DNA from: Flaviflexus huanghaiensis
Lineage (GTDB): Bacteria; Actinomycetota; Actinomycetes; Actinomycetales; Actinomycetaceae
Direction of reading: 5' to 3'
Assembly (NCBI RefSeq): GCF_014118685.1
Contig: NZ_JACFAK010000001.1
Location: 186,001 to 250,000 of the forward strand
DNA: 64,000 nucleotides
The notes under the pieces were generated by a model. It was not told the DNA's origin and ran no database searches. It saw nothing but the letters and a program-made list of their open reading frames with translations. Position numbers and translations under genes: made by a program. Positions within the stretch are counted from its first letter, which is position 1. Each line of letters begins with the position of its first letter. Shown here in pieces: positions 1 through 64,000 of this stretch.

Positions 1-950
1 CCGGGATGGTGCCCGCCGCCCACGCCTCGGATGGCGGGGGCTCCATCCGCATCCCTGCTGCAGCCTGTGGCGCGGTCGGCTTCAAGGCCTCCCGCGGGGT
101 TGTCTCACCAGGTCCGACGGGAGTGAGCGGATCCGGCCTCACAACCCACGGTGTCATTACCCGCACCGTTGAAGATTCAGCGGCACTGCTCGACGTCCTC
201 GCAGTCCGCTGGCCGGGGGAGAGCTATCACCCGCCGCGCGATGAGGTGCTCGATCTTGCTGGCAGCTACCTCGATGCGAGCAGGAAGAGCACCGGCCTGC
301 TCCGGGTCGGGCTCCTCCTCGAGCCGCTCAATGTCGACTCGGTCGATCTCCATCCCTCAGCCGAGGCGGCTGCCCTGCGGCTTGCCGGCACACTCGAGTC
401 TCTCGGACATTCGGTGACAACGGTAGCGCGGCCCTTCCCTCCGAAGGACTGGCTAGCCTTTATGCCCCTGTGGACCGGCGCGGCTGCCGCAATTCCGCTA
501 TCAACGCAGGATGAAGGCAATGTCACCGAACTGACACGGTGGCTACGGGACGAGGGTCGGAAGCTGAGCGCCGCCGACTTCGCGGTTGCCATGAGCGCGG
601 TTCAGTCCCTGACCCGAAAAGCCGCGAACGGTTGGGCTGATGTCGATATCGTTCTCACGCCAACGCTGTCCGGCCCGCCCGCGTACCCCGGTGACATGAA
701 GGTGCCGGATGGGCGGGCCGACTTCGATGCGCAGATGAGGTTCACGCCGTGGGCGAGCGTGTGGAACATGACGGGTAACGCGTCAATCACGCTCCCCGTT
801 CACAGGGCAGAGGTCGACGGCGTTGAGCTACCCTTCGGTGCGATGCTCGGCGCGGTTCGGCCAGGCGCGGATGCGCTCCTCCTCTCCCTCGCTCGCGATA
901 TTGAAGAGGCAGATCCTTGGCCGACCATCCGCGAACCAACCGGCTCCTGA
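1..950 (+). CDS. Amidase signature family protein, 5' end cut by window edge
   Basis: This is the C-terminal part (about 315 residues) of an amidase-signature hydrolase, which cleaves carboxamides with a Ser-cisSer-Lys triad. The frame is open from the first bases and the visible protein begins inside the signature: the segment DGGGSIRIPA carries the nucleophile serine, followed by CGAVGFK. The upstream lysine and cis-serine lie outside the window. The remaining sequence is the usual alpha/beta C-terminal half ending at TGA 948-950. The substrate cannot be read from the sequence; family members include GatA-like, AtzF-like and aryl-amide hydrolases, and the absence of gatB or gatC after it argues weakly against GatA. 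The next gene, clpB, has its own promoter region, so this gene is probably the end of its own transcript. Confidence 0.85.
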   Translation, partial: GMVPAAHASDGGGSIRIPAAACGAVGFKASRGVVSPGPTGVSGSGLTTHGVITRTVEDSAALLDVLAVRWPGESYHPPRDEVLDLAGSYLDASRKSTGLLRVGLLLEPLNVDSVDLHPSAEAAALRLAGTLESLGHSVTTVARPFPPKDWLAFMPLWTGAAAAIPLSTQDEGNVTELTRWLRDEGRKLSAADFAVAMSAVQSLTRKAANGWADVDIVLTPTLSGPPAYPGDMKVPDGRADFDAQMRFTPWASVWNMTGNASITLPVHRAEVDGVELPFGAMLGAVRPGADALLLSLARDIEEADPWPTIREPTGS

Positions 951-1005
951 TGTGCTCACGGGCGGACTGAGGGCCGGACGGCGTGCGAGAGAGGTCACGT
1001 TCAAG

Positions 1006-1026
1006 GTTGAGTGGAATAGACTCAAG
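1006..1026 (+). promoter_or_regulatory. HAIR operator (HspR binding site) upstream of clpB
   Basis: The sequence reads GTTGAGT-N7-ACTCAAG, which differs from the HAIR consensus CTTGAGT-N7-ACTCAAG by one base. It lies 50 bp before the clpB start. HAIR elements are bound by the repressor HspR in actinobacteria and control dnaK and clpB; the assignment here rests on the motif and its position. Confidence 0.85.
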
Positions 1027-1076
1027 TTTATCTGCGTTCCAGCATATGAAGCATTACGACATTCACAAGGAGTTTC

Positions 1077-3689
1077 ATGGATAAGCTGACAACCAAGTCG
1101 CAGGAGGCTATCTCCTCCGCGCTGGAGATGGCAGTCCGGGCTGGTAATCCTCAGCTCGAACCTGTTCATCTCCTTGCCGCCCTTCTCGGACAGAACGCCG
1201 GTGTCGCCATCGGCATGCTCGACGCGATTGGCGTTGATAGGGGCGCGCTCGGCCAGCGTGTGCAGGCGGCCCTCACGGCGCTTCCGGGCGCACAGGGCAG
1301 TTCAGTCGCACAGCCAGCCGCCTCCCGTCCCCTCAGCCTCGTCCTGTCGGACGCGGGCAAGGAGGCAACCGCCCTCGGCGACGCCTACGTGTCAACCGAG
1401 CATCTGCTCATGGGGCTAGCGGCCTCGCAGTCGAGCGCGGGAGACATTCTTCGTTCCGCCGGTGCGAGCCGTGAACAGCTGCAGGGCGTTCTCGGTCAGG
1501 TTCGCGGCGGTCGTACGGTTGATTCCCCCGACCCGGAGGAGACGTACGACGCCCTCGAGAAGTACGGTCAGGACCTCACCCAGATCGCACGCGAAGGTAA
1601 GCTCGACCCCGTTATCGGCCGAGATACCGAAATCCGTCGCGTCATCCAGGTGCTGTCGCGCCGCACAAAGAACAATCCCGTCCTCATTGGCGAGCCCGGT
1701 GTCGGTAAGACCGCCGTCGTCGAGGGGCTCGCCCAGCGCATCGTCGATGGGGACGTGCCCGAGTCACTGCGCGACAAGCGACTCATCGCACTCGATATCT
1801 CCGCGATGGTCGCGGGTGCGAAGTACCGCGGCGAGTTCGAGGAGCGCCTCAAGGCGGTTCTCCAGGAGATCAAGGATTCCGACGGGGAGATCGTCACTTT
1901 TATCGATGAGCTCCACACGGTTGTCGGTGCGGGCCGCAGCTCGGATGGGTCGATGGATGCGGGCAACATGCTCAAGCCCATGCTCGCTCGCGGTGAGCTC
2001 CGCCTTGTCGGGGCCACCACCCTTGACGAGTACCGGGAGAACATCGAAAAGGACCCGGCCCTCGAGCGGCGTTTCCAGCAGATTTTCGTTGGTGAACCAT
2101 CGGTCGAGGACACTGTCGCGATCCTTCGCGGTATTGCCCCCAAGTACGAGGCCCACCACAAGGTGACGATCTCAGATGGCGCGCTTGTGGCAGCTGCAGA
2201 GCTGTCCGATCGCTATATTTCCGGCCGCCAGCTTCCCGACAAGGCGATCGACCTCGTCGATGAGGCTGCGTCGCGGTTGCGCATGGAACTTGACTCCTCG
2301 CCCGAGGAGATTGACACCCTCCAGCGTCAGGTTGACCGGCTGAAGATGGAGGAGTCCTACCTGCTCGACACTCTTGGCGACGATGAGAGTGGCGCCGAAC
2401 GGCTCGAGAAGATTCGCAGTGAGCTCGCCGACAGGTCGGAGGATCTGGCCGCACTCAACGCCCGCTGGGAGAACGAGAAAGCCGGCCGTAACCGCGTCGG
2501 TGATTTGAAGGTCAAGCTCGATGAGCTCCGAACGGAACTCGAGCGAGCGATCCGCGAGGGTCGCTACGAGGATGCTGGCCGTATCCAGAACGGCGACATC
2601 CCGGAGGTAGAGCGTCGGATCGCCGAAGGCGAGGCCGATGAGTCCCCTGACGATGGGCTCGAACCGATGATCGCTGAGCATGTCGATGCTGATGAGATTG
2701 CTCAGGTCGTTGCCGCCTGGACGGGCATCCCCGTCGGCCGGCTCCTCGCGACCGAGACCGAGAAGCTCCTCCACATGGAGGACGTCATCGGCCAGCGCCT
2801 CGTCGGTCAGAAGGAGGCCGTCGCCTCCGTGTCGGACGCCGTGCGGCGTAGCCGCGCGGGCGTCGCGGACCCGAACCGGCCCACTGGCTCGTTCCTGTTC
2901 CTCGGCCCGACCGGCGTCGGCAAGACGGAGCTCGCGAAGTCGCTCGCGGACTTCCTCTTCGACGATGAGCGGGCCATGGTCCGGATCGACATGTCTGAGT
3001 ACTCGGAGAAGCACTCGGTCGCCCGTCTCGTCGGTGCCCCTCCGGGCTACGTCGGCTACGAGGAGGGCGGTCAGCTGACCGAGGCGGTGCGCCGCAGGCC
3101 CTACGCCGTCGTCCTCCTCGACGAGGTCGAGAAGGCCCACCCGGAGGTCTTCGACATCCTCCTCCAGGTGCTTGACGACGGACGGCTGACCGATGGTCAG
3201 GGTAGGACGGTCGACTTCCGCAACGTCATCCTCATTCTCACCTCGAACCTCGGCTCGCAGTTCCTCGCGGACCCGACGCTGAGCGAGGAGGAGAAGAGGG
3301 CCGCCGTCGACAGGACAGTCCAGGGAGCCTTCAAGCCGGAGTTCCTCAACCGTCTCGACGACATCGTCCACTTCAGCCCGCTCGGCATGAGCGAGATCGC
3401 GAGCATCGTCGAGCTTCAGGTCAAGCACCTGGCCGAGCGCCTCGAAAGCCGCCGGATCACGCTCGATGTCACCCCGAGTGCGCGGGACTATCTAGCGGTC
3501 GAGGGATACGATCCCGCCTACGGCGCCCGGCCGCTCCGCCGCCTCATCCAGCGGGAGATCGGCGACGAGCTCGCCAGGCTCATCCTCGCCGGCACCGTCA
3601 GCGATGGCGATACCGTCATGGTTGATTCGCCTGAAGAGCTTGGTCAGGGCATGTCACTCACTGTTGTCTCCCCGGAGACGGCACTTTAA
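1077..3689 (+). CDS. clpB: ATP-dependent chaperone ClpB
   Basis: ClpB is a cytoplasmic hexameric AAA+ disaggregase that works with DnaK/DnaJ/GrpE to rescue aggregated proteins after heat stress. The 870-residue protein has the full family layout: an N-terminal Clp repeat domain (residues about 1-145), a first AAA+ module with Walker A GEPGVGKT at 205-212, a charged coiled-coil M domain (about 400-530), and a second AAA+ module with GPTGVGKT at 610-617, then the C-terminal small domain. The start ATG is preceded by AAGGAG at good spacing. A HAIR operator 50 bp upstream predicts HspR repression and heat induction. A strong hairpin follows the stop. Nothing unusual is seen in length or motifs. 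Confidence 0.97.
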
Positions 3690-3702
3690 GAACTGCCAGA
3701 GA

Positions 3703-3738
3703 GGAGGGGCCAACCGCACCGCGCGGTTGGCCCCCTCC
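3703..3738 (+). terminator. Hairpin terminator after clpB
   Basis: A GC-rich inverted repeat pairs GGGGCCAACCGC (3706-3717) with GCGGTTGGCCCC (3723-3734) around a 5-nt loop, flanked by further GGA/TCC pairing. It sits 14 nt after the clpB stop between convergent genes. No U-run follows, as is common in actinobacteria. Confidence 0.75.
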
Positions 3739-3828
3739 GCTCTGGCGGTGCGGCATGCACGAGGGGAGTGAGGGATGTGACGAAGCTCGGTCAGCTCCGC
3801 CACGTCCGAGAAAAGCAAGGCCCGGTTC

Positions 3829-4167
3829 TCACACAAGCGGTGTCTGCTGGTGAAGTACGAGTTGCCACTGCGTGACTCGCTCGTACGTCGACACCATGTC
3901 GGCCGAATACGTTTGACCTTCGCGACTGCCGGTGAAGCGATAAATGATCGCTGCCGCATCGGTTCCCAGCATCCGCAAGGTGACATTGGTCAGCGCATAC
4001 TCGTCCCAGGGCGGGGACTGCTTGAGCCCCGCGATTGCCTCGTCCAGGGACGCGACCATGCTCGGCATGATGAAGAGAGCATCGGGCCGATAGGTCTGCC
4101 GGTAGAACTCGGTGTCCCCAGTCGAAAGTCGCTGTTCGTTGGTCAGTAGGTCATCGATGAGTGCCAT
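3829..4167 (-). CDS. SnoaL-like / DUF4440-type small protein
   Basis: This 112-residue protein has the length and pattern of the NTF2-like (SnoaL, DUF4440) fold: an N-terminal helix pair (LIDDLLTNEQRLSTGD), the YRQTYRPDALFIMP segment, and alternating strands ending in YERVTQWQLVLHQQTP. Such proteins are small cytoplasmic cone-shaped folds with varied or no catalytic roles, so no substrate is proposed. It lies downstream of metE on the same strand but is separated from it by a hairpin terminator, and it has its own -10-like hexamer TACAGT 6 nt before the ATG, which suggests a separate leaderless transcript. It converges with clpB. Confidence 0.7.
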   Translation of the reverse strand: MALIDDLLTNEQRLSTGDTEFYRQTYRPDALFIMPSMVASLDEAIAGLKQSPPWDEYALTNVTLRMLGTDAAAIIYRFTGSREGQTYSADMVSTYERVTQWQLVLHQQTPLV

Positions 4168-4173
4168 GCCAGC

Positions 4174-4179
4174 ACTGTA
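4174..4179 (-). promoter_or_regulatory. Putative -10 box of a leaderless transcript (SnoaL-like gene)
   Basis: On the minus strand TACAGT is followed by 6 nt and the ATG at 4167. There is no Shine-Dalgarno sequence, so transcription would begin at or next to the start codon. Confidence 0.45.
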
Positions 4180-4184
4180 GATGA

Positions 4185-4212
4185 GTCTGGGGCTGCGCGA
4201 GCAGCCCCAGAC
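4185..4212 (-). terminator. Hairpin terminator after metE
   Basis: GTCTGGGGCTGC (4185-4196) and GCAGCCCCAGAC (4201-4212) form a perfect 12-bp stem with a GCGA tetraloop, 16 nt beyond the metE stop. Confidence 0.75.
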
Positions 4213-4228
4213 AGATCAGGTCAGTCAT

Positions 4229-6541
4229 TCAGATCGTGGCGCGGACAGCCTTCGCCGCGGCCACCAGGTTGGTCAGAGATGCAGTTGTCTCCTCGTAGCC
4301 TCGGGTCTTGAGGCCGCAGTCCGGATTGACCCAGAGAAGATCCGGATCGACGGACTCGACGGCCAGCTCAAGCAGGGATGTCAGCTCCTCAACCGAGGGC
4401 ACGCGCGGAGAGTGGATGTCCCACACGCCGGGGCCGACCCCCTGGGCGAAACCGTGGTCCTTGAGATCAGGCAGCACCTCCATGCGCGAACGTGCCGCCT
4501 CGATCGACGTGACGTCGGCGTCGAGCGCCGCGATGGCGTCGATAATCTGGCCGAACTCCGAATAGCACAGATGAGTGTGAATCTGTGTCTCAGGTTTGAC
4601 CCCCGCAGTTGCGGCATTGAACGCACCCACCGACCATGCGAGGTACTCGGCATGTCTCGATCTATCGAGTGGTAGTAATTCCCGCAAAGCGGGCTCATCG
4701 ACCTGGATGACGGCCGCGCCAGCCTCCTCGAGTTCTGCGACCTCATCGCGCAGTGCGAGCGCGATCTGGTCCGCAACATTGGAGAGGGGGATGTCCTTGC
4801 GAACGAACGACCAGGCGATGATCGTGACAGGGCCGGTCAGCATGCCCTTGACCGGACGGTCGGTGAGCGATTGGGCATAAGACCACCACGGCACCGTCAT
4901 CTCAACCGACTTCGCCACATCCCCCCAGAGGATTGACGGCCTCGTGCAGCGCGACCCGTAGGACTGGACCCAGCCATGCTTCGTCACCGCAAAACCATCG
5001 AGAAGCTCAGCGAAGTACTGGACCATATCATTGCGCTCCGCCTCGCCATGGACGAGGACATCAACGCCAATCTTTTCTTGAAGCCGGATCGTCCGCTCGA
5101 TTTCCTCCTTCATCCGCGCTTCGTAGGTAGCATCATCGATATCTCCCCGAGCATGAGCGGCGCGGGCTTGACGCACCTCAGCGGTCTGCGGAAATGAGCC
5201 AATCGACGTTGTCGGCAGATGAGGGAGGCCGAGCCGGGCCGCCTGGGCGGCGCGGCGCTCCGCGCTATCCGTTCGGGTCCTGTCAGCCACGGTTAAGGCG
5301 GCAACGCGCTCGCGGACAGCAGGAACCGAGACACCCGGTGTCGCTGCGCGTTTGGCGAGAATAGCGGCGTTCGCATCGAGCTCGTCCCTGATCGAATCGA
5401 AGCCGTTGCGGATGCCGCGGTCGAGGAGGGCGACCTCGCCAACCTTCTGATCCGCGAAGGCGAGCCAGGCGTGAAGATTCTCATTCAGCTCGGGATCGTC
5501 CCACGTCTCGAGTGCCGTGTCGTGGGGGACGTGCTGGAGGGATGTGGCGGTGCCGACGACAACGTCTGCGCCGAGGGCGCGTGCCGCTTCAATCTTCTCG
5601 ACAGCGGCATTGAGATCCGTCGCCCAGATGTTGCGTCCATCGACCACGCCAGCGACAAGCGTTCTGCCCGCAAGATCCGAGGGACTGATCCCGGCGCTCG
5701 CGAGAACCTCCGGCTGTGGCAATGTGCCGCGGTCAAGGTCGATGCCGATCGCCTCGACGCCTGTCCTGACGAGGACGGGGAACGCGGGAGCTGAGTCACC
5801 GTAGGGGACGGTGAGAAGGATCTGTGGTCGATCTTCGCGGGCTGCGAGACCGGTCCAGACCTGCTCGACGCGGCGGGCGATGTCGGCTCGGGACTCAGTA
5901 AGATTATCGGAGATAAGCGCCGGCTCATCGAACTGCACCCAGTGCGCACCAGCCTCCTGCAGTGCGGTGAGAAGTTGCTCGTAGACGGCGACGACATCAG
6001 CGAGCCGGTCGAGCGGATGACCATGCTCGCCTGCGGGCTTCGACAGGACGAGGTAGGTTACGGGGCCGACGATGGCAGGACGGGTGACGTATCCCCACTT
6101 CCTGGCTTCCACAAACCGGTCGACGATGTCGCGGCTCGCGAAGGAGATCGAGGTGTCTGGACCGATCTCGGGAACGAGATAGTGGTAGTTCGTGTCGAAC
6201 CACTTTGTCATCTCGAGCGGTGCCACCGATGCATCACCCCGAGCGAGAGCGAAGTACAGATCGAGGCCTTTCCGGCCAGCAAATCGTTCCGGCGCTGCTC
6301 CGAGCATGCGGGTAACGTCGAGGACCTGGTCGTACAGTGACGAGTTCTCCGGAATTGAGGAGTCGTCGGCACCGAGTCCGAGCTCGGTGAGTCGGGCAAG
6401 GTTCGCCCGGCGGAGCTCGTCCTCAGCGGCTTTCAGATCGGCGGCGTCAATGCGGCCAGCCCAGTAGGCTTCAACAGCTTTCTTGAGCTCCCGCTTCCGC
6501 CCGATACGCGGATATCCGAGGATGGTGGATGACAGTGTCAT
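4229..6541 (-). CDS. metE: Cobalamin-independent methionine synthase
   Basis: MetE transfers the methyl group of 5-methyltetrahydropteroyltriglutamate to homocysteine in the cytoplasm, the last step of methionine synthesis. The 770-residue product has the N-terminal pteridine-binding half starting LGYPRIGRKRELKKA and a C-terminal catalytic barrel with the zinc ligands in HTHLCYSEF, the GEAERNDMV acidic motif, and the late cysteine in NPDCGLKTR. The start chosen is the ATG at 6541, preceded by AAGGGA and giving MTLSSTILGYPRIG; an ATG at 6574 would add 11 residues that look non-conserved. It follows metF after 29 nt on the same strand, so the methyl donor producer and the acceptor enzyme are co-transcribed. 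A terminator follows. Confidence 0.96.
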   Translation of the reverse strand: MTLSSTILGYPRIGRKRELKKAVEAYWAGRIDAADLKAAEDELRRANLARLTELGLGADDSSIPENSSLYDQVLDVTRMLGAAPERFAGRKGLDLYFALARGDASVAPLEMTKWFDTNYHYLVPEIGPDTSISFASRDIVDRFVEARKWGYVTRPAIVGPVTYLVLSKPAGEHGHPLDRLADVVAVYEQLLTALQEAGAHWVQFDEPALISDNLTESRADIARRVEQVWTGLAAREDRPQILLTVPYGDSAPAFPVLVRTGVEAIGIDLDRGTLPQPEVLASAGISPSDLAGRTLVAGVVDGRNIWATDLNAAVEKIEAARALGADVVVGTATSLQHVPHDTALETWDDPELNENLHAWLAFADQKVGEVALLDRGIRNGFDSIRDELDANAAILAKRAATPGVSVPAVRERVAALTVADRTRTDSAERRAAQAARLGLPHLPTTSIGSFPQTAEVRQARAAHARGDIDDATYEARMKEEIERTIRLQEKIGVDVLVHGEAERNDMVQYFAELLDGFAVTKHGWVQSYGSRCTRPSILWGDVAKSVEMTVPWWSYAQSLTDRPVKGMLTGPVTIIAWSFVRKDIPLSNVADQIALALRDEVAELEEAGAAVIQVDEPALRELLPLDRSRHAEYLAWSVGAFNAATAGVKPETQIHTHLCYSEFGQIIDAIAALDADVTSIEAARSRMEVLPDLKDHGFAQGVGPGVWDIHSPRVPSVEELTSLLELAVESVDPDLLWVNPDCGLKTRGYEETTASLTNLVAAAKAVRATI

Positions 6542-6570
6542 GTGAGTTTTTCCCTTGATGGTCGTGAGGA

Positions 6571-7578
6571 TCAAATCTGGTATTGGAGGGAGAGACTGTG
6601 GGCTGCGGCGGTCGGGACTGGACGGAGCTCATGCTCGTCGCGTTCGTCGTGGGTGATGCCGATGCGGCGGAGAACGTCGAGCGACGGCTCAGCCCGGTTG
6701 AAGGTATAGAGGTGGATGCCGGGGGCGCCGGCCTCGAGAGCCTGCCGTGCCAACCATGCCGCATAGGCGACTCCGATGTCGTAGGCGTGTGTGCTCGTGT
6801 TACCGCTCTCCTCGTCTGCTCTCTCCGCCTCCTCCATCGACTCCAGCAGACCGTGTGGGGCCACGATCCCGGTGAGTTCGGCCGTGCGATGGAGTCGGCG
6901 CGATTCGACCGGTGGCAGGATCCCGGGGACGATGGGGATGTGGACGCCGGCCCGGCGGCTACGGGCGACAAAGTCGACATAAACGTCCGGATCCCAGTAC
7001 AGCTGGGTGATCGCGAAGTTGGCTCCGGCCGCCTGCTTGACGAGTAGGCGGTTCACTTCATCGTCGACACCTGTGCCCGCGGCAGGGTTGCCGTTCGGGA
7101 AGGCTGCGACGGCGATTGTCAGCGGGCGAAAAGCGTTCCGCAGCGCCGCGGACGGGGATTCGGTGCAGGCCTTCTCCTCGATCTCGCGGATCGCGGCGAC
7201 AAGCTCGACTGCAGACTGGAGGCTATCTGGTGCCGGGGCCCAGTTGGGGATCCCGACGGGCGGATCGCCCCGAAGTGCGAGAAAGGTCCGGACGCCCGTG
7301 CGGAGGTATTTCGTCAACTCCTCGTAGACTCCCGCGCGTGACATACCGACACATGTGAAGTGCGCGATTGGCTGGACGGGCGTGTGCCGGACAAGCTGGG
7401 CGATGACCTCGTGCGCGGTGTCCGCATTCTTTCCGCCCGCTCCATAGGTGACGGAGACAAAGTCGGGTCGAAAGTCCATGAGCTTCTTGACCGTCCCCCA
7501 GAACTTAGGGGCACTCCCCGGTTGGCGGGGAGGCATGAGCTCGAAGGATACGAGTGGGCCACCGAAAATTGACGACAT
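6571..7578 (-). CDS. metF: Methylenetetrahydrofolate reductase
   Basis: MetF is a FAD enzyme of the cytoplasm that reduces 5,10-methylenetetrahydrofolate to 5-methyltetrahydrofolate, the methyl donor used by MetE encoded next. The 335-residue TIM-barrel protein begins VSFELMPPRQ (the catalytic glutamate region), continues with DFVSVTYGAGG, THFTCVG-like and LALRGDPP motifs, and contains FAITQLYWD in the middle. The ATG at 7578 has AAAGGA upstream. I looked for a SAM or cobalamin riboswitch in the 277 nt between this gene and the divergent oxidoreductase gene and recognised none, so control of this operon is not explained by the sequence. Confidence 0.95.
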   Translation of the reverse strand: MSSIFGGPLVSFELMPPRQPGSAPKFWGTVKKLMDFRPDFVSVTYGAGGKNADTAHEVIAQLVRHTPVQPIAHFTCVGMSRAGVYEELTKYLRTGVRTFLALRGDPPVGIPNWAPAPDSLQSAVELVAAIREIEEKACTESPSAALRNAFRPLTIAVAAFPNGNPAAGTGVDDEVNRLLVKQAAGANFAITQLYWDPDVYVDFVARSRRAGVHIPIVPGILPPVESRRLHRTAELTGIVAPHGLLESMEEAERADEESGNTSTHAYDIGVAYAAWLARQALEAGAPGIHLYTFNRAEPSLDVLRRIGITHDERDEHELRPVPTAAAHSLSLQYQI

Positions 7579-7855
7579 GATTGTTCCTTTGATGCGTGCT
7601 CTGACACTACGCTTTCAGGCCGTTGAAAGGTTCCATCGAGCAAGGTGCGGTAGACCTGTCGTGCTCGAAGGCGTCAGCTACACATTCGCACGCGAAGATC
7701 CCCGGCTGGGCGGGTCATCCTCGTCACACACGCGAACATAATCCTATCTTCCCCAAGAGACAGCCTCCGTGTCACCCGGTCCAGAACATGATACGGACGT
7801 GATGACCTCCGTCTTCCGACGGGAATGGCATGCGCCACCGGTGCGTTGACGCCCT

Positions 7856-8875
7856 ATGGGCAAGAAGATCGGCTTTCTTTCATTTGGTCATTGGACCGAC
7901 CACTCGATGTCGCAGGTCCGGTCCGCAACAGATTCCCTCGTGCAGAGCATCGAACTCGCCGTCGCGGCCGAAGAGTTGGGAGCAGATGGCGCGTACTTCC
8001 GGGTGCACCACTTTGCTCGGCAGATTGCCTCACCGTTTCCGCTACTTTCCGCGATCGGGGCGAGGACCGAGCGGATCGACATCGGTACCGGCGTCATCGA
8101 CATGCGGTACGCCAACCCGCTACAGTTCGCGGAAGATGCGGGGGCGACAGACATCATCACCGGAGGGCGACTCCAGCTCGGAATGTCGCGCGGCTCGCCA
8201 GAGCAGGTGATTGATGGCTTCCGCTATTTCGGATTCGTTCCAGAAGAGGACCAGAGCCCGGCGGACATGGCGCGTGCCCACACAAAGAGGGCGCTTGACG
8301 TCATCGACGGTGAGCAGTTCGCCAAGCCGCACCCGCGCCCGATGTTCCCGAACCCGCCCGGCCTATTACGGATTGAACCCTATTCAGAAGGGTTGAGGCA
8401 ACGGATGTGGTGGGGCGCAGGATCGAATGCGACCGCCCGCTGGGCGGCACGCGAGGGCATGAACCTCATGTCTTCGACACTGAAGAACGACGAATCGGGC
8501 GAACCGTTCCACGTTCAACAGCGCAAGCAGATCGATGAGTTCAGGAGCGAGTGGGCGCGGCACAATCACGGCTTCGAGCCCAGAGTGTCTGTGTCCAGAT
8601 CGATCATCCCCATCGTCAGCGATGAAACTCGTGCCTACATGATCCCGGGAAGCCGCCACGACCAGTTCGGACACCTCGACTCGGGGCGGGCCGTGTTCGG
8701 AAGAGCGTACGCGGATGAGCCTGACGCGCTTGTTGCGCAACTGACGGAGGACGAAGCGATCCAGGCGGCAGACACGGTGCTCCTCACAGTCCCCAATCAG
8801 CGTGGCGTGGAATTTAACGCTCGCCTCATCGAATCGGTCCTCACCCACATCGCCCCCGAGCTCGGCTGGCGCTGA
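7856..8875 (+). CDS. LLM-class (luciferase-like) flavin-dependent oxidoreductase
   Basis: This 339-residue protein belongs to the bacterial luciferase-like monooxygenase family, which uses F420 or FMN in a TIM barrel. Features include IGFLSFGHW at the N-terminus, LGADGAYFRVHHF (the family's RVHH/EHH strand), an RIDIGTGVIDMRYANPLQFAEDA segment that packs on the flavin, and the GRLQLGMSRGSP phosphate-binding stretch. The sequence does not identify the substrate or cofactor. No clear Shine-Dalgarno site precedes the ATG. It is divergent from metF and convergent with the HAD gene, so it is probably monocistronic. It starts at the first ATG that gives the conserved first strand. Confidence 0.85.
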   Translation: MGKKIGFLSFGHWTDHSMSQVRSATDSLVQSIELAVAAEELGADGAYFRVHHFARQIASPFPLLSAIGARTERIDIGTGVIDMRYANPLQFAEDAGATDIITGGRLQLGMSRGSPEQVIDGFRYFGFVPEEDQSPADMARAHTKRALDVIDGEQFAKPHPRPMFPNPPGLLRIEPYSEGLRQRMWWGAGSNATARWAAREGMNLMSSTLKNDESGEPFHVQQRKQIDEFRSEWARHNHGFEPRVSVSRSIIPIVSDETRAYMIPGSRHDQFGHLDSGRAVFGRAYADEPDALVAQLTEDEAIQAADTVLLTVPNQRGVEFNARLIESVLTHIAPELGWR

Positions 8876-9081
8876 CTGCAAGGCCTGCAGCGAGCACACT
8901 CACTCGCGTGGTGTCGAGGACGATGAGGATCATGGGTGGGTCGTGCGGAGGATTACGTACGGTCCTTGCCTCTTCTACCCGAGGTTGTCGTCCCGCCACG
9001 GGAGAGTGAGGACGAGCGCCAATGATCGCGACGTCGACACGGTTATGAGGGAGCGGACGTGTGCGGGGTTCTGGCAACAGA

Positions 9082-9107
9082 GGCGCCAGTGGCTTGGCCA
9101 CGGCGCC
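9082..9107 (-). terminator. Hairpin terminator after HAD phosphatase gene
   Basis: GGCGCC-a-GTGGC pairs with GCCAC-GGCGCC around a short loop, with one bulged A. It lies 18 nt past the minus-strand stop and could also serve the convergent oxidoreductase gene. Confidence 0.55.
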
Positions 9108-9124
9108 CCTGATAGTCAAACTAT

Positions 9125-9886
9125 CTAGACGAAATCGATGACGTCTTCGATTGAGTCGTGAACAAACTCAGGCCTGAACGGGAACTTTGCAATGTCGTCC
9201 CTATGAGTTGAGCCTGTGAGAACGAGGTGGGTACGAAGACCAGCTTCGATGCCCGCGAGAATGTCGGTGTCCATTCGGTCGCCGACGATCGATGTGTTCT
9301 CTGAGTGCGCGCCCATCCTGTTGAGGCCGTAGCGGAGCATGATCGGGTTGGGCTTGCCGAGGAAGAACGGCGTCCTGCCGGTCGCCTTCTCAACCATTGC
9401 CGCAACTGCGCCTGTTGCCGGCAGATCACCCTCGGCTGAGGGGCCGGTCGCGTCAGGGTTGGTGGCGATGAAGCGGGCACCAGCCTGGATGAGGCGAATC
9501 GCTGTCGTGATTGCCTCGAACGAGTAGGTGCGGGTCTCGCCGAGAATGACGAAATCCGGGTTTGCGTTCGTCATGATGAAGTTCTCTTCATACAGCGCCG
9601 TCGTCAGCCCGGCCTCACCGACGACATAGGCGCGGCGGGAGTCGGACTGGGTTGCCAAGAACCGTGCTGTGGCAAGAGCTGAGGTCCAGATTCGGCTCTC
9701 GTCGACCTCGATTCCGGAGGTAGAGAGCCGCGCCGCGAGGTCGCGCGGCGTGTAGATCGAGTTGTTGGTGAGGATGAGGTGTGGGATGCCGTTCTCTTCG
9801 AGCCGCCCGAGGAATTCCCGGGCGCCATTCAGTGCCAAGCCCTCGTGTACGAGGACGCCATCCATATCAATCAACCAAGAGCTCAT
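9125..9886 (-). CDS. HAD-IIA family hydrolase (NagD-like phosphatase)
   Basis: This 253-residue cytoplasmic protein is a haloacid dehalogenase-superfamily phosphatase of subfamily IIA. Motif I is WLIDMDGVLV (nucleophile and acid/base aspartates), motif II is ILTNNSIY, motif III lysine lies in FFLGKPNPIML, and motif IV is GDRMDTDILAG. The C2A-type cap lies between, with GETRTYSFEAI and IATNPDATGPS as in NagD and phosphoglycolate phosphatases. Physiological substrates of NagD-like enzymes are usually nucleotides or small phosphates; none can be chosen here. It is divergent from the serine hydrolase gene with only 16 nt between starts, so the two promoters overlap. Confidence 0.9.
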   Translation of the reverse strand: MSSWLIDMDGVLVHEGLALNGAREFLGRLEENGIPHLILTNNSIYTPRDLAARLSTSGIEVDESRIWTSALATARFLATQSDSRRAYVVGEAGLTTALYEENFIMTNANPDFVILGETRTYSFEAITTAIRLIQAGARFIATNPDATGPSAEGDLPATGAVAAMVEKATGRTPFFLGKPNPIMLRYGLNRMGAHSENTSIVGDRMDTDILAGIEAGLRTHLVLTGSTHRDDIAKFPFRPEFVHDSIEDVIDFV

Positions 9887-9890
9887 GTCC

Positions 9891-9896
9891 TACACT
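9891..9896 (+). promoter_or_regulatory. Putative -10 box of a leaderless transcript (serine hydrolase gene)
   Basis: TACACT is followed by 6 nt and the GTG start at 9903; no Shine-Dalgarno sequence is present. Confidence 0.45.
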
Positions 9897-9902
9897 TAGC
9901 AC

Positions 9903-10670
9903 GTGGAAGCCGTCATTCTCAGTTCTGTAGACAAAGTCATCCGAAATCGCGGCGAGATCGAACGGAATTTCCGCTTCGCGTCAGTCACCAAACTCTTCGC
10001 AGCCTACGCCGCCCTCATCGCCGTCGACCGGCATCTGCTCGACCTCGACGAGGAGGCGGGACCCGCGACCGTCCGCCATCTTCTCGGCCACGCCTCGGGC
10101 CTGCCGTTCGACGAGGGCGGCCCCGTGTCGGAGCCGGGCCGGCGCCGCGTCTACTCGAATATGGGAATCGAGGTTCTCGGAGAGCACATCGAGACGAAAG
10201 TCGGCACGTCGATCCAATCCTGGATCGAGCAGACGGTGCTCGAGCCGCTCGGCCTGTCCTCGATCCTCATCGAGGGATCACCCGCCCATTCGGGCGAGGG
10301 CAATGCCGCGGACCTTGCGGCCTTCGGTCGAGAGCTCCTGAAGCCCACCCTCATCCCCGAGGATCTTCTCGCTGAGGCGACGTCACCCAGCTTCGGCGAA
10401 CTGTCCGGGATACTGCCGGGCTACGGCCGGCAGCAGGATAACGCGTGGGGTCTCGGCTTCGAGATCAGAGCGACGAAGGACCCCCACTGGCTCGGGGCGA
10501 CCTTCTCGCCCTCGGCGTTCGGGCACTTCGGCCAGTCCGGCTCGTTCCTCTGGGTCGATCCCGAGGTCCAGCTGACCGGCGTCTATCTGGGCGACGAGGA
10601 CTTCGGCCAGAAGCACAAGGACCTGTGGCCGGGCCTGACGGACCGGATGAGGGCGGGCGAGGAGTTCTGA
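9903..10670 (+). CDS. Serine hydrolase, class C beta-lactamase / PBP-like fold
   Basis: This 255-residue protein belongs to the beta-lactamase superfamily (AmpC/EstB-like). The catalytic SxxK is SVTK at residues 27-30, the second motif is YSN at 84-86 and the third is the HFGQSGS stretch near the C-terminus (HxG-type in place of KTG). It is shorter than secreted class C enzymes (about 360) and has no signal peptide, so it is likely a cytoplasmic esterase or peptidase rather than a resistance enzyme. The start is a GTG with a TACACT box 6 nt before it. The TGA lies within a perfect hairpin that probably ends transcription. Confidence 0.8.
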   Translation: MEAVILSSVDKVIRNRGEIERNFRFASVTKLFAAYAALIAVDRHLLDLDEEAGPATVRHLLGHASGLPFDEGGPVSEPGRRRVYSNMGIEVLGEHIETKVGTSIQSWIEQTVLEPLGLSSILIEGSPAHSGEGNAADLAAFGRELLKPTLIPEDLLAEATSPSFGELSGILPGYGRQQDNAWGLGFEIRATKDPHWLGATFSPSAFGHFGQSGSFLWVDPEVQLTGVYLGDEDFGQKHKDLWPGLTDRMRAGEEF

Positions 10671-10687
10671 GCCCGCAGGCTCAGAAC
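10664..10687. terminator. Hairpin terminator overlapping the serine hydrolase stop codon
   Basis: GTTCTGAGCC (10664-10673) and GGCTCAGAAC (10678-10687) form a perfect 10-bp stem with a CGCA loop. The stop codon of the plus-strand gene lies inside the left arm. It sits between convergent genes and could act on both strands. Confidence 0.6.
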
Positions 10688-10727
10688 GATCCCGCTGAGC
10701 GCCGCGGGGTGAGTCGGCAGTGCCCCG

Positions 10728-11000
10728 TCAGAGCGCGCCCCACACGTCGATGACGCCGAGCAGCACGTAGACGAAGATGCCGAGGAACACGGCGAAGCTG
10801 AGCGCAAAGCCGATGATGCCGAGCGAGGCAGAGTCCCCGGCCCTGCGGGCCTGCGCGATCGACACGTAGCCGAGTGCGCACCCAATCGTCCCCGTCCAGA
10901 AGAAGAGGATCGCGAGCACGCCTGCGGCCGTGCCCGCCCGGCGCGGCTGCGCCGAGCCATAGACGGGCTGCTCGTGGGAGGGCAGAGCGGGGCACGGCAT
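10728..11000 (-). CDS. Small DUF4190-type membrane protein
   Basis: This 90-residue protein has a short proline-rich cytoplasmic N-terminus and two hydrophobic segments (about residues 24-45 and 58-85) separated by YVSIAQARRAGDSAS. That pattern, with a GxxALGxVSxAQxRR turn between two membrane helices, is typical of DUF4190 proteins, which are common in actinobacteria and have no assigned function. It starts 3 nt after the xthA stop, with GAGG inside the xthA end serving as ribosome binding site, so the two are co-transcribed. Confidence 0.75.
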   Translation of the reverse strand: MPCPALPSHEQPVYGSAQPRRAGTAAGVLAILFFWTGTIGCALGYVSIAQARRAGDSASLGIIGFALSFAVFLGIFVYVLLGVIDVWGAL

Positions 11001-11003
11001 CGG

Positions 11004-11807
11004 TCAGTCCTCGATGTCGACGATGACGGGGACGTGGTCGGAGGCACCCTTGCCCTTGCGCTCATCGCGGTCGATGCTCGCGTGCGCGACACGTCCGGCG
11101 AGGGAGGGGGAGAAGTGCTGGAAGTCGATCCTCATCCCCTCGTTCCTCGGGAAGCGGAGCTGCTGGTAGTCCCAGAACGTGTACTGGTCGGGCTCGTGTT
11201 CGCGGGTGACCTCGGTGAAGCCGGCGTCGACCACGGACTGCAGCGCGCGGCGCTCGCCATCGGTCACATAGAGGCTGTCCCGGAACAGCTCGATGTCCCA
11301 CACGTCGTGATCCTGAGGTGCGACGTTCCAGTCACCGACGAGGGCGATATCGGCCGAGGGGTCGCCGGCGAGGCGCGACCTGCCCTGCTCTGCGAGCGCC
11401 GTGAGGAATGACAGCTTGTAAGCGTAGTGCGGGTCGGTGATCGACCGGCCATTGGGGACGTAGAGGCTCCACACGTCGATCCCGCCGCAGGTGGCGCCGA
11501 TCGCACGCGGCTCGACCACCGGCTCCTGATCGGGCTTCGCGAAGGCGGGCTGGCCCTCGAACTGGGTGCGCACGTTCTCGATTCCGACGCGGGAGATGAG
11601 GGCGACGCCGTTCCACTGGTTGAGGCCGGTGACGGCGACCTCGTAGCCGGCCTCCTCGAAGGGTGCGTACGGAAATTGGTCGACCCGGCACTTCGTCTCC
11701 TGGATGGCGAGCACATCCGTATTCGAACGCTCGAGGAAGCCGATGACGCGATCGATGCGGGTGCGGACGGAGTTCACATTCCAGGTCACAAGTCTCATGC
11801 GGGCCAT
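11004..11807 (-). CDS. xthA: Exodeoxyribonuclease III
   Basis: This 267-residue DNA repair enzyme of the EEP (exonuclease-endonuclease-phosphatase) family cleaves at abasic sites and removes 3' blocking groups. Landmarks are RLVTWNVNSVRTR, the metal-binding glutamate in AIQETKCRV, SLYVPNGRSI, the GDWNVAP motif, and the terminal GASDHVPVIVDI with the catalytic Asp-His. The start at 11807 gives MARMRLVTW; the ATG at 11798 (MRLVTWN) is equally possible because neither has a strong ribosome binding site. A DUF4190 gene follows in the same transcript, and an SDR gene is divergent with 21 nt between starts. Confidence 0.92.
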   Translation of the reverse strand: MARMRLVTWNVNSVRTRIDRVIGFLERSNTDVLAIQETKCRVDQFPYAPFEEAGYEVAVTGLNQWNGVALISRVGIENVRTQFEGQPAFAKPDQEPVVEPRAIGATCGGIDVWSLYVPNGRSITDPHYAYKLSFLTALAEQGRSRLAGDPSADIALVGDWNVAPQDHDVWDIELFRDSLYVTDGERRALQSVVDAGFTEVTREHEPDQYTFWDYQQLRFPRNEGMRIDFQHFSPSLAGRVAHASIDRDERKGKGASDHVPVIVDIED

Positions 11808-11816
11808 TATTCCAGC

Positions 11817-11822
11817 TAGGCT
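11817..11822 (+). promoter_or_regulatory. Putative -10 box of a leaderless transcript (SDR gene)
   Basis: TAGGCT, a good actinobacterial -10 hexamer, is followed by 6 nt and the ATG at 11829. No Shine-Dalgarno sequence is seen. Confidence 0.5.
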
Positions 11823-11828
11823 CTCGAT

Positions 11829-12605
11829 ATGGGTACAGCACTGGTCACCGGCGCCACCTCCGGCATCGGCCGAGAGATCGCCTGGCAGCTGGCGGCCGAG
11901 GGCAATGACATCGTCCTCGTCGCTCGGAACGTCCCGGCCCTCGAGGAGTACGCGGACAGGATCCGCACCTTCACGGGGCAGAAGGTCGAGACGCTCAGCG
12001 CCGACCTCGCCACCGAGGAGGGCGCCCGCGCGGTCGGGGAGCGTGTCGCCAGCCGAGAGCGCCCCATCGGCCTTGTCGTCAACAACGCCGGCTTCGGGCT
12101 TGGCCAGAGCTTCCTCGGCGGCAGTCTCGACCGTGAACTCGAGGGCATGGATGTCATGGCCCGCGCCATCCTCATCATCTGCCACGCCGCGGCGGGCGAG
12201 TTCGCCCGGCGCGGCTACGGCGCGATCCTCAACATCTCGTCGATGACCTCGCTGACCGCGCAGGGTACCTACTCGGCCCACAAGGCCTGGGTCCGGACAT
12301 TCTCGGAGGGCCTCGCCGAGACCCTGAGGCCCCACGGCGTCAACGTCACCGTCTCCTGCCCGGGACTCGTCCACACCGACTTCCACGCACGGACCAACGT
12401 CGACGCGAGCCAGTGGCCCGAGTTCGCCTTCATCCCCGTCGACAGGGTGGCCTCCCGCTCCCTCGACGCCGTCCGTCGCGGCCGCGTCATCGTCACTCCC
12501 TCGCCCGTCTATGCGGCCGCGGCGGGGATCCTCCGGCTCTCACCGCGGGCACTCGTCCGCCGGGTCGCCGGGCCCGGCCGCTCCGGCCGCGCGGCCGGCA
12601 TCTGA
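11829..12605 (+). CDS. Short-chain dehydrogenase/reductase
   Basis: This 258-residue classical SDR has the NAD(P)-binding TGATSGIG at residues 8-15, the NNAG motif near 86, a serine in NISSMTS and the catalytic YSAHK. The cofactor loop ends VARN, which in the family usually favours NADPH because of the arginine. The substrate cannot be inferred. The C-terminal tail is rich in arginine, glycine and proline after the Rossmann fold and is probably disordered. The start is the first ATG and is probably leaderless, with TAGGCT 6 nt upstream. pyrE follows after 38 nt with its own -10-like box. Confidence 0.9.
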   Translation: MGTALVTGATSGIGREIAWQLAAEGNDIVLVARNVPALEEYADRIRTFTGQKVETLSADLATEEGARAVGERVASRERPIGLVVNNAGFGLGQSFLGGSLDRELEGMDVMARAILIICHAAAGEFARRGYGAILNISSMTSLTAQGTYSAHKAWVRTFSEGLAETLRPHGVNVTVSCPGLVHTDFHARTNVDASQWPEFAFIPVDRVASRSLDAVRRGRVIVTPSPVYAAAAGILRLSPRALVRRVAGPGRSGRAAGI

Positions 12606-12630
12606 CTCAGCTCCTGCGCCCCCGCACACG

Positions 12631-12636
12631 TAGACT
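12631..12636 (+). promoter_or_regulatory. Putative -10 box of a leaderless transcript (pyrE)
   Basis: TAGACT is followed by 7 nt and the GTG at 12644. The absence of a purine-rich ribosome binding site supports a leaderless start. Confidence 0.5.
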
Positions 12637-12643
12637 GGGGCCC

Positions 12644-13207
12644 GTGAAGAACAACGACCCCCAGCGCCAGCGCCTCATCGAGCTCGTCCGCGAGCTCGCC
12701 GTCATCGAGGGTGAGGTCACCCTCGCCTCCGGCCTCGTGTCAGACCATTACGTTGATATGCGGAGGGCGACCCTCCACCACGAGGCCGCCCCCCTCATCG
12801 GCCACGTCATGCTCGACATGCTCGAGGAGTCGGGGTTCGGACCCGATGAGATCGATGCGGTCGGTGGACTGACGATGGGAGCGGATCCCGTCGCAGCCGC
12901 GATCCTTCACGCGGCCGCCTCGCGGGGCCTGGCCGTCGACGCCTTCGTCGTCCGCAAGGCCGCCAAGGGCCATGGCATGCAGCGGAGGGTCGAGGGCCCC
13001 GAGATCGCGGGCCGCCGGGTCGTCATCCTCGAGGACACGTCCACGACGGGTGGATCGCCGCTCGAGGCACTTGAGGCCGCACGTGAGGTGGGCGCGGAGC
13101 CCGTCGCCGTCGCCGTCGTCGTCGACCGGAATACGGGTGCGAAGGAGCGGATCGAAGCGGCGGGTGTGCCCTACTTCGCGGCCCTCTCCATCGACGAGCT
13201 GCGCTGA
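12644..13207 (+). CDS. pyrE: Orotate phosphoribosyltransferase
   Basis: PyrE joins orotate to PRPP to make orotidine 5'-phosphate in pyrimidine synthesis. The 187-residue protein has the N-terminal hood (GEVTLASGLVSDHYVDMRR), a FVVRKAAKGHG lysine loop, and the PRPP motif VVILEDTSTTGGSP. The GTG at 12644 (VKNNDPQ) matches the expected length of the family; an upstream in-frame extension to 12413 overlaps the SDR gene and is rejected. No other pyrimidine genes adjoin it. Transcription probably starts at the GTG itself. Confidence 0.93.
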   Translation: MKNNDPQRQRLIELVRELAVIEGEVTLASGLVSDHYVDMRRATLHHEAAPLIGHVMLDMLEESGFGPDEIDAVGGLTMGADPVAAAILHAAASRGLAVDAFVVRKAAKGHGMQRRVEGPEIAGRRVVILEDTSTTGGSPLEALEAAREVGAEPVAVAVVVDRNTGAKERIEAAGVPYFAALSIDELR

Positions 13208-13512
13208 GCCCAATCCTGCTGAGCCGTACCCGGCTGGCGGGTGCGCTCCGCGGAGTCGCGCGCGGTCGACTCCAACGCGGCTGGGTTGACCGCTCACTCG
13301 TGAGCAGCGCTAGGCGAAAACCTGCGTGGAGTGTTCCCATCGCATCGGCGCGCGCCGTCGATCGTGCCACATCTCATGACCGCACTCGGCGTGAGCTGGC
13401 GGGTGCGTGCGGACGTCGGTCCACCCCGCGCGGGCCGTGCTCGGAGGCACAGTGGCTGGACAGCGGCGAGGGACTATGCTGGTGCCGCTGATCATCGAGA
13501 CTGGAGTCATCC
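13208..13512. other. Intergenic region between pyrE and lemA
   Basis: No gene, RNA or repeat is recognised in these 305 nt. The distal end holds the only clear signal, a TATGCT hexamer at 13475-13480 that fits the -10 box of the LemA-family gene. The remainder shows no open frame with coding character. Confidence 0.5.
13475..13480 (+). promoter_or_regulatory. Putative -10 box of the lemA-like gene
   Basis: TATGCT lies 32 nt before the ATG at 13513; the intervening leader contains CTGGAG as a ribosome binding site. Confidence 0.45.
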
Positions 13513-14088
13513 ATGCATGTTGGAGTCATCCTCGGCGCCGTCGCCCTCATCACCCTCACACTCGCCTCGTGGGCGGGTGTGACCAGTAGGAGCCTGAGGA
13601 ACCTGCACGAAAGGGTCGAGGGATCCTGGCGACAGATCGAGGTCGAGAGCCATCGACGTCGCCAGCTCATCCCCATGCTCATCGACGCCCTCACGGGCAG
13701 AGCGCCCGATGAGGTCGTGAGCAACCTGGTCGAGGCGCGTGGCCGCGCCCAGCAGGCCCAGGGCTCCGCCGCCGACCAGGCGCGACTCGAGGACGCCCTC
13801 AACGCGGCAGTGGGCCGCGCACTCGCCACGGGCGAGTGCACCCCCGGCCTCAAGGCCTCGGGCCCGTTCTGCGATATTCGAGCCGAGCTTGCCGCCATCG
13901 ACGACCGCATCTCCGGCGAACGGCGGGCCTATAACGCCGATGTCGATACCTACAACGCCGTGCTCGAGACTCCCTCGGGCGCTGTTGTCGCGCGCCTCAT
14001 GGGCCTGAGGCCCGCCGAGCGCTTCGAGTCCACGCGGACGGCGATGCCGGTACCCGCAGTGGCCGCCGCGGGTGGGGTGGCCGAGTGA
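13513..14088 (+). CDS. LemA family membrane protein
   Basis: This 191-residue protein begins with one hydrophobic segment (residues about 4-24) and continues as a helical bundle with the LemA family pattern: EGSWRQIEVESHRRRQLIPMLID (W...R..LIP), EARGRAQQAQ, a TPGLKAS stretch corresponding to the YPxLKA region, and RRAYNADVDTYNAVL (R.YN..V..YN). LemA proteins are membrane-anchored with the bundle exposed, and their molecular function is unknown. The ATG has CTGGAG upstream. The next gene overlaps it by 4 nt (GTGA), so the two are translationally coupled. Confidence 0.8.
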   Translation: MHVGVILGAVALITLTLASWAGVTSRSLRNLHERVEGSWRQIEVESHRRRQLIPMLIDALTGRAPDEVVSNLVEARGRAQQAQGSAADQARLEDALNAAVGRALATGECTPGLKASGPFCDIRAELAAIDDRISGERRAYNADVDTYNAVLETPSGAVVARLMGLRPAERFESTRTAMPVPAVAAAGGVAE

Positions 14089-14669
14089 CGGACGCCGAGC
14101 AGGCGGTCGACCCGCGGCTCGATCCCGAGCTTCTCGAGAACGGCGATACGCGCAATGTCGTCGATCGATACCGGTTCTGGAGCGTCGAGGCGATCAAGGC
14201 CGACCTCGACGAGTCACGGGCGGCGCTCCACATCGCGATCGAGAATCTCGAGCACGATCTCAACATCGGCTCGATCGTCCGCACCGGCAATGCGTTCAAT
14301 GTCGGCGGCGTCCACATCGTCGGCAGGCGCCGGTGGAACCGGCGCGGGGCCATGGTGACCGACCGTTATCTCGACATCATCCACCAGCCAGAGCCGGCCG
14401 ATCTGGCCCGATGGGCGCAGGCCAACGGCTATGCGATCATCGGCATCGACAACGTCCCCGGGTGCACGGACCTTGAGGCGAGCCCACTGCCCGAACGGTC
14501 GATCCTCGTCTTCGGTCAGGAATCGAACGGGATCTCGCCCGAGCTCCTGGCGGAGTGCGCCGAGGTGCGGCAGATTCCCATGTACGGGTCGACGAGGTCG
14601 ATGAACGTGGCGGCCGCGGCCGCGATCGCCATCCACTCCTGGTCGGTCACCCACCAGTACAGGGGCTGA
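14085..14669 (+). CDS. TrmH/SpoU-family RNA 2'-O-methyltransferase
   Basis: This 194-residue protein is a SPOUT-class methyltransferase that would use S-adenosylmethionine to methylate ribose 2'-OH in tRNA or rRNA. The three family motifs are present: NIGSIVRTGNAFNVGG (motif 1, catalytic arginine and asparagine), LVFGQESNGIS (motif 2) and RSMNVAAAAAIAIH (motif 3, the trefoil knot). It lacks the N-terminal substrate-binding domain of larger TrmB-like members, so the target cannot be predicted. It starts with a GTG overlapping the stop of the LemA-like gene. A sirtuin remnant on the opposite strand begins 5 nt beyond its stop. Confidence 0.9.
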   Translation: MTDAEQAVDPRLDPELLENGDTRNVVDRYRFWSVEAIKADLDESRAALHIAIENLEHDLNIGSIVRTGNAFNVGGVHIVGRRRWNRRGAMVTDRYLDIIHQPEPADLARWAQANGYAIIGIDNVPGCTDLEASPLPERSILVFGQESNGISPELLAECAEVRQIPMYGSTRSMNVAAAAAIAIHSWSVTHQYRG

Positions 14670-14673
14670 ACCC

Positions 14674-14784
14674 TCAGTCGGCGAGGAGCCGGACGATGGC
14701 TGCGAGCGTCTCGGAGATCCCACCCTCGATCCGCACATCCGCCAGCCTGTCGGCCTGAGTCGGCCCGCGGTTGATGATGGCGAT
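14674..14784 (-). pseudogene. C-terminal remnant of a second sirtuin gene
   Basis: On the minus strand this stretch encodes 36 residues and a stop, ending ETLAAIVRLLAD. Aligned by eye with the 3' end of the intact sirtuin gene (24053 onward) it shows about 12 mismatches in 111 nt, with the shared segments INRG-TQADRLADVRI and EGGISETLAA. The rest of the gene is missing: immediately upstream lies the 3' end of hemL in another frame. It looks like the leftover of a deleted copy, and its INRGPT motif is if anything the more typical sirtuin form. Confidence 0.75.
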
Positions 14785-14807
14785 GCCGCGAGCCGCCACG
14801 TGATTCC

Positions 14808-16103
14808 TCAGGTTCGCGGGTTGGATGCTTCGGCTGCCGCGCGTGCCGCTACCGGGGCGGCGTCGAGGATGCGAGCGATGATCTCCTCGTCGTGCGTCGC
14901 AGAGACGAAATAGGCTTCGAACACGGACGGTGGGAGATGGATGCCGGAGCCGAGGAGCGAGTGGAAGAAGGGCGCGTAGCGGAACTGGTCCTGTGCGATC
15001 ACGTCGTCGTAGCTGCCCGCTGGATCGTCCGAGAACAGGATGGAGAAGAGCGAGCCGACCTTCTGGATGGTGTGGGCGACTCCCGCGCTGGTCAGGCTCT
15101 GTGAGAGGCCATCCGATAAGGCGTTGGCGGCCCTGTCGACTGCCGCGTAGACCTCATCGTCGGCCAGTGTGAGCGTGGCGATGCCGGCCGCCGTCGCCAA
15201 TGGGTTTCCAGAGAGGGTGCCCGCTTGATAGACGGGGCCGAGCGGTGCGAGATGGTCCATGACGTCCGCGCGTCCGCCGAGTGCCGCAAGAGGCATGCCC
15301 CCGCCGATGACCTTGCCGAAGCACATGAGGTCCGGCTCGTACGGGGTGGCCTGATCGATGCCCCAGAAGCCTGCGCGAGAGACGCGGAACCCAGTCAGCA
15401 CCTCGTCGAGGATGAGAAGAGCACCGCTCTTCTCGCATTCCGCCTTGAGGAAGGCATTGAATCCGGGCTCGGGCGGGACGACCCCCATATTGGCGGGAGC
15501 CGCCTCGGTGATAATGGCGGCAATGCGATCGCCGTGGGAGGCGAACAGCTGCGTGACCGCCTCTCGGTCGTTGTAGGGCAGGACGACCGTGTCTTCGACC
15601 GTACCCTTCGGAACACCGGCGGAGGACGACATGCCGAAGGTGGCGACACCAGATCCTGCCGCGACGAGCATGGAGTCCTCATGCCCGTGGTAGCAGCCGG
15701 CGAACTTGACGACGATATCCCTGCCGGTGAACCCGCGCGCCAGACGAATCGCGGTCATCGTCGCCTCTGTGCCGGTCGAGACGAAGCGGATCTTCTCGAC
15801 CGGGTCGATCCGACCGATGACAAGCTCGGCGAGTTCGATCTCGGCCTCGGTCGGAGCGCCGAACGAGAGGCCGCGCTCTGCGGCGCGCTGGACGGCGTCG
15901 ACGACGACGGGGTGAGCGTGCCCGAGCAGGGCAGGGCCCCACGACCCGACGAGGTCGATGTACTGCCTCTCGCGGGAGTAGACGAAGGGACCGGAGGCCC
16001 GGTCGATGAAGACGGGGGAGCCGCCGACCGAGCCGAAGGCGCGGACGGGCGAGTCCACGCCGCCGGGGATGACGCGCTGCGCGCGTGTGAACAGATCAGA
16101 CAC
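14808..16103 (-). CDS. hemL: Glutamate-1-semialdehyde 2,1-aminomutase
   Basis: HemL converts glutamate-1-semialdehyde to 5-aminolevulinate using PLP, the second step of the C5 heme pathway after HemA. The 431-residue protein starts [23 protein letters not shown] and has the aminotransferase features [33 protein letters not shown] and the PLP lysine in [17 protein letters not shown]. The GTG at 16103 has AGAAGG upstream and overlaps the hemB stop by 8 nt; a longer frame to 16163 has a proline/arginine-rich leader that is antisense-like and unlikely. It is the last gene of the hemE-hemY-hemC-hemD-hemB-hemL operon. Confidence 0.95.
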
Positions 16104-17067
16104 GTGATACCTTCTTCGCGATCTCGGTGGCCCAGTAGGTGCAGATGATGGTGGCGCCGGCACGGGTGATCGCGGTGACTGACTCCATGATGGTCCGGTC
16201 TCGATCCAGCCAGCCGTTCGCCGCCGCCGCCTCGATCATCGCGTATTCGCCGGACACCTGGTAGGCGGCAACGGGGACCGTCGAGGCCTGGGCGACATCC
16301 GACAGAACGTCGAGGTAGGAGCCTGCGGGTTTCACCATGACGACATCCGCTCCCTCGTCGATATCGAGGAGAGCCTCTCGCAGGCCCTCCGTCCGGTTTC
16401 CCACATCCATCTGGTATGTCCGGCGGTCGCCCTTCAGCTGCGAGTCGACTGCCTCTCGGAAGGGGCCGTAATAGGCGGATGCGTACTTGGCTGAGTAGGC
16501 GAGAATCGAGACGGAGGTGAAGCCGGCCTCGTCGAGAGCCGTTCGGCAGGCGGAGACCTGGCCATCCATCATGCCCGAGAGGCCGAGCATGTGGGCTCCG
16601 GCGCGAGCCTGTTCCACCGCCATCGCGCTGTAGATCTCCAGCGTCGCATCGTTGTCCACCGTTCCGTCGACGTCGAGGACGCCGCAGTGGCCATGATCGG
16701 TGAACTCGTCGAGGCACAGGTCGGCGATGATGACAGCCTCATCGCCCACTGCCTCTTTCAGGGCGCGCAGCCCACGGTTGAGGATTCCGTCGGGGTCCAC
16801 GCCAGCCGAGCCGAGGGCGTCATGGTCGGCCGGGACTCCGAAGAGCATGAGTCCGCCGACCCCGGCATCGACAGCCTCCCGAGCCGCGGCCTTGAGGGAA
16901 TCGATCGTGTGCTGGTAGACGCCCGGCATCGAGGCGATCGGTGCGGGCTCGGAGATGCCCTCGCGGACGAACATCGGCAGGACGAGGCTGCCGGCGGTGA
17001 AGCCGGCCTCTCGGACGAGGCCTCTCATAGCGGGGGTGGTGCGCAATCTACGCGGTCGATGAATCAC
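16096..17067 (-). CDS. hemB: Delta-aminolevulinic acid dehydratase (porphobilinogen synthase)
   Basis: HemB condenses two 5-aminolevulinate molecules to porphobilinogen. The 323-residue TIM-barrel protein has both active-site lysines, in [14 protein letters not shown] and [11 protein letters not shown]. The metal segment reads [14 protein letters not shown]: the first and third zinc cysteines are kept while the middle one is aspartate, an arrangement intermediate between zinc and magnesium types and familiar from actinobacteria. The GTG at 17067 has AAAGGA upstream and overlaps the end of hemD by 20 nt. The longer frame to 17172 adds a proline-rich stretch that is only the antisense of hemD. 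Confidence 0.95.
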
Positions 17068-17728
17068 GGCTGATCCTTTCCAGACAGGCCTCGAGGCCGC
17101 TGCGATCGGGGGTGGCAGAGGTGGCGGCAGCAGGGATTCTTGCCGCGTGAAGGGCGTGTGCGGTCGGTTCACCGATGGCGATGAGCGGGGGCAGGGTCGT
17201 GTTCGAGGGCCAGTGCGCGGCGATCGAACGGGCAGCGCTGCCCGCCGTGACGATCACGGCATCCGACTCGAGCAAGGCCAGCGCGGCAACCCCGACGGGA
17301 TCATCCTCGGAGCGGTAGATGTCAACGCGGTCGACCGAGTAGCCGAGATCGCGGAGACCCTCTTCGAGGACTGTGCTCGCCTGGACGGAGCAGGGGAAGA
17401 GGACGCGTCCCGTCCCGCGTGGGAAAGAGCGGACCATGGCCTCAGCGCTCGCGGGCGGGGGGCCGATGAAGTCGGCATCTCTCGGTGCGGCCGCGGCAGT
17501 GGCCTCGCCGACGCAGGCCAGATGCAGGTCCCTCGGCAGGGCGATGCCGTTCGATTCGAGGACATGGAAGACGAAAGGCGAGGTCACCGCGATCCAGTCC
17601 GCGTTCCCCACCCTCAGCGCGTCTGCAACGGCGGCAATCCCTGAGGGGATCGGGCTCCGGGAGGTGACCGGCATCGCGTGCCAGCCCTGTGTCAGAGCGG
17701 AGCGGGGTCGAGTGATGGCGACTCTCAT
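17048..17728 (-). CDS. hemD: Uroporphyrinogen-III synthase
   Basis: HemD cyclises hydroxymethylbilane to uroporphyrinogen III with inversion of ring D. The 226-residue protein is poorly conserved, as the family is, but has the bilobal pattern: VAITRP at the N-terminus, [39 protein letters not shown] and [10 protein letters not shown], then [16 protein letters not shown] and [14 protein letters not shown]. It overlaps the hemC stop by 4 nt (ATGA) and hemB begins inside it, so position and motifs agree. The protein is a little shorter than many homologs (about 250 residues). Confidence 0.9.
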
Positions 17729-18600
17729 TCTCCGACTCCGCGGTCGATGAACTCGTTCGCCAGCTCGGTCGCGACGGCGATGGGATCGTCGGCGATGAGT
17801 CGGCCCTCAACCTCTGCACCGCCGCCGACGTAGCGCGCATGCAGAGAGACCGTCGATCCGGATGCGTCCCCGAGCACCCCGACCGGTGTCGTGCAGCCCG
17901 CTCCCATTGCCGCCATGAAGGCGCGTTCTGCGGTGACTTCACGCCGTGTCTTGCGGTCGTCGACGCGTGACAGCGGCTCTTCGAACGGCGAGCCCTTGAC
18001 GGTCTCAAGCGCGAGGGCGCCCTGGGCGGCAGCGGGGACCATGACGTCGAAGGGCAGGTCCTGGCCCGTGTCGATCCCCAGCCGCAGGAGGCCTGCACGC
18101 GCAAGGATCACGCCGTCGAGGTCATGGTCGATGCGCGCCAGCCTCGTCGGCACATTGCCGCGGATGTCGACGACCGTGAGATCCGGCCGGAAGTTGAGAA
18201 GCTGTGCGGCGCGCCGAGGGGAGCCTGAGCCGATCGTCGCACCGGGAGGAAGATCGCGGTAGTCGACGTGGCCACAGAACACATCATGGGGGCTCACCCG
18301 CGGGGGAAAGAAGATCGATAGAGCGGGGTGATCAGCCGCTGGAAGGTCCTTCGCAGAGTGGACCGCGATATCGCATTGACCGGCGATCAGGGCATCGCGG
18401 ACGGCCGAGGTGAAGAGGCCCGTGCCGCCGATGACAGAGAGCGGAGACCGATCGACATCCCCCTTGGTGGTGATGCCGATGATCTCGAAGTCGGTGAGAT
18501 TGGGGTCAGCCTCGACGATGTCCCGGGCGACTGCGGTTGCCTGGGACACGGCGAGAGAGGACGTCCGAGTGCCGACGCGAAGCGTATGCATATGTTCCAT
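17725..18600 (-). CDS. hemC: Hydroxymethylbilane synthase (canonical copy)
   Basis: HemC polymerises four porphobilinogens into hydroxymethylbilane on a covalently bound dipyrromethane cofactor. The 291-residue protein keeps all expected catalytic elements: the flexible loop TKGDVDRSPLSVIGGTGLF (45-63), HSAKDLP (81-87) with the catalytic aspartate, SPRRAAQ (127-133), DIRGNVPTR (145-153), and the cofactor cysteine C236 in GAGCTTPVGVL. It lies between hemY and hemD, separated from hemY by 74 nt. The start could be the ATG at 18600 or at 18591; both give the conserved LRVGTRTSSLA. It is the functional counterpart of the degenerate paralog at 24862. Confidence 0.95.
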   Translation of the reverse strand: MEHMHTLRVGTRTSSLAVSQATAVARDIVEADPNLTDFEIIGITTKGDVDRSPLSVIGGTGLFTSAVRDALIAGQCDIAVHSAKDLPAADHPALSIFFPPRVSPHDVFCGHVDYRDLPPGATIGSGSPRRAAQLLNFRPDLTVVDIRGNVPTRLARIDHDLDGVILARAGLLRLGIDTGQDLPFDVMVPAAAQGALALETVKGSPFEEPLSRVDDRKTRREVTAERAFMAAMGAGCTTPVGVLGDASGSTVSLHARYVGGGAEVEGRLIADDPIAVATELANEFIDRGVGE

Positions 18601-18674
18601 GATACGACCCCGCGGTGTGCCTCGGGAGCAAGCGGCGGCTCAGTCCCGGAATCAGCACAAGCGACGAGGGTGCT

Positions 18675-19973
18675 CTACCTGAGTCGCGCGAGGATCGCCG
18701 CAGCCGTGTCGAGCGCGTGGGGGATGACGGCAGAGATGCCGGTGCCCGCCTTCCACGCGCCGACGATGCTGATGGAGGGGGGAGGCTCGAGCGCGTCCGC
18801 CCACGCCCTCAGCTCGGGGGTGGATGGCGTGAGGGCTCCGCCCCAGCGCACGGTGCGGGAGCCAGCAATCACCTCCTCGGTGAGGGCGACACCCATGAGC
18901 TGATTGACGTCCGCCAGAGCCTGGCCTGCCGACATGTCCTCGTTGAGTGCGTAGGACACTCGGATGATGTGGCGGTCGGTGACATCGCGCAGCCATGGCC
19001 ACTTGCAGGACAGATGGGTCAGTGCCTTGGCGCGCGACGACCCTGCGACACAGAGGAGCCCAGATCCTCGGGGTGCCGCATCCAGCTCTGGCGCATCGAG
19101 CACGAGCGTCACATGCGTCGTCGGTCTCCCCTGCGGGATCGTCAACGGTTCAAGATCCATGACGTGTCCGAGGAGGGACCGGGCGGAGGCGAGATCGGCC
19201 GCGAGGACGGTGTGCGAGGCGACGAACGAGCGTTCCGCCCCCTCGACGAGCGCAGTGACAGTCGTCTGCCCGGCCGGAGCCCTGCCGAGTGACGTGACCG
19301 TCGCGGAGGTGAGGAGCTCGGCGCCAGCCTCCTGGGCCTGCCGGGCGAGCGTGTCGACGAGGCGGAACATGCCGCCGACGACCGAGGCGACCGCTGGCCC
19401 GGACAGTCCTTTGGCGACTGCCTTCGCGAGGCTTCCCTCGGCGAGGAAATCAGTCTTGAGCTGCGGGTTGATGGCAAGGTTCGACGGGTCCGAGGAGTAG
19501 ATTGCGCCGGCAATGGGGCGTACAAGCCGCTCTAGCACCGCTGTGCCCATACGCGCTTCGACCAGATCCCCCAGGGTGTCCGCATCACTGCCGACCTCAG
19601 GACCGAGGGTGAGGTCCTCTTCGGCGCGCGTGGTGTCGCCGATGATCGACGCGACGTCGTCGGCTGAGGGATTCGCAGGGATGCCGAGGGACGAGTCCGC
19701 AGGGATCGGCAGGGCCGCACCATCCCAGATCCACGACCGCCCCGCGGGAAGGAGCGCCTCCAAGCCCAGCGACGCCAGATAATCGGTGACGCGCTGAGAG
19801 CGCCGAGCATACGACTCCGCGCCGATATCGACCCGGACGCCGCCGATCGTCTCTGCGGCTACGAGCCCGCCGAGTTTGTCGCGCTTCTCGAGAAGTGTGA
19901 CCCCGTGGCCGGCTCGGGCGAGCTCGCGCGCAGTGATGAGGCCTGCGAGGCCGCCCCCGACGATGACGATCAT
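18675..19973 (-). CDS. hemY: Coproporphyrinogen III oxidase, HemY/CgoX type
   Basis: This 432-residue FAD protein belongs to the HemY/CgoX family, which in Gram-positive bacteria oxidises coproporphyrinogen III to coproporphyrin III with oxygen. It begins with the Rossmann dinucleotide motif VIVGGGLAGLITARELARAG, has EKRDKLGGLV and GAESY downstream, and ends with the FAD-contacting IVGAWKAGTGISAVI. The assignment as coproporphyrinogen rather than protoporphyrinogen oxidase rests on the presence of cpfC and chdC in the same locus. It overlaps the hemE stop by 4 nt (ATGA). The protein is peripheral to the membrane or soluble; no transmembrane helix is seen. Confidence 0.92.
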   Translation of the reverse strand: MIVIVGGGLAGLITARELARAGHGVTLLEKRDKLGGLVAAETIGGVRVDIGAESYARRSQRVTDYLASLGLEALLPAGRSWIWDGAALPIPADSSLGIPANPSADDVASIIGDTTRAEEDLTLGPEVGSDADTLGDLVEARMGTAVLERLVRPIAGAIYSSDPSNLAINPQLKTDFLAEGSLAKAVAKGLSGPAVASVVGGMFRLVDTLARQAQEAGAELLTSATVTSLGRAPAGQTTVTALVEGAERSFVASHTVLAADLASARSLLGHVMDLEPLTIPQGRPTTHVTLVLDAPELDAAPRGSGLLCVAGSSRAKALTHLSCKWPWLRDVTDRHIIRVSYALNEDMSAGQALADVNQLMGVALTEEVIAGSRTVRWGGALTPSTPELRAWADALEPPPSISIVGAWKAGTGISAVIPHALDTAAAILARLR

Positions 19974-20965
19974 AGGGTCTGTTTGACGTAGGAGACGATG
20001 CGCGTGAGCACATCCGGATCGGTCGTGGGCGGCACGCCGTGGCCCAGGTTGAGGATATGGGAGGGGGCAGCGCGGCCCGCGGCCAGCACCGCGTCGATGT
20101 GCTCCTCGAGAACGCTCCAGGGCGCTGCGAGGAGAGCCGGGTCGATGTTGCCCTGCAGCGGCTTCCCCGGGACGCGACGAGCCACCTCGTCCAGCGGCAT
20201 CCGATAGTCCACGCCCAGCACGTCAGCACACGACGCCATCTGCTCAAGAAAGAGACTGGTGCCGGTCCCAAAGTGGATCGTCGGCACGGTCGCCCGCTCG
20301 AGCGCCAGTTTGGAGTAGGGGAGCACCTTCGACTCGTAATCGGCGACCGACAGCGAGCCCGCCCAGGAGTCGAACAGCTGGACGACGGAGGCGCCGGCTT
20401 CGATCTGGATCTCGAGGAAGCGACCGGTGATGTCGGCAGCCCATGTCATCAGTCGGTCCCAACTCGCAGGGTCCGCGTGCATGAGTGCGCGCGCCCCCAG
20501 ATGATCACGGGAGGGCCTGCCCTCAACCATGTAGGCGGCGAGCGTGAAGGGTGCGCCGCCGAAGCCGAGCACGGGGACATCGAGCTCCTGCACGCAGATC
20601 CCGATCGCCTCGCGGATCTCGGGAGAGTCCTCGAGTGTGTGGGCGGTGAGCTCAGTGATGTCGGCGGCCGACTGAATTGGCCTGCCGAATACGGGACCGA
20701 CTCCCGGCTTGATATCGACATCGATGCCTGCGATCTTCAGCGGGATGACGATGTCGGAGAAGAAGACCGCGCCGTCGACTCCGTGCCGGCGCACGGGTTG
20801 CATGGTGATCTCCGCCGCCAGCTCCGGGGTCAGGCATGCGTCCAGCATGTTGGTGTTCTCACGGAGCTTTCGATACTCGGGAAGGGACCTGCCGGCCTGC
20901 CTCATAAACCAGACGGGAACACGCTCGCCGCGGATACCCCGGGCTGCATCGTTGAGAAGGTGCAC
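19970..20965 (-). CDS. hemE: Uroporphyrinogen decarboxylase
   Basis: HemE removes four acetate carboxyls of uroporphyrinogen III to give coproporphyrinogen III. The 331-residue protein carries the signature FMRQAGRSLPEYR, the catalytic aspartate in FFSDIVIPL, VLGFGGAPFTLAAYMVEG, and the GLDxxxP-equivalent VDYRMPL with LQGNIDPALL. The GTG at 20965 (VHLLNDAARG) has GGAG 9 nt upstream and gives a normal N-terminus; the longer frame to 21082 reads into the divergent hemA start. It heads the six-gene minus-strand heme operon, with only 56 nt to the hemA start, so both promoters share this gap. Confidence 0.95.
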   Translation of the reverse strand: MHLLNDAARGIRGERVPVWFMRQAGRSLPEYRKLRENTNMLDACLTPELAAEITMQPVRRHGVDGAVFFSDIVIPLKIAGIDVDIKPGVGPVFGRPIQSAADITELTAHTLEDSPEIREAIGICVQELDVPVLGFGGAPFTLAAYMVEGRPSRDHLGARALMHADPASWDRLMTWAADITGRFLEIQIEAGASVVQLFDSWAGSLSVADYESKVLPYSKLALERATVPTIHFGTGTSLFLEQMASCADVLGVDYRMPLDEVARRVPGKPLQGNIDPALLAAPWSVLEEHIDAVLAAGRAAPSHILNLGHGVPPTTDPDVLTRIVSYVKQTL

Positions 20966-21021
20966 ATGCCCATTCTCCGATGAAGTGGACCTCGAAGCCA
21001 GTATAGGGAGACAATTGGTTC

Positions 21022-22320
21022 GTGAGCTTTGTGGTCCTAACAGCAAATCACCACGATCTCGAGATCTCTGACGTCGAGTCACTCGCCCAGCGGGGCGCCC
21101 GCATCAAGCGGGACATCCTCGGCTGCGAGGGGATCTCGGGCGCCGTGGTGCTGTCAACGTGCAACCGATACGACGTGTATCTCGAGGCGGAGGAGCACGC
21201 GGCCCGGAAGGCTATGGAGCTTCTGGGCGGCGAGGTGGAGATTACGGCCTTCACCGGAATTGACGCTGCTCGGCATGTGTTCGAGGTTGCCTCAGGGCTC
21301 GATTCTATGGTGGTCGGAGAGCGGGAGATCGTCGGGCAGTTCCGCCGGGCGCTTGCCGAGGCCCGCGAGGAGGGCACGACCTCGCCACTCCTCGAACAGA
21401 CGCTTCAGAGTGCACTCCGCACATCGCGCGAAATCGCCGTGAAGACCGATTTCTCTCGTGCGGGCCGCTCCATCGTCGGGGTCGCGCTGGATCTGGCGGG
21501 CAACGTCGCATGTGAACGCGGTCAGTACCACTGGGACGACATCGGCGGTCCCACCGTCCCGGCAACCGACTGGTCGGGCGTCAATGTTCTGCTCGTCGGC
21601 ACAGGCGCGTATGCGGGTGCGACGGTCGCGGCGCTCGAGGAGCGCGGCGCGGAGGAGGTGCGGGTATGGTCCAAGTCCGAGCGCGGCCGACAGTTCGCGG
21701 CCGATCATGGAATCTCGTTCTCTCCGGAACTCGACCTGGCGTGGCCCGATGTCATCGTGCTCTGCAGGGGCACTGGATCGCCGGTTCTGACCGTGGACGC
21801 CGTGCGTAAGGCGAAGAAGACCCGAGGGCCGCTCACTCTCGTCGACCTCGCGAGGTCGAGAGACGTCGAATCTGCGGCGGGCGACCTCGAGGATGTCACT
21901 CTCATCGACCTTGAGACCGTGCGCAGGCACGTCCCGGCAGCGGCCGCCGGGGATGTCGAGAGTGCTCAGCGGCTCATCGCTGAAGGACTTGAGAAGCTCG
22001 ACGGAGATCTTCTCGGCAGGACCATGGACCCGCTCATTGTCGCCGTCCGGAACATGTACGCGACCGAGCTCGAGAAGGAGCTGAGCAGGATGCCGGCCGC
22101 GGGCGATGTGCCGGCGGAACATGCCGTCCGCGCCCTGCAGCGTCTGGCTGCCGCAATCGCCTACCACCCCACGAGAGCCGCTCAGCAGGCAGCCCAGAGC
22201 GGTCGGGGACACCAGTTCCATGAGGCCGCCGAGCTCGTCTTCGGAATGGCGCTCCCCGAACCGACCGACCCGGTGCTTGCCCCTCCGGCATGCCCGCGAA
22301 AGGATAACTCGAATGGTTGA
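21022..22320 (+). CDS. hemA: Glutamyl-tRNA reductase
   Basis: HemA uses NADPH to reduce glutamyl-tRNA(Glu) to glutamate-1-semialdehyde, the first committed and usually rate-controlling step of the C5 heme pathway. The 432-residue protein has the catalytic cysteine C47 in VLSTCNRYDVYLE, the SGLDSMVVGEREIVGQ motif, a Rossmann domain beginning NVLLVGTGAYAG, and a C-terminal dimerisation helix region. The GTG start has GGGAG about 10 nt upstream. It overlaps cpfC by 8 nt. It is divergent from hemE, so the first enzyme, the uro-decarboxylase branch and the late enzymes can be controlled from one short intergenic region. Confidence 0.95.
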   Translation: MSFVVLTANHHDLEISDVESLAQRGARIKRDILGCEGISGAVVLSTCNRYDVYLEAEEHAARKAMELLGGEVEITAFTGIDAARHVFEVASGLDSMVVGEREIVGQFRRALAEAREEGTTSPLLEQTLQSALRTSREIAVKTDFSRAGRSIVGVALDLAGNVACERGQYHWDDIGGPTVPATDWSGVNVLLVGTGAYAGATVAALEERGAEEVRVWSKSERGRQFAADHGISFSPELDLAWPDVIVLCRGTGSPVLTVDAVRKAKKTRGPLTLVDLARSRDVESAAGDLEDVTLIDLETVRRHVPAAAAGDVESAQRLIAEGLEKLDGDLLGRTMDPLIVAVRNMYATELEKELSRMPAAGDVPAEHAVRALQRLAAAIAYHPTRAAQQAAQSGRGHQFHEAAELVFGMALPEPTDPVLAPPACPRKDNSNG

Positions 22321-23293
22321 TGCCTACCTCGTCGTCTCCTACGGAGGCCCGAACGGGCCCGAGGACGTTGTTCCGTTCCTGCGGAATGCGACCAAAGGTC
22401 GGGGGATCCCCGATGAACGCCTTGAGCAGGTGGGGGAGCACTATTACATGTTCGGCGGCAAATCGCCGATCAACGAGCTCAACGCTGCACTCGTCCAGGA
22501 TCTTCGCGACGAGCTCGCACGGCGCGGCGACAGCACACCCGTCGCGCTCGGCAACCGCAATTGGGAGCCCTACGGCAACGATGTCATCCAGGAGCTGTAC
22601 GAGAACGGCGCGCGGAACATCCTTGCCATCGCCACATCGGCCTATTCCTCCTACTCATCGTGCCGTCAGTATCGAGAGGACCTCGCGCGCTGGCTGGGCG
22701 AGGTCGATCTGCCTGATCTGACCATCCGCAAGGTGAAGCAGTTCTGGAATACCGACGGCTTCTACCGGGCGAGCGTGACTGCGGTTCGAGAATCCTTGGA
22801 GGCGGCTCCCGGGTCGCGACTCATCTTCGTCACTCATTCGATCCCGAACGCCATGAACGACTCATCCGGTCTGGAGTTCGGCATGACATACGAGCAGCAG
22901 CATCTCGATCTCGCGCGCCGGATAGCAGACGAGCTCGGCGTCGAGGACTGGGACATGGCGTACTGCTCTCGCTCTGGAAGCCCGCACACTCCATGGCTGG
23001 AGCCGGACATCTGTGATCATCTCGAGGATCTCAAGACTGACGGCATCACGGGCGTCGTCGTCGCGCCCATCGGCTTCATCTCGGATCATATGGAGGTCCT
23101 CTACGACCTCGACACCGAGGCGAAGGCAAAGGCGGAAGAGCTCGGCCTCGCATTCGAGCGTGCCGCGACTGTGGGCACCGATCCGGATTTCATCTCCCAA
23201 ATCGCCGACCTGCTGCAGAATCCCGGTAGAACCTCATACTGCGAGGAGAACTGCTGTGCACTCTCCCGCTCCGCAACCCTCCCCGCACTCTAA
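22313..23293 (+). CDS. cpfC: Coproporphyrin III ferrochelatase
   Basis: CpfC (historically HemH) inserts ferrous iron into coproporphyrin III. The 326-residue protein starts at the ATG 22313, preceded by AAAGGA, giving VVSYGGPNGPEDVVPFL as in actinobacterial ferrochelatases. The catalytic histidine is in FVTHSIPNAMN and the second conserved segment is GVVVAPIGFISDHMEVLYDLD. The C-terminus carries the cluster YCEENCCALS and there is another cysteine in AYCSRSGSPHTPW, which could be ligands of the [2Fe-2S] centre described for mycobacterial and other ferrochelatases; this is inference from the pattern. It is coupled to hemA by overlap and followed 10 nt later by chdC. Confidence 0.93.
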   Translation: MVDAYLVVSYGGPNGPEDVVPFLRNATKGRGIPDERLEQVGEHYYMFGGKSPINELNAALVQDLRDELARRGDSTPVALGNRNWEPYGNDVIQELYENGARNILAIATSAYSSYSSCRQYREDLARWLGEVDLPDLTIRKVKQFWNTDGFYRASVTAVRESLEAAPGSRLIFVTHSIPNAMNDSSGLEFGMTYEQQHLDLARRIADELGVEDWDMAYCSRSGSPHTPWLEPDICDHLEDLKTDGITGVVVAPIGFISDHMEVLYDLDTEAKAKAEELGLAFERAATVGTDPDFISQIADLLQNPGRTSYCEENCCALSRSATLPAL

Positions 23294-23303
23294 GGAGACA
23301 CAC

Positions 23304-24008
23304 GTGACGTCACTGCACGCCCCTGACGACGAGACCGTTGATCATGTCAACACGTCGATCCGCTACACGATGTGGTCCGTCTTCGCGACGACCGGCGAGA
23401 TTTCGCCGGACGAGCGCGAAACCGTCGTCGCCGACGCTGAATCCGCGGTTGCGGCGACCGGCGTGACGGTGCGCGGCTATTACGACGTCGCAGGGCTCCG
23501 TGCAGATGCTGACCTGATGGTGTGGTGGCATGCCGAGACGATCGAGGAGCTGCAGGCCGCCTATCATGCCCTGCTCGGCTCGAGACTGCCGATCACTCCT
23601 GTCTGGTCGGTGGCCGGCCTGCACCGGCCCGCTGAGTTCAACAAGAGGCACCTGCCGGGATTCCTTCTCAGCGATGAGGCGCCGAAATACATGGCCGTCT
23701 ATCCGTTCGTCCGCTCCTTCGAGTGGTACCTGCTTGAGGACGACGAGCGGATGGCGATCCTCCGGGACCACGGCATGAAGGGCGTTCCCTACAAGGACGT
23801 CATCGCGTCGACCGTCGCGTGCTTCGCTCTCAACGACTACGAGTGGATTCTTGCTCTTGAGGCGGACGAGCTCCATCGCATCGTCGACCTCATGAGGGAC
23901 TTCCGATACACGGAGGCGCGCCGGCACGTGCGGGTCGACACGCCCTTCTACACGGGCGCGCTCGTCTCACTCTCGGAGTGGGCGGCCCGCCAGCCGCAGG
24001 GAGAATAG
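23304..24008 (+). CDS. chdC: Coproheme decarboxylase
   Basis: ChdC (HemQ) decarboxylates two propionates of coproheme with peroxide to form heme b, the final step of the Gram-positive pathway. The 234-residue protein is of the chlorite-dismutase-like fold: IRYTMWSVF at the start, the central HLPGFLLSDEAPKYMAVYPFVRS with the conserved tyrosine, the heme-ligand histidine region around ILRDHGMKGVPYKDV, and MRDFRYTEARRHV near the end. The GTG at 23304 is preceded by AAGGAG. A longer frame starting at 23013 overlaps cpfC and is rejected. It ends the hemA-cpfC-chdC operon and converges with the sirtuin gene. Confidence 0.94.
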   Translation: MTSLHAPDDETVDHVNTSIRYTMWSVFATTGEISPDERETVVADAESAVAATGVTVRGYYDVAGLRADADLMVWWHAETIEELQAAYHALLGSRLPITPVWSVAGLHRPAEFNKRHLPGFLLSDEAPKYMAVYPFVRSFEWYLLEDDERMAILRDHGMKGVPYKDVIASTVACFALNDYEWILALEADELHRIVDLMRDFRYTEARRHVRVDTPFYTGALVSLSEWAARQPQGE

Positions 24009-24052
24009 CGGTCGAGGGGATCGCCCGCGGCAGCGGGTCCACCCCCTTCGAG

Positions 24053-24865
24053 TCAGCCGGCGAGAACCCGGTCGACTGCCGCGAGCGTCTCGGAAATCCC
24101 GCCCTCGATCCGCACATCCGCCAGCCTGTCGGCCTGCGTCGACCCACGGTTGATGATGGCGATATCGGCGCCGGAGGACAGTCCCTGGGTGACCACCCAC
24201 ATCCCCGTCATGACGAGCAGGGAGCTGCCGACCACGAGGATCGTCTTCGCGTCCCGAGCGTAGTCGAAGGCCTCGTCCATCGCCTGGACTGCTTCGCCGA
24301 AGAAGACGATGTCGGGCTTGAGGGTGCCCCCGCAGGAGGCACACGGGGCGACGGTGAACGTGGACTCGGCCGCCTTGGCATAGTCCGCCTCGGCGAGGAT
24401 CGCCGCATTCGCCGGATCCGGATCGTCGACCGTGTGCGGGTTCAGCTCGCGCAGCCGCGGGTCGAGGGCGGCCCGGTCCGTGACCTCGCCGCAGTCGAGG
24501 CAGGTCACGCGGGTGAACGACCCGTGCATCTCCGCCACCCTCTCCGAGCCCGCCTTGACATGGAGTCCGTCGATGTTCTGCGTCGCGGTGCCGGTGACGA
24601 TGCCGTCCCGCTCCCACTCGGCGAGAATCGCATGACCCTCCGTCGGTGCGAGGGCGTCGAGGGCCCGCCACGTCTCCTGGTTCCTCTGCCACACCCAGCG
24701 CTGCCACGTGTGCGAGCCCGTGAACATGTCGAAGTCGACGCTCGGCTTCTCCGAGCCTCCACTGCCCCGATAGTCAGGCAGGCCGGAATCCGTTGAGAGC
24801 CCAGCACCGGAGACGACCACGACATCGCCGCGGCTCATGAGCTCCGCGAGGCGCTCAATGCTCAC
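24053..24865 (-). CDS. Sir2-family NAD-dependent protein deacylase
   Basis: This 270-residue sirtuin would remove acyl groups from lysines using NAD. It has all core motifs: VSGAGLSTDSGLPDYRG (NAD binding), GTATQNIDGLH with the catalytic region, the catalytic histidine in EMHGSF, a zinc site of four cysteines in CLDCGE and CASCGG, KPDIVFFGE, GSSLLVMTG and IINRGSTQAD. The domain order resembles the SIRT4-like class II group. It starts within the last codons of the HemC-like gene (ATGA overlap), so the two are translated together. A second, truncated copy of this gene's 3' end lies beside hemL at 14674-14784. Substrates cannot be deduced. Confidence 0.9.
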   Translation of the reverse strand: MSIERLAELMSRGDVVVVSGAGLSTDSGLPDYRGSGGSEKPSVDFDMFTGSHTWQRWVWQRNQETWRALDALAPTEGHAILAEWERDGIVTGTATQNIDGLHVKAGSERVAEMHGSFTRVTCLDCGEVTDRAALDPRLRELNPHTVDDPDPANAAILAEADYAKAAESTFTVAPCASCGGTLKPDIVFFGEAVQAMDEAFDYARDAKTILVVGSSLLVMTGMWVVTQGLSSGADIAIINRGSTQADRLADVRIEGGISETLAAVDRVLAG

Positions 24866-25659
24866 GCCCGCACCCCGCGGCGGATGAACTCGGCCGCGAG
24901 ATCGTGGCCGAGCTTCTCGGGATTGTTGGAGCTACGCCGAATCTCGACCTTGCCGCTGCCCATGAACCGGGCGTGGAGCGCGACCGTCCTACCCGTTGAG
25001 CGGGCAAGAACGCCGACCGGGGCCGATGGTGCGAGGCTGAGCTCGCGGACGAAGCTGCGCTCGGCGATCATCTCCAGCCTGGTCGTCTGATCGTCGACGA
25101 GGTCGAGAGTGTGCTCGACCTGCGAGCCGCGACGCGCCTCAAGGGCAATCGCCCCCTGGCCCGCGACGGGCACCATGACCTCGTAGGGCAGATCCTGGCC
25201 GATGTCGCGGCCGAGCCGGGTGAGCTCCGCCCGCGAGACGATGATGCCGTCGAGCTCGCCGACTTGAGCGAGACGCTCCTCGAGGTCCCCGCCGATGTCG
25301 ACTGGCCGCAGGTCCTGCCGGAAGTGGGTGATCTGCGCGGCGCGGTTGGCCGAATCGACCCCGACCCGCGCCCCGTGGGGCATGCCCCGATAGTCCGTGG
25401 GACCGACGAACGCATCCTGAGGGCTCTCCCGAGGAAGGAAGACGACGGAGAGATCGTCATGATCGGCCAGCGGAATGTCGGAGGCCGCGTGGACGGCGAC
25501 GTCGCAGTGACCGGCGAGCAGGGCCTGCCGCAGGTCCTCAGGCCCGCCATCGACCTCGACGATCTCGTACCCGTCGAAGCCGTCTGCCGCGAGCAGGGTG
25601 TCACCTGCGGCCGCGGCCTGAGCGAGGTGGAGGGCTGAGGAACTGGTGCCGATGCGCAT
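24862..25659 (-). CDS. Degenerate hydroxymethylbilane synthase paralog (predicted pseudoenzyme)
   Basis: This 265-residue protein aligns along its length with HemC of the same locus but lacks what HemC needs. The cofactor cysteine (C236 in the canonical copy) is replaced by proline P211 in SLAPSAPVGVL. The active-site loop containing TKGD and GGTGLF is absent, leaving VEVDGGPEDLRQ. HSAKD has become HAASD (lysine lost), SPRR has become SANR, and RGNVPTR has become GGDLEER. The downstream VMVPVAGQGAIALEA and PVGVL segments are well kept, so the fold is probably intact. It has a TATACT box 7 nt before the ATG and is coupled to a sirtuin gene. The role is unknown; porphobilinogen or bilane binding, or a regulatory partner, is speculation. 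Confidence 0.85.
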   Translation of the reverse strand: MRIGTSSSALHLAQAAAAGDTLLAADGFDGYEIVEVDGGPEDLRQALLAGHCDVAVHAASDIPLADHDDLSVVFLPRESPQDAFVGPTDYRGMPHGARVGVDSANRAAQITHFRQDLRPVDIGGDLEERLAQVGELDGIIVSRAELTRLGRDIGQDLPYEVMVPVAGQGAIALEARRGSQVEHTLDLVDDQTTRLEMIAERSFVRELSLAPSAPVGVLARSTGRTVALHARFMGSGKVEIRRSSNNPEKLGHDLAAEFIRRGVRA

Positions 25660-25666
25660 GCCGACC

Positions 25667-25672
25667 AGTATA
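25667..25672 (-). promoter_or_regulatory. Putative -10 box of a leaderless transcript (HemC-like gene)
   Basis: On the minus strand TATACT is followed by 7 nt and the ATG at 25659, with no ribosome binding site. Confidence 0.45.
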
Positions 25673-25760
25673 CGTACGGCACGTGTTCGGCCGCCGGTGG
25701 GGGTGAGGCAGGCTGCTTCTGCGCAGTCGGTTCCAACCCCTGCGGCCGCGCACTCTGCGC

Positions 25761-26006
25761 TCAGAGGATGAGCGGGAGAAGAAGGATTACGATGACGAGG
25801 ATGAGGCCGGCTATCGCCGGGTAGAGGGCCCGCTTGCTGCGCAGGAGATTGAAGTCATCTCCGCTCGATCCGCCGCTCGCACTGCGGGCAATCCGATAAT
25901 CGGCGCTGTGGCCCAGCAGGTCATCGGGGTGCCGTCTGTCGGCGGGCCGGTCGTCGTGGTCATCGTGCCTGTCCTCGCCGTGGCGCTCGCGGGAATCGTC
26001 AGCCAT
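25761..26006 (-). CDS. Small tail-anchored membrane protein with His/Asp/Arg-rich N-terminus
   Basis: This 81-residue product has about 33 residues very rich in histidine, aspartate and arginine (for example RHGEDRHDDHDDR), a linker, and one C-terminal membrane helix (about 60-81: YPAIAGLILVIVILLLPLIL). A ribosome binding site AAAGGGGG precedes the ATG, which supports a real gene. The topology would leave the charged region in the cytoplasm with the C-terminus in or across the membrane. The His/Asp content could bind metal, which is inference. It lies 101 nt upstream of the HemC-like gene on the same strand and might be the first gene of that unit. No family was recognised. Confidence 0.6.
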   Translation of the reverse strand: MADDSRERHGEDRHDDHDDRPADRRHPDDLLGHSADYRIARSASGGSSGDDFNLLRSKRALYPAIAGLILVIVILLLPLIL

Positions 26007-26128
26007 GAGTGCCCCCTTTCTCCTGCCACGCTACGACATCGGCCGCGTCCACGGTTGGAAAATCGGGTCGCGGGTGGCGGTCGGGGCGACTGCCCGGGAC
26101 AGGGCGCGGCGGATGCTGCCGAACGGAA

Positions 26129-26821
26129 TCAGACCTGGCTGCCCAGTTCCCGAAGGATTCGCAGAGTCGAGTCCAGGTGCTCGACTTCGAGCTCGACGAC
26201 CCGCTCAGTATCTTTCGCGATGAGGGCGTCGATGATGGCTCGGTGGGCGGCGTGGGATTCCTCGATCTGCTCGGGCCGCAGTCGCAGCGAGATCGACACG
26301 TAGGGGGATGAGGCTCCCGCCAGCATCTGGACCATCCGCGAGGTCCACGAGCTGTCGTACTTCATCGTGACCTCATGGAACCTCTCGTTGATGGCTGCGA
26401 AATCGAGGAGATCATCTGTTCCCTCCATCTGCTCGATGAGGCTGAGGCCGAGTGAGATGTCCTCCTGGGTGACGGAATCGATCGTCCTGCGGATGAGAAG
26501 AGGCTCGATCAGCTTCCTCATGCTGTAGATCTCTTCGATTGCCGACAGATCGAGCGAGGCGACAGTCGTCCCCCGATAGGGGAGGGAGGCCACAAGACCC
26601 TCCTCGTTGAGCCGCTGAAGAGCCTCGCGCACCGGCGTGATGGAGAGATCGAGGTCGCGGGCGAGGTCTGCCTGGACCAGCCTGTCCCCGGACTTCAGCC
26701 GACCGGTGATGATCGCCTTCCGAATCGCGGTATGGGCGTAGTCCGCCTGGGTCCGCGGCGCTCCGGCAGAGCGCGGCGATCCCGTCAGCCACGTGCCGGC
26801 GTGCTCTGTGTTGCGGGTCAT
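26129..26821 (-). CDS. GntR-family transcriptional regulator (FadR/FCD subfamily)
   Basis: This 230-residue protein has an N-terminal winged helix-turn-helix (YAHTAIRKAIITGRLKSGDRLVQADLARDLDLSITPVREALQRL) and a C-terminal all-helical FCD ligand domain with EIYSMRKLIEPLLIRR, FHEVTMK, and a final HRAIIDAL (the FCD histidine-rich metal or ligand pocket). The start is the ATG at 26821, which has the strong site GGGAGGTG upstream; ATGs at 26851 and 26866 are possible but lack this. It is divergent from the transporter-asparaginase operon across an AT-rich gap with an inverted repeat, and very probably controls it in response to a substrate of that pathway. Confidence 0.88.
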   Translation of the reverse strand: MTRNTEHAGTWLTGSPRSAGAPRTQADYAHTAIRKAIITGRLKSGDRLVQADLARDLDLSITPVREALQRLNEEGLVASLPYRGTTVASLDLSAIEEIYSMRKLIEPLLIRRTIDSVTQEDISLGLSLIEQMEGTDDLLDFAAINERFHEVTMKYDSSWTSRMVQMLAGASSPYVSISLRLRPEQIEESHAAHRAIIDALIAKDTERVVELEVEHLDSTLRILRELGSQV

Positions 26822-26897
26822 CGCCACCTCCCTTGGTCCATCTTCCACCATCAGCTCCCAACGCAATGCTTCCCTCGGGACATAAGTCCATCGAGTC

Positions 26898-26929
26898 GAA
26901 TTTTACAGAATATATCTTATAAGAAATTC
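26898..26929. promoter_or_regulatory. AT-rich inverted repeat between GntR gene and transporter operon
   Basis: GAATTT (26898-26903) and AAATTC (26924-26929) flank a stretch that is strikingly AT-rich for this genome (tacagaatatatcttataag). It lies just before the transporter start. It is a candidate promoter and operator for the neighbouring regulator; no family consensus was matched. Confidence 0.4.
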
Positions 26930-26947
26930 AACGGAGAAGGAGCTCCC

Positions 26948-28225
26948 ATGGAGATTGCAGGGCAGGTTTTGATCGGCGTGACGATCATTCTCATGGTCGT
27001 CGGCAGGACGCCTCTCTACACAACCGCCATCGTCGGCGCGACGCTGGCAGCGCTGGTATACGGCATCCCGGTCACGGGAGAAGCCGAGGACACGACGATC
27101 AAGTCGCTTGTCATCGGCGGCCTCAACCCCGTCATCGCCGATATGGCGGGCGTTCTCATCTTCATCGGCGCGATGGAGCACACGGGATACCTGAGGGTTC
27201 TCGTCAACGCCATCATCCGCCAGGGCAACAAGCTCGGACGAGGGCCGGGCGTCGCCGCCTCCGGCGGCATCGCCGCCGGGATCATCGGCGGCTTCACCGG
27301 CTTCACCCAGCCCGCCATCACCGCCGTCGTCACCGGACCCGCCTCGGTCAAACTGGGTGTCGACCCGAACAAGTCCGCCGGCACCCACGCCCACGCGGGC
27401 CACCTCGGCAACTTCGCGGGATTCACCCACCCCACGCTCCTCGCCGTCATCGCCACAGCCGGCATCACCTTCGGCTGGATCAACGCCATCGGCCTCGCGA
27501 CTGCGCTCACCATCTTCGGTCTGTCCTTCGCCCGCATGCGTGGTGACGTCAAGAAGGTCAAGGCGACGTCCGCCGAGGAATCGAAGGAGGCTCTGTCCGA
27601 GTTCGCCCGCAAGGAGGGAGAGCCGACAGTCTGGTGGGTCCTCCTGCCGTTCCTCCTCCTCGTCGTGGGCTTCGCCATGGGCTACCCGGTCTTCGCGGTC
27701 GGCTTCGTCGTTTCGGTCATCGTCATGATCATGGCCCGCGCCAATCCGATGGAGGCGGAGAAGTCGATGCTCGAGTCGGTCAAGCGCGTCGCCATCCCGC
27801 TCATCGCCACGATCGGCTTTCTCTACCTCTCCGGCGTCATCTCGGCCGTTGGCATCACCGGCCTTCTCGGCGGCTGGTTCGAGCCTCTCATCGAGGCTGC
27901 CCCGATCATCACGCTGGTGCTCGTCTCGGCCGTAGCCGGCCTTCTCACGCAGTCGAACTCCGCATCCGCCGCCATCATCCTCCCCATGCTCACCATCGTC
28001 ATGGCGCAGGGTGATGTGAATCCGCTGGCTGCGGCTGTCGCCGCAGCCGGTCCGACCGCGATCATGCAATACTTCCTCACGGGCGGCCCGGTCGCTGCAC
28101 TCGCGACCACAGTTCCTGTGGTTCCCGGCTCTGAGCTGAAGGCGGCGAACCGCTTCCAGCGGCCGTCCCAGCTGGGTGGACTGCTGTTCGTCTCCATCGT
28201 CGCCGTCGTTCTCGGAGGATTCTGA
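26948..28225 (+). CDS. Multi-pass anion/amino-acid type permease
   Basis: This 425-residue protein is almost wholly hydrophobic with about 10-12 predicted membrane helices. It shows the layout of ion-transporter superfamily carriers such as GntP, dicarboxylate and citrate permeases: an N-terminal half with GLNPVIADMAGVLIFIGAMEH, a re-entrant-like GFTGFTQPAITAVVTGP, HLGNFAGFTHPT, and a symmetric C-terminal half with LLTQSNSASAAIILPM and GPTAIMQYFLTGGPVAA. The family was not pinned down. The ATG at 26948 has AAGGAG upstream; the longer frame starting at 26732 runs antisense to the regulator. The asparaginase gene follows after 2 nt, so the substrate is probably asparagine, aspartate or a related acid (inference). 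Confidence 0.75.
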   Translation: MEIAGQVLIGVTIILMVVGRTPLYTTAIVGATLAALVYGIPVTGEAEDTTIKSLVIGGLNPVIADMAGVLIFIGAMEHTGYLRVLVNAIIRQGNKLGRGPGVAASGGIAAGIIGGFTGFTQPAITAVVTGPASVKLGVDPNKSAGTHAHAGHLGNFAGFTHPTLLAVIATAGITFGWINAIGLATALTIFGLSFARMRGDVKKVKATSAEESKEALSEFARKEGEPTVWWVLLPFLLLVVGFAMGYPVFAVGFVVSVIVMIMARANPMEAEKSMLESVKRVAIPLIATIGFLYLSGVISAVGITGLLGGWFEPLIEAAPIITLVLVSAVAGLLTQSNSASAAIILPMLTIVMAQGDVNPLAAAVAAAGPTAIMQYFLTGGPVAALATTVPVVPGSELKAANRFQRPSQLGGLLFVSIVAVVLGGF

Positions 28226-28227
28226 TC

Positions 28228-29217
28228 ATGAAGCCGATCATCGCTGTCGGAGCTCTCGGCGGAACCATCGCCATGTCGGCCGAGGGTACGGGTGCCGTCA
28301 GGCCAGAACTGTCCGCGGATGATCTGGTGGGGGCAGTACCTGCTCTCACCGATGTGGCACAGATCCGCGCCGAGACGATCTCGAACGTCGCATCGCCCGC
28401 GATCGTCCCAAGGAACGTCCTCGATGCGCTCGACTTCGCGACGAGGTCGATCGACGAGGGTGCGACGGGCGTCGTCCTCACCCACGGTACCGACACCCTC
28501 GAGGAGACCGCCTACCTGCTTGACCTCCTGTGGGATCGGGAGGAGCCGCTCGTCGTCACCGGTGCCATGAGATCGCCGAACCTGCCGGGTGCCGACGGCC
28601 CCGCCAATCTGCTGGCCGCCGTCGTCACCGCCGGGTCGGAGGACGCAAGGGGGATGGGAGTACTCGTCGTCCTTGACGACACCGTGCACCTCGCCCGCCT
28701 TGCCGCCAAGACCCATGCAACGGCTGTGTGGACGTTCCAGTCGCCCGGCTGGGGTCCGGTCGGCCGGGTGGCCGAGAGACGCCTGCGGATGGCGCTTCGG
28801 CCGATGCGGATGTTCGAACCACTGCCGGCGCCGGGTGATGGTCCGATCCGCATTCCCATTGTCGAGACCCCGTTCGGGGACGAGGGGGACTGGGTCCGGG
28901 CCATCGCCTCCCTCGAGCCCCCGGCCCTTGTCGTCCAGGCCTCCGGAGTGGGGCACATGTCCGAGCCGGTGTCCGATGCGTGCGAGGAGCTTGTCAGGAG
29001 CGGTATCCCCGTCATCATGGCCTCCCGCACGGGCAGCGGCACCACCCTCGAGAAGTCCTACGGGTACCCAGGCTCCGAACAGGACCTCATCGCGCGTGGG
29101 CTCATCCCGACCGGCTTCCTGACGGCCCGCAAGACTCGGCTCCTCGTCCACGTGCTCCTTGAGTCCGGAGCAGACGAGGCCACCATCCGCAGGGAGATCG
29201 CCGCGAGGGGATTCTAG
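28228..29217 (+). CDS. L-asparaginase (type I/II family)
   Basis: This 329-residue enzyme hydrolyses asparagine to aspartate and ammonia. The first catalytic threonine T13 is in GALGGTIAM and the second triad motif is THGTDT (85-90), followed by LEETAYLLDL; RTGSGTT and the C-terminal SSGADEATIRREI-like tail complete the fold. There is no signal peptide, so it acts in the cytoplasm on imported asparagine, which fits the permease gene 2 nt upstream. The start ATG has GGAGG in the end of the permease gene. Arginine and isoaspartyl dipeptides are possible alternative substrates for some relatives. A hairpin follows within 25 nt of the stop. Confidence 0.92.
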   Translation: MKPIIAVGALGGTIAMSAEGTGAVRPELSADDLVGAVPALTDVAQIRAETISNVASPAIVPRNVLDALDFATRSIDEGATGVVLTHGTDTLEETAYLLDLLWDREEPLVVTGAMRSPNLPGADGPANLLAAVVTAGSEDARGMGVLVVLDDTVHLARLAAKTHATAVWTFQSPGWGPVGRVAERRLRMALRPMRMFEPLPAPGDGPIRIPIVETPFGDEGDWVRAIASLEPPALVVQASGVGHMSEPVSDACEELVRSGIPVIMASRTGSGTTLEKSYGYPGSEQDLIARGLIPTGFLTARKTRLLVHVLLESGADEATIRREIAARGF

Positions 29218-29239
29218 CGACACACGAACCGCCGCGACA

Positions 29240-29265
29240 GAACCGCGCCCTACGGGGTGCGGTTC
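29240..29265 (+). terminator. Hairpin terminator after asparaginase gene
   Basis: GAACCGC (29240-29246) pairs with GCGGTTC (29259-29265), and the loop holds the smaller stem CCC-taC-GGG. Confidence 0.55.
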
Positions 29266-29451
29266 GTCGTCGGAGCCGGATGGTGCGCAGGTGCCGCGCG
29301 AAGCGAGCCCGCTGACTCGACCTCTGTGCACGGAAGGTGGCAGCCGGCTTGGATCTCGCTGGACGCTCTCGAGCCTCGGCATACGGCAGAAACCGCGTGA
29401 AATCGGCCGTGATCTTGGGAACGTTCCATCGCTTTCCCCCTGGTCGGCCTA

Positions 29452-29480
29452 TTGAAACACCACGGATCATGCGAGAATAA
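29452..29480 (+). promoter_or_regulatory. Putative sigma70-type promoter of fructose-bisphosphate aldolase gene
   Basis: TTGAAA (29452-29457), a 17-nt spacer and GAATAA (29475-29480) precede the gene, with a 30-nt leader containing AAGGAG. The -10 match is only moderate. Confidence 0.4.
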
Positions 29481-29516
29481 ACGGTGGTTACAGCCGTCTA
29501 ACGAAGGAGTCCCACC

Positions 29517-30539
<1,023 letters not shown>

Positions 30540-30556
30540 CACCTGATCTCACAATG

Positions 30557-30584
30557 GCGGCAGGTCCCTGAGGGGGCCTGCCGC
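30557..30584 (+). terminator. Hairpin terminator after fbaA
   Basis: GCGGCAGGTCCC pairs with GGGGCCTGCCGC around a short loop, 17 nt after the stop, and is followed by TTCTTA. Confidence 0.75.
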
Positions 30585-30756
30585 TTCTTAGTACGCTCAC
30601 GACCTCAGACAGGCTTTGGCGATCGGAGGACCATAGCTGGGCTAGGCACCCACGAGTAACGAACATGCGTCCCTCCTCACCTCCGATCTTTAGCGCTAGG
30701 GTGGGGCACAGGCGAGCGCGGGTGAGATACGTCTACGAGAGGCCGGGGGAGAGTCA

Positions 30757-31776
30757 ATGGTTGACCAGCACAAGGTTGCGCGGTATCGAGAGTTCGGAGG
30801 CCCCGATGTTATCCACGTTGAGAACGAGGACATCCCGAACGTGGGACCACGGGAGGTTGTGGTCGAGATCCGCAGGTCTGGGATCAATCCCCTCGATGTC
30901 AAGACTCGCGCGGGCGCTCAGAATAAACCCATGCCAGAAGGCGGCATCATCCCGCACACCGATGCCGCCGGAACCATCCGCCGAATCGGGGATGATGTCG
31001 ACGGCCTTGCTGAAGGACAGCGCGTCTGGGTATGGGGAGTGGGAAGGCCCGTCGGCACCGCGGCGACATTCGCGGTAGCTCCCGCAGAGAGAGTCGCGCC
31101 GCTACCCGATAATGCGTCGTGTGATCTCGGTGCCAGCCTCGGGATCCCCGCCATCACGGCTGCGCTCTGCCTCAGCCGCTACGAAGATCGCGTCATCGAA
31201 CCGTCGACGCACGCGCTCGCGGGCAGAACGGTCCTTGTTCGCGGCGGTGGCGCAGTCGCCCATTTCACCGTTCAGCTCGCGAAGCTCATGGGCGCCACTG
31301 TCGTCGCCTCGGCATCACCCGCCAAACTTGACGCACTCATACGTGCGGGGGCTCATCACGCCGTTGACCGGACGAGCCGGAACGTTGATGAGACGTTGAG
31401 AGGAATCAGCCCGGACGGCTACGACCTCATCGTCGACGTTAGTCCCGCAACGAACATGCGCTCCAACATCGAACTTGCCGCATTCCGAGCCACGGTCGCG
31501 ATCTACGCGCGGGAGGGCGGTGACTCCGCTGACGTTAGCTTCAGGATTCTCCAGGCAAAGAACATGACGATGAGAAGCATTCGGACGATTGATCTTCCGC
31601 AGGACGAGATGCAACTGGCGGCAGATGTCGTCACGTGGGCGCTCGAAGCCGGGGCTCTGAACGTGGGCGAGGACCATGGTCTGCCGCTCCACGTCTTCAG
31701 CCTCGACAAGATAGCCGACGCCCATGCGGCAGCCGAGTCACGGGACTTTCACGGAAAGGCGCTTCTCGCTCTGTGA
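30757..31776 (+). CDS. MDR-family NADPH:quinone-type oxidoreductase
   Basis: This 339-residue medium-chain dehydrogenase/reductase lacks the structural and catalytic zinc cysteines and resembles quinone reductases: YREFGGPDVIHVEN, SGINPLDVKTRAG, the GroES-like segment PHTDAAGTIRRIGDDVDGLAEGQRVW, and a Rossmann domain at VLVRGGGAVAHFTVQLAKLMGATVV. The Rossmann glycine pattern GGGAVA is a slightly modified GxGxxG. The substrate is unknown; electrophilic quinones or alkenals are usual for relatives. The ATG is preceded by GGGGGAG. It converges with the unknown membrane protein gene, and a TAGGGT box at 30698-30703 may be its -10. Confidence 0.85.
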   Translation: MVDQHKVARYREFGGPDVIHVENEDIPNVGPREVVVEIRRSGINPLDVKTRAGAQNKPMPEGGIIPHTDAAGTIRRIGDDVDGLAEGQRVWVWGVGRPVGTAATFAVAPAERVAPLPDNASCDLGASLGIPAITAALCLSRYEDRVIEPSTHALAGRTVLVRGGGAVAHFTVQLAKLMGATVVASASPAKLDALIRAGAHHAVDRTSRNVDETLRGISPDGYDLIVDVSPATNMRSNIELAAFRATVAIYAREGGDSADVSFRILQAKNMTMRSIRTIDLPQDEMQLAADVVTWALEAGALNVGEDHGLPLHVFSLDKIADAHAAAESRDFHGKALLAL

Positions 31777-31815
31777 GTGCGGGGGACTCGTATCCGTTCG
31801 AACGCCCCAGGCCCT

Positions 31816-32256
31816 TCAGTCCCTGTTTTGCTCGGACTTCTCGAGGACATAGATGAGTCCGCCAGCAAGGACCGCGAGGACGAGACCCTGCTTTGTGTGA
31901 GGAAAGGACACCCCGGCCGCACGCTTCCGCTCGCCGCGGTTGAAGATGTACTTCTCGCCCGCGAGGACGGCAATCGTGGAGGCGAGGCCAGCGCCGGCAA
32001 GGATACCGGCGGTCTTCTTGAGGGTCTCACCGTCCGAGTCGTCGACGAACTGGCGGAGGCTGTCCAAGTCGTTCGGCAGGGTTGCGTTCGCCGTGACGAT
32101 GACCTGGCCTGTCGATAGTCCGAGCAGCGCCATCTTCCCGAAATAGCGCAAGAGTCTTGAACGGACAAAATCTGGCATCGCGTAGTACGCGAGGGTGATG
32201 CCAGCGGTTGTCGCTGCATCGGTCAGCGGATCGGCTTTCATCATTTTGTCAATCAT
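31816..32256 (-). CDS. Unknown membrane protein
   Basis: This 146-residue protein has two or three hydrophobic segments: a weak one near residues 15-30 (ATTAGITLAYYAM), a clear one near 85-105 (AGILAGAGLASTIAVLAG) and a C-terminal one near 122-138 (GLVLAVLAGGLIYVL). Between them are charged loops and a FNRGERKR positive patch. A ribosome binding site AAGAGGT precedes the ATG and the frame has normal codon bias, so it is a real gene. No family was recognised. It sits between convergent MDR oxidoreductase and the glgP gene on the same strand; glgP's terminator separates it from glgP. Confidence 0.7.
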   Translation of the reverse strand: MIDKMMKADPLTDAATTAGITLAYYAMPDFVRSRLLRYFGKMALLGLSTGQVIVTANATLPNDLDSLRQFVDDSDGETLKKTAGILAGAGLASTIAVLAGEKYIFNRGERKRAAGVSFPHTKQGLVLAVLAGGLIYVLEKSEQNRD

Positions 32257-32389
32257 GTTTACCTCTTTCGTCTCACCGCCAGACTACGCGGGACCTGCTG
32301 GCGGAGCGCAGTGTCTGCGGTGAGATGCTCATGGAGAATCCAGACTCTCTGCACAGCCAACTGAGGGCGCCACATGCCTGATACGAGAG

Positions 32390-32423
32390 CTGTGCCCCGA
32401 GAGGCAACGCTCCCGGGGCACAG
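32390..32423 (-). terminator. Hairpin terminator after glgP
   Basis: CTGTGCCCCG (32390-32399) and CGGGGCACAG (32414-32423) form a perfect 10-bp stem around a 14-nt loop, 11 nt past the minus-strand stop of glgP. Confidence 0.7.
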
Positions 32424-32433
32424 AGGCAGGCGA

Positions 32434-34800
32434 TCAGAAGTCGATCGGCTCGATGCGCCACACCTCGCGCGCGTAGTCGCCGATCGTTCGATCGGACGAG
32501 AAGCGCCCCGATGCGCAAATGTTGAGCCAGGACTTACGTGCCCACTCGACTTCGTCCCGGTAGTCCTCGAGCGCGCGATCACGCGTTTCACGGTAGGAAG
32601 CGAAGTCACCGAGAACGTAGTAGACATCCGAGCCGTCCGGGCCCGACTCGAGGAGCGAACGGCGGATGTCGGCGAACATGCCGGAACCGTTGTCGTTGAG
32701 TGTGCCGTTGGTCAGCGCGTTGACGACCCTGGTGAGGCCCGGCGTCGCCTCCATCGTCGCGTACGGATCGTATGAGGCCATGAGGCTGGGAAGCTCCTCC
32801 TCCTTCGCTCCGAAGACGTAGGCGTTTTTCTCGCCGACGGCATCGACGATCTCGACGTTTGCACCGTCGAGAGTGCCGAGCGTCAGCGCCCCGTTCATCA
32901 TGAACTTCATGTTCCCGGTACCGGAGGCTTCTTTACCAGCTGTCGAGATCTGTTCGGAGATGTCGGCGGCTGGGATGACCTTCTCGGCGGGGGAGACGTT
33001 GTAGTTCTCGATGAAGACGACCTTGAGCTTGTCGCCGATATCGGGATCGTTGTTGACAAGGCGAGCGATCTCGTTGATGAGCTTGATGATCGCCTTGGCT
33101 CGGAAGTACCCGGGGGCTGCCTTCGCACCGAAAATGGCGACCGATGGCGTGACATCGAGGTCCGGGTTGTCCTTGATCTGGAAGTAGCGATCAAGCACAT
33201 AGAACGCGTTAAGAAGCTGGCGCTTGTACTCATGCAGGCGCTTGATCTGAACATCGAACGCCGCATCGGGGTTGATCTTGATGCCCTGACGCTTGTCGAT
33301 CCAGTCGGCGAAGTCCTGCTTGTTGGCCTTCTTGATCTTGATGAGCTCGTTGATGAGTCGCTTGCCCTTGACCTTCCGCGCGAGCGGCTTGAGCAGGTCA
33401 AGGTCCGACACCCATGCATCCGAACCGACGTGCTTATCGAGCAGGCGGGCGAGGCGCGGATTGCACTGGTTGAGCCAGCGCCGCGGAGTGACGCCGTTCG
33501 TCTTGTTGTTGAACTTCTCCGGCCAGATCTGGTACCAGTCGTGCAGCGTGTCCTTCTTGAGGATATTTGTGTGGATCTCGGCCACGCCGTTGATCGAGAA
33601 GCTCGCATAGCACGCGATCCACGCCATGCGGATGCGACCATTGGAGATCGGGGCAAGGTAGTCGACGCGGTCGTCGGCGATGCCGCGCTGGGCCATGTCG
33701 ATACGGAAGCGACGGTCGATTTCGGCGACGATCTCGAGGATGCGGCCGAACAGCTGCTGGAAGATCGAGTACTCCCAGGTCTCCAGGGCCTCGGCAAGCG
33801 TCGTGTGGTTCGTGTATGCGAACGTCCGCGTCGTCACATCCCACGCGTCCTCCCATGTCATCCCGTGCTCATCGAGGAGGATCCTCATGAGCTCGGGGAT
33901 GGCGAGAACGGGATGGGTGTCGTTCAGCTGGATACAGTTTTGTTCCGCGAAGCCGCGCAGATCTTCACCGTGCTTCTCGATGTAGCTGTCGACCATCGTC
34001 TGTAGCGAGGCTGCGACGAAGAAGTACTGCTGACGGACCCGCAGGACCTTGCCCTCGTAGGTTGTGTCATTCGGGTAGAGGACACGACACAGGTCTGCAA
34101 CGCGCTCACGTTCAACGATGGCGTCGGTGAAACGCTGGGAGTTGAACGCGTCGTAATCGAACTCCTCCATCGGCTCCGACTTCCACAGCCGGAGAGTGCC
34201 GACGTTGTTTGTCCCGTAGCCCGTGATCGGCATGTCATAGGGCACTGCCCGGACATCCATGTCATCGAACTTGACGTACCGGGATTGCTCCTCGCGGCGC
34301 ACGACGAAGGGGTAGCCCTCCTCCATCCACGGGTCCGGGTGCTCATGCTGGAAGCCGTTCTCGAACGACTGCTTGAACAGGCCATAGCGGTAGAGGATGC
34401 CGTAGCCGGTGACCGGCAAATCCAGGGTGGCGCATGAGTCGAGGAAGCAGGCCGCGAGGCGGCCGAGGCCGCCATTGCCGAGCGCCGCATCCTGTTCAGC
34501 CTCGAGGACGTCCGACAGGTTTTGGCCAAAAGCTTCGACGGACTTCTTAGCATCGTGCACGAGATTGAGGTTCGTGAGGTTGTTGAGAAGTGCCCGCCCC
34601 ATGAGGAACTCGGCCGAGAAGTAATGTTGCTGGCGCCCCGTGGACGCGCGGCGAGCAGACTGCTCCCAGTCATCAGCGATGAGAGAGACGATATTTGCAG
34701 AGAGTCCTGTCCACACCTCTACGGGGGTTGAAGATTCAGGGGACCGTCCCGCAACAGCTCGGGTGAAAGAGCCCAAGCTGGCAGTGAGATCAGAAGTCAC
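32434..34800 (-). CDS. glgP: Glycogen/maltodextrin phosphorylase
   Basis: This cytoplasmic PLP enzyme phosphorolyses alpha-1,4-glucans to glucose 1-phosphate. The 788-residue protein has the family segments AEFLMGRALLNNL, DAALGNGGLGRLAACFLDS, NGITPRRW-type motif NGVTPRRWLNQCNP, KRLHEYKRQLLN, PGYFRAK and the PLP lysine in EASGTGNMKFMMNGALT, followed by GTLDGANVEI. Its length fits the short bacterial form without an allosteric N-terminal extension. I chose the GTG at 34800 (VTSDLTASLG) because AAAGGAG lies 6 nt before it; the ATG at 34845 adds 15 residues without a site. It is isolated from other glycogen genes and ends with a terminator. Confidence 0.95.
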   Translation of the reverse strand: MTSDLTASLGSFTRAVAGRSPESSTPVEVWTGLSANIVSLIADDWEQSARRASTGRQQHYFSAEFLMGRALLNNLTNLNLVHDAKKSVEAFGQNLSDVLEAEQDAALGNGGLGRLAACFLDSCATLDLPVTGYGILYRYGLFKQSFENGFQHEHPDPWMEEGYPFVVRREEQSRYVKFDDMDVRAVPYDMPITGYGTNNVGTLRLWKSEPMEEFDYDAFNSQRFTDAIVERERVADLCRVLYPNDTTYEGKVLRVRQQYFFVAASLQTMVDSYIEKHGEDLRGFAEQNCIQLNDTHPVLAIPELMRILLDEHGMTWEDAWDVTTRTFAYTNHTTLAEALETWEYSIFQQLFGRILEIVAEIDRRFRIDMAQRGIADDRVDYLAPISNGRIRMAWIACYASFSINGVAEIHTNILKKDTLHDWYQIWPEKFNNKTNGVTPRRWLNQCNPRLARLLDKHVGSDAWVSDLDLLKPLARKVKGKRLINELIKIKKANKQDFADWIDKRQGIKINPDAAFDVQIKRLHEYKRQLLNAFYVLDRYFQIKDNPDLDVTPSVAIFGAKAAPGYFRAKAIIKLINEIARLVNNDPDIGDKLKVVFIENYNVSPAEKVIPAADISEQISTAGKEASGTGNMKFMMNGALTLGTLDGANVEIVDAVGEKNAYVFGAKEEELPSLMASYDPYATMEATPGLTRVVNALTNGTLNDNGSGMFADIRRSLLESGPDGSDVYYVLGDFASYRETRDRALEDYRDEVEWARKSWLNICASGRFSSDRTIGDYAREVWRIEPIDF

Positions 34801-35415
34801 TTTTTCTCCTTTAGTGAAAGGTGCTGAGGTTGACCTGCTTTCCACAGTAGTTGGTCCCCCGTACTAGGACGAAAAGCATCCCTTCTCGTGACTGTCCTCT
34901 GAAAATGTAGGTTGCAAACGGAGGGGGATCACGAGAGCGAAAGTGAATTGCGGCACATTGTGTCTGGGCCAATGCTTACGATTGTCGTCAAGGCGTACGA
35001 CGACGTTCGCCTGAAGACTAGTCGAAATGCAGGAACATGAACTGTCGAGCGTCGCAGCAGCGGACGTCTTCGATTCCCGACCAGGTGCGGCATCGAAGAG
35101 CAGTCGAACGGCGATTTCAGACACGAAGTCCCGAGCAATGCCACAGTGTGGGTCCACCTCGCGCCAGCGAAGGGCCGAAGCGGCACCGTACGGACAGCAC
35201 TTCCCACAAACTTGCTCACTTAACCCGAATGAAGGACGCGAGGCGGATAGCAAAATTCTACCTCGTGGCCGCTGTGTCGATTTCCAGGAATATTCTTATT
35301 AAGTAAGTAAATTTGCCCAGACAGACTGCTACTCTGCGGTATGCAGCGAGAAGAACTTCTCGGGGCATTTCGATCCGCGGAGCGTTTCTGCGGGCACAAC
35401 TCAGGAGAAATAGTT
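34801..35415. other. Intergenic region between glgP and the cas operon
   Basis: These 615 nt carry the divergent promoters of glgP and the cas genes. Short open frames exist (for example 35027-35302) but show neither ribosome binding sites nor recognisable sequence. The part around 35270-35320 is AT-rich, consistent with a promoter. No transposase or attachment site is seen. Confidence 0.5.
35330..35335 (+). promoter_or_regulatory. Putative -10 box of the cas operon
   Basis: TACTCT follows an AT-rich tract. A start about 7 nt later would give a leader of about 74 nt before the csb1 ATG at 35416, and would exclude the in-frame ATG at 35341. Confidence 0.35.
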
Positions 35416-36645
35416 ATGAACGCACAAATGGCACAGCTGACACTGGACGACCTCCTCAAAGCGTGCTCCCCGGGAGGTTCCAGTGCGCTGACGGAGATTA
35501 CGCAGCTGGCCCCCGCAGGAGGTCCGCAATCAACGGTCGCTCCGGCTAGATATGTGTCAAAGGGAGCAAAGAATCCGACGTACAACTTTGGAATTCGGTT
35601 TGTTGATGGCGCGCCGAAGATCACGGTTGTGATCGATTCAGGGCAGTCGCAGAGCAATCGCGGCGAGGAGGCCGTTGAGCGCTCGCGCCGTGATGAGTAT
35701 TCCCCGATTCATGACATCCTGTCGCGCATTCCAACCATCGAAGTCGATTACGAGGGGCAGAAGTACTCGGATTGGGTGTTGCCGCACAGAGCATTCGACG
35801 CGCATATCCGCGCAGGTTCTGTCGGCGGTGAGTCGGTGACGAAGAACCCCATTTACCGCGCAGCGCGAGACTCGAGCCATGCGCATGCCCGTGCTCTTAT
35901 GGACCTGAGTCCCGTCAGCCTCACGAATGGTTCATGGGACGCGACCCGGAAGTCCCATCAGGGGCGGTACAGGACCGCGCTCGAAAGCGAGATTGTTGGC
36001 GTCCTTGCTGATCAGGAGTCGAAGCCCGAGCCAAATCTGGCTGGTGGCGCTCGCGTTGACCCGGTTGCAGCCAGGGTCCAGCTGGACAGGGAGACGATGA
36101 CTGCTCTTGCCGACAACCAGCGAGACGAGCTGTCGAGGAAGAACTACAAGTCGATTCTGGCGGAGGCAAAAGCCGCAGGTAAGGGACTCACGTCGGCATC
36201 CAAGCTGGGACTCGGAGCGATACCTCCGTCGCTTGAAGCGCTGGGCGGTGTCGCCTGCTCTCAGATTATTCGGAGTCACGTCTTGTCCTTCGCCACGCTG
36301 AGGCAGCTGCGCTTTGGGCTGAGCGCCGAAGGTGATATCGCTCGACGTGCAGTGCTTGCCGCCCTCGGGCTGGTGGGTATGGCTCTTGCGAACGAAGAGC
36401 TCTACATTCGAGCAAACTGCAGCCTTGTCGAAGTTGACTATCCGGAGACGGTTCTCGACGAGAGGTACGGCCAGAAGAGGAGTCTCGCACCCATCACTGT
36501 CGAGCAGGCTGGACAGCTCCTTCGCGAGGCGGTCGATCATGCCGTGAAGGTCGCGGAGCTCGACTGGCACGGTCAAGTATTTGAAGTCCAGGGTGACATG
36601 TCGATCCTCCAAGCCGCCTCTGCTGATGTGGAGGAGGAGAAGTGA
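35416..36645 (+). CDS. csb1: Type I-G Cas7 backbone subunit Csb1 (GSU0053 family)
   Basis: Csb1 is the Cas7 protein of type I-G (formerly I-U) effectors; several copies coat the crRNA spacer. The 409-residue protein has the family's segments: RPTYNFG-like PTYNFGIRFVDG, VVIDSGQSQSNRGEEAVE, IPTIEVDYEG, LPHRAFDAHIRAG, a FRKSHQGRYR-type basic stretch and the C-terminal EQAGQLLREAVDHA. The start at 35416 has AGGAG 9 nt upstream; an ATG at 35341 in the same frame lies at the probable transcription start. The stop overlaps the csb2 GTG (GTGA). It is the first gene of a six-gene cas operon. The family call rests on length, partial motifs and position. Confidence 0.85.
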   Translation: MNAQMAQLTLDDLLKACSPGGSSALTEITQLAPAGGPQSTVAPARYVSKGAKNPTYNFGIRFVDGAPKITVVIDSGQSQSNRGEEAVERSRRDEYSPIHDILSRIPTIEVDYEGQKYSDWVLPHRAFDAHIRAGSVGGESVTKNPIYRAARDSSHAHARALMDLSPVSLTNGSWDATRKSHQGRYRTALESEIVGVLADQESKPEPNLAGGARVDPVAARVQLDRETMTALADNQRDELSRKNYKSILAEAKAAGKGLTSASKLGLGAIPPSLEALGGVACSQIIRSHVLSFATLRQLRFGLSAEGDIARRAVLAALGLVGMALANEELYIRANCSLVEVDYPETVLDERYGQKRSLAPITVEQAGQLLREAVDHAVKVAELDWHGQVFEVQGDMSILQAASADVEEEK

Positions 36646-38195
36646 GTTCGGCGATCACTGCGACGTGGCCGATGGGGGTGTATCTTGGTCACCGTCGCGA
36701 CGGCTCAACAGAAGATCTGCCCTCATTCGGAAGGGTTTTTTCAGCCCTAACTCACGCGGCAGCGACCGGAGTCACCTCGAGGACGGAGAGCGACGGGAAA
36801 TCGGAGGAGATACCGGAAGATGCCCGCAAGGCCCTTGAATGGCTCGAGCGCAACCCACCCACGAAGATGCTGATACCCGTGTTCGCCGCAGGGCGGAGAT
36901 CTGCTTCCATCGCGTACCGAAAGGAGGGTGTGTTCCGGCTCGAAGGCGGCAATAAGAACTACAAGGTCACTGAACGATTAGTCGGCGAGGGCACTGCCCT
37001 TGCAGGGCCGGTGTCATGGATATGGGATGAGCCCTTTCCGCAGGATATAGCACGCTCTCTCGACAGCATGTGCGCCGATGTTGGGTGTCTGGGCGAAGCG
37101 TCAAGTGTTGTGAAGCTCGAACTGGACGAAGGACTGGACGCAACCCATCACCTGACGAAGTCACGAAACTTTTTCCATCCTGGCGGCATTGAAGTCGAGG
37201 TGCCCTCTCAGGGGCGTCTCGCCAGTCTCGTGCGCCAGAACGCCGAAGCACGACCGAAAAAGAAGCCGACTGAAGCGGCCGACCGGCACAACACGTCGGC
37301 AATGCCGGGGTCGCCTAAACCTTCCTCGACTGGATTGGTGACGAGACGCGTTGTGCGAATCGAAGAGGGGCGGACGCCGGTCCCTTGGGACGGGGCCGTC
37401 GCCATTCCCATCGTTCGTGGACGGAAAATTCGCAGTGACCAGCGCGTTGGGTTCGCTCTAGCCGTTCATCGGGCGCTGATTTCGGTCATAGGCACCGGAG
37501 CTCCATCGTCTGTTACGGGCAAATACGACGACGGAGTGAAGATGCCGGCCAACCGTGTAGCTGTCCACTACTTGCCAGCCGGTCTGCCGGTCAGCGGTCT
37601 CGAGGACGAAGACCATCTGCTCATTCTTCTCCCGATGGGCTTGCCGCCATCTGAACTGGACTCGCTGTCAACCGCTCTCCAGAGGCTGCGGACGATCAAT
37701 TCGAAGTTCGGCAGGTTCGAACTCGCGGACGACATCAATTATCTGGCAGGAGATCGTTTCTGGGCGGAGCCCGCGGACGGGGTTGAGCGGTCATGGGAGA
37801 TCTCTCCTGCTGCCATCCCGGAGCGCTGGGCGGAAGGTCGAACGCGCCGCGACGTGTATCGGGACACGATCGCGTGGTCGGTCGGCAATGTTTTCAAGGA
37901 CCTGCTGGACGTGGAGCTGCCGCGCGCCGTACGAAAGCGCCGAGCGATGCTGGAGCAGTTGGGACTGTCTGTCGAATGGGCTGACCCACTCGTCACGCGC
38001 CACCCCACGCGATATGTCCATCGAACCAACAGGGTGATGCCCGCGATGCCGTACACCGGCCAGATACGACTCGACGGCATTCTCCCGACTTCCGCGATCG
38101 CGGCGATCGGACAGTCCCGCCATCTGGGCGGTGGACTTCTTATCCCAGTCGACCGCTACGGCACAAAGGAGGTAGCAGATGCTGACAATCGATGA
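36642..38195 (+). CDS. csb2: Type I-G Cas5-Cas6 fusion Csb2 (GSU0054 family)
   Basis: Csb2 is a fusion of a Cas5-like part, which binds the 5' handle of the crRNA, and a Cas6-like part, which cuts the repeat during crRNA maturation. The 517-residue length fits. The N-terminus (AITATWPMGVYLGHRRDG) is followed by the RAMP-type PSFGRVFSALTHAAA segment seen in Cas5, and the C-terminal half contains the RDHRSPIPAxR-like WADPLVTRHPTRYVHRTNRVMPA and a glycine-rich end GQSRHLGGGLLIPVDR, typical of RAMP G-loops. A GTG start overlaps the csb1 stop and has GGAGGAG upstream. It overlaps cas3 by 17 nt. The repeat's 7-bp stem is the expected target. Confidence 0.85.
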   Translation: MSSAITATWPMGVYLGHRRDGSTEDLPSFGRVFSALTHAAATGVTSRTESDGKSEEIPEDARKALEWLERNPPTKMLIPVFAAGRRSASIAYRKEGVFRLEGGNKNYKVTERLVGEGTALAGPVSWIWDEPFPQDIARSLDSMCADVGCLGEASSVVKLELDEGLDATHHLTKSRNFFHPGGIEVEVPSQGRLASLVRQNAEARPKKKPTEAADRHNTSAMPGSPKPSSTGLVTRRVVRIEEGRTPVPWDGAVAIPIVRGRKIRSDQRVGFALAVHRALISVIGTGAPSSVTGKYDDGVKMPANRVAVHYLPAGLPVSGLEDEDHLLILLPMGLPPSELDSLSTALQRLRTINSKFGRFELADDINYLAGDRFWAEPADGVERSWEISPAAIPERWAEGRTRRDVYRDTIAWSVGNVFKDLLDVELPRAVRKRRAMLEQLGLSVEWADPLVTRHPTRYVHRTNRVMPAMPYTGQIRLDGILPTSAIAAIGQSRHLGGGLLIPVDRYGTKEVADADNR

Positions 38196-40953
38196 CTTCT
38201 CTGATTTCTTCGCGGAGCTCTACGATGGCGCAGAGCCGTATTCGTGGCAATCGCGCGTCCTGACTCGCTTGGTCGAGACTGGGCAATGGCCCGATAGCAT
38301 TGCCGCACCGACCGGGTCCGGCAAGAGTGCCGTCGCCGATATCCATGTCTTTGCCCGCGCTCTGGCGATCCAGGATGGGCTCACTCTGCCTCGACGCCTG
38401 GTGCTTGTCGTCGGCCGACGCGCCCTCGTCGATTCCCAAGCGGCTCACGCTCGCAGGCTCCAGGAGCGTCTTTCTGCTCCCCAGAAATCCCAGGTGATGG
38501 AAGAGATTGCTTCGTTTCTCAAGCGCGAGAGCGCAGGGAGCGGAGAAGTTCTAGGCGTGTCCGTCGTGCGTGGCGGCATCACCCCAGACCGTGGATGGAT
38601 CGACCATCCAACATTGACCCAGATTCTGTGCATGACGCCGGACATGTTCGGTAGCAGGCTCCTCCATCAAGGGTACGGTGAAGCGCGGTCGGCACGGCCT
38701 CGCTCTGCGGGGCTTCTTGCGCTCGATACGGCAGTCGTTGTCGATGAGTCTCATCTCAACGTCCAGCTGAGCACAACAGCCCGACGGGTCAGAGAGATCG
38801 TTCAGGATGCTCCGGCAGCTGACATGATTCCGCCCATTCAGGTGGTTGAGACGACCGCGACGCCACAGCCCTCCACCCCGCCTGGTGTCACCGTGAGCGA
38901 GGAAGAGCTTGATCTCTCACGGGAGTCCGATCGGAGCCTCGCGACCCTTCTGCACGCCAGCAAACCGCTCGAGACCCGCGGCCTCACTGAGTGGCCTCTG
39001 CCCCGGACGGGCGCGGCGCGGAGAGCAGGAATTGAGGCCTTCGCGTCGAGCGCAATCAGTATCCATTCTCGCGCAGAAGGCACTATTGGGGTGATTCTGA
39101 ATCGAGTCGCCGACGCGGTCGCTGTTGCAGATCACATCAAGAAGGAGGGATATCGAACGGTGCTCAGAGTGGGGCCGATGCAGCAGTTGACAAGCATGAA
39201 GGCGATGCGCGACCATCCGACTCTGCTGACGCCCGCTGGCGATGCGGACGTCGACTTTCTGGTCGCCACTCAGACAATCGAGGTCGGTGTCGACATCGAC
39301 CTCCACGGCATGGTCACTGAGATCGCTTCAGCACCCGCCCTGATTCAGCGATTTGGCCGAGTCAATCGGAAGGGACGCCACTCGGAGGCGCCCATCACCA
39401 TCATCGGCCCGTCGGCTGAGGTCGCCACGGATACCGTCGCCGCTCCCTACACAGCAGACGAAGTTCGCGAGGCTCAGTCGTGGATCGAGTCGATCCTGCG
39501 AGATGTCGCCGACTTGTCTCCCGCGAATCTGCTCCGGACTGCCGTCCCTGCCAGCTCACCCAGGAGACTCGTCTTGGAACGGCTCTCCCTTGCTGACGCG
39601 GAGCTCCTGTCGCACACGCGTGAAGACCTGTTCGCTGACGCCGACCTCGACATCTGGCTCGCCGATGAGATGAACATTGTCGAGCAAACCGCTGGTGCAA
39701 TCGGACGGTACATAGCCGTCTCGCCTGAACAGAGGCTCCCGCTGTTACAGGCAACGCGGCCACAAGATCATGAGGTCTATCCGACGACTCTTGCGCGCCT
39801 CCGCGAGGGATTTCTGCAGGCGAAAAAGGCGCGTGACCAGCGACCTGGAGGTAAAGGCCAGGGGCCGGTCGCGTATCTTTACCGTGAATCCGAGTGGATC
39901 GCATGGGAAGATGAAAATCAAAGGCTCCAACCGGGAGATGTTGCCTGTTTCCCTTCGACGGCACATCTTTCCATGGAAGGGGTGTTCCTTCCGGCCGTCG
40001 GCGCGGACGAGCTTGGCGACTCGCTTTCGGCCTGGCTCACTGAGCCTGACCTTGAGGGGCAGCTGGAATGGCCGCGCCAGAGAGTGATTCAGTCTTCCCA
40101 CAGCGCAGAAACCTCAGTGACGGAGATCGAGGCGGCGACGCTGTATCAAATCACTCAGATCACGGGAGCAGGGGAAGAGGTCTCGATCGACATCCTCGAC
40201 GAAAACATGGTCCGAGCGGGATATGATGACTGGCTGAAACGGCTTCTCGGGGCTGATCTCGACGCTCTGCCGACGGCACTGCGCATCGAACACGCGGCAG
40301 CGGACACTGAAGGCAATGTCCAGTGGGCGGTCCTCAGCCTGGAATCCCCGACGTTCCTCACTGAGGAGAGCAGGCAGGAATGGACGTCAGCGGGCAAGGT
40401 GCTCTTGGCGCAGCACCAGCAAGATGTGGCCGAAAGAGCGCTGGAGATGGTGTCGACTCTTCGCCTGCCGGAGACCCTTGCCTCTGCTGTAGTGAGCGCC
40501 GCGCGCCATCATGACGACGGAAAGTCACATCCGCGCTTTCAAGCTCGGCTCGGAAACACCGATGCCGAAGGTCCGCTTCTTGCGAAGAGCGGCAGGCGAA
40601 AGAACCTGTCCGCGAGCCGCACGGGCTCGGATGGTCTGCCGGTCGGGTGGCGGCATGAACAGCTATCTGTGCTCCTCAACGCCGACGATGACGTGGAAAA
40701 CCGAGATCTGATTCTGCGTCTCATCGGAACCACCCACGGACACGGCCGCACTCTGTTTAAACCGTCAGCAGAGCAGCTGTGCACTGGACTCGATAATGCC
40801 GAGCTCAAGGCCAGAGCGGAGAAACTGTTCACCGAAGGGGAATGGGATGAGCTGATGGAAATGACAAGCATTCACCACCGATGGTGGGGGGCTTCCTTCT
40901 TGGAAGCCGTTCTCCGAGCGGCGGATTGCCAAGTGTCAGGAGATGGACGATGA
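38179..40953 (+). CDS. cas3: Cas3 helicase-nuclease, type I-G form with C-terminal HD domain
   Basis: Cas3 unwinds and degrades target DNA recruited by the effector complex. In this 924-residue protein the helicase comes first: Walker A APTGSGKS (43-50), the DExH box DESH (189-192), EATPQ-type motif TTATPQPST, TQTIEVGVDID and QRFGRVNRKG for motifs V-VI. The HD nuclease lies at the C-terminus, with ARHHDDGKSHPRFQ (775-788) giving the His-Asp metal site and THGHGR as a second metal motif. The helicase-HD order is the reverse of most Cas3 proteins and is diagnostic for type I-G (GSU0051 family). It overlaps both csb2 (17 nt) and the next gene (ATGA). Confidence 0.93.
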   Translation: MLTIDDFSDFFAELYDGAEPYSWQSRVLTRLVETGQWPDSIAAPTGSGKSAVADIHVFARALAIQDGLTLPRRLVLVVGRRALVDSQAAHARRLQERLSAPQKSQVMEEIASFLKRESAGSGEVLGVSVVRGGITPDRGWIDHPTLTQILCMTPDMFGSRLLHQGYGEARSARPRSAGLLALDTAVVVDESHLNVQLSTTARRVREIVQDAPAADMIPPIQVVETTATPQPSTPPGVTVSEEELDLSRESDRSLATLLHASKPLETRGLTEWPLPRTGAARRAGIEAFASSAISIHSRAEGTIGVILNRVADAVAVADHIKKEGYRTVLRVGPMQQLTSMKAMRDHPTLLTPAGDADVDFLVATQTIEVGVDIDLHGMVTEIASAPALIQRFGRVNRKGRHSEAPITIIGPSAEVATDTVAAPYTADEVREAQSWIESILRDVADLSPANLLRTAVPASSPRRLVLERLSLADAELLSHTREDLFADADLDIWLADEMNIVEQTAGAIGRYIAVSPEQRLPLLQATRPQDHEVYPTTLARLREGFLQAKKARDQRPGGKGQGPVAYLYRESEWIAWEDENQRLQPGDVACFPSTAHLSMEGVFLPAVGADELGDSLSAWLTEPDLEGQLEWPRQRVIQSSHSAETSVTEIEAATLYQITQITGAGEEVSIDILDENMVRAGYDDWLKRLLGADLDALPTALRIEHAAADTEGNVQWAVLSLESPTFLTEESRQEWTSAGKVLLAQHQQDVAERALEMVSTLRLPETLASAVVSAARHHDDGKSHPRFQARLGNTDAEGPLLAKSGRRKNLSASRTGSDGLPVGWRHEQLSVLLNADDDVENRDLILRLIGTTHGHGRTLFKPSAEQLCTGLDNAELKARAEKLFTEGEWDELMEMTSIHHRWWGASFLEAVLRAADCQVSGDGR

Positions 40954-41972
40954 CTACGACTATTATCCACGGCGAGATCGATGATCTGTTTTCCCACATG
41001 GTGCTGCTCGGTCTGGCATCGGTGGTGGAGGATTCCGGGCACTCACCTGTTCGACTGGTGTGGACGGACGAGGAGCAGTCAGCCTTGGTGGCACGTGAGG
41101 GCTTTGGATCGAACGAGATTGCTCAGGTCGTTCATGCTCATGCGGCGAGCCACGCGGCACGGGATTCGTGGCTTCGGCACCGATTCAGCTTTTCGAAGGG
41201 GGCGAAATCGTTCACGGTGTCAACGACAGCTCCTCGAACAGCTGGACCAGAAGACCCAGCGGATTGGCGCCGTCTCGACGCCGTTCGCCAGCGGTCGCTC
41301 GAGTCAATGCCTTCGGCTCTCGACCATCGATTCGTCCAAGGCTTGGGGTATCGCTCGTGGTGGTATCGGCGCGGCAAGGATCTGCGGGCGGATGTCGGGG
41401 CGAACATTTGGGAGATGCGCACACGGAACAAGGGTACGGAGTTTATCCGTGATCGTCTCCTGCCGCTAGCAGAGATCGTTGCGGGATGGCCGGTTGAAAA
41501 GGTCGAGAGTGGCCTGCTCGGCACAACGCTCGATGATCCCCACGGTAACAATAAGCTGGATTCCAGAAGTCCGACGGGTTTCAGCACCCCGCGTCCGGTC
41601 GACAATGCACGGGCATGGTGCGCTTTGTGGGGATTGAGCATGCTGCCCGTTGCCCATCTCAACAATCCCTCACACGCGTACCCCGCCTATTCGGCACGGG
41701 GCAGGGTTGGGACCGGCAGTCTGCACCAGCTGCTGATGCCCGTGCCAAACCGTCAAGTCACACCGGCCCGCATGCGAGCCCTGCTCCGCAGTCGACAGCT
41801 CATTGATGCAGTCGACGAACAGGGTGAGGGAGCCTACTTGAAGAAGAAGGGTGCGTGGGAGTGGCTCAAGCAACAGGGCGCTGCCGCCGTAATCCGGTTC
41901 CCTGTTCAATATGTCGGCTCGACCAGCGCGCCTGAACGACAGGCTTTATCAGGAGTGAGGGTATGGCCATGA
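40950..41972 (+). CDS. Probable Cas8-type large subunit (Cas8u2/GSU0052-like)
   Basis: This 340-residue protein sits exactly where type I-G loci carry the Cas8-like subunit, between cas3 and the adaptation genes, and shares stop-start overlaps with both neighbours. Visible features are IIHGEIDDLFSHMVLLGLASVVEDSG at the start, WLRHRFSFSKGAKSF, a conserved-looking YRSWWYRRGKDLRADVGANIWEMRT segment and the LTPDNARAWCALWGL region. No enzymatic motif is seen. The short length fits the Cas8u2 (Csb3-type) form rather than the roughly 700-residue Csx17 form. The subunit would recognise the PAM and hold the target. The family name is inferred from position and length, not from a profile match. Confidence 0.65.
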   Translation: MTTTIIHGEIDDLFSHMVLLGLASVVEDSGHSPVRLVWTDEEQSALVAREGFGSNEIAQVVHAHAASHAARDSWLRHRFSFSKGAKSFTVSTTAPRTAGPEDPADWRRLDAVRQRSLESMPSALDHRFVQGLGYRSWWYRRGKDLRADVGANIWEMRTRNKGTEFIRDRLLPLAEIVAGWPVEKVESGLLGTTLDDPHGNNKLDSRSPTGFSTPRPVDNARAWCALWGLSMLPVAHLNNPSHAYPAYSARGRVGTGSLHQLLMPVPNRQVTPARMRALLRSRQLIDAVDEQGEGAYLKKKGAWEWLKQQGAAAVIRFPVQYVGSTSAPERQALSGVRVWP

Positions 41973-43582
41973 CCGACGTGAACGGCCGCTCCTCGGAATC
42001 CGTCCCGATATCTCTCGTCGCCCATACCCTCTTTTGCGAACGCCGGACGTGGCTCGAGACAATGGGAGAACGAGCGCCCCATTCCTACGCCATGAAAGTA
42101 GGAGATTCGGATCATCGCCGAACCCATGATGCGTCTACTGGCCGTTCCAATCGGATCAGGGCGCGAGACATCGTCGATCACGAACTGGGGTTTCACGGAA
42201 AGATCGACACTGCGGATGTGCTGCCTTCAGGCGGGCTGAAGCTCACCGAATACAAGGCGACTCCGGTGAGAGCGCAACCGCGTGTTTCGGAAGCGGCCCG
42301 CGTGCAGCTGGCGCTACAGACCATTGCCCTCGAGAAGGAGGGGATACATGTTGAAGAGCACTCGGTCTACTTCACCACGCATCACAGGCACGTCCCCGTT
42401 GTCCTTGACGAGAGCGATCGGGCATTCGCGATCGAAGCTGTCGCGAGGACCCATGCCATCATCTCGTCGAACCAAGCACCTGCACCGCTCGTCGATGATT
42501 CGCGGTGCGAATACTGCTCCCATGCTTCTATATGTCTGCCCGATGAGCGAGCAGAGTCGGCAGTTTCGAGGCAGATCAGGGCCGCCGACCCTGCGGGACA
42601 GGTGCTTCACCTCTCGACCTATGGAGCGCGGGCTTCACTCCGCTCCGGACGGATTGTCGTCAGGTATCAGGGCGAGGAACTCGCATCTGTGCCGATCGAG
42701 CAGGTTAACGGCGTAGTCATTCACGGCAATGTCGACCTCTCGGCGGGACTGCAACGAGAGCTCCTATGGCGCGATGTGCCGCTCGTGTGGTGTTCGTCCT
42801 CCGGCAGGGTCGTCGGCTGGAGCCGGTCAGCCTACTCGCCGAACGGATCAACCCGGGTCGAACAGCACGTCGCGTCGGCAGAAGGCCGACTCGGCTTGGC
42901 GAGGGAGTTCGTTTCGGCAAAGATAGCGAACCAGGCGACGATGCTCCGTCGATACGTCGGTCGAACGCAAGATGCACAGAAGCTGCGGGAGTTACAGAAG
43001 GAGGCCTCAACGGCCCCTACCTTAGGATACTTGTTCGGAATCGAGGGAACTGCCGCTGGTCTGTACTTCGGCAACTTCGACCACTTCCTGAAGGACAGAG
43101 TACGCGACCAGGTTGGCGCCTTCCCGGGCCGCAATGGTAAGGGAGCGTCGGATCCGATCAACATCTGTCTAAACTACGCGTATGCACTGCTCCAAGCAGA
43201 GGTCCTTCGCGGCGTAGTCGCATGCGGACTCGACCCTCACGCGGGGTTTCTCCACAGTTCGAAGAGAAACAAGCCGGCTCTGGTTCTCGACCTGATGGAG
43301 GAGTTTCGGGCGCCGGTGGCCGATTCTGTCGTGATTGGCGCTTTCAACAATGGCGAGGTTGCACCGTCGCGGTTCCTCAACACCGGAACTAACTTCCGGC
43401 TCGATGACAAGTCCCGCAAGGCTCTTATAACGGCTTTCGAAAGAAGAGTTGAAACCGAGTTCACCCACCCTATATTCGGCTATCGAGTCTCCTGGAGGCG
43501 AGCGATGGAAGTCCAAGCGCGCATGGTCCTTGGATACCTGGATGGGTCACAGCATCGGTATGTTGGGGTGAAAGTCCGATGA
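41963..43582 (+). CDS. cas4-cas1: Cas4-Cas1 fusion adaptation endonuclease/integrase
   Basis: The 539-residue fusion trims prespacers (Cas4 part) and integrates them (Cas1 part). Cas4, residues about 1-200, has the iron-sulfur cysteines C25, C182, C185 and C191 and the RecB-type nuclease residues D82, E96 and K98 (TEYK). Cas1, from about residue 210, has the metal-binding glutamate E361 in GIEGTAAGLYFG, histidine H426 in DPHAGFLHS and the acidic VLDLMEEFR (443-449). All catalytic residues of both domains are present, so acquisition should be active. Such fusions are typical of type I-G. The ATG overlaps the previous gene by 10 nt and the cas2 ATG overlaps its stop. Confidence 0.94.
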   Translation: MAMTDVNGRSSESVPISLVAHTLFCERRTWLETMGERAPHSYAMKVGDSDHRRTHDASTGRSNRIRARDIVDHELGFHGKIDTADVLPSGGLKLTEYKATPVRAQPRVSEAARVQLALQTIALEKEGIHVEEHSVYFTTHHRHVPVVLDESDRAFAIEAVARTHAIISSNQAPAPLVDDSRCEYCSHASICLPDERAESAVSRQIRAADPAGQVLHLSTYGARASLRSGRIVVRYQGEELASVPIEQVNGVVIHGNVDLSAGLQRELLWRDVPLVWCSSSGRVVGWSRSAYSPNGSTRVEQHVASAEGRLGLAREFVSAKIANQATMLRRYVGRTQDAQKLRELQKEASTAPTLGYLFGIEGTAAGLYFGNFDHFLKDRVRDQVGAFPGRNGKGASDPINICLNYAYALLQAEVLRGVVACGLDPHAGFLHSSKRNKPALVLDLMEEFRAPVADSVVIGAFNNGEVAPSRFLNTGTNFRLDDKSRKALITAFERRVETEFTHPIFGYRVSWRRAMEVQARMVLGYLDGSQHRYVGVKVR

Positions 43583-43881
43583 CTCGGAATGATTCCCGCC
43601 GATATCTCATCGCTTACGACATTCCGGATGACCGCCGTCGAGCCAGGATATCCAAGGCCCTCGGGTCTTACGGGGAACGGATGCAGTTTTCGGTGTTTCT
43701 CTTGGATCTCAATCCAGTGGCTCTGGTGTCATTGACCGATGAGCTGGAAGACCTCATGGATAGCGCTGAGGACGCCCTCCTTATCTGCGACCTGGGAGCA
43801 TCACATGACGCCAACCAGCGGTCAATAACGTCGCTTGGCAGACAAGCTGAGTTGCCGAAGCCTCAAAGCTTCGTCATTTAA
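43579..43881 (+). CDS. cas2: CRISPR adaptation protein Cas2
   Basis: Cas2 is the ferredoxin-fold dimer that bridges two Cas1 dimers in the integration complex. The 100-residue protein begins with the standard strand-loop YLIAYDIPDDRRRARISKAL, where D14 is the conserved aspartate, and contains RMQFSVFLLDL, the second strand. The length and fold pattern are normal. It is translationally coupled to cas4-cas1 (ATGA) and is the last cas gene; the leader and array follow directly. Confidence 0.93.
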   Translation: MTRNDSRRYLIAYDIPDDRRRARISKALGSYGERMQFSVFLLDLNPVALVSLTDELEDLMDSAEDALLICDLGASHDANQRSITSLGRQAELPKPQSFVI

Positions 43882-44058
43882 GCGAGCGGCGCATCGACAC
43901 GTAAACCCCGGTGTCCCCTCGCGAGCCACCTTTCTCCGGAAACGCGCGAGAAAGCACTTGTTTGAAAACCGCATAGCGATAAAATCTTGATCAACGTGGG
44001 ATGACCTCTCGCGGTTGCTAGTATCGCCGCAGGTCAAAGTACTCGTTTTTCGAGGACT
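43882..44058 (+). promoter_or_regulatory. CRISPR leader
   Basis: This 177-nt segment between cas2 and the first repeat contains an AT-rich stretch (43957-43990) and an extended -10-like TGCTAGTAT, with hexamer TAGTAT at 44019-44024, which would start the precursor transcript about 28 nt before the first repeat. Leader identity is supported by its cas-proximal position and by the degenerate repeat at the opposite end of the array. Confidence 0.7.
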
Positions 44059-46112
44059 ATGGCTCCCCTTCATCGGGGAGCACTTCATTGAGGCCGGGAG
44101 GAGGCGTTCCTCCGCTTCTACCGGCTCCACCATGGCTCCCCTTCATCGGGGAGCACTTCATTGAGGCTCAGCGTCATTCAAGGCTTCGTGGACGGCGGCC
44201 CTCTATGGCTCCCCTTCATCGGGGAGCACTTCATTGAGGCACGTTGCCTTTAGGGTCTTGGATCAGTGCCATATCGATGGCTCCCCTTCATCGGGGAGCA
44301 CTTCATTGAGGCAGCCCCGACGCCTACATAGCGTCGACCAGGTGGGATGGCTCCCCTTCATCGGGGAGCACTTCATTGAGGCATAAAAAACAGGGCGAGC
44401 ACTTGACCGAGCGCCGACTATGGCTCCCCTTCATCGGGGAGCACTTCATTGAGGCATGAACCTCGGAGACCACATCCCGGCCCTTAGACACCATGGCTCC
44501 CCTTCATCGGGGAGCACTTCATTGAGGCCTGGATTCGATTCAGCAGACTGTCGCGGCGACGGGCGGCTCCAAATGGCTCCCCTTCATCGGGGAGCACTTC
44601 ATTGAGGCGGAGTAGTCGCCCTGTACGCCGAAACCACGGAAGAAATGGCTCCCCTTCATCGGGGAGCACTTCATTGAGGCTCGTCCCCGTCGAAGCAAAT
44701 GACGCGGTAGTAGGTATGGCTCCCCTTCATCGGGGAGCACTTCATTGAGGCCAAGCAGACCGCCCACCCACGTTTGTTAGGGTGTCGGATGGCTCCCCTT
44801 CATCGGGGAGCACTTCATTGAGGCCACACGTGGATCAACGTTGGAGACGGGGAGTGGTATGGCTCCCCTTCATCGGGGAGCACTTCATTGAGGCTGGGCG
44901 TGCTTGATCATGCCTAGAGCGAGCGTGTATGGCTCCCCTTCATCGGGGAGCACTTCATTGAGGCGACTGGATCTTCTTGTTCGACAGCGTGTGCTCCGAG
45001 ATGGCTCCCCTTCATCGGGGAGCACTTCATTGAGGCTACGCGGCGGGAACTGCGACGCTTAGCTTCTCGGGCATGGCTCCCCTTCATCGGGGAGCACTTC
45101 ATTGAGGCCCTCTGCGACGGACGCACCCTCACCATCGCCCCAGAATGGCTCCCCTTCATCGGGGAGCACTTCATTGAGGCAGGCACTGGGGCTTGTCCTG
45201 CGGCGGCCGCAACAAATGGCTCCCCTTCATCGGGGAGCACTTCATTGAGGCTGCCTCGCCTTCTCAATCCGGCCATCCATCGTCCCCATGGCTCCCCTTC
45301 ATCGGGGAGCACTTCATTGAGGCTGAAAGGAACACAGCAATGAGCACGCTTGAGGAAATGGCTCCCCTTCATCGGGGAGCACTTCATTGAGGCCTGGCGG
45401 CGTGGAAACAGCTCCACCACCGTTTCGTCATGGCTCCCCTTCATCGGGGAGCACTTCATTGAGGCGTCGCAACAAGAGTTGATTGACAAAATGGCTCTGG
45501 AATGGCTCCCCTTCATCGGGGAGCACTTCATTGAGGCGAGCATCCCCGTCATGCGTGAACGCCCTATCAGCCAATGGCTCCCCTTCATCGGGGAGCACTT
45601 CATTGAGGCGAGAGCACCAACGAACATTACATCCTCGTGGTCAAATGGCTCCCCTTCATCGGGGAGCACTTCATTGAGGCGTGTTCCCATCGATCGTGAC
45701 CATGCCATGCTGGTCGGATGGCTCCCCTTCATCGGGGAGCACTTCATTGAGGCTCCTTCACCTCCACAGCGACCCGCTGCCCCATGTGATGGCTCCCCTT
45801 CATCGGGGAGCACTTCATTGAGGCGACCACGCCGTCCGAGAGCCCTCTATCGCTCACGGAAGATGGCTCCCCTTCATCGGGGAGCACTTCATTGAGGCGC
45901 GGTCCATAGTCCGGGCGTGAGGGGCAGGGGGACGATGGCTCCCCTTCATCGGGGAGCACTTCATTGAGGCCCATGGGTTCCTCTCAGAATGGTGCTGCCG
46001 CGTTGATGGCTCCCCTTCATCGGGGAGCACTTCATTGAGGCCGAAACAGCCTGGGCGCAGGCGTGGCCCGAAACTGATGGCTCCCCTTCATCGGGGAGCA
46101 CTTCATTGATCC
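44059..46112 (+). CRISPR. Type I-G CRISPR array, 29 repeats and 28 spacers
   Basis: The 36-nt repeat begins ATGGCTCCCC and ends ATTGAGGC. By eye the first 28 copies are identical and the last (46077-46112) is degenerate only in its final three positions, marking the leader-distal end. Each repeat holds a perfect 7-bp stem GCTCCCC/GGGGAGC around the loop TTCATC, the likely Cas6 site, and the 8-nt end resembles the usual type I 5' handle ATTGAAAC. Spacers are 34-38 nt except spacer 7 (44529-44572), which is 44 nt. All spacers differ. Strand is assigned from the leader and the cas genes. Confidence 0.98.
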
Positions 46113-46479
46113 CAGTCCATCGTCCAAAAGACCTTCTTCACTTATTAGCGCTTTCTCATCGCATGGGTTATCTTCAAGATGGATTGATAACGCGGAAATA
46201 GTTCTGTTGATACAAGGACGTATCCAATGGCACGGTTACTCAGTCCACGCGGCCTCTCCCACGACCTGGGCACTCAAGGCGGCGCTTTTTGAGGCTTGCG
46301 CACCCAGCAGGCTGTCGGCTCGTGCGAGAACCCGCCTTCCGTGTGACGCGCAGTGAACCTGCATCGTCAACAATGCCGCTTCGCATGAGGTCCATGCAGC
46401 AATAGAGACAACTGTGGGCCGCGGCAGATGCTGCCCATGACAGACCGGCCGGCGGTCGGAGTCCTTAAGGGAGGACAAC
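46113..46479. other. Intergenic region between CRISPR array and pilin gene
   Basis: The left part is AT-rich (46125-46200) and includes two TTGATA hexamers at 46184-46189 and 46207-46212 separated by 17 nt, a weak promoter candidate for the pilin gene that would give a leader of about 260 nt. The right part (46236-46400), read on the minus strand, encodes an uninterrupted helical-looking peptide with no start of its own; it may be a gene remnant. No repeat or attachment site is seen. Confidence 0.45.
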
Positions 46480-48012
46480 ATGAAAAACAGAAGCACGAGA
46501 GGACTGCTCGCGTCAGCGGCAGCGCTTCTCACGACCATGGCACTCGCCGTCGGCGGGACCGCCGCGCAGGCGACGACAGTGCCGAACCCACCATCCGAGG
46601 TCACCGTCACCGTGACCAAGCTTGAGCAGCCGGGCACACTCGGGGATCCTGCATCGGGCCTCCAGCAGGATCCCGCGCCGACAGAGAGGCCGGTTCCGGG
46701 CGTGACATTCACCTACACGAAGGTGCCCGGGACGGGCGAGGGTGAGGCGCAGGACAGCGGCACAATCGACGGGCAGAATTACGCCTCGACCCTCACCGTC
46801 GCCGCGGCGCGCACGGCAATCGATGGAGCCCCCGCGACGACACTCGGGACAACCGCGGCAGATGGCACGATCAGCGCCACTCTGCCTCGCGGCGGATACC
46901 TCGTCGAAGAGGACATCGCGACCCTGCCGCCTGGAGTGACGGCCGCCGACCCGTTCCTCATGACGCTTCCGATGACGAATCCGGACACCCGTGATGGTTG
47001 GCTCAGCCATGTCTACATCTACCCGAAGAGCGCCGTCATGACCGCGACGAAGAGTGTTGCCAACAAGGATGTTCTCGTGACGGGCAAGCCCGTGACGTGG
47101 ACGATCACCGCCGACATCCCGAAGGTCGCCAATCCGAACTCGACAGGGTCCGCCGACCAGTTCCTCGCCCCCGATCAGTTCAAGATCGTCGATAATCTCA
47201 ACTATGCACACCTCGACCTCGTGAACGGCACCGTGGCGGTCAGCACCGGTGCCACCGGAGGAGCGAGCACCCCACTCACTATTGACCAGCACTACTCGGC
47301 AGCGACCACGACACCCGTGGGGGAGCCTGGGACGACGAGGCTCACTGTCGAATTCACAGAAGCGGGCCGTGCGGCCCTCGCGTCGGCGGTCAACGCCGAT
47401 TCCGATGCAACGGTCATCCTCACGTTCGACACGACAGTGAAGGCCGCGACGACGATCGTCAATACCGCCTACCTCTACCCGAACAAGAGCGCAGTCAATG
47501 ACAAGAGGCCGCTCACGTCGAACACTGGTGAGATCCGCTACGGCATCGTCACCGTCAGGCTGCTCAGCGGCGAGGCCGGCCTGAAGGGCGGCGAGTTCCG
47601 GGTCTACACGTCGGAGGATGCGGCGAAGAACCGTCTCGAAGCGGGACGCATCACTCTCGGCACGACAGAACAGTGGACCACGGGAGCCGACGGAACCTTC
47701 ACACTCAAGGGGCTTCGCTTGAGCAGCTGGTCGGACGGCGCCTCGGTGACGAAGGGCTCTGACGGCTATCAGACGTACTGGCTCGTCCAGACGACCGCGC
47801 CCATGGGGCACCAGCTCCTCGCGGAGCCGGTCGAACTCGACTTCACCGAAGACGGGCAGATCCTCACGATCAACCAGGCTCCGAGCACAGGAGCTCTCGT
47901 GCTTCCCCTGACCGGGGGCCAGGGCACCGCGCTGTTCACGGTCGCAGGACTGGCGATCCTCGGCTTCGTTGTCATTGCTGCCCGTCGGCGCACGGATCAC
48001 GCTGTCGCCTGA
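46480..48012 (+). CDS. LPXTG-anchored major pilin (SpaH/FimA-type)
   Basis: This 510-residue secreted protein is the shaft subunit of a sortase-assembled pilus. A signal peptide (residues 1-31, ending TAAQAT) is followed by immunoglobulin-like CnaA/CnaB domains. The pilin motif is WLSHVYIYPK with the acceptor lysine K183, matching WxxxVxVYPK. The cell-wall signal is LPLTG (475-479), then a hydrophobic stretch and the tail RRRTDHAVA. The E-box reads YWLVQTTAP (433-441), with glutamine Q437 in place of the usual glutamate that drives the isopeptide bond. The ATG has GGGAGGA upstream. The sortase that polymerises it follows after a hairpin. No tip or base pilin lies beside it. Confidence 0.92.
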   Translation: MKNRSTRGLLASAAALLTTMALAVGGTAAQATTVPNPPSEVTVTVTKLEQPGTLGDPASGLQQDPAPTERPVPGVTFTYTKVPGTGEGEAQDSGTIDGQNYASTLTVAAARTAIDGAPATTLGTTAADGTISATLPRGGYLVEEDIATLPPGVTAADPFLMTLPMTNPDTRDGWLSHVYIYPKSAVMTATKSVANKDVLVTGKPVTWTITADIPKVANPNSTGSADQFLAPDQFKIVDNLNYAHLDLVNGTVAVSTGATGGASTPLTIDQHYSAATTTPVGEPGTTRLTVEFTEAGRAALASAVNADSDATVILTFDTTVKAATTIVNTAYLYPNKSAVNDKRPLTSNTGEIRYGIVTVRLLSGEAGLKGGEFRVYTSEDAAKNRLEAGRITLGTTEQWTTGADGTFTLKGLRLSSWSDGASVTKGSDGYQTYWLVQTTAPMGHQLLAEPVELDFTEDGQILTINQAPSTGALVLPLTGGQGTALFTVAGLAILGFVVIAARRRTDHAVA

Positions 48013-48013
48013 C

Positions 48014-48053
48014 CGCCTCGGCCCGCTCGACCAGCGTCGAGCGGGCTGAGGCG
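48014..48053 (+). terminator. Hairpin between pilin and sortase genes
   Basis: GCCCGCTCGAC (48021-48031) and GTCGAGCGGGC (48036-48046) form a perfect 11-bp stem with loop CAGC, extended outward by CCGCCTC/GAGGCG pairing after one mismatch. It may act as a partial terminator that lowers sortase expression relative to pilin. Confidence 0.6.
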
Positions 48054-48071
48054 CCTACGTGGGGGAGTTGA

Positions 48072-48998
48072 ATGCGTGACATCGCGGTGGCAGGGCGGGC
48101 ACGGGTGCCTTCACGGGGCAACCGTGACGCGCGACGAAGCATCGTTCTGCAGCTGCTCGCGATGTTCGGCATCGGCCTGCTCCTCTATCCGCAGGCCGCG
48201 GACTGGTTCAGCTCGCTCAGCCATAGGTCGCAGATCGCGACCTATATGGGGCAGGTTGAGAGTGCAGAGAGCGGTGACCGGCAGCGGATCCTCGATGTGG
48301 CCCATGACTACAATGAACAGCTCAACGTCGGCCCGCTGACCGATCCGTATGTCTCAGAGTTTGAGGACTCCATGAGCACAAGCGACCGCTATCGAGCGTT
48401 CGAGAAGTTGATGAATGTCAGCGGTGCGGATGCGATCGGGACGCTGAGCTATCCGGGCGTCGATATCAGCCTTCCCATTTTTCACGGCACGTCCGGCCGG
48501 GTGCTGTCCACTGGGGTCGGCCACCTCTATGGCACGTCTCTGCCCGTGGGTGGGCCCGGCACGCGCTCGGTCCTCACCGCCCACAGCGGTCTCGTGCGGG
48601 CGAAGCTGTTCTCCTCCCTGCATGATGCGCGGGTGGGGGACATCTTCTGGATCAGCGTTCTCGGGGAGGATCACCATTACCGCGTTGAGCAGATCCACAT
48701 CGTGCGGCCTGACGACACCGAATCTCTCACGATCATCGAGGGCGAGGACTGGGTCACGCTCTTCACATGCACCCCTATTCGAGTCAACAGCCACAGGCTT
48801 CTCGTCCACGCGCAGCGGACGGACCCGCCCGGTGACGCCATTGAAGTGGCCGCCGCTGATGCGGCGGCGCATGCACCCTGGTGGGCGGTCATGTTCGTCG
48901 GTGGCTCGCTTCTGGCGGCTCTCATCCTTTTCCTGCCCATGCGCACGAAGAAGGCAGGACCAGACAGTGACCGTTCGCGTGGGACGGCTGGCTCCTGA
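48072..48998 (+). CDS. srtC: Class C sortase (pilus polymerase)
   Basis: This 308-residue membrane transpeptidase cleaves the pilin LPLTG motif and joins the threonine to the YPK lysine of the next subunit. It has an N-terminal membrane helix (about 23-40), the class C lid motif DPY at 91-93, catalytic histidine H171 in LTAHSG, cysteine C233 in TLFTCTP, arginine R242 in VNSHRLLV, and a second membrane helix near the C-terminus (about 270-292) followed by a basic tail. That two-helix layout and the lid are characteristic of pilin sortases. The ATG has GGGGGAG upstream and lies 59 nt after the pilin stop. Confidence 0.93.
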   Translation: MRDIAVAGRARVPSRGNRDARRSIVLQLLAMFGIGLLLYPQAADWFSSLSHRSQIATYMGQVESAESGDRQRILDVAHDYNEQLNVGPLTDPYVSEFEDSMSTSDRYRAFEKLMNVSGADAIGTLSYPGVDISLPIFHGTSGRVLSTGVGHLYGTSLPVGGPGTRSVLTAHSGLVRAKLFSSLHDARVGDIFWISVLGEDHHYRVEQIHIVRPDDTESLTIIEGEDWVTLFTCTPIRVNSHRLLVHAQRTDPPGDAIEVAAADAAAHAPWWAVMFVGGSLLAALILFLPMRTKKAGPDSDRSRGTAGS

Positions 48999-49233
48999 CG
49001 ATGACGCTTCCTGTTCGGCGAACTCCCCTCGGCGATCGCCTGCACGAGAGGTGATATTTCGTCACCAAGAGCGCTGAATAGCATCGAACGTGACCCGCGA
49101 TCGATAAACTCTACCCAGCAGGCGAGGCGAGTATGCTCGTGCACGTGGGTTGCGCCTGAGACACGGACCTTTCGGCCAGCGCCGAGGCTTAGACTGAACT
49201 GTCTCGCACATAGAGGATCGAAGGAGAAGCACA

Positions 49234-50517
49234 ATGCCCGCACTTATTGTCATCGGAGCCCAGTGGGGCGACGAGGGGAAGGGCAAGGCAACCGATCAGC
49301 TCGGCACCGGCGTCGACTACGTTGTCAAATTCAACGGCGGCAATAATGCCGGGCACACGATTGTCGTCAACGGAGAGAAGTTCGCCCTCCACCTCATCCC
49401 AGCAGGTGCGCTGACCGAGACATGTACGCCGGTCATCGGCGGTGGCGTCGTCGTCGATCTCGATGTGCTGTTCCATGAGCTTGACGAGCTGAAGGGCCGC
49501 GGCATCGACGCTTCACGCCTCCGCGTGTCCGCGAATGCTCACATCATCCCCTCCTATAACAGGACCCTGGACAAGGTGACGGAGCGATTCCTCGGCAATC
49601 GCAAGATCGGTACAACCGGCCGCGGCATCGGTCCGACGTACGCGGACAAAATGAACCGTATCGGCATCCGCGTCCAGGACCTTTTCGACGAATCGATCCT
49701 GCGCCAGAAGGTTGAGGCTGCCCTCGACCAAAAGAACAGCATCTTCCTCAAAGTGTTCAACACGAAAGCGGCTGACGTCGATGTTGTGACTGCGGAGCTA
49801 CTGCAGTACGCAGAGCGCGTCGAGCCCATGGTCTGTAACGTCACGAACCTTCTTAACGACGCCCTCGACGAGGGCAAGACAGTCGTCTTCGAAGGTGGCC
49901 AGGCGACGATGCTCGATGTCGACCACGGCACGTATCCCTTTGTCACGTCCTCGTCCGCGACTGCGGGGGGAGCGTGTACGGGCTCGGGAGTTGGCCCGAC
50001 CCGAATTGACCGCGTCGCCGGTGTTGCGAAGGCCTACATCACCCGCGTTGGCGAGGGACCTTTCCCGACCGAGCTACTCGACGAGTCCGGCGACTGGTTG
50101 CGCGAGCGGGGCGGCGAGTATGGGACGACGACAGGAAGACCGCGCCGATGCGGCTGGTACGATGCTGTCGTGGCGCGGTATGCGACGAGGGTCAACTCTC
50201 TCACTGACCTCGTGCTCACGAAGCTCGACATTCTCTCTACACTCGAGCAGATCCCAGTTTGTGTCGCCTACGATGTCGACGGCATCCGTCACGACGACAT
50301 GCCAGCCGACCAAACCTCATTCCATCACGCGAAACCGATCTACGAGTACTTCCCGGGCTGGAGCGAAGACATCTCGGATGCTCGCACGTTCGAGGATTTG
50401 CCGAAGAACGCCCAGGAATATGTTCTTGCGCTCGAGGAGCTCTCCGGTGTTCGTATCTCTGCAATCGGCGTGGGCCCCGGACGTGAGCAGACGATCGTGC
50501 GCCATCCTCTCGTATAA
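49234..50517 (+). CDS. purA: Adenylosuccinate synthetase
   Basis: PurA joins aspartate to IMP using GTP, the first step from IMP to AMP. The 427-residue protein has the GTP-binding loop [13 protein letters not shown] at the N-terminus, with the catalytic aspartate and lysine, [34 protein letters not shown], and the C-terminal GPGREQTIV. Length and motifs are standard. AAGGAG precedes the ATG. It stands alone between the sortase gene and a strong bidirectional terminator, separate from the purine operon further on. Confidence 0.96.
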
Positions 50518-50560
50518 CGGAGAGCGATTGGCATGGTCGTTCACGTGAACCAATGTCATT

Positions 50561-50609
50561 CAGCATAGTGGTGGGGGCGGGATTCAATCCCGCCCCCACC
50601 ACTATGCTG
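50561..50609. terminator. Perfect long-stem bidirectional terminator
   Basis: The two arms (50561-50584 and 50586-50609) are perfect reverse complements of 24 nt around a single central base, so the RNA can form a stem of about 22 bp with a small loop. It lies between purA (plus) and the lipoprotein gene (minus), 43 and 26 nt from their stops. Confidence 0.9.
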
Positions 50610-50635
50610 CGCTATGACGCGTTAGCGCTGGCTCG

Positions 50636-51652
50636 TCATTGCCCGCTCGGGCCGCCGCGGTAGCGGTCGGTGGGATCCTGCCGGTTCTGGCCTTCATTCC
50701 AGCCACCCTGCCCTGCGTCGCGGCTTTGACCGCCCTGGTAGTTGGTGTCGGGGTTCCCCGCGCCACCCTGCTGGTAGCCGTCCTGCTGCCCCGGGTACCC
50801 ACCCTGCTGGTATCCGCCCTGGGGCGTCTGGAATTGGCCGCCAGGGGCGTTGTGCTGCCCGGCTTGAGGAACACCGAATGCGCTTGTCGGGCCAGCGTAC
50901 TGTCCGCCCTGGGGAGGGTAGGGGCCGCCGGGCCCGTATGGGCCCTGTCCGCCCTGGTCCTTGTTTCTGCGGGAAAGCAGGTAGGCAACGATGCCGATGA
51001 GGGCCAAGGCGCCGACACCAATGAGGATCCAGCCCCACACTGGGAAGTCCGAATCGTCTGGTGCCGGAGCGATCACTTCGTCGGAGTCCGTATCCGCCGC
51101 TTGACCACCACCCGCCTTGTTACCAGTTACCTCGAAGCCGGTCGTGAACGCTTCGAAGGCGTCGTACGTCGCCCGGTTGCCGTCGATGACGCCGCCATTG
51201 GTCGCCTCAATGATCTCGCCCGGCATCTGGATCGTCAGAGTAAAATCGAACTCCATCCCGACCGGCATTTCCTCCTCGACCATTGTGGGGTCGGCCTCCG
51301 CGACGAAGGTGAAGGTGTCACCGTTGTCGATGAGGCTCTCGCCATCGACAACGCTCTCGGTCGTCGATGTCGTCATGCGGCAGGCCAGGTACTCTCCGGA
51401 AATGTCCTCAATGGTGACCTCTTCCTCGACGTCTGTGTCGAGGGGGTCGTCCATGCCGAGGTCCGAGAACAAGTCGTCACACGTGAGGCCGAGGCCTTCG
51501 AGCTCGCCGGTCGAATCTTCGAATTCAAGGACGACATTGGCTGCCCCGTTGTCCTTAATCTCGATCGCCATGTCAGCACGGCAGGCTGAGAGGATGAGGA
51601 GGGTGGGCACGACGGCGCTTATCGCCAAGACCTTTGTAGTGCGGCTTCTCAT
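50636..51652 (-). CDS. Lipoprotein with LppM-like domain, one membrane helix and Gly/Gln/Pro-rich tail
   Basis: The 338-residue protein starts with a lipoprotein signal peptide ending in LILSAC (lipid cysteine C24). The extracellular domain (about 25-185) has the pattern of the LppM/DUF3153 group, with acidic strands such as IEIKDNGAANVVLEF and two cysteine-bearing segments. A single membrane helix follows (about 204-227: VWGWILIGVGALALIGIVAYLL), then the positive stop RRNK and a low-complexity tail of about 110 residues rich in glycine, glutamine, proline and tyrosine (GPYGPGGPYPPQGG and similar). The tail would be cytoplasmic. The ATG at 51652 has AAAGGA upstream. Function is unknown; LppM in mycobacteria affects surface lipids. 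Confidence 0.8.
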   Translation of the reverse strand: MRSRTTKVLAISAVVPTLLILSACRADMAIEIKDNGAANVVLEFEDSTGELEGLGLTCDDLFSDLGMDDPLDTDVEEEVTIEDISGEYLACRMTTSTTESVVDGESLIDNGDTFTFVAEADPTMVEEEMPVGMEFDFTLTIQMPGEIIEATNGGVIDGNRATYDAFEAFTTGFEVTGNKAGGGQAADTDSDEVIAPAPDDSDFPVWGWILIGVGALALIGIVAYLLSRRNKDQGGQGPYGPGGPYPPQGGQYAGPTSAFGVPQAGQHNAPGGQFQTPQGGYQQGGYPGQQDGYQQGGAGNPDTNYQGGQSRDAGQGGWNEGQNRQDPTDRYRGGPSGQ

Positions 51653-52012
51653 GGTGGTCCTTTCAGAGTGCCGTATGTAATTACCGCAAGGATACGGTGC
51701 TTGGACGGTGCCGACCACCGCAAAGAGTGGGTTAACGCGACTCGTGCAACTTTGCGAAGCGGGACGAGGTGCAGATGAACGTTGTCCAGTTTGGTCAGAT
51801 TTTCAGTTCGGGTGGGCAAAACGCCCAAATAGGTCTGCCAGGCGGGCAAATGGGACACCATAGAAGAGGTTTTTAGGTCAAAAGACCCGGTTATCTTGCA
51901 AGCGGAAAAATGCCAATAGTCCCAGCTTCAAACGCCCATCAAGGGGAATAATCTATATCGGTGCTTGACCAAAGAAAGAAACACCATCGCCCAGTTTCTA
52001 GGAGGAAGCGCG
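51653..52012. other. Intergenic region between lipoprotein gene and pckG
   Basis: Divergent promoters for both genes should lie here. Two short palindromes are visible: TGGGC-AAAAC-GCCCA at 51813-51827 and GGTC-AAAA-GACC at 51876-51887, both candidate operators for pckG or its neighbour. The segment near 51945-51960 (aataatctatatc) is AT-rich and may hold the pckG -10. No gene or repeat is recognised. Confidence 0.5.
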
Positions 52013-53890
52013 ATGACTGACCAGACCTACACAGTTGAGGCTGTCAAGGCGGAAGCTCCGGAGATCGCTCCGGATAATCTCATCGAGTTCGTAACGGAGG
52101 TTGCGAACCTCACCAAGCCGACGGACATCTTCTGGGTGGACGGTTCGGAGGAGGAATGGAATCTCCTGACCGAGCAGATGGTGGAGTCGGGCATGTTTAC
52201 TCGACTCAACCCGGAGAAGCGTCCTAACTCCTTCCTCGCGCGCTCGCTCCCCTCGGATGTTGCCCGCGTCGAGTCGAGGACCTACATCTGCTCCGAGAAG
52301 GAAGAGGATGCCGGTCCGACGAACAACTGGGCCGATCCGGCGGAGATGAAGAAGATCCTCATGGGTCTGTTCGACGGCGCCATGCGCGGACGCACGCTGT
52401 ACGTCATCCCGTTCTCGATGGGCCCAATCGGCGGCCCGATCTCGCAGCTCGGCATCGAGATCACCGACTCCCCTTACGTTGTCGTCAACATGGGAATCAT
52501 GACCCGCATGGGTACCGCGGCTCTCGAGCTCATCGGCAAGGGCGAGGAATGGGTCCCTGCTGTTCACTCTGTCGGCTACCCGCTCATCGACGCCGATGGC
52601 AACGAGCGTCCCGACACGACGTGGCCCTGCAACGACGAAAAGTACATCACACACTTCCCGGAGACCAACGAGATCTGGTCCTACGGTTCGGGCTACGGCG
52701 GCAACGCTCTGCTCGGTAAGAAGTGCTACGCACTGCGTATCGCCTCGACGATGGCTCGCCGGGACGGCTGGATGGCCGAGCACATGCTCATCCTCCGCCT
52801 CACGGAGAACGCGACCGGCAAGCAGTTCCACATCACGGCAGCCTTCCCGTCCGCCTGTGGCAAGACGAACCTCGCCATGCTCCAGCCCACGATTGAGGGC
52901 TACACGGTCGAAACCATCGGTGACGACATCGCGTGGATGCGCCCCGATGAGGAAGGCTACCTCCGGGCGATCAACCCCGAGGCAGGCTTCTTCGGTGTTG
53001 CGCCAGGTACCTCGTACGACACGAACCCGATGGCCATGGAAACGGCCCGCGCCAACTCGATCTTCACCAACGTTGCGCTGACCGATGACGGTGACGTTTG
53101 GTGGGAGGGCATCGACGGTGAGATGCCAGATCACCTCATCGACTGGCACGGCAACGACTACACGAAGGCCGACGCGGAGGCGGGCAAGCTTGCCGCTCAC
53201 CCGAACTCGCGCTTCACGGTGCCGGCGGCTCAGTGCCCGATCATCTCGCCCGACTGGGAGGCACCCGAGGGTGTCCGCGTCGACGCAATCCTCTTCGGCG
53301 GACGCCGCGCCACGAACGTGCCGCTCGTCGCTGAAGAGTACACACCCGCACACGGTGTCTTCATCGGTGCGTCCGTCGCATCCGAGGTCACCGCTGCCGC
53401 GACCGACGTCAAGGCTGGCTCGCTCCGCCACGACCCGTTCGCCATGCTCCCCTTCTGTGGCTACAACATGGCCGACTACTGGGGCCACTGGGTTCAGATG
53501 CAGGAGAAGCTTGGCGACAAGTTCCCGACGGTCTACCAGGTCAACTGGTTCCGCAGGGACGAAGACGGCAAGTTCATGTGGCCCGGTTTCGGCGACAACT
53601 CCCGCGTTCTCGACTGGATCGTCCGCCGCGTCGATGGTCGCGTCGATGCCGTCGACGGCATCACCGGTCGTTACCCCCGCATGGAGGACTTCAACCTCGA
53701 GGGAACCGACGTCGACGAGGAGACATGGAACAAGCTCTTCGAGACCGATCCGGATGCTTGGGAGAACGAAATCGACCAGGTTGAGGAGTACTTCAAGAAG
53801 TTCGGCGACAAGGTTCCCCCGGCCATCCAGGCCGAGATCGCTGAATTCCGCGGCCGCATCGAGACGGCACGCAGCGCTCTCCTCTCGTAG
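52013..53890 (+). CDS. pckG: Phosphoenolpyruvate carboxykinase (GTP)
   Basis: This cytoplasmic enzyme converts oxaloacetate and GTP to phosphoenolpyruvate, the entry to gluconeogenesis. The 625-residue protein has the GTP-PEPCK core: [18 protein letters not shown], the kinase-1a loop [14 protein letters not shown] with the reactive cysteine, the metal-site segment [12 protein letters not shown], and [17 protein letters not shown]. The ATG at 52013 has AGGAGGA at 9 nt; upstream in-frame ATG 51965 lies in the promoter region and is rejected. It is the GTP form, typical of actinobacteria and animals. A terminator follows 30 nt later. A long antisense open frame is only a codon-bias artefact. Confidence 0.96.
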
Positions 53891-53920
53891 AGCACACAGC
53901 ACTCTCTTTCACTAGGGTGT

Positions 53921-53950
53921 GATGGGCAGGCGCCACGGCGCCTGCCCATC
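53921..53950 (+). terminator. Hairpin terminator after pckG
   Basis: GATGGGCAGGCGCC (53921-53934) and GGCGCCTGCCCATC (53937-53950) form a perfect 14-bp stem (AC loop plus opened pairs), 30 nt past the stop. Confidence 0.8.
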
Positions 53951-54016
53951 AACGTTGTAGCCCGCCCACTCTTCGAACATCCTGGCGCAGACCCCGTGAC
54001 CGGATCGGTGCGGCGG

Positions 54017-54022
54017 TAAGCT
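54017..54022 (+). promoter_or_regulatory. Putative -10 box of a leaderless transcript (purD)
   Basis: TAAGCT is followed by 6 nt and the ATG at 54029, with no Shine-Dalgarno sequence. Confidence 0.45.
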
Positions 54023-54028
54023 CGAACC

Positions 54029-55246
54029 ATGAAGATCCTCCTCCTTGGCTCCGGCGGCCGCGAGCACGCTCTCGCGCTGGCGATGGCCCCGCACCTCGAC
54101 TCCCTCGTCGCAGTGCCCGGTAATCCTGGCATCGCCCAGATCGAGAACGTCCAGTGCGTCGACGGCGACATTCTCAACGGCGCCGCAATGGTGCAGGTCG
54201 CTCGCGAGCACGAGATTGACCTTGTCGTCATCGGGCCCGAGGCGCCACTCGTAGCCGGAGTGAGCGACGATCTTCGGGCAGCCGATTTCGCAGTGTTTGG
54301 ACCGAGCGGCGAGGCCGCACGGCTCGAAGGATCCAAGGCGTTTGCGAAGCACATCATGGCGCTCGCGGAGGTCCCGACAGCCATGGCCCACATCTGTACG
54401 ACGCGTGAGCAGGTCGACGACGCCCTCCAAATGTTCCCCTCGCCCTATGTCGTCAAGGATGACGGTCTCGCGGCTGGCAAGGGCGTCGTCGTGACGGAGG
54501 ACCTTGATGAGGCGCGCAACCACGCGTACTCCTGCCTCGATGCGGGCAGTTCTGTCCTTATCGAGGAGTATCTCGACGGGCCGGAGATCTCCCTGCTCTG
54601 CATCTCCGACGGGAAGACCGTCATCCCGCTCGAGCCCGCGCAGGACTTCAAGCGTCTGAAGGACGACGATGAGGGCCCGAACACGGGTGGCATGGGTGCG
54701 TACTCCCCGTTGCCGTGGGCACCGAAGGACCTGACAGACGAAACGGTTGAGCGGGTCGCCTACCCCGTTATCCGCCAGCTGGAGCGGATGGGAACGCCCT
54801 TTATCGGCATCCTCTACATCGGACTTGCTCTCACGAGCCGCGGCATCCGCGTCATTGAGTTCAACGTCCGCTTCGGCGATCCGGAGACGCAATCGGTCGT
54901 TCCCCGGTTGCGAACACCATTACCCGATGTTCTCTTCGCAGCGGCGACCGGCAAGCTTGAACACCTGCCGCCTCTCGAATGGGATCCAGGGGCCGTTGTC
55001 ACCGTTGTGCTTGCGAGCGAAGGCTATCCCGGCAAGCTCAAGGTTGGCGTTCCTGTCGAATGTGGTGCGGAGGACGTCCAGGCGGGCACGATGATGAAGG
55101 ATGGGCAGGTTGTCTCCTGCGGTGGTCGGGTTGTGTGTGTCCGCGGCTTCGGCGACACCGTGGCTCAAGCCCGACAGGACGCATACGCGCGCATCCGTCC
55201 TTTCGAAGGCGCCCAATATCGTAGCGACATCGCTGCTGGCGTCTGA
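54029..55246 (+). CDS. purD: Phosphoribosylamine-glycine ligase (GAR synthetase)
   Basis: PurD joins glycine to phosphoribosylamine, the second step of purine synthesis. The 405-residue ATP-grasp enzyme begins KILLLGSGGREHALALA, has VVIGPEAPLVAGVSD, VKDDGLAAGKGVVV, the ATP-grasp acidic motif LIEEYLDGPEISLLC, NTGGMGAYSPLPW and the metal ligands in EFNVRFGDPETQ. The start is the ATG with TAAGCT 6 nt upstream, so it is probably leaderless. purC follows after a 184-nt gap, so the purine genes here are clustered but probably read from several promoters. Confidence 0.95.
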   Translation: MKILLLGSGGREHALALAMAPHLDSLVAVPGNPGIAQIENVQCVDGDILNGAAMVQVAREHEIDLVVIGPEAPLVAGVSDDLRAADFAVFGPSGEAARLEGSKAFAKHIMALAEVPTAMAHICTTREQVDDALQMFPSPYVVKDDGLAAGKGVVVTEDLDEARNHAYSCLDAGSSVLIEEYLDGPEISLLCISDGKTVIPLEPAQDFKRLKDDDEGPNTGGMGAYSPLPWAPKDLTDETVERVAYPVIRQLERMGTPFIGILYIGLALTSRGIRVIEFNVRFGDPETQSVVPRLRTPLPDVLFAAATGKLEHLPPLEWDPGAVVTVVLASEGYPGKLKVGVPVECGAEDVQAGTMMKDGQVVSCGGRVVCVRGFGDTVAQARQDAYARIRPFEGAQYRSDIAAGV

Positions 55247-55430
55247 CCGCCCACGACGGCGCTACGCATGGCAGCACTCAGGGCAATCTGAGGTCAGCCA
55301 GCGTGTTCGACTCGGCATGGAGTGAAACAGCTTTCCGAAGGCACGTCTTCGCAGGTGGGACGCTGGGTCGAGCCGTGAGAATCGGTGGAAACTTGAGGCC
55401 CCTTATGCGGTTTCGTGGGAGCATGGGACC

Positions 55431-56336
55431 ATGAATCACACTCCGACGAAGAGTCTGCCCGGATGGACGCATGTGAAGTCCGGGAAAGTCCGCGACCTCT
55501 ATGCGCCGACGGAGCTGTCGACCCATGATGGCCGCGACACAGTTCTTATCGTGGCCTCCGATCGCATTTCAGCGTTCGACTATGTCCTGCCGACTCCGAT
55601 CCCGGGCAAGGGCAAGGTCCTCACCGCCATGGCTCTGTGGTGGTTCGAACAACTCAAGGATGTGACCCCCAACCATTTCGTGTCAACGGATGTCCCCGAA
55701 GCTGTGCGTGGTCGGGCAATGATTACCAACCGGTTGGAGATGGTTCCGGTCGAATGTGTCGTCCGGGGCTACATCACGGGATCAGCGCTCGCGGAGTACC
55801 GCCGATCAGGCAGTATCTGCGGAATCGAACTCCCGGAGGGGCTTGAGGACTGCGACCGTCTTCCTGAGCCGATCTTCACACCGGCCGCGAAGGCAGAGTC
55901 GGGCGAGCACGACGTCAACATTACCTACGCGGACGTCGAGAGGATGGTGGGCCGTGACGTCGCCCGCACTCTGAAGGACACGTCGCTCGCCCTCTATTGG
56001 CGGGCTCGGACGATCGCGGCGAGCAAGGGCATTATCTTGGCCGACACGAAGTTTGAATTCGGCAGACACACGCAACCGGGAGCGACCCGGCTTGTCCTTG
56101 GTGATGAGATCCTTACCCCCGACTCATCCCGTTTCTGGGACGAGAGCGATTATGTGCCGGGTCAGCCGCAGCCCTCGCTCGATAAGCAGTACATTCGGGA
56201 CTGGCTGACGTCCGAGGAGGCCGGGTGGGATCGGGTCTCTCCGCCCCCCGAGTTGCCCACCTACGTCGTCGAGAAGACGAAGGAACGCTACGTCCGCGCC
56301 TACGAGCGGCTCACAGGGCGAACCTGGGAGGAGTAA
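55431..56336 (+). CDS. purC: SAICAR synthase
   Basis: PurC joins aspartate to CAIR with ATP, giving SAICAR in purine synthesis. The 301-residue protein carries VKSGKVRDLYAP, IVASDRISAFDYVLPTPIPGKG, ECVVRGYITGSALAEY, and DTKFEFGRH with LGDEILTPDSSRFWD, the family signature. It is the longer SAICAR synthase form. No clear Shine-Dalgarno site precedes the ATG at 55431. purS follows 28 nt after the stop with its own -10-like box, so purC may be read alone and also into purSQL. Confidence 0.95.
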   Translation: MNHTPTKSLPGWTHVKSGKVRDLYAPTELSTHDGRDTVLIVASDRISAFDYVLPTPIPGKGKVLTAMALWWFEQLKDVTPNHFVSTDVPEAVRGRAMITNRLEMVPVECVVRGYITGSALAEYRRSGSICGIELPEGLEDCDRLPEPIFTPAAKAESGEHDVNITYADVERMVGRDVARTLKDTSLALYWRARTIAASKGIILADTKFEFGRHTQPGATRLVLGDEILTPDSSRFWDESDYVPGQPQPSLDKQYIRDWLTSEEAGWDRVSPPPELPTYVVEKTKERYVRAYERLTGRTWEE

Positions 56337-56351
56337 GCGCTCCCGCCGGAC

Positions 56352-56357
56352 TAGAAT
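56352..56357 (+). promoter_or_regulatory. Putative -10 box of a leaderless transcript (purSQL)
   Basis: TAGAAT is followed by 7 nt and the ATG at 56365. This promoter would serve purS, purQ and purL. Confidence 0.5.
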
Positions 56358-56364
56358 CTGCCGT

Positions 56365-56616
56365 ATGGGACGAATCATCGTAGAAGTCATGCCTAAGCCT
56401 GAAATCCTTGATCCTCAGGGGAAGGCTATTGCCGGAGCTCTCCCACACCAGGGCTTCACAGAATTCACGGATGTTCGACAGGGGAAGCGTTTCGAGCTCA
56501 CTGTCGATGGTGAAGTCACGGAGGAGGCCCTTGCGGCCGCCACACGAGCAGCGGAGAACGTACTCTCCAACCCGGTCATCGAGGACGTCGTCGGCGTCTA
56601 TGCGGAGGACAAGTGA
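56365..56616 (+). CDS. purS: FGAM synthase subunit PurS
   Basis: PurS is a small protein that bridges PurQ and PurL in the three-part FGAM synthase and helps transfer ammonia. The 83-residue product has the standard form [39 protein letters not shown], then an amphipathic helix and [12 protein letters not shown]. Its stop overlaps the purQ GTG by 4 nt. The start is probably leaderless, with TAGAAT 7 nt before the ATG. Confidence 0.93.
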
Positions 56617-57302
56617 AAGTCGGAGTCATCACGTTCCCCGGAACACTTGATGAAGGGGACGCGAGAAGGGCAGTGAAGCTCGCCGGCGGAGAGCCGGTCG
56701 ATCTGTGGCACGCCGACGAAAATCTTCAGGGCGTTGACGCCGTCATCATCCCCGGAGGTTTCTCCTACGGTGACTATCTGCGGTGCGGAGCGATCGCCGC
56801 CCTCGCACCAGTTATGCGCGAGGTCATCACCCAAGCCAAGGCGGGCATTCCCGTGCTTGGAATCTGCAACGGGTTCCAGGTCCTGTGTGAGTCAGGGCTT
56901 CTGCCAGGTGCTCTCGTCCGCAACGATCACCAGAAGTTCATCTGCCGAGAGCAACGGCTACGGGTCGAATCGACGAGGACCGCGTGGACGTCGGGGTTCA
57001 GTGAAGGTGATGAGATTGTCATCCCGCTGAAAAACGGCGAGGGCTCCTACCAGGCTCACGATGAGACCATCGCCGAGCTTGAGGGTGAGGGCCGGGTCGT
57101 GTTCCGCTACCTCGAGGTCAATCCCAACGGTTCCCGCAATGACATCGCTGGCATCACGAATGAAACCGGCTCGGTCGTTGGCCTCATGCCTCACCCAGAA
57201 CATGCAGTTGAGGCGGGCTTTGGTCCAGACTCGCAGTCCGGCATTCGAACCGGCACCGATGGTCTCCTCATCTTCCAGTCACTCATGGGGGTCCTCCGAT
57301 GA
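56613..57302 (+). CDS. purQ: FGAM synthase glutamine amidotransferase subunit PurQ
   Basis: PurQ hydrolyses glutamine and supplies ammonia to PurL. The 229-residue class I amidotransferase has the nucleophile cysteine in GICNGFQVL, the oxyanion strand [13 protein letters not shown], and the histidine-glutamate pair in MPHPEHAVE. It begins with a GTG that overlaps the purS stop and ends overlapping the purL ATG, so all three subunits are translated in step. Confidence 0.95.
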
Positions 57303-59557
57303 CGCACGATACGATCGACAAGGCGGCTTCCACTCCAGATGAGGAGATGCCGTACGCCGCCCTTGGTCTCAAAGACGACGAATACGTCTACATCAAGGAG
57401 CTCCTCGGTCGCAGGCCGACGAACGCCGAGCTCGCCATGTACTCGGTCATGTGGTCCGAGCACTGCTCGTACAAGTCGTCGAAAAAGCACCTGAAGGAAC
57501 AGTTTGGGGCGAAGACGACGAAGGCGATGAGCAAGCACCTGCTCGTCGGCATGGGCCAGAATGCGGGCGTGGTCGACATCGGTGACGGCTGGGCCGTCAC
57601 CTTCAAAGTCGAATCCCACAACTCTCCGTCCTACGTTGAGCCCTACCAGGGTGCTGCGACAGGTGTTGGCGGCATTGTCCGCGACATCATCGCCATGGGT
57701 GCCCGTCCTGTGGCCGTCATGGACCAGCTGCGCTTTGGCGACCCGAACGAGCCCGATACGTGGCGTGTGGCGGGCGGCGCCATTTCCGGCATCGCCGGTT
57801 ACGGCAACAGCCTTGGCCTGCCGAATATCGGCGGCGAAGTCGAATTCGACTCCTCCTACCAGGGCAACCCGCTCGTCAACGCCCTCGCGGTCGGCGTCAT
57901 GCGTCACGAAGATATCCACCTGGCCAACGCCGAAGGCGTCGGCAACCATGTCGTCCTCTTCGGCGCGCGAACTGGCGGCGACGGGATCGGCGGCGCCTCG
58001 ATTCTCGCCTCGGAAGCATTCGACGGCGGCATGCCGACGAAGCGCCCCTCCGTCCAGGTCGGGGACCCATTCATGGAGAAGGTCCTCATCGAGTGCTGCA
58101 TGGAGCTGTTCCGAGAGGGCACGGTCGAGGCGATCCAGGACCTCGGGGCCGCAGGAATCTCCTGCGCCACCTCTGAGCTCGCGGCTAACGGCGGGTCTGG
58201 GATGCACGTCAACCTTGAAGAGGTCTTGCTTCGCGATCCCACTCTTAACGCCGGCGAGATTCTCATGAGCGAATCGCAGGAGCGGATGATGGCGATTGTC
58301 TCGCCGGAGCGCCTCGAGGACTTCATGAACATCATCGACAAGTGGGAAGTCGAAGCCTCGGTCATCGGCGAACTGACCGGCGACGGCAGGCTGACGATCG
58401 ACCACGACGGTCACAGAATCGTCGACGTCGATCCCGCGACCGTCGCCATCGACAGCCCCGTGTACGACCGCCCCTACACGCGGCCTTCATGGCAGGACGC
58501 CCTCCAGGAAGACACGACAGACAGGCTGGCCAGGCCCGCACCCGGGCAGGAGATGCGGGACCAGATCATCGCGCTCCTCCATTCTCCGAACCAGGCTCCG
58601 AAGGACTGGGTGACCAGCCAGTACGATCGGTTTGTCCGCGGCAATACCGCACTCGCCCAGCCGGACGACGCAGGAGTCATCCGCGTCGACGAGCAAACCG
58701 GCCGCGGCGTCGCCATCGCAACCGACGCGAATGGTTGGTACACAAAGCTCGACCCGTATGAGGGCGCACGCCACGCATTGGCCGAGTCGTACCGCAACGT
58801 CGCCACGGTGGGTGCGAAACCCTTGGCCGTGACGGACTGTCTCAACTTCGGCAATCCCGAGAAGCCAGAACTCATGTGGCAACTCGTTAAGGCCATGGAA
58901 GGGCTAGCTGACGGCTGCGCCGAGCTGGGGATCCCCGTCACCGGCGGCAACGTGTCCCTCTACAATTCGTCCGGCGACGAATCGATCAACCCAACCCCAG
59001 TTGTCGGGATGCTCGGCGTCCTCGACGACGTCGCCACAGCGCGACCGTCGGGATGGACGGAAGAGGGCCTCGCCATCGTTGCCCTCGGTGACGTCGCTGA
59101 TGAGTTGGATGGTTCCGCCTGGGCCCGCACAATCCATGATCATCTGGGCGGCCTACCGCCCCGTGTTGACCTTTCGCGGGAGGCGGCGCTCGGCCGCTTC
59201 CTCATCGCGCTCGCGGAAGCGGATGTAGCAAAGGCGGCTCACGACGTGGCGAACGGTGGCCTCATCCAGACGTTGACCGACATGGTTCTCCGCAACCGTG
59301 TCGGTGCGTCGGTCGACGTGACGCCGCTTGGGGTGAGTGACTTCGTGGCGCTGTTCTCGGAGTCGCAGGCCCGGGCCGTTATCGCGGTCCCGCAAGAGTT
59401 GTTGCCCGCCGTCCATGCCGCCGCCGAAGCCGAGGGTGTTCTTGCCGTTCGGATCGGCACGACAGGCGGAGACAGGCTCGTCATCCAGGGGGAGGAGACA
59501 TACTCCTTCGTCCTCGATGAGCTCGTCGGTCCCACTCCTCGAGCACCACAGAAGTAG
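57299..59557 (+). CDS. purL: FGAM synthase large subunit PurL (small form)
   Basis: PurL performs the ATP-dependent amidation of formylglycinamide ribonucleotide. The 752-residue length is the small form that needs separate PurS and PurQ, both encoded just before it. Visible elements include [79 protein letters not shown] and [12 protein letters not shown]-type [15 protein letters not shown], plus the C-terminal [11 protein letters not shown]. It is coupled to purQ by ATGA overlap. A large stem-loop lies 34 nt after the stop. Confidence 0.96.
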
Positions 59558-59590
59558 GTCTTGCCAAACCGTTTCTTGCAACGATAAGGT

Positions 59591-59645
59591 GCACTCCCGC
59601 GAGCGAGCCGAAACCGTCAGGGTTGAGGTGGGCACGCGGGAGTGC
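59591..59645 (+). terminator. Stem-loop after purL
   Basis: GCACTCCCGCG (59591-59601) and CGCGGGAGTGC (59635-59645) form a perfect 11-bp stem around a 33-nt loop containing a smaller stem, followed by CGTTTTCCC. Confidence 0.65.
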
Positions 59646-59702
59646 CGTTTTCCCGCCATTTCATGACGAGGACCTGATAACCGCGACATATCAGCAGAAT
59701 CT

Positions 59703-59726
59703 TGCGAAAATGTGGAATATTTCGCA
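59703..59726. promoter_or_regulatory. Inverted repeat upstream of gdhA
   Basis: TGCGAAA (59703-59709) and TTTCGCA (59720-59726) are a perfect 7-bp inverted repeat with a 10-nt centre, 48 bp before the gdhA start. It is a candidate operator for nitrogen control; it does not match the AmtR or GlnR consensus by eye. Confidence 0.45.
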
Positions 59727-59760
59727 GTGGACAAGGATGTGTTGAATTCCTTGGATGAAC

Positions 59761-59766
59761 TAACGT
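59761..59766 (+). promoter_or_regulatory. Putative -10 box of a leaderless transcript (gdhA)
   Basis: TAACGT is followed by 7 nt and the ATG at 59774. No Shine-Dalgarno sequence is seen. Confidence 0.45.
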
Positions 59767-59773
59767 CTGTGGC

Positions 59774-61126
59774 ATGAGTAGCACCGCGAATGAATATATT
59801 GAGTCAGTCCTTTCCGGCCTGACTGTTCGTAACCCGGGCGAGGCTGAGTTTCACGAAGCCGTCGCGGGTGTGCTGACAACTCTGGCGCCCGTCCTCGAAC
59901 AGCATCCCGAGTACCAGGACGCGGCAATCCTCGAGAGAATCGTTGAGCCTGAGCGAGTCATCCACTTCCGCGTTCCGTGGATGGATGACGCCGGTAAGTA
60001 CCACGTCAACCGCGGCTATCGTGTCCAGTTCAACTCGGCTCTTGGACCCTATAAGGGCGGGATCCGGTTTCATCCCTCGGTCTCAGCCTCGATCGTCAAA
60101 TTTCTCGGGTTCGAGCAGATCTTTAAGAACGCACTCACAGGTCAGCAGATCGGCGGCGGTAAGGGTGGCTCGGACTTCAATCCGGCTGGACGCTCCGATA
60201 ACGAGATCATGCGTTTCTGTCAGTCGTTCATGACCGCGCTGTACCGCAACATCGGCGCGAACATGGACATCCCTGCCGGCGACATTGGCGTCGGTGCTCG
60301 CGAGGTCGGCTACATGTACGGCCAGTACAAGAGGCTCGTCGGCCAGTTCGAAGCCGGCGTCCTCACAGGCAAGGGAGTCGGCTGGGGAGGGTCTCGCGTC
60401 CGCAAGGAGGCGACGGGCTATGGTCTCGTCGCCTTCACCCGGCAGATGCTGCTAACTCGAGGCGAAGATCTCGAGGATCAGACCGTCTCCGTGTCCGGTT
60501 CTGGCAACGTCGCAATCTACGCTATTGAGCGTTTGCTCCAGCTCGGCGCCCGCCCCGTGACGTTCTCCGACTCCTCCGGCTGGGTCTACGACGCCGACGG
60601 CGTCGACCTTGACCTTCTCAAAGAGGTCAAAGAGGTTTACCGCGGTCGAGTGGCCGACTACGTCGAGGAGCGGCCGCGCGCCGAGTTCCACACATTCGGC
60701 TCCATTTGGGACGTCCCCGTTGACATCGCCCTACCCTCGGCCGTTCAGCACGAGATCAACGCGGATCATGCTCGCACACTCATCATGAACGGTGTCAAGG
60801 CCGTGGCGGAGGGTTCGAACATGTCGACCACCGCTGGGGGAGTTGACGTGTTTGATGATTCTGACATCCTCTACGGTCCCGGCAAGGCCGCGAACGCGGG
60901 TGGCGTCGCAGTGTCGGCTTTGGAGATGCAGCAGAACTCCGCGCGCCAGTCATGGACCGCAGAGGATGTTGCCGAGCGGCTCGACCTCATCATGGAAGAC
61001 ATCCACCGCCAGTGCTCAGAGCACTCGATGAAGTACACCGGTCGGCCCGATAATTATGTCGCGGGCTCAAACGCTGCGGGTCTGGTTCGCGTCGCCGACG
61101 CGATGATCGCGCAGGGGCTCGTCTAG
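59774..61126 (+). CDS. gdhA: NADP-specific glutamate dehydrogenase
   Basis: GdhA makes glutamate from 2-oxoglutarate and ammonia with NADPH. The 450-residue protein has the small hexameric form's features: HFRVPWMDDAGKYHVNRGYRVQ, the substrate site GPYKGGIRFHPSV with the catalytic lysine in IGGGKGGSDFNP, VPAGDIGVGAREVGYM-type IPAGDIGVGAREVGY, and the Rossmann motif VSGSGNVAIYAIERLL. The C-terminal PGKAANAGGVAVSALEM and NYVAGSNAAG segments are typical. An inverted repeat lies upstream and may take a nitrogen-responsive regulator. Two terminator hairpins separate it from the convergent ptsI. Confidence 0.96.
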   Translation: MSSTANEYIESVLSGLTVRNPGEAEFHEAVAGVLTTLAPVLEQHPEYQDAAILERIVEPERVIHFRVPWMDDAGKYHVNRGYRVQFNSALGPYKGGIRFHPSVSASIVKFLGFEQIFKNALTGQQIGGGKGGSDFNPAGRSDNEIMRFCQSFMTALYRNIGANMDIPAGDIGVGAREVGYMYGQYKRLVGQFEAGVLTGKGVGWGGSRVRKEATGYGLVAFTRQMLLTRGEDLEDQTVSVSGSGNVAIYAIERLLQLGARPVTFSDSSGWVYDADGVDLDLLKEVKEVYRGRVADYVEERPRAEFHTFGSIWDVPVDIALPSAVQHEINADHARTLIMNGVKAVAEGSNMSTTAGGVDVFDDSDILYGPGKAANAGGVAVSALEMQQNSARQSWTAEDVAERLDLIMEDIHRQCSEHSMKYTGRPDNYVAGSNAAGLVRVADAMIAQGLV

Positions 61127-61142
61127 AATCTTCGTTGGGAAG

Positions 61143-61180
61143 AGAATGAGGCGGTGGGCTACGGCCCGCCGCCTCATTCT
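61143..61180 (+). terminator. Hairpin terminator after gdhA
   Basis: AGAATGAGGCGGTGGGC pairs with GCCCGCCGCCTCATTCT (one G-T pair) around a short loop, 16 nt after the stop, followed by TACTC. Confidence 0.75.
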
Positions 61181-61230
61181 TACTCCCACACACGCCAGTC
61201 GTGAAAACTACACATCTCAGTCGAGAAAAG

Positions 61231-61257
61231 AGGACGGGCCCACCAGGGGCCCGTCCT
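61231..61257 (-). terminator. Hairpin terminator after ptsI
   Basis: AGGACGGGCCC (61231-61241) and GGGCCCGTCCT (61247-61257) form a perfect 11-bp stem, 19 nt beyond the minus-strand ptsI stop; on that strand it is followed by a CTTTTC tract. Confidence 0.7.
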
Positions 61258-61276
61258 GCTTAACGGTCAGCCGTCA

Positions 61277-62947
61277 TCAGTCAGCGTTGAGGATGGCGAG
61301 GGCAACCTGGCGTGCCTCATTCGGATCGCTGGCTTTCACGACAGCGGCGGCGGCTTCCTGACACTGCTCGAGCGTGACGTTGGCGAGTCTCGACCCGACG
61401 TAGGGGATTGCACCGGATGCCATCGACAGAGAGGTCACCCCCATACCGACAAGGACGGCGGCGAGGTTCGGATCCGCTGCTGCTTCGCCACAGACGCCGA
61501 CTGGCTTGCCGTGACGAACCCCGGCCTCGGCAACTCGCTGGATAAGGGCGAGGACGGCCGGTTGCCAGTTGTCCGTGTAGGTTGCGAGGTTCGCATTGCC
61601 GCGGTCCGCCGCCATGACGTACTGCGTGAGATCGTTCGTGCCGATCGACACGAAGTCGATCTCTTCGAGGAACTGATCGATCATGATCGCGGCGGCAGGG
61701 ACCTCGATCATGATGCCGGCTTTGAGATCATGCTCGCGGATGAGGGATGCGAACCAGCGAGCTTCCGCGACCGTTGACACCATCGGTGCCATGATCCAGC
61801 TCGGACCGTCGTGCCGTTTAGCGGCCTCAACGAGAGCGTCAATCTGTCTGGTGAGGAGACCCATGTCGATTCCAGAGGTGCGCAACCCGCGCACGCCCAG
61901 GGCAGGGTTCTCCTCGTCAGGGACGGAGGCGAAGGCGACCGGCTTGTCCGACCCGGCGTCGAGGGTGCGGACGACGATCTTTGCCCCGGGAAAATGGCCG
62001 AATACGGAGCTGTAGATTCGGACCTGCTCCTCGACCGAAGGTTCGGACGGGATGTTGAGGAACGATAGCTCTGTGCGGAAGAGTCCGATGCCGGCAGCCT
62101 CTGACGCCTCGGCGCGTATGGCACCGGCCTCGTCCTGAATATTGGCGAGGATTTCGATCGGGTGGCCATCCTGTGTTTGTGCGGGACCATGCCACTCACG
62201 TGCGAGCCTGCGACGCTCTGCGTCGGTCTTCGCGAGGACGTCTGCCTCGTCGGGGTCGGGGCTGATGGAGAACTCGCCAGAGTCCCCATCCATGATGAGG
62301 TCAACGCCTTCGGGCACGTCAGAGAGCTCTCGGGCAGCGACAATGCAGGGAATACCGAGCTGACGGCAGATGATCGACGTGTGCGACGTCGGCCCGCCAA
62401 GGCGGGTGATGATGCCACGAATGAGTTCGGGATCGAGCGCAGCGGTGTCCGCGGGGGCAAGGTCGTCGGCGAGGAGGATAACGGGCCCATCGGGGATGGG
62501 AACGCCCGGCTCCGGCTCGCCTCGAAGTTCGGCGATGACCCTGTTTCTCATGTCGAGGAGGTCAGTCTGACGCTCGGCCATGAGTCCGCCTGCCTGGCGG
62601 AAAATGTCGACGAACACCTGGGTTGCTTGGGCGACTGCTTGAACGGCCGGCGCGCCGCCCTCAATCCTCTTGACCACTTCGCGTCGCCAGCCCCTGTCGG
62701 TAGCGAAGCCTGCAGCAACCGCGAGGATGTCGGAGGCTGTGCCCACCGTGTTGGCGGCACGGTCCTTCAGCCGCTGGGCAACCGTGTCGGCCGCGGCGTT
62801 GAAGCGTTCGATCTCACTGCTCCGCGCGTCCTCTGGAATGATCTCGGATGTCTCCTCCGGCTCCGGGACCGACCTGATCCAGGCCGTTTTCGCGTGCGAT
62901 ACGCCAGGCACAACCGGCGTTCCGGACAGGGTGAGCGACGCTTTCAT
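61277..62947 (-). CDS. ptsI: PTS enzyme I (PEP-protein phosphotransferase)
   Basis: Enzyme I takes phosphate from phosphoenolpyruvate and passes it to HPr for sugar uptake. The 556-residue protein has the N-terminal GIxxSxGxAxGxA-type start (LSGTPVVPGVSHAKTAW), the phosphorylated histidine H189 in GGPTSHTSIICRQLGIP, and the C-terminal barrel with the PEP-binding arginine segment LFRTELSFLN, MIEVPAAAIMID and FVSIGTNDLTQYVMAADRGN, and the catalytic cysteine in VGVCGEAAAD. The ATG has AAGGA upstream. No ptsH or permease gene adjoins it in the window. Two copies of ATGCATTG lie just before it. Confidence 0.95.
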   Translation of the reverse strand: MKASLTLSGTPVVPGVSHAKTAWIRSVPEPEETSEIIPEDARSSEIERFNAAADTVAQRLKDRAANTVGTASDILAVAAGFATDRGWRREVVKRIEGGAPAVQAVAQATQVFVDIFRQAGGLMAERQTDLLDMRNRVIAELRGEPEPGVPIPDGPVILLADDLAPADTAALDPELIRGIITRLGGPTSHTSIICRQLGIPCIVAARELSDVPEGVDLIMDGDSGEFSISPDPDEADVLAKTDAERRRLAREWHGPAQTQDGHPIEILANIQDEAGAIRAEASEAAGIGLFRTELSFLNIPSEPSVEEQVRIYSSVFGHFPGAKIVVRTLDAGSDKPVAFASVPDEENPALGVRGLRTSGIDMGLLTRQIDALVEAAKRHDGPSWIMAPMVSTVAEARWFASLIREHDLKAGIMIEVPAAAIMIDQFLEEIDFVSIGTNDLTQYVMAADRGNANLATYTDNWQPAVLALIQRVAEAGVRHGKPVGVCGEAAADPNLAAVLVGMGVTSLSMASGAIPYVGSRLANVTLEQCQEAAAAVVKASDPNEARQVALAILNAD

Positions 62948-62963
62948 TCGTGGTCCTTCCCGA

Positions 62964-62993
62964 ATGCATTGAACGATGTGTTTTCATGCATTG
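62964..62993. promoter_or_regulatory. Pair of direct repeats upstream of ptsI
   Basis: ATGCATTG occurs at 62964-62971 and again at 62986-62993, 22 bp apart (about two helical turns), beginning 17 bp before the ptsI start. The arrangement suggests a bound regulator or dimer pair. Confidence 0.4.
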
Positions 62994-63103
62994 TATCGGC
63001 GAAGCGTTGGTTCCTGCCGGGTGACCACGGGCCGGGCGGCGGTTTGACCTGCGTTGTCACCGCGCCGCTTGTTGACAGCTGTGTCTCGCAAAGTTCGCCC
63101 GCT

Positions 63104-63118
63104 ATGCGCAAAACGCAT
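63104..63118. promoter_or_regulatory. Short inverted repeat upstream of 5'-nucleotidase gene
   Basis: ATGCG (63104-63108) and CGCAT (63114-63118) flank CAAAA, 48 bp before the start of the secreted nucleotidase gene. Confidence 0.3.
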
Positions 63119-63166
63119 GTAGGTTAGAACGTGCCATAGATTACTTCAACGTTAAGGACGTATGTG

Positions 63167-64000
63167 ATGCGAATTCACTTACAGGGCGCAAAACGCCCCC
63201 TTGCTGTGACGGCAGCGACAGCAATCGCCGCGTTGGGCATCGTTGCCCCCGCAGCTGCCGCCCCGAACGATGAGGACCGCGAAACAACAGCGGTCGTCGA
63301 CACACCGGCACCAGAATCAGATGCTCCAGTCGAAGAGGACACGCAGGACGAGACTCCTGCGCAGACCGCCCCGCCTGCCGATGACGGTGACGAAGCCGTC
63401 CCGGAAGCTGAGGAAAGCGGCACCGACGACGTTACTCCGCCGGCTGACAGCCCCGTCACTATCGACATTCTCGGCATCACCGACTTCCACGGCTATATCG
63501 AAAATATGCCGTTCATGCAGACTCAATTCAGCGCGATCCGCACCGCGAATCCGAACACGATCTTCGCAACTGCCGGCGATAACATCGGAGGCTCGGCTTT
63601 TGTCTCGTCGATCGCGAAGGACGTTCCGACTATCGATGTTCTCAACGCGATGAACCTTGAGGTCTCGGCTGTTGGAAACCATGAATTTGACAAAGGCTAC
63701 GCGGACCTGAGGGATCGAGTTATCCCTCTCGCCAATTTCGAGTACCTCGGCGCGAACGTCGGTGGAGCCCCCGAAATCAACGAACCGCCGGTATGGGTGA
63801 AGAACATCGACGGTGTCGATGTCGCCTTCATCGGGACCGTCACGGAGACGACGCCGTCGATCGTGTCGATCGGTGGGATCGCGGGACTGTCGTTCTCTGA
63901 TCCGGTTGCCAAGACGAACGAAGTCGCAGCCAGATATAAGGACGGCGACCCGGCGAACGGCGAAGCTGACGTTGTCGTCTCGCTCTTCCATGAGGGTGAT
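63167..64000 (+). CDS. Secreted 5'-nucleotidase/UshA-like metallophosphoesterase, 3' end beyond window
   Basis: The visible 278 residues are the N-terminal part of an exported metallophosphoesterase that would release phosphate from extracellular nucleotides. A signal peptide (residues 1-31, ending APAAAA) is followed by an acidic, proline- and threonine-rich linker of about 65 residues with no fold. The catalytic domain then begins: ITDFHG (D106 and H108, first metal), GDNIGGS (D138, N139), and GNHEFDKG (N171-H172, second metal), as in UshA and YfkN. The ATG at 63167 has AAGGAC 8 nt upstream. The frame is open to the window edge, so a C-terminal nucleotide-binding domain and perhaps a wall anchor are expected outside. 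Confidence 0.88.
   Translation, partial: MRIHLQGAKRPLAVTAATAIAALGIVAPAAAAPNDEDRETTAVVDTPAPESDAPVEEDTQDETPAQTAPPADDGDEAVPEAEESGTDDVTPPADSPVTIDILGITDFHGYIENMPFMQTQFSAIRTANPNTIFATAGDNIGGSAFVSSIAKDVPTIDVLNAMNLEVSAVGNHEFDKGYADLRDRVIPLANFEYLGANVGGAPEINEPPVWVKNIDGVDVAFIGTVTETTPSIVSIGGIAGLSFSDPVAKTNEVAARYKDGDPANGEADVVVSLFHEGD

Follow-up and report, generated by a model that had tools for sequence, protein, structure and literature searches.

A HemC paralog without catalytic residues, under purifying selection beside a sirtuin gene in Flaviflexus

The window, a stretch of 64,000 nucleotides from Flaviflexus huanghaiensis (genome G000), encodes a cysteine-less paralog of HemC (HMBS/PBGD), hereafter HemC', next to a sirtuin gene (Table 1). 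We show that HemC' descends from a Flaviflexus HemC, and that it has lost catalytic residues while being held under purifying selection in three species. The explanation we favor, to which we give a probability of about one half, is that hemC' would be the remnant hemC of an operon, kept as a non-catalytic binding protein of the HMBS fold that is made together with the sirtuin.

Table 1. Features of the hemC'-sir2 locus and of the heme cluster of G000, by position in the window
Feature	Position	Strand	Basis or remark
sir2 3'-end remnant, 111 bp, directly after hemL	14674..14784	-	89% identity to 24053-24163
canonical hemC, within a hemE-hemY-hemC-hemD-hemB-hemL run	17725..18600	-	TIGR00212, 252 bits
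sir2 (sirtuin of 270 aa), with 5OJ7 as its best solved relative	24053..24865	-	PF02146
hemC' stop and sir2 start sharing 4 nt, GTGA	24862..24865	-	junction sequence; ATGA in G003
hemC', HMBS/PBGD paralog without the cofactor cysteine, 265 aa	24862..25659	-	PF01379, residue losses, omega << 1
TATACT, possible -10 box, 7 nt before the hemC' ATG	25667..25672	-	by-eye upstream comparison
small ORF of 81 aa between gntR and hemC', by eye rich in Asp/His at its start and hydrophobic in its tail	25761..26006	-	

Residue losses and predicted fold of HemC'

The homology of HemC' to HMBS is well beyond chance, since it scores 112.4 bits against PF01379 (cut-off 22.1; the match spans 58-203 of the 207 profile positions) and matches 1PDA with an E-value of 6e-22. 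Against TIGR00212, the NCBIfam hemC equivalog, it reaches 151.2 bits, below the cut-off of 164, and against the C-terminal domain PF03900 it reaches 23.2 bits (E 9e-5), below the cut-off of 26; the canonical HemC of G000 scores 251.9 and 36.1 bits, respectively.

We aligned HemC' of G000 and its orthologs in G003 and G004 with 36 canonical HemC rows (the 30 best-scoring of 40 searched genomes, L048 and five Flaviflexus sequences, with L043 omitted); residues carry E. coli numbers taken from the alignment to 1PDA, and the reading frames of G003 and G005 were cut back to the start agreeing with the other HemCs. At the position of Cys242, all three HemC' carry a proline and all 36 canonical rows a cysteine, and the active-site loop (about residues 45-57) is deleted or replaced in each of the three. 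The initial annotation, comparing the two HemCs of the window, had already reported the dipyrromethane-binding cysteine as a proline, the TKGD...GGTGLF loop as gone, HSAKD as HAASD, SPRR as SANR and RGNV as GGDL, next to preserved VMVP-A-QGA-ALE and PVGVL segments; the alignment bears out this description, with the loop largely missing and VMVP.AGQGA and PVGVL kept. Loop deletion, the proline, SANR, GDLEER and SRAEL are common to the three proteins. Arg11, Arg131, Arg132 and Arg176 of HMBS are cofactor or substrate arginines. The further claim that the key arginines are lost holds for Arg11, Arg131 and Arg149, absent from all three HemC', but not for Arg132 and Arg155, which all three retain; Arg176 is retained in G000 alone.

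In HemC' of G000, Arg131 is replaced by Asn, Arg149 by Gly, Lys83 by Ser, Asn151 by Asp, Thr154 by Glu and Gly173 by Glu. HemC' has newly gained four acidic residues at near-constant positions. Of the 71 columns that are at least 90% constant in the 36 canonical HemCs, the three HemC' agree in retaining 33 and in having lost 25, and the other 13 are mixed. Asp84 is retained in G000 and G004 and is an Asn in G003. In the parts of PMC8561815 consulted, Cys242 is given as the cofactor anchor, Asp84 is assigned to catalysis, Arg149 and Arg155 have roles as well, and the role of the mobile loop is perhaps incidental up to the ES2 stage.

The predicted models of HemC' are confident (pLDDT 95.0 for G000 and 94.4 for G003). 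The G000 model superposes on 2YPN with a Z-score of 34.5 and an rmsd of 1.7 over 265 residues, and the G003 model fits solved HMBS structures more loosely (rmsd 2.6-4.0). As 36 of the 39 alignment rows are canonical, the models show compatibility with the HMBS fold rather than proof of it. Beyond HMBS, the next structural matches are chiefly solute-binding and receptor ligand-binding domains, with Z-scores of about 10. HemC' might instead retain another enzymatic activity in the same cleft, as the equivalents of Asp84, Arg132 and Arg155 persist in G000 and G004 and the weak Foldseek matches include Thi5, MqnA/MqnD and HisG. We consider this quite unlikely: the non-HMBS TM-scores are at most 0.44 among the matches listed, no new catalytic motif was recognized in HemC', and the G003 ortholog has exchanged Asp84 for Asn.

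Distribution, selection and evolutionary rate

HemC' is present in three of six Flaviflexus genomes, with 97% identity between G000 and G004 and 64-66% to G003. The three proteins form a single clade (support 100/100) nested among Flaviflexus HemCs. The species tree from RpoB and RpoC, rooted at the midpoint, reads (G002,((G001,G005),(G003,(G000,G004)))), with all three inner branches starred. Whether the cysteine-less form is a conserved clade had been left to a profile search, which finds the short HemC' form in these three species of one genus among 213 family genomes. By profile coverage and score, the short form was found in no other genus of the family among unbroken matches; HemC matches in pieces occur in G011, G064, G087, G089 and G211. 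Outside the Flaviflexus HemC' proteins, residues were read in the 36 canonical rows and G010, the remainder being judged by profile alone. No HemC match whatever was obtained in 92 of the 213 genomes. A scan of genome contigs gave two loci, one in F. massiliensis, which is without hemC', and a canonical HemC of Paenarthrobacter.

Two HemC matches per genome also occur elsewhere. In 396 genomes of the phylum, several large-genome members have two matches each among the matches listed, and so do, with the same restriction, many members of genus g62 (large-genome actinobacteria); some of these copies may lack the cysteine.

An artefact or recent mutation, which a restored cysteine in close relatives could have revealed, is ruled out by the identical changes in G004 and G003. 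Nor is the gene broken and drifting in sister strains, as its frames are open and omega is well below 1 in the clade of three species, in agreement with the initial annotation's view that it is under selection despite its lost catalytic residues. Between G000 and G004, hemC' has 15 silent and 7 amino-acid codon differences (omega 0.085; omega = 1 rejected, 2dlnL 32), compared with 13 and 3 in canonical hemC (omega 0.066). Between G000 and G003, omega is 0.031 with saturated dS (2dlnL 186 against omega = 1). A branch model gave 0.038 for the background, 0.18 for the HemC' stem and 0.061 within the HemC' clade, where fixing omega at 1 costs a 2dlnL of 195; three omega classes brought no significant gain over one (lnL -4877.2 versus -4878.3). 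On an alternative tree the within-clade estimate was 0.064 (2dlnL 195), and the stem value reached its upper bound of 20 and is hence uninterpretable. These omega tests rule out free neutral decay of HemC'.

Constraint is uneven along the protein. For residues 1-76, 77-175 and 176-265, boundaries set by hand after the HMBS domains, HemC' identity between G000 and G003 is 44%, 79% and 62%. The corresponding control regions of canonical HemC from G000 and G001 give 77%, 78% and 58%, a lenient yardstick given that these species are more distant than G000 and G003. Among neighboring genes, G000 and G003 share 73% identity in sir2, 78% in asnA, 86% in gntP, 92% in fba and 64% in gntR. Of the 19 near-constant columns at which G000 and G003 both have an ungapped change, 13 show an identical new residue, so most HemC' changes are older than the split of these two species; less constant columns give similar fractions (26/45 and 21/34), and the sharing is thus no sign of special constraint. 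HemC' is constrained, chiefly in its middle part, yet less so than canonical HemC.

Slow decay under weak constraint is accordingly a possible course, in which hemC' would be a pseudogene kept in frame only to bring ribosomes to the overlapping sir2. The restriction to one genus, the divergent first part, the 4-nt overlap, evolution faster than that of the neighbors, the origin of HemC' where hemD, hemB and hemL were lost, and the pattern of shared residues at near-constant columns, no stronger than at variable control columns, would all fit it, as would the G003 copy, which has lost more of its first part along with the catalytic Asp. Coupling, however, exerts no selection on amino acids, and yet omega = 1 is rejected in both pairwise comparisons; moreover, the sir2 remnant of the same block does show decay, its G004 copy having gaps relative to the intact gene. 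We therefore regard slow decay as unlikely.

The sirtuin, the heme pathway and the history of the locus

The downstream gene scores 130.1 bits against PF02146 (cut-off 24), has orthologs of 98% identity in G004 and 73% in G003, and is under strong purifying selection (omega 0.033 and 0.036; the pairwise comparison of G001 and G005 is saturated, with t of 40). Its product is a sirtuin that we take to be class II-like. A sirtuin occupies the syntenic locus in all six Flaviflexus genomes: gene order is hemC-hemD-hemB-hemL-sir2 in G001, G002 and G005 and hemC'-sir2 in G000, G004 and G003. Outside the genus, none of the 26 genomes with both hemC and sir2 has them within 50 kb (the nearest, by eye, are about 55 kb apart), and the link is thus particular to Flaviflexus. 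The overlap of hemC' and sir2 is likely to couple their translation.

A -10-like hexamer at equal spacing precedes hemC' of G003 and G004 and canonical hemC, at its assumed start, of G000 and G001; it is also visible upstream of G005 canonical hemC, where the sequence viewed stops before the ATG. This match in hexamer and spacing suggests that hemC' probably retained the near-leaderless hemC promoter of the operon. For the small ORF upstream, G003 has a weakly similar sequence in the equivalent position (50% over 34 aa, E 6e-6), with one stop inside the match, and G001 and G002 give only weak matches at other places (E 0.04-0.07).

The G003 genome, a single contig and 99% complete, carries no canonical HemC, HemB or ferrochelatase, all three of which are found in each of the other five Flaviflexus genomes. 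In its 20-kb syntenic stretch, hemA, D, E, H, L, Q and Y gave no match. Without HemB, no porphobilinogen, the substrate of HemC, is expected. All six species, G003 included, have a subunit of cytochrome bd, which is a heme protein, so that heme import is presumed in G003, where these three synthesis genes are gone. G003 resembles a heme auxotroph, which would be a loss of heme synthesis within one genus.

These observations bear on the initial annotation's idea of a pseudoenzyme with a role in heme control. Its first half stands, catalytic residues having been lost under selection; heme control is left unsupported by the evidence from G003. As a decoy subunit, a porphobilinogen sensor or a heme sensor, HemC' could regulate canonical HemC or the heme level, and in G000 and G004 it does lie inside the heme gene cluster. 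Since G003 retains HemC' without canonical HemC, HemB or ferrochelatase, regulation of heme synthesis is not its sole role there, and the cysteine, Arg11, Arg131 and Arg149 are missing from all three orthologs. With a cytochrome bd subunit in every species and heme presumably imported by G003, sensing of imported heme is possible; overall, we find heme regulation unlikely.

In G000 and G004, an intact heme cluster sits between hemC'-sir2 and spoU, and the 111-bp remnant of a second sir2 directly after its hemL is a scar of duplication or insertion. The remnant matches the sir2 genes of G000 and G004 over its full length (89%) and those of G003, G001 and G002 over only 35-56 bp, an indication that the event came late, in the line of G000 and G004. 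Positions 12607-30584, a block whose left boundary lies beyond the stretch compared, show 97% DNA identity when G000 is compared with G004, against 90% for rpoBC and 72% for the gene by fba (30754-31763), which suggests a recent exchange of the heme block between the two. As G000 and G004 share this recently exchanged block, independent conservation of HemC' rests mainly on the comparison of G000 with G003.

In the trees, HemC' groups with canonical HemC of G001 and G005 and not with that of G000 and G004 (support 98/94; 93/94 in a second tree, not starred). AU tests were marginal, both against a grouping of HemC' with the canonical HemCs of G000 and G004 (p 0.042) and against a single clade of the four ingroup canonical HemCs (p 0.050). 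hemC' may have arisen by duplication within the genome or from a second cluster, or the heme cluster may have been lost and then regained in G000 and G004.

Our preferred explanation, a remnant hemC kept as a binding protein, runs as follows. An ancestral hemC-hemD-hemB-hemL-sir2 operon would have lost hemD, hemB and hemL, leaving hemC behind its own promoter as the first cistron before sir2, where it may then have been repurposed. With the polypyrrole cofactor presumably lost and acidic residues now standing at some cleft positions that used to be basic or neutral, HemC' would act by binding, mainly via its conserved middle part. It could bind a small ligand that is cationic or, alternatively, another protein, and by gene position the co-made sirtuin would be the likeliest partner. 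The charge argument concerns single residues; the net charge of the whole protein is not shifted (-13, -11 and -14 for HemC' versus -12, -11, -7, -4 and -11 for canonical HemCs), a point against a simple charge mechanism. The greater loss of the first part and of the catalytic Asp in the G003 copy, and the number of orthologs (n = 3), also weaken the case for a function. More specifically, HemC' might be a dedicated adaptor or regulatory subunit of the sirtuin, with its old cleft as the dock for a cationic ligand or for a substrate bearing lysine, a proposal that we hold to be doubtful; if it is true, an enzyme of housekeeping biosynthesis would have survived the loss of its own pathway via a role in protein modification.

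Comparison with known systems

Pseudoenzymes occur in many protein families; for the HMBS family, none was found in the open-access papers searched. HemC' resembles HMBS/PBGD (HemC, PF01379, TIGR00212) in its predicted fold, in 33 of 71 near-constant columns and in the promoter-like element of its gene. It differs from HMBS/PBGD in lacking the cysteine, the loop, Arg11, Arg131, Arg149 and Lys83 and in falling under the equivalog cut-off, and hemC' is followed by sir2 where canonical hemC is followed by hemD-hemB-hemL.

A parallel exists elsewhere in the family in a HemC-HemD fusion-like protein (L043:9337-11169 in G010, a member of a different genus), which, like HemC', is a second HemC beside a canonical one. 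It is likewise Cys-less, with a tyrosine at this position, and both motifs are altered as well (SPRR to SVLR, HSxKD to HGVIE). Unlike HemC', it is 610 aa long, carries a HEM4 domain and has its nearest sirtuin 309 kb away, and its very long branch sits apart from HemC' in the tree, in a position that is unsure. The two probably originated independently.

By profile, the Flaviflexus sir2 is ordinary and like other bacterial sirtuins (PF02146), its closest solved relative, 5OJ7, being a deacylase. It is unlike them in its place after hemL or hemC', an arrangement seen within 50 kb in none of the 26 outside genomes. A review reports, in the part consulted, that acylation of heme enzymes has been found and that its effect is unknown (PMC10991733). 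Given this reported acylation, a sirtuin that ends a heme operon, after hemL or hemC' in six of six genomes, is a lead. HemC' itself, in a species without the adjacent pathway steps, offers a clean setting for non-bilane functions of the HMBS fold.
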